Virus record (IMG/VR): IMGVR_UViG_3300025120_000567 | Location: 1-23,475 of that record | DNA: 23,475 nucleotides | Reading direction: 5' to 3' (one strand) | Origin: a virus | Part shown: one piece after another, positions 1 to 23,475 of the stretch | How positions within the stretch are numbered: position 1 is the first letter of the stretch | How the letters are laid out: every line of letters starts with the position of its first letter | Notes under the pieces: model-generated | Database searches by the model: none | Told to the model about the DNA's origin: nothing | What the model saw: the letters and a program-made list of their open reading frames with translations, nothing else | Program-made: the position numbers and the translations under genes

Positions 1-60
1 CAAGACAAGCAAAATAATCTGACATTTTACCAAGGCCCTGATATTGACGTTAGGGCCTAG
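1..60 (+). CDS. Possible C-terminal end of an upstream gene (partial)
   Basis: Frame 1 is open from the window edge to a TAG at 58-60 and encodes 19 residues ending in GPDIDVRA. The other two plus frames hit stops within about 21 bases. A run of this length is expected fairly often by chance, so the evidence is only that it is open and reads like protein. If real, the -35 box of the uvsX promoter and the inverted repeat at 33-58 lie inside its last codons. No family can be assigned. Confidence 0.35.
   Translation, partial: QDKQNNLTFYQGPDIDVRA
33..58. repeat. Perfect 7-bp inverted repeat centred on the uvsX -35 box
   Basis: AGGCCCT (33-39) and AGGGCCT (52-58) are perfect inverted copies separated by 12 bases. 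The spacer holds the -35 hexamer at 44-49, almost exactly at the dyad centre. No T-run follows the right arm, so it does not look like an intrinsic terminator. It could be an operator, an mRNA hairpin at the end of the upstream gene, or chance. Confidence 0.4.
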
Positions 61-72
61 GTATGCTAATAT
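44..72 (+). promoter_or_regulatory. Sigma-70-type promoter of uvsX with extended -10
   Basis: A -35 box TTGACG (44-49) is followed after 17 bases by TAATAT (67-72), which is preceded by TGC, making an extended -10. Transcription would start near 79, just before a Shine-Dalgarno AAGGA (80-84) placed 8 bases ahead of the uvsX ATG at 93. This matches an early or middle T4-type promoter read by host sigma-70. No clear MotA box is seen. Confidence 0.6.
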
Positions 73-92
73 TGATTACAAGGATATAAATT

Positions 93-1193
93 ATGACAAA
101 AGTATTTGACGCAACAAAGTTTAGAAAAAGTATTACAAAATCTATACAAGGGTTAGGTATAGGATTTAGCGATCCCACAGATTGGATCAGCACAGGAAAT
201 TACGCATTAAATTATTTGATGACTGGAGATTTCAACAAAGGAATTCCACTAGGTAAGGTAACTGTACTTGCAGGAGAATCAGGAGCAGGCAAGAGTTACA
301 TAGCGTCAGGTAACATAATCAAGAATGCACAAGACCAAGGCATCTTTGTTATCTTAATTGACACAGAGAACGCACTAGACGAAAAATGGTTACAGGCATT
401 GAAAGTCGACACATCAGAAGATAAACTTTTGAAGTTAAGCGTATCAATGATTGACGATGTAGCAAAAACTATTTCTGAATTCATGAAAGGTTACAAAGAG
501 CAACATGCAGATGACAAAGAAGGTGCACCTAAAGTGCTATTTGTCATAGACAGTTTAGGTATGATGCTTACACCAACTGACGTTAATCAGTTTGAAGCAG
601 GAGATATGAAAGGTGACCTGGGTAGAAAACCCAAGGCATTAACAGCCCTTGTAAGAAACTGTGTTAACATGTTTGGTTCGTGGAACGTAGGACTTATAGC
701 AACCAACCATACATACGCATCGCAGGACATGTTTGATCCTGATGACAAGATATCAGGTGGACAAGGATTTATCTATGCAAGTTCGATTGTTATTGCAATG
801 AAGAAACTTAAATTAAAAGAGGATCTAGACGGTAACAAAGTCTCAGACGTAAGAGGTATAAGAGCCGCTTGTAAAGTTATGAAAACAAGATACTCTAAAC
901 CATTTGAATCAGTACAAGTTAAGATTCCATATGAAACAGGAATGAACCCATACAGTGGACTAGTTGACCTATTTGAGAAGAAAGGCGTACTAGTGCAACA
1001 AGGAAACAGACTGAAATACATTGATAAAGCAGGTAAAGAACATATTGACTTTAGAAAACAATGGATAGGTGATAAATTAGATATGCTAATGGCAGACTTT
1101 GAAGAAGAAACAGACTTCGCTGACAAAGAAGACACTGATGCTCCTATCGAAGTTGATGTAACACCTAAAGCAAAAACTAAAACAGAAAAATAA
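93..1193 (+). CDS. uvsX: UvsX, RecA-family recombinase
   Basis: This is the T4 UvsX-type strand-exchange protein, which forms filaments on single-stranded DNA and drives recombination-dependent replication and repair. Walker A GESGAGKS is at residues 61-68 and Walker B VLFVIDSLG at about 148-156. The core continues with the SGGQGF segment that resembles the RecA L2 region. The tail after about residue 333 is acidic and then lysine-rich, as is common in this family. The length of 366 aa is slightly shorter than T4 UvsX (391). The start is supported by AAGGA eight bases upstream and by the promoter at 44-72. The stop overlaps the ATG of the next gene by one base, and uvsY follows two genes on, so recombinase and mediator are probably co-expressed. 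Confidence 0.95.
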   Translation: MTKVFDATKFRKSITKSIQGLGIGFSDPTDWISTGNYALNYLMTGDFNKGIPLGKVTVLAGESGAGKSYIASGNIIKNAQDQGIFVILIDTENALDEKWLQALKVDTSEDKLLKLSVSMIDDVAKTISEFMKGYKEQHADDKEGAPKVLFVIDSLGMMLTPTDVNQFEAGDMKGDLGRKPKALTALVRNCVNMFGSWNVGLIATNHTYASQDMFDPDDKISGGQGFIYASSIVIAMKKLKLKEDLDGNKVSDVRGIRAACKVMKTRYSKPFESVQVKIPYETGMNPYSGLVDLFEKKGVLVQQGNRLKYIDKAGKEHIDFRKQWIGDKLDMLMADFEEETDFADKEDTDAPIEVDVTPKAKTKTEK

Positions 1194-1432
1194 TGATAGA
1201 CTTTGATCACGCCGACATTGAACGATTGTGGAACTCCATTGTACATTACGTTCCTGAAAGACAGAAACTAGACTGTGCTATTGACTTCATTAAAAGTCTA
1301 GAAGACATAGGGGTTGAGCATGACGTACTCAGAGGATCTGCAGAGCTTGATCCAAAACTAGAGGAAGCCGTTAACACTGTGTTCGAGGAAGAAGAATCTG
1401 AAGACATGGGCTACGGCGATGCTGATGAATGA
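1193..1432 (+). CDS. Small acidic protein between uvsX and uvsY
   Basis: This is a 79-aa protein with no recognised domain. The N-terminal half looks helical (HADIERLWNSIVHYV). The last 25 residues are very acidic, with the run FEEEESEDMGYGDADE. Its start overlaps the uvsX stop (TAATGA) and its stop overlaps the uvsY start (ATGA), so it is translationally coupled between recombinase and mediator. Acidic C-termini are used by T4 gp32 to contact partner proteins, but homology to gp32 is not visible here. A role as a recombination accessory factor is inference from position only. Confidence 0.75.
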   Translation: MIDFDHADIERLWNSIVHYVPERQKLDCAIDFIKSLEDIGVEHDVLRGSAELDPKLEEAVNTVFEEEESEDMGYGDADE

Positions 1433-1890
1433 TAAACTGGTACAACGAAGTTAGCAGGAACCTAGACAAGATACCAGACTGTGTAGCATACTTTGATAAG
1501 GAATTACTAGAAGCCAAAAAGCAGTGCAAGATATACGGTAACCTAGAAAGGGCCAGTGCATCATTACCTGGAATAGTTGAAGAAAGATTCAGTCAACTAC
1601 AACAACTAGAAGCAATACTAGAATACCTAAACATAGAATTACGAAGGTTAAGATCAAAGACCTTTAGAAAATACCTAGAAAATTACAACAGAGCACTATC
1701 AAGCAGAGACGCAGAGAAGTACGTGGACGGTGAAGACGATGTCGTTGACATGGATAAAATTATAAATGACTTTGCATTGATAAGGAATCAATGGTTAGGC
1801 ATCACCAAAGGTTTAGATCAAAAACAATGGCAGATAACAAACATTGTTAAATTGAGAGTAGCAGGAATGGAAGATGCCGATATCAAATAA
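1429..1890 (+). CDS. uvsY: UvsY-like recombination mediator
   Basis: The 153-aa protein resembles T4 UvsY (137 aa), the mediator that loads UvsX onto gp32-coated single-stranded DNA. It is mostly helical and charged, with an N-terminal segment (VAYFDKELLEAKKQCKIYGN), a long central helix rich in Leu, Glu and Arg (QLEAILEYLNIELRRLRSK) and a C-terminal segment typical of the family (GLDQKQWQITNIVKLRVAG). The ATG overlaps the previous stop by four bases. Its position one gene after uvsX supports the call. In T4 the two genes lie apart, so the linkage here is a feature of this lineage. Confidence 0.8.
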   Translation: MINWYNEVSRNLDKIPDCVAYFDKELLEAKKQCKIYGNLERASASLPGIVEERFSQLQQLEAILEYLNIELRRLRSKTFRKYLENYNRALSSRDAEKYVDGEDDVVDMDKIINDFALIRNQWLGITKGLDQKQWQITNIVKLRVAGMEDADIK

Positions 1891-2503
1891 CAGAATAATA
1901 CTCACAGATGTAGACGGTGTGCTGTTGGAATGGGAACACCATTTCACAAAATGGATGTTACAAAAGACACTGTTTGATGACAGAGGTGCCAGATATCATC
2001 CTCACAGATTACTGCCAGACAAGCAAGACACATACTGGATGGAAGAAAGATTTGGGTTAACAAAAAACGAAATAAGAATACAAATAAGAGAGTTCAACAG
2101 AAGTGCATGGATGGGCACACAACGTCCAATGCTTGGATCACAGACATGGGTAAAACTACTAGCGGCAGAGGGGTGGACATTCATACCAATAACATCTCAG
2201 ACATCTGACAAACCAGCACAGGAATTACGTAAACGGAGATTGGGTGAACTGTTTGGGGAGCATGTGTTCACAAATTACCATATACTAGGCACAGGAGCAG
2301 ACAAGGACAGTGCGTTAGCCGAGTTTCACAACACCGGACTATATTGGGTCGAGGACAAGCCTGCCAACGCTGTAGCCGGGCTCAAATACGGTTTAAAGCC
2401 TATATTAATAGACCATCCATATAACAAAGATCTTAATCATGACCAAATAATCAGAGTAAGTAATTGGAAAGATATTCATCAATTACTATCAGGTAGAAAA
2501 TGA
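1874..2503 (+). CDS. HAD-superfamily hydrolase (phosphatase-like)
   Basis: This 209-aa protein has the HAD motifs in order. Motif I is TDVDGVLL with nucleophile D12 and acid/base D14, motif II is PITSQ around residues 105-109, motif III is probably K144, and motif IV is the acidic pair in WVEDKPANA (E160, D161). It should be a Mg-dependent phosphatase or phosphotransferase of unknown substrate. The cap between motifs I and II (about residues 20-100) is long and rich in aromatic residues. The gene overlaps uvsY by 17 bases and leads directly into the glycosyltransferase island. It may act on a sugar phosphate or a nucleotide, and the sequence does not decide which. Confidence 0.75.
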   Translation: MPISNNRIILTDVDGVLLEWEHHFTKWMLQKTLFDDRGARYHPHRLLPDKQDTYWMEERFGLTKNEIRIQIREFNRSAWMGTQRPMLGSQTWVKLLAAEGWTFIPITSQTSDKPAQELRKRRLGELFGEHVFTNYHILGTGADKDSALAEFHNTGLYWVEDKPANAVAGLKYGLKPILIDHPYNKDLNHDQIIRVSNWKDIHQLLSGRK

Positions 2504-3174
2504 AAATATACGTTGGACACGACAGCAGAGAAGACATAGCATACCAAGTATGTGAACACAGCATCAAGCGTAGAGATCCATCAGCAGAAGTTATTCCCCT
2601 TAAACAAAAACAGATGAGAGACCGAGGTCTTTACACTAGACCAGTGGACAAGTTGGCATCAACAGAGTTCACATTCACGAGATTCTTTGTACCTTACATG
2701 AACGACTTCAAAGGGTGGGCGGTATTTTGTGATTGTGATTTCCTTTGGAAGATCCCCAGCCACGAACTTGTAAAATATTGTGACAATAGTAAAGCAGTTG
2801 TGGTAGTGCAACACGATTACACGCCAACTGAGTCAACAAAAATGGATGGCCAGGTGCAAACTTCATATCCTAGAAAAAATTGGTCAAGCATGGTTTTGTG
2901 GAACTGTGAACATCCTAAAAACAAAATACTGACACCAGAACTGCTCAATGAGGAGTCACCAAAATTCCTGCACAGGTTCAGTTGGTTGGATGATAACGAG
3001 ATCGGGTCTATGCCTGCAGAATACAACTGGTTGGTAGGCTGGTATAAAGAACCCAAAGACGGTGTTCCAAAAATACTGCACTACACTGAAGGTGGACCAT
3101 GGTTTGACGGATATCGTGATTGCGAATACGGTGACGACTGGAAGAAAGAATTAATAAATCTTTTCAGTTCTTAA
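2500..3174 (+). CDS. GT8-like (GT-A fold) glycosyltransferase
   Basis: A 224-aa protein that starts with a GT-A type strand (MKIYVGHDSRED) and carries a DXD-like metal/nucleotide-sugar motif FCDCDFLW, with DCD at residues 78-80. A later segment KNWSSMVLWNC (about 126-136) and a C-terminal HYTEGGPWF resemble the substrate and HxxGxxxPW-type regions of GT8-like enzymes. It should transfer a sugar from a nucleotide-sugar donor, with unknown acceptor. The ATG overlaps the HAD gene's stop by four bases. It faces a convergent minus-strand gene, with only two bases between the stops and no terminator visible. Confidence 0.75.
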   Translation: MKIYVGHDSREDIAYQVCEHSIKRRDPSAEVIPLKQKQMRDRGLYTRPVDKLASTEFTFTRFFVPYMNDFKGWAVFCDCDFLWKIPSHELVKYCDNSKAVVVVQHDYTPTESTKMDGQVQTSYPRKNWSSMVLWNCEHPKNKILTPELLNEESPKFLHRFSWLDDNEIGSMPAEYNWLVGWYKEPKDGVPKILHYTEGGPWFDGYRDCEYGDDWKKELINLFSS

Positions 3175-3176
3175 TA

Positions 3177-3782
3177 CTAAAAATAAATCTTATCTATTTG
3201 TCCGACGTTCTTTTTCTTTTCAATGACTTCGTTGTTGTCAAATCCTAACTGGAACATGTACTCGTCCATGTCATTCTCAGTTGGCATTTCGGGAAACTTC
3301 TCATCCTTGTATAGGTTTACTTCTTGAATTACATACTTTGCACGTGTGAATATATCTGGTGCACCCTGCATAATCATTATTTCAGCACCTTGTACATCTT
3401 GTTTTATTAGATCAAAATGGGCATCCTCGCCTACCAATTGATCCAATGTTTGCATCTGCCTTAATTCATAGTCTTTAAAAATACCAAACACAGTTGACCC
3501 TTTTGTATAAGTGACTTTCTTTTTGCTTCCTTTGTCAATTTCACGTAGATACATTTTGATCTCTCTGTTACTATTACCGAGCACAGCGATGTGACAGTTG
3601 TCCGCTATCTCTTTAAGATGTTTTTCATATTTTGGTCCTGCTTCTACACAGGTGTATTCTGCATCAGGCCAAATTGCTTTGACACTCTTTGTCCAAAATC
3701 CTATGTTTGCACCTATGTCTAGTATTTTGTTTGGTGAGAAATAGTTTTCCGTTTTAAGTTTTTTAAGGTATTCGTACATCAT
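3177..3782 (-). CDS. FkbM-type SAM-dependent methyltransferase (distal copy)
   Basis: This 201-aa protein has the SAM-binding motif I ILDIGANIGFW (20-30), an acidic residue after strand 2 (E47) and the FkbM-type motif FDLIKQDVQGAE (123-134). FkbM-family enzymes commonly O-methylate sugars or other hydroxyl groups. It is the last gene of a minus-strand block, and its ATG overlaps the stop of the preceding FkbM gene by four bases. The two tandem copies are clearly diverged (DVQGAE here, DVEGLE in the other), so they probably methylate different positions or substrates. Confidence 0.85.
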   Translation of the reverse strand: MMYEYLKKLKTENYFSPNKILDIGANIGFWTKSVKAIWPDAEYTCVEAGPKYEKHLKEIADNCHIAVLGNSNREIKMYLREIDKGSKKKVTYTKGSTVFGIFKDYELRQMQTLDQLVGEDAHFDLIKQDVQGAEIMIMQGAPDIFTRAKYVIQEVNLYKDEKFPEMPTENDMDEYMFQLGFDNNEVIEKKKNVGQIDKIYF

Positions 3783-4420
3783 GCTTTGTAGTAAACAATA
3801 TCAGGCCATGTCTTTATTAACACTTTGAAACCTAAAGATTTCAAATGTTTTTTAATATCTCTTTTACTGCTTCCGTATCTTTCACTGTTTCCGTTTAATT
3901 CAACCATTAGGTATTCAACATTTTCTAATGTTTTTCCTGCACCCTTGAGCACTTCCATCTCTAAACCTTCGACGTCTATCTTAATAAAATCAACACCCGA
4001 CAGTCCCAACGTATCCAACATGTTAATTTTTGTTTCGCCTTTTTGTATCAACACCCTAGTATTTTGGGTTGCACTATCTTCTGTCAACTTTACAAATCCT
4101 TCTTGGTTGCCTATTGCTTGATTGTATACTCTGACATGACTGTGCGTACTTACATTTCTCTCGAGGCATTCAAAGTGTACTTTGTTGGGCTCATAACAAT
4201 GTATGTTTTTTGCAAACCGTTGCATAGACAATGCCCAAGTGCCGCACCATGCTCCTACATCAACTATGAGGTTAAATTTTTTATTCTGTATGTTGCACCA
4301 TTCAATTAATTCGTTAAGACAGGTGTCCTGCATGTATGGATGGCCTTCGTTGCGCCACTGTTCTATCTGGTTGTCCATCGATGGTACCCACAGTCCTCCG
4401 CTTAACTTTTCAATACTCAC
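3779..4420 (-). CDS. FkbM-type SAM-dependent methyltransferase (proximal copy)
   Basis: A 213-aa methyltransferase with motif I LIVDVGAWCGTW (51-62), the acidic ribose-binding residue in HCYEPNK (E77) and the diagnostic FkbM segment DFIKIDVEGLE (144-154). It probably methylates a sugar hydroxyl on the glycan built by the adjacent glycosyltransferases. It is translationally coupled on both sides by ATGA overlaps: the GT-B-like gene upstream and the second FkbM gene downstream. The N-terminal 45 residues precede the Rossmann core and contain several Trp and Cys residues of unclear role. Confidence 0.85.
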   Translation of the reverse strand: MSIEKLSGGLWVPSMDNQIEQWRNEGHPYMQDTCLNELIEWCNIQNKKFNLIVDVGAWCGTWALSMQRFAKNIHCYEPNKVHFECLERNVSTHSHVRVYNQAIGNQEGFVKLTEDSATQNTRVLIQKGETKINMLDTLGLSGVDFIKIDVEGLEMEVLKGAGKTLENVEYLMVELNGNSERYGSSKRDIKKHLKSLGFKVLIKTWPDIVYYKA

Positions 4421-5229
4421 AATATCCCCTTGTCCATCATAACCTCGACTGCTGTGCCGTTTGCAAACTCCTCAGGAGTGAACTGTTGGTATGCAAGACT
4501 GTACAGCCATGGCTCTGGTCCACCGTAGTAAGGATTCTCAATGTCTGACAGTTCCACATTTCCTACGTCCACAGCAAAACTTTTGTTATCGCAAAAAACA
4601 GGAATACCCTCACACATTGCCTCCACGGCCGCTATACTGCAACTTGTGACCACACACCATGCCTCTTTTAGATCCTCAGATAGAGGTACTTTTGCTTCAC
4701 TTGGTCCCGATGTACCCCTGCCCCTAGGCTTGTGTCGAAGTCGGATAGGCCTGTCGGTGTATCTCTTGATCTGTTGTACGGTCTCATTTGTCCAATCTGG
4801 TCTATCCAGATAGTTGTGTATTCCTGCACTACTGGGACAGACTAAAATGTACTTGCCGGCAAAGTTTGGTGCTTTAATTTTCATTCCGAATTTTTCAAAT
4901 CTATCTGCTTTACAATTTTTCAGCATGGGTACGTGTATAGAGTTCCTACAAACACGCCAATAATGATTGTTTGGTTTGAGATTGTTGTTGTCAAACCTAC
5001 CAAAGTATGGTGTGTCCGTGAACCAATAGTTGTGATTACGTGCTTCACACTTCTTAACCATCTCGCTGTTGTTGCCAACGAATCCCCAGAACATACTGTT
5101 AACTTCCGGTTCCGTCTCCACTGCATTATCTAACTTGGTTATCTGATCAGGCCATGATTTCTCCACGCCGTTGAACACTTCCCACGCTTTGCTTTTCTTA
5201 TTTTTAAATGGTGCGTAAATTGTTAGCAT
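4417..5229 (-). CDS. GT-B / capsule-type glycosyltransferase, paralogue 1
   Basis: This 270-aa protein is one of four related proteins in the island. The shared C-terminal region has TDRPIRLRHKPR (158-169), VVTSCSIAAVEA (193-204), GIPVFC (208-213), IENP (230-233) and a terminal LAYQQFTPEEFANGTA (245-260). The pattern of a basic loop, then a Ser-rich loop before an acidic residue, then G-I-P-V-F, resembles the nucleotide-sugar half of GT-B enzymes and capsule synthesis proteins of the KpsC/KpsS type. No biochemical identity is certain. It is the only copy on the minus strand, embedded between the SGNH gene (26-bp overlap) and the FkbM pair. Confidence 0.65.
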   Translation of the reverse strand: MLTIYAPFKNKKSKAWEVFNGVEKSWPDQITKLDNAVETEPEVNSMFWGFVGNNSEMVKKCEARNHNYWFTDTPYFGRFDNNNLKPNNHYWRVCRNSIHVPMLKNCKADRFEKFGMKIKAPNFAGKYILVCPSSAGIHNYLDRPDWTNETVQQIKRYTDRPIRLRHKPRGRGTSGPSEAKVPLSEDLKEAWCVVTSCSIAAVEAMCEGIPVFCDNKSFAVDVGNVELSDIENPYYGGPEPWLYSLAYQQFTPEEFANGTAVEVMMDKGIL

Positions 5230-5887
5230 CTATAAACTCTATTAATTGTGTGGCCCATTCTTTGTGTCCTTGTGCAGAAGGGTGCGGATCATTTGGACTG
5301 ATCCTTAGATTTTTATCTGTTACAAATTCCAAGTGACTGACCGTAGGATTAAAGAATCTGTCCATGTTTATTGCATTCCTGATCACTTCGAAGTCTGCTG
5401 TTCCGTTACCAAAATTGTTTGGTAGAGAATTGTACATCACATACGGGATTTGCTTACGTTCAAAATAATTCTGTAGATCAAATACGTTCTCGAGGAAATT
5501 CATTGTGAGATTATTCTCAATGTCCCAACCTTTGTTACTCCTAATGAAACTAACATTGTCTAAGGTTTTCCATGTCCTCCAGGTTAGATCTGTTCCAGGC
5601 ACCCTTCCTTTCTTCCAGCCGTCGTTGGTGATGTAATCATTCCTTATGGCACTGGACCATCCAATCACGGCGAATACGTCCTTGTCTTTGTTCTGTTCGA
5701 ACCATACCTTTGAAGAGAAACTTATCCTTACGTTTCCCCTGCCTCCCATTGCTATGTTAGAAAGATCCATGCCATAATGCTCGGCAACTATCTTGCTGGT
5801 AAAGGTATCCACCGGGTGGCCGCCCCATGTAGAGCTTACCGTGGGCCTGGGTGTGAGGAAACTGCAACCGTTTGAAAATAAAATCAT
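5204..5887 (-). CDS. SGNH/GDSL-type hydrolase
   Basis: The 227-aa protein shows the blocks of an SGNH hydrolase. Block I is FSNGCSF with likely nucleophile S9, block II the Gly-rich AMGGRGN (46-52), block III VIGWSSAIRND (74-84), and block V NDPHPSAQGHKEWA with H202. SGNH enzymes in glycan clusters usually add or remove acetyl or other ester groups from sugars. The Asp in block V lies two residues before the His (DPH) instead of the usual DxxH spacing, a variant that may still function. It starts at the block I strand, which fixes the ATG. It is the first gene of the minus-strand block, with a -10 box only eight bases from its start codon. Confidence 0.65.
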   Translation of the reverse strand: MILFSNGCSFLTPRPTVSSTWGGHPVDTFTSKIVAEHYGMDLSNIAMGGRGNVRISFSSKVWFEQNKDKDVFAVIGWSSAIRNDYITNDGWKKGRVPGTDLTWRTWKTLDNVSFIRSNKGWDIENNLTMNFLENVFDLQNYFERKQIPYVMYNSLPNNFGNGTADFEVIRNAINMDRFFNPTVSHLEFVTDKNLRISPNDPHPSAQGHKEWATQLIEFIDANNLRTI

Positions 5888-5895
5888 CTTAGTGT

Positions 5896-5904
5896 ATTAT
5901 AACA
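5896..5904 (-). promoter_or_regulatory. Extended -10 promoter for the minus-strand glycan block
   Basis: Reading the minus strand, TGTTATAAT occupies 5904-5896: a perfect TATAAT with the TGn extension. No good -35 box is seen at normal spacing. The -10 ends eight bases before the ATG of the SGNH gene (5887), so the predicted start is only two or three bases upstream of the codon. The 31-bp divergent gap leaves little room for another promoter. Confidence 0.45.
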
Positions 5905-5918
5905 TAATTATTACTTAA

Positions 5919-7007
5919 ATGTTATCAAAAAACATAACCTCGCTGAAGTATTTCCTCGACCGTTGGGAAACGGTAGACCACGAATATACCTACACAGTGC
6001 CTTATCATGATTCTATAGATCCAAAATTCACAAGTTTACCAACCTTCGTTGCAGAGTTTCATAACTGTAAAGTGCATACTTGCCCGTTGTTGTTGACCAG
6101 GGAAAACAAATTGATAACGGATCATGTTTGGAAACTGACACACAAGAGCAGACACAAGCCACATAAAAGCCATAAACTTTGGAAAGACTGGGATGACCAC
6201 GTGGAACTGGACCTGCCGCCTGTGACCGAATTTTTCCACGAGAAAGACACATACGTATGGTTGCCTGTTGACGACGACAGCAAAGGCAACCCATGGCACA
6301 TCTGGATTGATGTGATATCCAAGTTTAGATTACTTGAGAAAAGATGGTCAACAAACTTCAGTAGATACTGTTTCATAATGGCCAATCATAGTCCATATTT
6401 TGAAAAGGTGTGCAAAGAACTTTTCCCAAATGTTAAGATAGTTGTAATGAAAAAAGGTGAGACATGGCAATTCAAACATCTCATGGTACCTAGCATGAGT
6501 AACGTAAGGGACGGTATAACAACACCGGCACTTGCCCCATGGTTACGACATTTCAAAGGATTGACCAATATCAAAGGAGTGAAGCCGCACAGGAAGATAG
6601 TTGTGCTGAGGCCTGGGGCGAAGACAAGAAGGATGTTGAACTCAGATGAGTTGCTACTCAAACTGAAAGGATGGGAGACTGTTACACTGGAAAATCTAAG
6701 TATAAAGGATCAAATTAAAACATTCGCAGAAGCATCTCACGTGCTGGCGGCCCATGGTGCAGGCATGGTTAACCTATTATGGTGTCAGCCTGGGACTAAA
6801 GTAATAGAGATACAAGACAAGAACATGCTACACAAGAAAGTATATCCCTTGCTTTCTCACAATTTGAATTTGGAACACAAACTTTACCTAGCAGAAGTTG
6901 TGCAGATATCACGAGAGAAAGGAAGCAAATTACAGGGTGTCAAAAGATTCAGTGACATGATCAACTTCAAAATAAACATTCCCGAAATAATGGAGCATCT
7001 CGAATGA
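5919..7007 (+). CDS. GT61 (DUF563) glycosyltransferase
   Basis: The 362-aa protein carries the signature of family GT61 near the C-terminus: ASHVLAAHGAGMVNLLWCQP (272-291) followed by GTKVIEI (292-298). It also has the upstream NPWHIWIDVISKFRLL segment (124-139), an N-W-H-x-x-x-D pattern typical of the family, and KIVVLRPGAKTRRMLN (226-241). GT61 enzymes transfer sugars such as xylose or GlcNAc to glycans or proteins. The gene heads the plus-strand half of the island, divergent from the SGNH gene across 31 bases, and its stop overlaps the next start (ATGA). No Shine-Dalgarno sequence is visible. Substrates cannot be read from the sequence. Confidence 0.85.
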   Translation: MLSKNITSLKYFLDRWETVDHEYTYTVPYHDSIDPKFTSLPTFVAEFHNCKVHTCPLLLTRENKLITDHVWKLTHKSRHKPHKSHKLWKDWDDHVELDLPPVTEFFHEKDTYVWLPVDDDSKGNPWHIWIDVISKFRLLEKRWSTNFSRYCFIMANHSPYFEKVCKELFPNVKIVVMKKGETWQFKHLMVPSMSNVRDGITTPALAPWLRHFKGLTNIKGVKPHRKIVVLRPGAKTRRMLNSDELLLKLKGWETVTLENLSIKDQIKTFAEASHVLAAHGAGMVNLLWCQPGTKVIEIQDKNMLHKKVYPLLSHNLNLEHKLYLAEVVQISREKGSKLQGVKRFSDMINFKINIPEIMEHLE

Positions 7008-7747
7008 ACCTTTCGATCCTGCAAAAAAAGCCTGAACTGATACTGGAGCCTTATCCACATTTTGTGATCGAGGACGCCCTGCCTCAGGAGTTGTACGAAC
7101 AACTCGAAAAAGAGTGGCCTAAAGAACAACTGCTGTCTATGGAGCCATTTGATTCGGGTATATGTTATCGATTGAAGGCGGACGAGATGTTGAAGCCGGG
7201 AAAAGTTTCCAATATATGGAAGGAATTCACCAAATACCATACATCAATAACGTTCTTTAATGAAGTCAAGACTGTGTTTTCTGAATACATCAGACATGAT
7301 AATCCAGATCTTGGACCTAGGGGTTGGGTGGATAAGTCTGCACACATTTGGACAGATTGTCAAACTGTAATGCATAAGCCTATCACAACGACGACAAGGT
7401 CGCCTCACATAGACAACCCAAGAGAAATATACGCAGGTCTATTGTACATGCCATACAAAGAAGACACAAGCACAGGCGGTGAATTTCAGATCTATGATTC
7501 TGTTGATCCCGTACAGGACGTAGATATGAAGAAGGGAAGACAAATTTTTGAACATAACCTAGGAAATGTTTCCACAACAGTGCCATACAAAGCAAACACA
7601 TTCGTGATGTTTGTAAATAATTCACCTAAAGCAATACACGGAGTCACTCCAAGAATTAATGCAAGTTTACATAGACGCAGTGTAAACATAATAGCCGAAT
7701 ATAGTAGAACAAGTAAAAGTCACATGTTCATGATAAACGAAAAATGA
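7004..7747 (+). CDS. 2-oxoglutarate/Fe(II)-dependent oxygenase
   Basis: This 247-aa protein has the double-stranded beta-helix iron site of prolyl-4-hydroxylase-like oxygenases. HxD is at H135-D137 (SPHID), the distal His is H212 in KAIHGVTPR, and Arg for 2-oxoglutarate is R224 or R225 (HRRSVNI). The segment YAGLLYMPY after the HxD and the GGEF strand fit the fold. It should hydroxylate a protein side chain, sugar or small molecule using O2 and 2-oxoglutarate. T4-like marine phages often carry such enzymes. It is coupled on both sides by four-base overlaps with glycosyltransferase genes, so a role in preparing a hydroxyl acceptor for glycosylation is possible but inferred. Confidence 0.8.
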   Translation: MNLSILQKKPELILEPYPHFVIEDALPQELYEQLEKEWPKEQLLSMEPFDSGICYRLKADEMLKPGKVSNIWKEFTKYHTSITFFNEVKTVFSEYIRHDNPDLGPRGWVDKSAHIWTDCQTVMHKPITTTTRSPHIDNPREIYAGLLYMPYKEDTSTGGEFQIYDSVDPVQDVDMKKGRQIFEHNLGNVSTTVPYKANTFVMFVNNSPKAIHGVTPRINASLHRRSVNIIAEYSRTSKSHMFMINEK

Positions 7748-8553
7748 TAGCAGGAATACACACAACCAAACCTAGGACACAGCGTTACGTTGATGCTTTC
7801 GTTCGTGGTTCTGGCCAGGGTAAGATATATCAATTCAGAGATTTAAAATCATTACCTGAAGAGAATTTGACTATGTACGGCATACTTGCGGGTTCCGGTG
7901 AGGTGTACAAATGGTGTGAGAAGGAACACAGAAATTTCTACTTCATGGATCACGGCTACTTCACAAACGCACATATTAGTCCTCACTGGTTACGTATTAC
8001 AAAAAACAAACACTGTCAAAACATATTGCAAGACAGACCCACAGATAGATATGAGAAATATTTCAAACAAGATGTTAAACCATGGAACAAAGGTAAAAAA
8101 ATTCTAGTCTTGCCACCAACAAATGCTATAGCAAACTTCTTTGATGCCACGGAGTGGTTGGACAACACAATTAAGACGCTTAAACAAAACACAGACAGAG
8201 AAATTGATGTGAGAGAAAAACCTTACAACCCAACAATCAAAATTGATCACGTGGGTGCTACTGTAAAAGTAGATAGGCCTACCGAACACAAGGGCAACAT
8301 TAATTGGCACGATTATCATGCAACAGTGACCTACAACTCCAACACCATGGTGGCCAGCCTGGCCAATGGTGTGCCTGTGTTCTGTGATCCCAACAACAGT
8401 GCGGCCGCACCAATATCACAGACGGATTTCAGCAAGATAGAAACGCCCAAATACGGAGACAGGATTGCATTATTCAGCAGTTTAGCATATAATAATTGGA
8501 CACTACAAGAAATGGCCAACGGCACAGCATGGAGGATGTTGAATGAAAGTTGA
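7744..8553 (+). CDS. GT-B / capsule-type glycosyltransferase, paralogue 2
   Basis: The 269-aa protein aligns by eye with paralogue 1 along nearly its whole length: NFYFMDHGYF (64-73) with YWFTDTPYF, DRYEKYF (101-107) with DRFEKFG, TDREIDVREKP (150-160), ATVTYNSNTMVAS (193-205), GVPVFC (209-214), IETPKYGDR (232-240) and LAYNNWTLQEMANGTA (247-262). A predicted nucleotide-sugar-dependent transferase is the best reading. It starts inside the oxygenase stop (ATGA) and overlaps the next paralogue by 11 bases. It is closer to the minus-strand copy than to the two copies downstream, which suggests that duplication was followed by inversion of one copy. Confidence 0.65.
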   Translation: MIAGIHTTKPRTQRYVDAFVRGSGQGKIYQFRDLKSLPEENLTMYGILAGSGEVYKWCEKEHRNFYFMDHGYFTNAHISPHWLRITKNKHCQNILQDRPTDRYEKYFKQDVKPWNKGKKILVLPPTNAIANFFDATEWLDNTIKTLKQNTDREIDVREKPYNPTIKIDHVGATVKVDRPTEHKGNINWHDYHATVTYNSNTMVASLANGVPVFCDPNNSAAAPISQTDFSKIETPKYGDRIALFSSLAYNNWTLQEMANGTAWRMLNES

Positions 8554-9529
8554 GATATTTAGAAGGACAGTCAAGGATCGTAAACGCGGTAACAGTTACG
8601 AATTGCTTTACCATCTAAAAGAAGGTATAGAAGCGGCCGGCGACGAAGCGGTTATTGTGAATGAGAACAGATCAGGCCCAACTGTAGAAGGCGAGATGAT
8701 GCCAACAGCACCAATGGCGGCCATGTTTGGTTATGGGGGCGATAATCAGATGCATCACACAAAAGGACGACGTAGAGAGCTGGCGAATAATTGTAGGAAA
8801 AAAAAGATCCCTCTGATAACCTTTGATGGCGGATTGCTATCTAGTTTTGGTAATGTGTCGACATCACCGGATCACCATTTCAGGGTATCCTTATACACAC
8901 CCATGAACGATGGCAACTTCCTTTCAGACAACAGTCCCAGTGATCGTTGGGACATGATGGTCAAAAAATTCAAAGTAAAATACGAACCGTGGCGTAAGTC
9001 TGATCAAAACGATCCCATAATATTTGTACTTCAGCCTAAAGACAATTGGAGCATGAACGAATTAGATCCTATAGATTGGTTCAAAGGAGTATACGATACA
9101 CTGAGGCCGGCCACTGCTAGAAAATTTATTGTTCGACCACATCCTAATCACGTGGCTTCCATTGTTGCACGTAAAAAAGAGTTTCCCGAAGATGTAGAAC
9201 TCCAATTTACCCAGCAAAACTTTATAGGTGATCAAAAGAAATTTTACAGATTTCATTTCCAAGAAGCCATTACAAATGCACATGCAGTTGTCACACACAA
9301 CTCCACAGCCAGTGTAGACAGTTGCATAAGAGGTATACCAACGTTCTGTACATCAGACCTAGCTCTGTGTTGGGACGTGTGCAACAAAGATCTTAACGAT
9401 ATAGAAACACCAAAGATGCCGGACAGGACACAATGGGTGTACGATCTGGGATATAAGTTGTGGAGCATAAAGGAGATAAGTGACGGCACAGTGTACAAAA
9501 GATTCAAACAAAAGTTAGGCTTACAATGA
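8543..9529 (+). CDS. GT-B / capsule-type glycosyltransferase, paralogue 3
   Basis: At 328 aa this is the longest of the four related proteins. It has a fuller N-terminal half, including MFGYGG (61-66) and LITFDGGLLSSFGN (91-104). The shared C-terminal half has FIVRPHPNH (195-203), VVTHNSTASVDS (249-260), GIPTFC (264-269) and IETPKMPDR (287-295). The RPHPN and HNSTASVDS patterns are the most canonical of the set for capsule or GT-B enzymes. A Shine-Dalgarno GGAGGA at 8531-8536 sits six bases before the ATG, which confirms the start despite the 11-base overlap with the previous gene. Confidence 0.7.
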   Translation: MKVEIFRRTVKDRKRGNSYELLYHLKEGIEAAGDEAVIVNENRSGPTVEGEMMPTAPMAAMFGYGGDNQMHHTKGRRRELANNCRKKKIPLITFDGGLLSSFGNVSTSPDHHFRVSLYTPMNDGNFLSDNSPSDRWDMMVKKFKVKYEPWRKSDQNDPIIFVLQPKDNWSMNELDPIDWFKGVYDTLRPATARKFIVRPHPNHVASIVARKKEFPEDVELQFTQQNFIGDQKKFYRFHFQEAITNAHAVVTHNSTASVDSCIRGIPTFCTSDLALCWDVCNKDLNDIETPKMPDRTQWVYDLGYKLWSIKEISDGTVYKRFKQKLGLQ

Positions 9530-10446
9530 AATCATTATCGGTAATAACAACTTTTCCACCTAACAGATGGACCGCCTACGCAAAGAGAATGCTGGAGAGT
9601 CATATCGAATTTTGGCCTGATGATGTAATCTTATATGCGTACCACGAAGGCAACAGGCCTGACTTAAACCATCCAAAAATTAAATTTATAAACATCGAGG
9701 ATTCGAATCCTGAACTTGTAAAGTTTAAACAGCGGCACAAAGACGACCCAGTGGCCAACGGCGAAGTGCAGGAAATAGAAGGAGGTGTTCGTAGAGATCC
9801 CAATGCAGGCAAGAACGACAAAGGTAAAGGTTCATACTTGTGGGACGCTGTGAGATTTGCACACAAGACTTTCGCTGTTGACCATGCGATCAAAACACTA
9901 GACACAGATTACGTACTGTGGCTTGATGCTGACACATACACATTCCGGCCAATCACAACAGAGTTCGTTACTGGACTACTGCCCCAAGACAAGCTCGTAA
10001 ACTTCTTGGGTAGGGGTGAAAAATATCCAGAATGCGGGTGGGTGTGCTACAACAGAAAGCATCCAAAGATTAAAGAATTCATGCAATACTGGACAGACCT
10101 TTACACCAAGGACACCATATTCAAAGAACTAGAATGGCACGACAGTTATCTGTTCTGGCAGTGTGTCAAACGTGTGGCACCCGACGACGGGGTGGACATA
10201 GGCAAGGGTGCAGGCGCCAAAGGACATCATGTGTTCATCAACAGTGTGCTTGGAGCATATGTAGACCACATGAAAGGCAAAAGGAAAGTGTTAGGGAAAA
10301 GTAGCAAGAGCGATCTGCGGGGGGACAGGAACGAGAACTACTGGAAGAACGTAGAGAACTATGATCCATTTGGCGGAGTTAAGTTTGATCCCAAACAAAA
10401 AGACGATATTGTAAGCAAGGTGGCCAAAGGCACACAGGGCAACTGA
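9526..10446 (+). CDS. GT-A-fold glycosyltransferase with DXD motif
   Basis: The 306-aa protein begins with a GT-A type strand (SLSVITTFPPNRW) and has a clear metal-binding DXD motif, VLWLDADTYTF, with DAD at residues 134-136. Downstream, GWVCYNRKHP and the acidic EWHDSYLFW (about 207-215) match the acceptor and catalytic-base regions of many GT-A enzymes. It should transfer a sugar from a nucleotide donor. It lies between GT-B-like paralogues 3 and 4, overlapping four bases with the first and one base (TGATG) with the second. The exact GT family is not assigned. Confidence 0.75.
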   Translation: MKSLSVITTFPPNRWTAYAKRMLESHIEFWPDDVILYAYHEGNRPDLNHPKIKFINIEDSNPELVKFKQRHKDDPVANGEVQEIEGGVRRDPNAGKNDKGKGSYLWDAVRFAHKTFAVDHAIKTLDTDYVLWLDADTYTFRPITTEFVTGLLPQDKLVNFLGRGEKYPECGWVCYNRKHPKIKEFMQYWTDLYTKDTIFKELEWHDSYLFWQCVKRVAPDDGVDIGKGAGAKGHHVFINSVLGAYVDHMKGKRKVLGKSSKSDLRGDRNENYWKNVENYDPFGGVKFDPKQKDDIVSKVAKGTQGN

Positions 10447-11315
10447 TGAAGATCGAAGCATGGCCCATGCACGGCCCACTTAACAGTGAAAACATATTTG
10501 CCAAATTTTTGAAATCTATGCAGGCGACAGGCGACGATGTACACGTCAACAAAGAGACCAACAGCGATGTGGCAGTCATATGGAGTGTGCTATGGCAAGG
10601 CAGGATGAGAAACTACAAACAGATATGGGAAAGGTACAGACAGGCAAACAAGCCGGTGATAGTGCTGGAAGTAGGCGGACTGAGAAGGAATGAAAGTTTT
10701 AAGATCGCAATAAACGGAGTGAACAGGAAAGCGGATTTTGCCGATCAAGATGTTGACGACACAAGATGGCCATTGTTCAAACATACATTTAAACCATGGA
10801 AACAGACAGGGGACAATATAATCATATTAGGACAACACCATGCATCTGAACAATGGAACGGTATGCCTAGCATGAACGTTTGGTTTGAACAACAAATAAA
10901 TGAAATTAGAAAACACACAACAAGGCCTATACAGATTAGATCCCATCCTAGGAATCCTATGGGTTTTGATTTTGCAAAATACAAGCATGTAAGCCTTGCA
11001 CCTCCTGTGATGGACAGGAACACGATAGACGACACAAACTTCAAAGACACACTGAAAGACGCTTGGGCTGTGATTAATCATAGTTCTAATCCTGCAATGG
11101 AGGCCGTAATTAACGGAATACCTGTGTTTGTATCTGCAGACAGTTTATGCTATGACGTTGGTAATCATTCTCTGACACAGATCAACAATCCCAAAATGCC
11201 TGATCGACAAGAGTGGGCAAACAAATTGTCATACACTGAATGGTTCGAAGATGAGATAGAAAAAGGATTACCATGGAGGAGAATTAAAGACAGAATTATA
11301 AAAAAATATCTATGA
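10446..11315 (+). CDS. GT-B / capsule-type glycosyltransferase, paralogue 4
   Basis: This 289-aa protein is most like paralogue 3. Shared features are an N-terminal half with VIVLEVGGLRRN (71-82), then TRPIQIRSHPR (159-169), AVINHSSNPAMEA (208-220), GIPVFV (224-229), INNPKMPDR (246-254) and a closing LSYTEWFEDEIEKGLPW (261-277). KMPDR followed by a W-containing helix is nearly identical to paralogue 3. Its stop overlaps the next start by four bases. It probably acts in the same glycan pathway, adding a different sugar or linkage. Confidence 0.65.
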   Translation: MKIEAWPMHGPLNSENIFAKFLKSMQATGDDVHVNKETNSDVAVIWSVLWQGRMRNYKQIWERYRQANKPVIVLEVGGLRRNESFKIAINGVNRKADFADQDVDDTRWPLFKHTFKPWKQTGDNIIILGQHHASEQWNGMPSMNVWFEQQINEIRKHTTRPIQIRSHPRNPMGFDFAKYKHVSLAPPVMDRNTIDDTNFKDTLKDAWAVINHSSNPAMEAVINGIPVFVSADSLCYDVGNHSLTQINNPKMPDRQEWANKLSYTEWFEDEIEKGLPWRRIKDRIIKKYL

Positions 11316-12040
11316 ACACAAACCTAGAAATCAAATGGAAACCATACGAAGGAGAAACTGTTAACACAAATCTAATCATACGTGACGGTAAAAGGATACA
11401 AGAGACCGCTTTCTTTGAGGATCGAGTAAAAGCAGTTCCAAGGGGCAACGCCTACGTCATCGGCAACGGTCCGTCTAGGAAAGGCTTTGATCTAAACAGA
11501 TTGACAGAGACCGGACAGACCTACGGATGTAATGCATTGTACAGAGATTTCATCCCTGACTTTATATTCTCCGTGGACACAAATATGTCAATGCAGATGA
11601 TTGAGGACGAGGTCGGATTGAAGACCATCCACTACGCACCAGCCTTGCAGGCAAACAGGAAAGAGAGCAAGGGCATGATACATCTCATACCAAACAATCC
11701 AAACTGGATATCCGGCAATGCGGCATACTGGACCGCGGGTGTGCATGGACACAAGAACATCTACCTGATTGGGTTTGACTTCAGGGAGTATGGCAAAGGC
11801 GAGCTAAACAACATTTACCAAGACACGGACTACTATGGCGAACGCAACGAAGATAAGATATTCGATGGCTGGTTGAAACAGTTCAGAGACATGTTGAAGA
11901 TGAGACCCTACGTCAACTACACCGTGGTGCATGACAGGCCTCCAGACTTCATGAATTATCTACAGACAGGAACCGATCATGGGAATTCAAAAGTGATAAG
12001 TTACAGACAGTTTGAAGATACCGTACTAGCCGGTTCTTGA
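11312..12040 (+). CDS. DUF115/CstII-like protein (possible sugar transferase)
   Basis: The 242-aa protein has AYVIGNGPSRK (47-57) followed by YGCNALYRDF (71-80), PDFIFSVD (82-89) and, further on, HKNIYLIGFDF. This arrangement is typical of the DUF115/MAF-flagellin-associated family and of GT42 sialyltransferases related to CstII, which start with an AGNGPS loop and a conserved CN. These proteins bind nucleotide-activated sugars such as CMP-nonulosonates, and some modify flagellin. A sialyltransferase-like role is plausible but not established. It is the last plus-strand gene of the island, and its 3' end overlaps the convergent SprT gene by 15 bases. Confidence 0.6.
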   Translation: MNTNLEIKWKPYEGETVNTNLIIRDGKRIQETAFFEDRVKAVPRGNAYVIGNGPSRKGFDLNRLTETGQTYGCNALYRDFIPDFIFSVDTNMSMQMIEDEVGLKTIHYAPALQANRKESKGMIHLIPNNPNWISGNAAYWTAGVHGHKNIYLIGFDFREYGKGELNNIYQDTDYYGERNEDKIFDGWLKQFRDMLKMRPYVNYTVVHDRPPDFMNYLQTGTDHGNSKVISYRQFEDTVLAGS

Positions 12041-12508
12041 TAGGTTCAACCCAGCACTATTGAATTTATTTCTAAAGGCAAAGAAGTTTGCGTTGTGATT
12101 TGAATAAGGATCCTTCAGCACAGTCATCTGGTATAGGTGCACCATCTCGTGTGCCAGTGTTTCCACGAAGTCTCGAAAGGTCGGATACTTGCTGTGTAAC
12201 TCTATTGCGAAAGTGACTTCAGTCTTATCATAAGGTATCACGCTCTGATCGTAAGTGCCTTTCCTACACTTCCTGTTATCCCAGTTCGCCCAACATCTAC
12301 CCCAATCGGCATTCATCCTCACTAGATACATCGGTACCGCAGGTAATTTATTACCAAACAATCCCTTGTTGAGATGCTTGAACCAAGTGACCATTATAGA
12401 GTGTGTGGGTCTGAAGTTCCTAACGTTCTTTCGCCTAGTCAGAGTATTTTCCAATTTGATTTTCAATTGTTTCCGGACTGTGACAGTCTTTTTACTAGTT
12501 TTTTTCAT
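12026..12508 (-). CDS. SprT-like zinc metalloprotease
   Basis: This 160-aa protein carries the zinc-binding motif LAHEMVHLYQ (HEMVH at 120-124) and a downstream His, H138 in SNHNANF, as third ligand. The following helix FFAFRNKFNSAG is typical of SprT/Spartan proteases. The first 30 residues are basic (KKTSKKTVTVRKQLK), suggesting DNA binding. Spartan-type enzymes cleave proteins crosslinked to DNA; T4-like marine phages often carry a short version. It is a lone minus-strand gene between the glycan island and the UvsW operon, with a divergent promoter region of 64 bases upstream. Confidence 0.8.
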   Translation of the reverse strand: MKKTSKKTVTVRKQLKIKLENTLTRRKNVRNFRPTHSIMVTWFKHLNKGLFGNKLPAVPMYLVRMNADWGRCWANWDNRKCRKGTYDQSVIPYDKTEVTFAIELHSKYPTFRDFVETLAHEMVHLYQMTVLKDPYSNHNANFFAFRNKFNSAGLNLSRTG

Positions 12509-12510
12509 GG

Positions 12511-12538
12511 TTGACTACATTACCAATTGTGCTATAAT
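12511..12538 (+). promoter_or_regulatory. Strong sigma-70-type promoter of the UvsW operon
   Basis: TTGACT (12511-12516) and TATAAT (12533-12538) are 16 bases apart, and the -10 carries the TGC extension (TGCTATAAT). Transcription would begin near 12545, giving a leader of about 28 bases with an AGG before the ATG at 12573. This is the best sigma-70 match in the window and should drive the plus-strand genes to the terminator near 18250. Confidence 0.7.
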
Positions 12539-12572
12539 ATACTAATAATTATCTAAATTACCAGGTATAAAA

Positions 12573-13925
12573 ATGCACACAGATTTGCCAAAAACCATTA
12601 ACGAAGCACTCAAAATACTAGCATATAATGATTATTTCTGGACAGATCCCCTATCGACGCAGAAGACACAGATAAAGCCACACCCCAAAGATTATGACAC
12701 AGTGAGATCACTGGCAGAATCACAGTATGCATGGACAGAAAAACAGGCCAGACTAGCACTGGTAATTCTTAAAAGATACCTGACCAAATTCCAAGCACAC
12801 GGCATGGACATCAAGGATTTACTGAATAGTCCAGTGTATGATGACGACTTCCGTGTCATCAGTTTTGACAAAGTTATAGAGAAGTACACAGATGAGGACA
12901 ACGTTGAAAGAATAGAGATGAGATTCCCTTACAACAAGAAAGTGATACAACTGATACGTTGCATGAAAGACAAACGTGACTTGCCTGGAATGTATGCACT
13001 GTATGACGGTGAGAAAAAGAAGTGGACCTTCCAACACAGCGACGTCACTGCCTACTACCTAACATTGATTGCAGTGAGATATGATTTCAAGTTTATGGAC
13101 GATAGTCTGCTGGACGATTACGAAGAAATTAAAAGAGAAATAATAGGACATCGTAAACCCACAGCAAGATTGATAGCAGGTGAGGTTGTGTTGGACAATG
13201 CACCCGAATCACTACAAGAATATTGGAATGAGAATCTAAAAAACAAAACGGCACTGTCACAAGCGGACTCACTGAAGAACTTCAACATATCGACCAAAGG
13301 AATCAACGTGCCAGCAGAGACCACGATAGGTCACAAGATAGCACACAACAATTACCACAAGTTATGGATAGACTCAAAAGGATTCAGCAAGAAAGAAGTT
13401 GTCAAAGGATTGATGGAGTTGGATTGCTTTCCGTTGATAATGCCTGTCAGTGGAGACATACATATGCAGGAAGATGTTAAGAACTTTTGGGAATGGCTTA
13501 ACGCCTTTAAGGCACACGGCATAGACATATTGAACGATTGCAGTTGGGGATTTGATGTTAAAGAACCTGTGTATTCAAAAGATTACAAAGATGGAATGGG
13601 TTCCCCAGAAAGGACTCAATTAATTAATAACGGCACGTCACAAGAGTTCTTTCAAAATTTATTTGAACTGCATCAGATGAGCAAACAGTTCAAACTTATT
13701 AATGATAATACTAAAATTATATTTGTAAGGAACAGAATACCAAGAGCCTTGATCAAGAGCAAGGTAAAACCAAAAGCATCATTGGTCGCACTGGGTGGTG
13801 GTTATTATGCCACTGGCACAGACAATCTAAAAAGAATGCTTGAAAATCTTCCAAAAAAGTTGTATTATAGTGATCACCAACCGAGTAATTGGGATTGGCA
13901 TGATCACGTTATAGTAAAACTTTAA
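12573..13925 (+). CDS. Hypothetical protein upstream of UvsW, possible HARP-like segment
   Basis: This is a 450-aa protein not recognised as a named family. Residues 113-174 read like a HARP-type module: a strand (IEMRFPYNKKVIQLI), a YALYDGEKKKWTF turn-strand and a helix leading to YDFKF. In SMARCAL1-like annealing helicases HARP modules recognise fork DNA with a similar Y-D-x-K-x-W-x-F core. A helical segment at 50-70 (WTEKQARLALVILKRYL) precedes it. The C-terminal 200 residues contain IIFVRNRIPRALIKSK and LVALGGGYYATG. It sits two bases upstream of the UvsW gene in the same operon, suggesting a joint role at forks or D-loops. The HARP match is by eye only. Confidence 0.7.
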   Translation: MHTDLPKTINEALKILAYNDYFWTDPLSTQKTQIKPHPKDYDTVRSLAESQYAWTEKQARLALVILKRYLTKFQAHGMDIKDLLNSPVYDDDFRVISFDKVIEKYTDEDNVERIEMRFPYNKKVIQLIRCMKDKRDLPGMYALYDGEKKKWTFQHSDVTAYYLTLIAVRYDFKFMDDSLLDDYEEIKREIIGHRKPTARLIAGEVVLDNAPESLQEYWNENLKNKTALSQADSLKNFNISTKGINVPAETTIGHKIAHNNYHKLWIDSKGFSKKEVVKGLMELDCFPLIMPVSGDIHMQEDVKNFWEWLNAFKAHGIDILNDCSWGFDVKEPVYSKDYKDGMGSPERTQLINNGTSQEFFQNLFELHQMSKQFKLINDNTKIIFVRNRIPRALIKSKVKPKASLVALGGGYYATGTDNLKRMLENLPKKLYYSDHQPSNWDWHDHVIVKL

Positions 13926-13927
13926 AT

Positions 13928-15394
13928 ATGAGCAGTTGTAAATTAGTAATAAAAGATGAAGTGAATGTGAAGTTCGAGAACCTAAGCCTCGAATGGCGTA
14001 AGAGATTATCAAACAAATTCAAATACGAGATACCATATGCTAGACATCTTCCGGCAGTCAAGTTAGGCAGGTGGGACGGTAAAGTGTCATTCTTTGGGTT
14101 GGGTGGTACAACATATCTAAATCTGGTTGATCAAATACTTCCCATACTGGACGAGGGTGGTGTGTACATAGATGTTGAGGACAAAAGAGAACAACACAAC
14201 TTTGAATTCAAAGCAGTTGATAAGAATTATCTTTCACATATAAAATGGCCCGAGAATCATCCTGTGGCAGGACAACCAATAGAACTAAGAGACTATCAAG
14301 TAGAGACGATCAACAAATTCATAGAACATCCACAAAGCATACAGGAGATCGCCACTGGTGCAGGTAAGACAATCATTACAGCGGCCTTGTGCCAATTGGT
14401 TGAACCTTACGGTCGTACACTGACCATTGTTCCAAACAAGAGTCTTGTCACACAGACAGAGGAGGACTTCCTTGCTTGTAACTTAGACGTGGGTGTGTAC
14501 TACGGCGACAGGAAAGAGTTGGGTAGGTTCAACACGATTGCAACATGGCAGTCACTAAATGTGTTAGAAAAGAAAAGCAAGGACGAGCACACAACAGACT
14601 TTCTGGAGGCCATACAAGGCATCAACACAGTAATAATTGATGAGGTGCACATGGCCAAAGCAGATGTACTGAAAAGATTGTTGACAGGACCATTCGCACA
14701 CTGCGGCATACGTTGGGGTCTCACAGGTACTGTGCCAAAAGCAGATTATGAATTCATGGGTTTGAAATGTAGCATAGGTGACGTGTCCAACAGGATACAG
14801 GCCAGCGAATTACAAGACAAAGGTGTGTTGGCAAACTGTCATGTGAATGTGTTACAGACACAGGATCATCCACAGTTCAAGACCTACGGAGAAGAACTGA
14901 AATGGCTGACCACGGACAAGACAAGGATGAAATGGGTAGCCAACACGATTAAAGACATATCCAGTTCGGGCAACACGCTGATACTTGTGGACAGAATCTC
15001 TGCCGGGGAGATATTAGAAGAACAGATAGACGATGCGGTGTTCGTATCAGGATCAACCAAAAACACAGATAGGAAGGAACAATATGATGAAATATCTACT
15101 GCAACAAATAAAGTTATTATCGCCACATATGGAGTTGCCTCTGTTGGTATTAATATTCCTAGGATTTTTAATCTTGTTCTCATAGAACCTGGCAAGTCGT
15201 TTGTCAGGGTCATACAGAGTATAGGACGTGGGATCAGGAAGGCCGAGGACAAGGACAGTGTACAGATCTGGGATATTACCAGCAGTTGCAAGTTTGCAAA
15301 AAGACATCTAGGGGCAAGGAAAAAGTTTTACAAAGAGGCCAATTACCCGTATAATATAGAAAAGATAAATTATGAAAATCCTTACACTGGATAA
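13928..15394 (+). CDS. uvsW: UvsW, superfamily 2 DNA/RNA helicase
   Basis: The 488-aa protein matches T4 UvsW (503 aa), which unwinds branched DNA and R-loops, regresses stalled forks and shifts replication from origins to recombination. Helicase motifs are in order: Q-like RDYQ (121-124), Walker A ATGAGKT (142-148), DEVH (238-241), motif III GLTGT (264-268), motif V region ATYGVASVGIN (399-409) and motif VI QSIGRGIRK (430-438). The N-terminal 90 residues, with LGRWDGKVSFF, form the small substrate-recognition domain typical of UvsW. The 3' end overlaps the next gene by 23 bases. Confidence 0.95.
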   Translation: MSSCKLVIKDEVNVKFENLSLEWRKRLSNKFKYEIPYARHLPAVKLGRWDGKVSFFGLGGTTYLNLVDQILPILDEGGVYIDVEDKREQHNFEFKAVDKNYLSHIKWPENHPVAGQPIELRDYQVETINKFIEHPQSIQEIATGAGKTIITAALCQLVEPYGRTLTIVPNKSLVTQTEEDFLACNLDVGVYYGDRKELGRFNTIATWQSLNVLEKKSKDEHTTDFLEAIQGINTVIIDEVHMAKADVLKRLLTGPFAHCGIRWGLTGTVPKADYEFMGLKCSIGDVSNRIQASELQDKGVLANCHVNVLQTQDHPQFKTYGEELKWLTTDKTRMKWVANTIKDISSSGNTLILVDRISAGEILEEQIDDAVFVSGSTKNTDRKEQYDEISTATNKVIIATYGVASVGINIPRIFNLVLIEPGKSFVRVIQSIGRGIRKAEDKDSVQIWDITSSCKFAKRHLGARKKFYKEANYPYNIEKINYENPYTG

Positions 15395-15875
15395 CAGAAC
15401 ATACAAGTTAGAGAAAATACCAGAATGGGTAGATGAGAATTTAAGGTTTGCTGTACTGGACAATTCCGATCCGGCCAATCCTGATTTCTTCTACATACCG
15501 TTGATATTCCTCGAGAGCTTCAATGCACCGGCGGCGGTGTTGGAAATTGGTCCTCACAAGATAAAGATGCCGTTGGACTGGAAAATGCTTATAGGCGAAG
15601 CAGGACAATCCGAGATGCACGTGTTGCCAATCACCAGTCTAAATGACCGAGGGTTTGACGCATTCACTTTCAATCCTCTATCAAGTCCAAAGCCAGATTT
15701 CTATCCTATAGATGTGGTAGACATTTACACGGAAGTAAAATGGTACTTCCCGAAAATCAAAACAGGACAGATGCTGGCCGTTCCGTTAAACAACGGTCCA
15801 AAACCCATGTGTGCTTACTTCGTCAAGGACATCTCGAGGCAATGCGAACAGGTGGACTATGGCTCCGTCTGGTAG
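15372..15875 (+). CDS. Conserved-looking hypothetical protein, probably beta-rich
   Basis: The 167-aa protein is not recognised. It has alternating hydrophobic segments (AAVLEIGPHKIKMPLDWKML, DVVDIYTEVKWYFP) that suggest a beta-rich fold, no transmembrane segment and no catalytic motif. The ATG lies inside the uvsW 3' end (23-base overlap) and is preceded by AT-rich sequence, not a clear Shine-Dalgarno. Position between uvsW and the clamp-loader gene points to DNA metabolism or its regulation, which is inference. Confidence 0.7.
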   Translation: MKILTLDNRTYKLEKIPEWVDENLRFAVLDNSDPANPDFFYIPLIFLESFNAPAAVLEIGPHKIKMPLDWKMLIGEAGQSEMHVLPITSLNDRGFDAFTFNPLSSPKPDFYPIDVVDIYTEVKWYFPKIKTGQMLAVPLNNGPKPMCAYFVKDISRQCEQVDYGSVW

Positions 15876-16092
15876 GAAGTCAATCACAATAGACGCACCC
15901 ATCATGATAACCAGCAACAAGATCGCTGTGTGGATGGATGAGGACTGGATGTATAGTTTCTTTGACTTTATGAAAAAACACAAATTCCAATTTTCAGGTT
16001 TACAACACAAACACAATAAAATAAAATTAACATTTGTAACAGCAAAAGAATGCACAATGTTTGCACTAAAATATGCCAGTAGAAAAAAATAG
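15859..16092 (+). CDS. Small hypothetical protein
   Basis: A 77-aa basic protein with no recognised domain, containing SNKIAVWMDEDWMYSFFDF and a lysine-rich C-terminus (FALKYASRKK). The frame is open upstream to an ATG at 15811, but that would overlap the previous gene by 65 bases. The ATG at 15859 has AGGTGG just upstream (15850-15855) and overlaps by only 17 bases, in line with its neighbours, so it is preferred. The stop overlaps the gp62 start by 20 bases. The single alpha/beta layout could suit a small DNA- or protein-binding factor, but this is a guess. Confidence 0.6.
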   Translation: MAPSGRKSITIDAPIMITSNKIAVWMDEDWMYSFFDFMKKHKFQFSGLQHKHNKIKLTFVTAKECTMFALKYASRKK

Positions 16093-16525
16093 AAAATTCT
16101 TTGATTTAAGGAACGGATTAAAAGCCGTTGACTTCAGGAACAAAGATTATTTTGACAGGATAGACGAGAAGGAGAAATCCTTGTATTCACCTTATATGCT
16201 GATGAGATACGTTTCCAGTGTGTCATCCAAGGATCCTTTTTACGTGGAACATTACATAGAAATGGTCAACGAGTGTGTGAACAAGCACTGCTTTACATTG
16301 GGTAAACACAAGAAACTGTTATGGACACTGACTGCTATGTGTGGGGCGGAGACACAGCAGTTTCATCCATGGCTGAAACCCATGAAACGTGTGCCAAACA
16401 AGAGTCTTAAAAAACTGCAACAAATATACCCCACGTGGAAGGAATCAGATCTAGAGACGTTGGACAAGGTGATCACAGACAGGGAACTAGAGGAACTGAT
16501 AGAAGCACATGGCATCGACAAATAA
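16073..16525 (+). CDS. gp62: Clamp-loader small subunit, gp62-like
   Basis: The 150-aa protein resembles the gp62 subunit of T4-type clamp loaders (T4 gp62 is 187 aa; marine relatives are shorter). Characteristic segments are SPYMLMRYVSSV (39-50), HKKLLWTLTAMCG (79-91) and HPWLKPMK (98-105), followed by a charged helix to the end. gp62 joins four gp44 ATPase subunits to open and load the gp45 sliding clamp. In T4 the gp44 gene is adjacent, but no gp44 or gp45 is in this window. The gene overlaps neighbours on both sides by 20 and 17 bases. Confidence 0.75.
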   Translation: MPVEKNRKFFDLRNGLKAVDFRNKDYFDRIDEKEKSLYSPYMLMRYVSSVSSKDPFYVEHYIEMVNECVNKHCFTLGKHKKLLWTLTAMCGAETQQFHPWLKPMKRVPNKSLKKLQQIYPTWKESDLETLDKVITDRELEELIEAHGIDK

Positions 16526-17192
16526 ATGCACATACTGTGGCAAGGAGTTTGCTAAAGAACGTACACTACAAGTACATCTGTGCGAGCCCAAGAGGAGATA
16601 TCTGCAAAGAGATGAAAAATGGGTGGTGAATGCGTTCATGGTGTTCCAGAGATTCTATCAGATACATCAACACAATTCAAAAACAAAGACGTACGATGAT
16701 TTCGTTAAGAGTTCGTACTACAATGCCTTTGTAAAGTTCGGCCGTTTCATCATGCATATTAATCCACTGTATCCAGAGAAGTACATAGAGTTTGTGTTGA
16801 GATCAAAAATTAAGTTGGATCATTGGTCCAGGGATGACTTGTACGAAACGTATCTTATAGAAGCACTTAAATCGGAACCTGTGGAGGCCGCACTACAGAG
16901 GAGTATTGCAACAATGATGGACTGGGCAACAGAACAAAACGCACAATGGAGTGACTACTTCCGTTTGGTCAACACCAACAGGGCAGTGCAACACATACAG
17001 CAGGGAAAGATAAGTCCATGGCTGTTGTTAGGTTGCAACGCAGGCAAAAGGATGTTAAAATCACTTAACGACGAACAATTACAAATGATTGAAAGATTTA
17101 TTAACACTAGTTTCTGGCCAAGCAAGTTGAAGAGCTATCCTGCTGATCACATGCTGGTACAGGACACAGCAAGGGAGGCCAAGATTGTCTAA
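16509..17192 (+). CDS. CCHC zinc-finger hypothetical protein
   Basis: This 227-aa protein opens with a short zinc finger, C7-x2-C10-x12-H23-x-C25 (CTYCGKEF...TLQVHLC), followed by a basic patch EPKRRYLQR. The rest is helical, with aromatic-rich segments (FVKFGRFIMHINPLYPEKY and SPWLLLGCN). A single N-terminal finger plus basic patch suggests nucleic-acid binding. It overlaps gp62 by 17 bases, so it may accompany clamp loading or transcription, since T4 couples its clamp to late transcription. No specific T4 counterpart is recognised. Confidence 0.7.
   Translation: MASTNKCTYCGKEFAKERTLQVHLCEPKRRYLQRDEKWVVNAFMVFQRFYQIHQHNSKTKTYDDFVKSSYYNAFVKFGRFIMHINPLYPEKYIEFVLRSKIKLDHWSRDDLYETYLIEALKSEPVEAALQRSIATMMDWATEQNAQWSDYFRLVNTNRAVQHIQQGKISPWLLLGCNAGKRMLKSLNDEQLQMIERFINTSFWPSKLKSYPADHMLVQDTAREAKIV
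17171..17178 (+). promoter_or_regulatory. Strong ribosome binding site deciding a TTG start
   Basis: AAGGGAGG sits six bases before a TTG at 17185. It supports the TTG as the start of the small gene that overlaps the end of the zinc-finger gene by eight bases. No ATG is available nearby in that frame. Confidence 0.6.
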
Positions 17193-17418
17193 GATCGATT
17201 TAGAAGTGTCTGACAACTTACAATTTGATGATGGTGACTGTGCCGTGATAATCAAAGACGACGGATCCATAGGAAGAGTGGTCATGCCTGATGTAAATAG
17301 GAAAATGATAGCGTCCGAAGGATACAGGAAACTGTTAGATGTTCTAGAAGTATTGCAACCAGGTGCACGTGATAAAATGATAAATTATGCTGAAAAAGGC
17401 AAAGGGAGTATGCACTAA
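17185..17418 (+). CDS. Small hypothetical protein (TTG start)
   Basis: A 77-aa acidic protein beginning at TTG, with a strong Shine-Dalgarno upstream. The N-terminal half forms likely beta strands (NLQFDDGDCAVIIKDDGSIGRVVMP), and the C-terminal half a helix (YRKLLDVLEVLQPGARDKMINYAEK). No family is recognised. Its TAA overlaps the ATG of the DnaE-like gene by one base (TAATG), so the two are probably co-translated and could act together. Confidence 0.65.
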   Translation: MSKIDLEVSDNLQFDDGDCAVIIKDDGSIGRVVMPDVNRKMIASEGYRKLLDVLEVLQPGARDKMINYAEKGKGSMH

Positions 17419-18008
17419 TGCCTGATGTAGACATAGACTTCTTTGACAGAGACAACACACTAAAACTTTTCAAGCACACACCTGCTTCAATGATCAAAGA
17501 TGGTAAAAGCGAAAAACACAAAACAGGAGTCTACTTCCACGCCGTTCCCGAACATCCTGTGACAGGACATGCTTCACTAGATTACAAGAATGCAGAGGAC
17601 AGAGGATACTTTAAAATAGACTGTCTAAATGTAAACATATACAAAGATGTTAAATCAGAACAAGAACTAGTAGAACTGATGATACAGGAACCTGATTGGG
17701 ACATGTTGAAAGATCCAAAGATAGTGGAAAACCTTTTCCACCTGAATGGTCATTTCAATATAGTGTCCAAATTGGAACCACGTACCATAGAACAACTTGC
17801 GGCTGTACTAGCAATCATACGTCCTGCTAAAAGAGGACTGATGTACAAGGACTGGACTGATATACTGAAAGAGGTATGGACCAAACCAATCGATGGCAGT
17901 TACTTCTTCAAGAAGTCACACGCTGTGGCATATGCACAGGCCATAGTAGTGCAAATGAATATGCTCACAAAAGATAAATATAACTTTAGTGTACAACAAG
18001 ACAAATAA
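17418..18008 (+). CDS. Miniature DNA polymerase III alpha (DnaE)-like protein
   Basis: This 196-aa protein looks like a stripped-down C-family polymerase, a family of about 1,100 residues in bacteria. It begins with PDVDIDFFDR (D3 and D5), matching the catalytic PDxDxDF motif. FKIDCLNV (D68) matches the KFDFLGL motif with the third catalytic Asp. EPRTIEQLAAVLAIIRPA (120-137) matches the DnaE segment ending in LVALxRPGP, and FKKSHAVAYA (164-173) matches FNKSHSAAYA. The motifs occur in the DnaE order with most intervening sequence lost, and the PHP, most finger, beta-binding and OB regions are absent. Whether it polymerises DNA is unknown. A binding or regulatory role is equally possible. Confidence 0.65.
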   Translation: MPDVDIDFFDRDNTLKLFKHTPASMIKDGKSEKHKTGVYFHAVPEHPVTGHASLDYKNAEDRGYFKIDCLNVNIYKDVKSEQELVELMIQEPDWDMLKDPKIVENLFHLNGHFNIVSKLEPRTIEQLAAVLAIIRPAKRGLMYKDWTDILKEVWTKPIDGSYFFKKSHAVAYAQAIVVQMNMLTKDKYNFSVQQDK

Positions 18009-18273
18009 AAAACTCACTAAAAAATCCAAACCCACTGTAGTAGACCTATCCAATGATGGACCGTTCTCGGTCGTGTCGTTGTCCAAGTTTCTCACAGACT
18101 ACTGGAAGTCCAAAGCAAAGAACACGTGGAAAGTCATGAACAAAGAGGATCAACTGAATGCCCTCTGGATCATGAACGAACTGCCTTACTGGCAACAGAT
18201 TTGGAGTGAACGTGGTATTAAAATTAGATGGGATCGCAGACAGCGGTCTTTTTTTTTGAATTGTATTAAGTAG
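17989..18273 (+). CDS. Small basic hypothetical protein (GTG start)
   Basis: A 94-aa protein in a GTG-started frame that overlaps the DnaE-like gene by 20 bases. The N-terminus is lysine-rich (NKKLTKKSKP) and the middle helical (FSVVSLSKFLTDYW and EDQLNALWIMNELPYWQQIW). No clear Shine-Dalgarno supports the GTG. Its last codons run through a terminator-like hairpin and T-run, and it converges with the next gene with an eight-base overlap of the 3' ends. The function is not recognised. Confidence 0.55.
   Translation: MYNKTNKKLTKKSKPTVVDLSNDGPFSVVSLSKFLTDYWKSKAKNTWKVMNKEDQLNALWIMNELPYWQQIWSERGIKIRWDRRQRSFFLNCIK
18232..18257 (+). terminator. Intrinsic terminator at the end of the UvsW operon
   Basis: GATCGC (18232-18237) can pair with GCGGTC (18243-18248) with one G-U pair and a five-base loop, followed directly by nine Ts (18249-18257). 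It lies inside the final codons of the small gene ending at 18273 and separates the plus-strand operon from the convergent gene. Confidence 0.6.
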
Positions 18274-18640
18274 GACGCCTGACTAGTTGGATGGTCCTTC
18301 TCTTGACACGTTTCTTAGAGATGTCAGAAAGTCTCACAGTTGGTCCGTGTACTATTTTAACATCCTTTGAGTTGAGTGTGATCAGTGTCGATCGAAAGTG
18401 TCTAAATTCGCCCTTGAGAAATATGTTGATTGGCAATTTACGGTTGGACTCGTGCCACCAAGTTTCACCAGATTTCAAAAACTGGGCTTTGTCCTGTGAT
18501 ATTATCAACTTACCGTAGTCGTAGAAACTGATTACATTGACGTCTTCGTTTTGTATTATGCCCACATACTCCAGGTCTCCCTTTTGGATAAGGCTCAAGA
18601 ATGGGAATTTGTCTCTTAATGTGTTAAAAATTTCATTCAT
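18266..18640 (-). CDS. Hypothetical protein, convergent with the UvsW operon
   Basis: This is a 124-aa protein read from ATG 18640 (MNEIFNTLRDKFPF). The frame continues upstream to an ATG at 18790, but that extension would overlap the opposite-strand structural gene and its promoter, and it looks unlike a natural N-terminus, so it is rejected. The protein has beta-type segments (YVGIIQNEDVNVISFYDY), a distinctive GETWWHESNRKLPINIFLKG motif and a very basic C-terminus (KKRVKRRTIQLVRRP). No family name is recognised; the compact basic fold would suit nucleic-acid binding. Its stop overlaps the convergent gene's stop region by eight bases. Confidence 0.65.
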   Translation of the reverse strand: MNEIFNTLRDKFPFLSLIQKGDLEYVGIIQNEDVNVISFYDYGKLIISQDKAQFLKSGETWWHESNRKLPINIFLKGEFRHFRSTLITLNSKDVKIVHGPTVRLSDISKKRVKRRTIQLVRRPT

Positions 18641-18648
18641 TCTATATC

Positions 18649-18656
18649 TATAAATA
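18649..18656 (+). promoter_or_regulatory. T4-type late promoter box TATAAATA
   Basis: A perfect TATAAATA, the T4 late -10 read by the gp55 sigma factor, sits upstream of the only apparent virion gene in the window. Transcription would start near 18662, ahead of both possible starts (ATG 18673, GTG 18751). In AT-rich DNA one or two chance copies are expected per window, so it is the position that makes the match persuasive. Confidence 0.65.
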
Positions 18657-18735
18657 CTGTTAAATATGTACAATGCAAACAGTTTCAAGATATTTACTAT
18701 CACAGTTGGTAATAGCCTACGTAAGTGGTTATCAC

Positions 18736-18743
18736 GGGAGGAG
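18736..18743 (+). promoter_or_regulatory. Ribosome binding site deciding the structural gene start
   Basis: GGGAGGAG lies seven bases before an in-frame GTG at 18751. The upstream ATG at 18673 has no Shine-Dalgarno sequence. The GTG start places the protein's conserved-looking YDRRLTLHRG segment at the very N-terminus. Confidence 0.55.
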
Positions 18744-18750
18744 TTCAAAA

Positions 18751-19476
18751 GTGTACGATAGACGCCTAACACTGCACAGAGGGGTATCAAATCCTGTGAC
18801 GTTCACATTCAAGAACGAAGATCAGAAGGCGCAGGATATCACATCCAAGACCTACGAGTTCAACATGATCGATTCCGAGAGCAAAAAAGCGGTTCTAACC
18901 AAGACATTGAGCATATTAGATGATGGATCAACAGTGAGCACAAAAGGCGACGCAAGTTGCACGATCACAGAAGGTGATTTATTACCACTAGACGCCAAGT
19001 TCTACAACTTCTCAGTGCGGGAAGTAAATTCTGATGGTAGCAGGGAGATCACGTATGCAGACACAGGATATGCGGCCGCAGGCACAGTTGAACTGTTAGA
19101 TGGTGCATACCCGGAATTCGTAGCGAGTACAAGTGTTTCAAGTTTTACCGCATCAGGAGGTCCGTTAGCATATACTTCAGGATCCATAGATGCAAGGCCA
19201 GGCATCAACAACAACAAAGCATTACACACGATAGCAGTGTACACAAAGAATTTCTCAGGAGCATTGAGAGTGCAGGGCACCATGAGTGCATCACCGAGCG
19301 ACACAGATTACTTTGACATTACCATGGAAGGTGCGGGATCAACTGCAAACTCATTCTCGGATTCTACAACAGTATCCAACTTCAACTTCACAGGCGTGTA
19401 TCACAGCGTGAGATTCAGTTGGGGCAACGACACTGGTAACACTGGTGTGATTGACAAAATCCTATATAGACAGTAA
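18751..19476 (+). CDS. Virion structural protein (baseplate/fibre type)
   Basis: A protein of 241 aa from GTG 18751 (267 aa if ATG 18673 is used). The N-terminal 45 residues (YDRRLTLHRGVSNPVTFTFK...QDITSKTYEF) resemble the beta-sandwich starting domain of BppU-type baseplate and fibre proteins, which often begins polymer-forming tail proteins. The middle is Ser/Thr/Gly-rich, and the C-terminus ends in a beta-rich domain with VYHSVRFSWGNDTGNTGVID and ILYR, a pattern seen in marine T4-like structural proteins. Composition and the perfect late promoter upstream both support a virion gene. The primase promoter sequence overlaps its last codons. Confidence 0.65.
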   Translation: MYDRRLTLHRGVSNPVTFTFKNEDQKAQDITSKTYEFNMIDSESKKAVLTKTLSILDDGSTVSTKGDASCTITEGDLLPLDAKFYNFSVREVNSDGSREITYADTGYAAAGTVELLDGAYPEFVASTSVSSFTASGGPLAYTSGSIDARPGINNNKALHTIAVYTKNFSGALRVQGTMSASPSDTDYFDITMEGAGSTANSFSDSTTVSNFNFTGVYHSVRFSWGNDTGNTGVIDKILYRQ

Positions 19477-19479
19477 AAT
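19451..19479 (+). promoter_or_regulatory. Sigma-70-type promoter of primase gp61
   Basis: A consensus -35 TTGACA (19451-19456) and a -10 TAAAAT (19474-19479) are separated by exactly 17 bases. They lie in the last codons and stop codon of the structural gene. The -10 ends ten bases before the gp61 ATG at 19490, so the predicted mRNA leader is only about three to four bases. It would let primase be made early although the gene before it is late. Confidence 0.55.
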
Positions 19480-19489
19480 AGTATAGATT

Positions 19490-20503
19490 ATGAATCTTAT
19501 ACAGAATACAATTCTGACTAGTCTTCCTGCGAACAGAAAGAAAACACCAAGCGGTTGGATCAGTTTCAACGCACCTTGTTGTGTGTACAACGGAGAGACC
19601 GCAGACAAGAAGAAACGTGGAGGACTGATGACCAGTGCGGATGGCACAGTCAGTTATCACTGTTTCAACTGTGGATTCAAAACAAGTTATGTGATAGGAC
19701 GTAAACTGACCTACAAGATGCGGCAGTTCATGAGTTACATAGGCATACCGGAAGATACCATACGTAAGTTGGCCATAGAGGCCATGCGTGAAGAAGAGGG
19801 CGATGTGAAGTATGAGAAGAAGAAATTTGTGACATTCAAGAACAAGACACTACCCAAGGACACGCACAAATTAGATGTGTGGTTGGAGAAGTACGTGGGC
19901 AATGATCTCACAGAACCACAATGGAAGAAGATAGACGGCCTATTGAAGTACTTGGAAAGCAGGGGAATGGGTGCCGACTGGTATGACTTCATGTACTCAC
20001 CTGACAAGGTGTGGGACGTGCATCAGAGATTGTTGATACCATTCTATTGGCGAGGAGAGATTGTCGGGTTCACAGGTAGGATGTTTGAGGAATCGCAAGG
20101 CGTAAAATATTACACAGATGTTTGGCCTGGATATGTGTTCAACATGGATGCACAGGATTGGACAAGGAAGTTTGTGATAGTCACGGAAGGACCATTTGAT
20201 GCCATATCCGTTTCTGGTGTGAGCATACTAGGATCCGAGATAAATGACACACAAAGAGAGCTGATAGATGGGTTGGGCAGAAGAGTAATTGTGGTGCCAG
20301 ACAGAGATGCTCCGGGAGAAAAACTAATAGGACAAGCAAAAGAATTTGGATGGAGTGTGGCATTCCCCGAGTGGGGTGATGGAGTCAACGACATCGCTGA
20401 TGCCGTTGCAAAATACGGGAGGCTATTTGTACTACAGTCAATATTGAAGACAGCAGAGTCAAACAAATTGAAGATAGATCTTAAAAGAAAAATGTATGCG
20501 TAA
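19490..20503 (+). CDS. gp61: DNA primase, gp61-like
   Basis: The 337-aa protein matches T4 gp61 (342 aa), which works with helicase gp41 in the primosome to lay RNA primers on the lagging strand. An N-terminal zinc-ribbon region has C30-C31 and C58-x2-C61 (HCFNCGF). The Toprim catalytic core has EGPFDA (233-238) and PDRDAPG (270-276), which supply the metal-binding acidic residues. The start has no Shine-Dalgarno sequence. The gene's 3' end overlaps the sulfotransferase-like gene by eight bases. In T4 the primase and helicase genes are close neighbours, whereas here that extra gene separates them. Confidence 0.9.
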   Translation: MNLIQNTILTSLPANRKKTPSGWISFNAPCCVYNGETADKKKRGGLMTSADGTVSYHCFNCGFKTSYVIGRKLTYKMRQFMSYIGIPEDTIRKLAIEAMREEEGDVKYEKKKFVTFKNKTLPKDTHKLDVWLEKYVGNDLTEPQWKKIDGLLKYLESRGMGADWYDFMYSPDKVWDVHQRLLIPFYWRGEIVGFTGRMFEESQGVKYYTDVWPGYVFNMDAQDWTRKFVIVTEGPFDAISVSGVSILGSEINDTQRELIDGLGRRVIVVPDRDAPGEKLIGQAKEFGWSVAFPEWGDGVNDIADAVAKYGRLFVLQSILKTAESNKLKIDLKRKMYA

Positions 20504-21200
20504 AAGACTTTTAGAAAATATAAATTTCATTTTTTACGTACCAGGCAGTGCAGGATCACTGTTAAGTGTTCTCATGAAATCACAAATAGAAGAAGATTTC
20601 GTCTTTAATGGATTCGTTGATGATACTGCTCACAATTATGATCACGATGCTGTACAAGATACACAAAGCCATCGTGATTACATTGAATTTAAAAAATCAA
20701 ATATTAGTATTACAGATCATATAGAAAAAAACTTATGTAGCGACTCGTTGACACAAAGAATATTTTTTCCTAAGTGGATTGATGAATTTATTAAGATAAA
20801 AAATCTAAATTTAATTATATGCTATATGGAAGATTACAATGTAAAACTATTTAATTTCTACAAAAAAACTGACGGATCATCACTAGCACCTCCTATAGAT
20901 GGAAATTTTGATTATTTTAAAATTGATAAGACTCATGAGAAATACGAAACAATAATGTATATCAAGTGTTTAAACTGGCTAATGGAGTTGGAAAAAAAAC
21001 ACTTGCACACTATTCCTACAATTAAAATAGACAAAATACTGAAAAAGGATTTCAACGAATTTCAACAAATCTGTAAGATCACAAATGTTTCTTTATTGGA
21101 AGAAATTATCGATCAATACAACGTAAAAAATAAAAAAGATTTTAATATATTACCAAATAGTATGAAAAGATATTTAAAAAAATATCATAATAGTATATAA
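20496..21200 (+). CDS. AT-rich accessory protein, possibly sulfotransferase-like
   Basis: A 234-aa protein starting with a hydrophobic strand and P-loop-like segment NFIFYVPGSAGSLLS (9-23), which resembles the PAPS-binding loop of sulfotransferases. A C-terminal IPTIKIDKILKKDFNEFQQI also fits that fold loosely. It is rich in Lys, Ile, Asn and Asp and much lower in GC than its neighbours: a hand count of 60 bases at 21121 gives 8 G/C, against 30 in a 60-base stretch of gp61. The gene sits between primase and helicase, a location that suggests a later insertion. A sulfotransferase would fit the glycan theme, but the assignment is weak. Confidence 0.6.
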   Translation: MRKRLLENINFIFYVPGSAGSLLSVLMKSQIEEDFVFNGFVDDTAHNYDHDAVQDTQSHRDYIEFKKSNISITDHIEKNLCSDSLTQRIFFPKWIDEFIKIKNLNLIICYMEDYNVKLFNFYKKTDGSSLAPPIDGNFDYFKIDKTHEKYETIMYIKCLNWLMELEKKHLHTIPTIKIDKILKKDFNEFQQICKITNVSLLEEIIDQYNVKNKKDFNILPNSMKRYLKKYHNSI

Positions 21201-21201
21201 T
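21196..21201 (+). promoter_or_regulatory. Possible -10 box of helicase gp41
   Basis: A perfect TATAAT lies six bases before the gp41 ATG, with TTTAAA 17 bases upstream as a weak -35. The flanking DNA is so AT-rich that a chance match is likely. If real, the transcript would be leaderless; no Shine-Dalgarno sequence is visible. Confidence 0.25.
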
Positions 21202-21207
21202 TTATAC

Positions 21208-22683
21208 ATGGCTGATTATAATAACAACGAACAACACCAGGCTAAGAACTATTCGTTTGATGTCCAGAAATTGTATATAGAGATGTTGTTGGCGGACGCT
21301 GAATCATTTGCTAGGGCACAGAACATATTCAACCCTAACTCATTTGATCGTAAACTGCAACCAATTGCTAAGTTCGTTAAAAACTACATGGACGAGTACA
21401 AGGTCATGCCGGAAGTTGACATAGTAAATGCATCGCACGATATAAAATTAAAGACAGCGAAGGATTTAGATCCAAGCCACTTCAACTGGTTACTAGATGA
21501 GTTTGAAACATTTTGTAGACATAAAGCACTTGAACAAGCAATACTATCATCTGCCGATCTATTAGAAAGAGGTGACTATGGTCCTGTTGAGGACATGGTC
21601 AAGGAGGCCGTGCAAGTTGGCCTTACAAGAGATCTCGGCACAGACTACTTCGAAGATCCAAAGGGAAGACTAGAGGCACTTAAGGATAACAATGGACAGA
21701 TCAGCACTGGATGGCAGAACTTGGACAAGAAACTTTTTGGTGGTTTCAACAGAGGTGAACTAAACATCTTCGCGGGTGGATCGGGAGCAGGTAAGAGTTT
21801 GTTCTTACAGAATCTTGCAGTCAATTGGTCATTGGCCGGATTGAATGTTTGCTATATCTCTTTTGAATTGAGTGAGCAACTTACTGCCATGAGATTAGAT
21901 GCAATGATGACTAACATTCCAACGAGAAAAGTGTTTCCGGAAATAGATAATGTTGAGATGAAAGTTAAGATGTTGAAAAAGAAATCAGGTAACTTGCAGA
22001 TCAAATACTTGCCAAGTGGTAGCAACGTGTTAGACGTGAGAACATATCTGAAAGAGTTAGAACTTAAGAACAAGAAAAAAATAGATTGTATACTGATCGA
22101 CTACTTGGATCTTATGATGCCAAAGAGCAAACGTATAAGTCCGGCGGACTTGTTCATAAAAGACAAGTATGTGTCTGAGGAACTGAGGAACTTAGTTGTT
22201 GAGAAACACTGTGTATTGGCAACAGCATCACAGTTGAATAGAGCATCGGTTGAAGAAATAGAGTTTGATCACTCTCATATATCAGGTGGACTGTCTAAGA
22301 TACAGACAGCAGACAACGTGATTGGTATATTCACATCGAGAGCAATGAAAGAGCGTGGCAGATATCAAATACAGTTCATGAAGACTAGATCCAGTTCTGG
22401 CGTTGGACAAAAAGTAGATCTTGAGTTTGATGTAGACAGTTTGAGAATAAGAGACTTGGCCGATGACCCAGAATACAAACAGTTTGACAAACAGAGAAGC
22501 ACAATATACGATTCTCTGAAACAGACATCCAAAGTATCCTCAAGTGGTGGTGCACCAAAAGATGCGAGACCTGATGTACCAGATCCAACAAAAGGCGACA
22601 CTATTGGCAAAGTCAAGGCTACTGTGGAAGGTGGCAAACTGAGACAACTTCTAAACGAACTGCACTCAGATGAAGAACAGTAA
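21208..22683 (+). CDS. gp41: Replicative DNA helicase, gp41-like
   Basis: This 491-aa protein is the DnaB-family hexameric helicase of T4-type phages (T4 gp41 is 475 aa). It unwinds DNA at the fork and travels with primase. A helical N-terminal domain (1-150) leads to the ATPase core with Walker A GGSGAGKS (190-197), a catalytic-glutamate-type YISFELSEQ (216-224), Walker B CILIDYLDLM (294-303) and the later SQLNR and SGGLSKIQTADNVIG segments. The C-terminal 60 residues are charged and Pro/Gly-rich and probably contact partner proteins. The gene overlaps the endonuclease III gene by 14 bases. Confidence 0.95.
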   Translation: MADYNNNEQHQAKNYSFDVQKLYIEMLLADAESFARAQNIFNPNSFDRKLQPIAKFVKNYMDEYKVMPEVDIVNASHDIKLKTAKDLDPSHFNWLLDEFETFCRHKALEQAILSSADLLERGDYGPVEDMVKEAVQVGLTRDLGTDYFEDPKGRLEALKDNNGQISTGWQNLDKKLFGGFNRGELNIFAGGSGAGKSLFLQNLAVNWSLAGLNVCYISFELSEQLTAMRLDAMMTNIPTRKVFPEIDNVEMKVKMLKKKSGNLQIKYLPSGSNVLDVRTYLKELELKNKKKIDCILIDYLDLMMPKSKRISPADLFIKDKYVSEELRNLVVEKHCVLATASQLNRASVEEIEFDHSHISGGLSKIQTADNVIGIFTSRAMKERGRYQIQFMKTRSSSGVGQKVDLEFDVDSLRIRDLADDPEYKQFDKQRSTIYDSLKQTSKVSSSGGAPKDARPDVPDPTKGDTIGKVKATVEGGKLRQLLNELHSDEEQ

Positions 22684-23344
22684 TGACATTGATTACATCT
22701 ACGAGAAATTAAGTTCTCTTTATCCCAACTACGCTAATAAAAAACCAAAGGCCAAAATATATTCAAAAGCGTACACCAGTCTTATAGGTGTGATGCTTTC
22801 TGCACAATCTCAAGACAAACGAACAGCGATTGCATGTAGACAATTATTCTCACTGGCCAACACTCCGGAAGACATGCTCAAACTCACACAAGAAGAAGTA
22901 ATTGAGGCAATCAGGCCTGCAGGACTGTTTAATGCCAAGTCAAAAAATATACTTGCCACTAGCAAGATGTTGCTAGAAGAATTTAGTGGACGGGTGCCAC
23001 ATACTCAGAAAGAGTTAATGACACTGCCTGGTGTTGGACGTAAGAGTTCAGACATCGTGATGCGATTCGTTTTTGGCGAACCACACATAGCAGTGGACAC
23101 ACACGTTTTCAGAATGTTGTGGAGATTGGGGTGGGCCGACAGCCTGGACGAGGGCAAGGCATCTATCACCGTAAACAACACCACGCCTGGCAAGTACAAG
23201 TATGGTGCACACATGTGGTTGATAACACACGCCAAATACGTTTGTAAATCTAGAACACCTGTGTGCAATGAATGTGTGATCACTGCCGCTTGTGACAAAA
23301 GAGATATCACTGTTCCAAAGAACAAATTACGCCAAAAAGTATAA
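22670..23344 (+). CDS. nth: Endonuclease III (Nth) DNA glycosylase/AP lyase
   Basis: A complete Nth of 224 aa (E. coli Nth is 211). It removes oxidised pyrimidines and cuts the resulting AP site in base-excision repair. LSAQSQDKR (43-51) precedes the helix-hairpin-helix LPGVGRK (119-125) with catalytic Lys125. AVDTHVFR (141-148) holds catalytic Asp143. The [4Fe-4S] ligands C192-x6-C199-x2-C202-x5-C208 are all intact, so the protein should be active. The ATG lies in the helicase 3' end, overlapping 14 bases, suggesting co-expression with the replisome. Confidence 0.95.
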   Translation: MKNSNDIDYIYEKLSSLYPNYANKKPKAKIYSKAYTSLIGVMLSAQSQDKRTAIACRQLFSLANTPEDMLKLTQEEVIEAIRPAGLFNAKSKNILATSKMLLEEFSGRVPHTQKELMTLPGVGRKSSDIVMRFVFGEPHIAVDTHVFRMLWRLGWADSLDEGKASITVNNTTPGKYKYGAHMWLITHAKYVCKSRTPVCNECVITAACDKRDITVPKNKLRQKV

Positions 23345-23361
23345 CCAAAATAATATACGCA

Positions 23362-23369
23362 GATAAATA
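23362..23369 (+). promoter_or_regulatory. Late-promoter-like box GATAAATA
   Basis: GATAAATA fits the relaxed NATAAATA late motif reported for marine T4-like phages and lies about 49 bases before the partial gene at the window end, in the gap after nth. Several chance 7-of-8 matches are expected in the window, so support is modest. Confidence 0.35.
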
Positions 23370-23417
23370 TTCCTGTCCAGAGCTTTATGCGAGAGGCGAT
23401 AACAGGCAAACATAGGC

Positions 23418-23475
23418 ATGAAAAATAAAGAACTAAACGACATAACAAGGCTATACGATAGATTCATTAGGCATT
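23418..23475 (+). CDS. Partial gene at the window edge
   Basis: A frame starting at ATG 23418 is open to the window end and encodes MKNKELNDITRLYDRFIRH. Composition is typical of the N-terminus of a helical phage protein. No strong Shine-Dalgarno sequence is visible. A separate 13-codon frame (23387-23428) overlaps its start. A late-promoter-like box lies upstream, so this may begin a late gene. The product is unknown because the gene is cut off. Confidence 0.4.
   Translation, partial: MKNKELNDITRLYDRFIRH

Follow-up and report, generated by a model that had tools for sequence, protein, structure and literature searches.

Iyer et al., 2021 (Viruses, PMC7824862) found in the group 2.2 jumbo phages, beside their family B polymerase, a minimal Pol III alpha that is split into an N-terminal NTP-binding protein and a C-terminal Mg2+- and template-binding protein, encoded by distant genes; in the literature found, the split is a computational observation only. 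The window studied here (the whole stretch of DNA analysed, a virus record of 23,475 bases) encodes a 196 aa protein of the C-terminal kind, below called the C-half, with the N-half as its partner. A preliminary description of the window had called a C-family protein in a phage with a family B polymerase unexpected; the same arrangement was already present in the 2021 study, and that surprise falls away. The split enzyme is thus already known, and what is added here is the fixed breakpoint, a test of the pairing of the halves, the loss of a fingers motif, the gene neighbourhoods at gp44 and at the helicase, and a second DnaE core.

In our view, the 196 aa protein likely serves a marine T4-like phage of the group 2.2 jumbo lineage as the C-terminal one of two separately encoded subunits of a minimal C-family (DnaE-type) polymerase core, and the two halves likely rebuild one site that carries out short synthesis for the family B replicase. 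Behind this reading stand the observed ancestry of the protein, its invariant metal-site residues, the complementary halves and their pairing, and purifying selection.

DnaE ancestry of the 196 aa protein

The DnaE motifs quoted in the preliminary description are all present, and in order, in the 196 aa reading frame (Table 1). By motif, D3, D5 and D68 are the equivalents of the three catalytic aspartates of E. coli DnaE (D401, D403 and D555), with D7 that of D405, and all four are invariant in 178 of 178 C-half homologues. H34, G37, K66, R135, P136, K138 and H168 are likewise invariant across the set, and some of the invariant residues, W94 and K138 for example, are specific to the phage proteins. 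Homologues with invariant catalytic residues extend down to about 37% identity and come from phages of many hosts.

Table 1. Features of the window, in order of position, with family assignments and E. coli DnaE counterparts.
Feature	Position	Strand	Remarks
UvsW-like helicase	13928..15394	+	phrog_16, E 1.8e-76; syntenic, upstream of C-half
C-half ORF	17418..18008	+	196 aa, ATG start, phrog_11778; the C-terminal half, with catalytic Asp and fingers, of the split minimal Pol III alpha
PDVDIDF	17421..17441	+	D3 codon 17424-17426, D5 codon 17430-17432, D7 codon 17436-17438
KHKTGV	17514..17531	+	counterpart of E. coli KHAGGV (510-515); H34, G37 invariant
FKIDCLNV	17610..17633	+	K66 = E. coli K553; D68 (codon 17619-17621) = D555
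Fingers-like segment LFHLNGHFNIVSKLEPRTIEQLAAVLAIIRPAK	17733..17831	+	counterpart of E. coli about 608-642
FKKSHAVAYA	17907..17936	+	counterpart of E. coli FNKSHSAAYA (756-765); H168 invariant in 178/178
DNA primase (gp61-like)	19490..20503	+	phrog_47, E 2.2e-37; syntenic, downstream
DnaB/gp41-like replicative helicase	21208..22683	+	phrog_19, E 4.3e-73; syntenic, downstream
Unsplit DnaE core, first 19 codons	23418..23475	+	last 58 bases; cut by window end

As a single sequence the protein finds nothing significant in Pfam, NCBIfam or the PDB, so its kinship with DnaE is visible only through family profiles and predicted structure. A profile of 59 family members scores 11.7 bits on E. coli DnaE and 11.3 bits on a 563 aa phage DnaE core; among 1000 shuffles of DnaE, the highest score is 3.4 bits. 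M. tuberculosis DnaE1 aligns in four separate segments with their order kept, and when hhalign sets the profile against E. coli DnaE as a single sequence, the correct segments align, at a probability of only about 10%. The AlphaFold2 model of the window protein (pLDDT 90, pTM 0.77) bears on the fold, which had been set beforehand as a point on which the C-family assignment might fail: the 13 best Foldseek matches in the PDB are all chains of Pol III alpha or other C-family polymerases (E from 6.8e-4, probability up to 1.00), and the first unrelated match follows at E 0.73. TM-scores against the C-family chains are about 0.5, a value that the large deletion in the query probably holds down. As modelled, the protein carries the three catalytic aspartates, together with two fingers segments, on a Pol III alpha-like fold. 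At the position of D405, Asp is the DnaE state and Asn the PolC state (PMC3919608); D7 is Asp in all 178 homologues. Of the three outcomes named beforehand as refuting the assignment (no profile match to C-family polymerases, a different fold, homologues without the aspartates), none occurred.

A family search places residues 3-186 in phrog_11778, 'DNA polymerase' (E 7.2e-66). The protein is common in the whole phage group and no isolated oddity, being found in 90 isolate phage records, with hosts that include Agrobacterium, Sinorhizobium, Pseudomonas, Klebsiella, Escherichia, Erwinia, Vibrio, Xanthomonas and Salicola; with the window protein alone as query, 429 IMG/VR stretches were recovered. 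Where records are annotated, C-half and N-half are often already named 'DNA polymerase' or 'DNA polymerase III alpha'. A search of 84,980 genomes of bacteria and archaea matched the C-half in only two contigs; both are filed under archaeal MAGs (L469 and L470; Natrialbaceae, Pacearchaeota) and are probably misbinned phage sequence.

At one sixth of the normal length, the protein could be taken for the decaying remnant of a captured dnaE, though the preliminary description had already held that the preserved aspartates argue against this. The selection data bear it out: the median dN/dS, measured against 77 close relatives, is 0.044, and the C-half is therefore not a decaying remnant. The frame is open in all homologues, and the deletion boundaries are identical across deep phage lineages; we give decay almost no credence.

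The N-half, the breakpoint and the pairing of the halves

One PF07733 N-half gene was identified in each of the eight isolate genomes examined. The protein (phrog_11127) is about 170-182 aa long and contains GRGS; its profile matches residues 320-393 of E. coli DnaE and a Pol III alpha chain in the PDB at E 5.6e-5, and the 15 best PDB matches of its predicted structure (pLDDT 92) are all C-family polymerases. In 145 of 152 sequences, its terminus lies exactly 33 residues past the first residue of GRGS, just short of the position where the PDxDxDF of the C-half begins; with the end fixed in this way, the break in the chain consistently falls at one point, after the dNTP-binding motif and before PDxDxDF.

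This division bears on the suggestion, made in the preliminary description, of a mini-polymerase. All three aspartates are present in the C-half, and its model folds confidently by itself, as would suit a stand-alone enzyme or a homodimer; however, the GRGS nucleotide-binding motif is not in its chain and is carried by the separate N-half gene, in a close relative of the window as well as in all eight isolates, so that the C-half is not self-contained. The partner gene supplies exactly the missing preceding segment, both in the isolates (8/8) and in the six longest C-half contigs (6/6), and we regard a C-half acting alone as very improbable.

Both halves and a family B polymerase are present in 8/8 isolates, and the family B polymerase also in all nine long contigs tested. 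Among contigs of at least 220 kb, the N-half was found in 6/6 of those with a C-half, and the C-half in 7/8 of those with an N-half. The sole exception to strict pairing among records of this size is G005 (locus L124; 359 kb), in which the N-half and Pol B are present and the C-half was undetected even at E 10; the record may be incomplete. Across 24 genomes, N-half distances correlate with C-half distances (r 0.495, permutation p 0.0002), part of which is shared phage ancestry.

The window does not contain the N-half or the family B polymerase within its 23 kb, and in a record of merely 23,475 bases the N-half is not to be expected. A 196-kb relative, G028, has a C-half 81% identical to that of the window, together with an N-half and a family B polymerase. 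For the N-halves of the G028 cluster, 15 of 60 metagenome samples are shared with close relatives of the window; for other N-halves, the figure is 2 of 69 (Fisher p 0.0004). This comparison is biased, both sets being marine, and is taken as supporting evidence only.

The pairing also bears on interference with the host Pol III, which had been proposed in the preliminary description and for which a decoy, mimicking part of DnaE, would be a form; nothing was found in support of such interference. DnaE ancestry would suit a decoy, but catalytic residues would be needless for it and yet are invariant to about 37% identity across the phages of many hosts. Furthermore, no region for binding the clamp, tau or epsilon of the host can be recognised, and the partner half co-occurs. 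We consider a decoy highly unlikely.

Replisome neighbourhoods and a second DnaE core

The gene order in the window is UvsX, UvsY, UvsW, C-half, primase, helicase. The isolates are much the same: in most of them the C-half comes after uvsX, uvsY and uvsW, and in 7/8 it lies a few kb upstream of a gp41-type helicase; where the primase is annotated, it is found between the two. The N-half lies within about 2 kb of the clamp-loader gene gp44 in all five isolates examined for this (121Q, RaK2, PAC2, where gp44 is annotated as an AAA domain protein, Atu_ph07 and XacN1), and in most of these a gp31/chaperonin-type gene separates the two; in the marine lineage (L193), it is likewise near a GroES-like gene and gp44. 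Both halves thus lie within replisome gene clusters, not adjacent to each other. The gp62 clamp-loader neighbour named in the preliminary description did not hold up: the gene at 16073-16525 is unrecognisable as T4 gp62 (hhalign probability 0.1%), and this assignment was rejected.

Several other features of the region were observed. Directly 3' of the C-half and convergent with it is a small minus-strand gene, 18266-18790 (phrog_11637, unknown function); the isolates have a small minus-strand gene at the equivalent place, with one gene in between in XacN1. In several isolates, the UvsY-like and UvsW-like genes are near neighbours; in the window, about 10 kb (1874-12500) of what look by eye like methyl-/glycosyltransferase or capsule-type genes lie between them. 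A phrog_11279 protein is encoded near the C-half (15372-15875, + strand), and in XacN1 a protein similar to it by eye (L092:2508-2996, - strand) is encoded two genes from the N-half; it is possible that this protein is a further component of the split system. In the primase-helicase interval, the ORF at 20496-21200 (+ strand) looks completely unlike that at the equivalent place in the close relative L004 (13067-13795), which is otherwise very similar; the difference suggests a swapped cassette inside the replication cluster.

The window ends within a second DnaE-type gene (Table 1). Its complete copy in L004 (16019-17707) encodes an unsplit, PHP-less protein of 563 aa with the motifs TRGSAGSS, PDVDIDF, LKVDIL, RRAFAKK and RAHAV, matching PF07733 (8.8e-44) and PF17657. 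This core is encoded in 94 IMG/VR stretches, its best match in the annotated collection being to an uncultured 484-kb phage (38.5% identity). Neither the eight isolates nor the nine long contigs tested yielded it; for G028 its absence is uninformative, as the expected position lies beyond the end of the contig. The 563 aa core was also considered as a substitute for the N-half in this lineage, and was rejected as the default, a true N-half being present in G028. It is probable that the lineage of the window combines Pol B, the split mini-Pol III and the extra DnaE core.

Possible function and comparison with known systems

The C-half is greatly reduced. The thumb-containing stretch of E. coli DnaE, about 105 residues (406-509), has shrunk to about 25, and the stretch from RPG641 to the KSH motif from about 115 residues to about 30. 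The fingers motif RRAMGKK (E. coli 709-715; searched as RR-x(2-4)-KK) occurs in 0 of 178 C-half homologues. A MAFFT alignment of the joined N- and C-half pair with DnaE was gap-prone, with the last motif misplaced, and was used only upstream. In C-family structures, arginines of the RRAMGKK fingers region are known to contact the incoming nucleotide. The absence of this motif and the deletion of the thumb count against the reading favoured here, as catalysis could be lost or changed; with both missing, polymerase activity of the split enzyme is plausible, though unproven.

Because the fingers motif is missing, a changed function keeps some weight. The heterodimer might carry out a metal-dependent nucleotidyl transfer other than ordinary polymerisation, such as terminal or template-independent addition or primer tagging, or might serve as a scaffold for the primer-template end in the T4-like replisome. 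The loss of thumb and RRxxGKK in all 178 homologues alongside invariant metal-site residues would fit this, as would the invariance of residues peculiar to the phage proteins (W94 and K138, among others), but the invariant equivalents of D401, D403, D405 and D555, together with the intact GRGS of the partner, form the constellation of active C-family enzymes, and we think such a function rather unlikely.

In the favoured reading, that of a two-subunit polymerase core, the N-half and C-half would associate and together restore a single nucleotidyl-transfer site of the Pol-beta type, in which the triphosphate of the dNTP is held by the N-half, and Mg2+ and the primer end are held by the C-half. 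Since the PHP, thumb, OB, clamp-binding and tau-binding domains are all lacking, such an enzyme would work distributively and make short stretches only. Its most likely job would be short synthesis aiding the family B replicase, for example by extending the primers made by the primase, with gap filling in recombination-dependent replication as an alternative. The sole basis for this role is the neighbourhood, the C-half gene lying between uvsW and the primase and helicase genes and the N-half gene near gp44. A bolder and quite tentative scheme, which we would not expect to hold as it stands, has three polymerases: the T4-like family B replicase; the two-subunit thumb-less DnaE core, passing primers from the gp61/gp41 primosome to the replicase; and the separately acquired, unsplit 563 aa core about 5 kb downstream. 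The proposed hand-over of primers would be a phage counterpart of the bacterial DnaE-to-PolC or the eukaryotic pol alpha-to-delta switch.

A replicative-type active site would here be split between two small genes, kept under strong selection next to a family B replicase in hundreds of phage genomes from ocean, soil and enteric sources. If active, it would be an exceptionally small C-family polymerase, and it would test which parts of DnaE the chemistry needs. With the fixed breakpoint, the near-strict pairing and the neighbourhoods, the split is testable directly with two proteins of about 180-200 aa.

Compared with bacterial DnaE (E. coli, M. tuberculosis, T. aquaticus), the C-half has, in unchanged order, the three metal-binding aspartates and the counterparts of the DnaE-specific D405, of K553, of the fingers segments and of the KSH motif; unlike it, the C-half is without the PHP, thumb, RRxxGKK, OB, and beta- and tau-binding regions, and the chain of the split enzyme is broken between GRGS and PDxDxDF. 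The DnaE-like proteins of the Streptomyces phages Ejemplo and Lika are also phage C-family enzymes; they are relatives of the 563 aa core, matched as a single chain over most of its length, and do not belong to the 196 aa family. The closest system is the split minimal Pol III alpha described in PMC7824862 (phrog_11778 and phrog_11127). The window differs from it in coming from an uncultured marine lineage and in that the genome fragment also begins an extra unsplit DnaE core, not found in the eight isolates; it shares with it the family of the C-half and, to judge by its relatives, probably also the division into NTP-binding and Mg/template-binding halves, the placing of these in distant genes and the co-occurrence with a family B polymerase.
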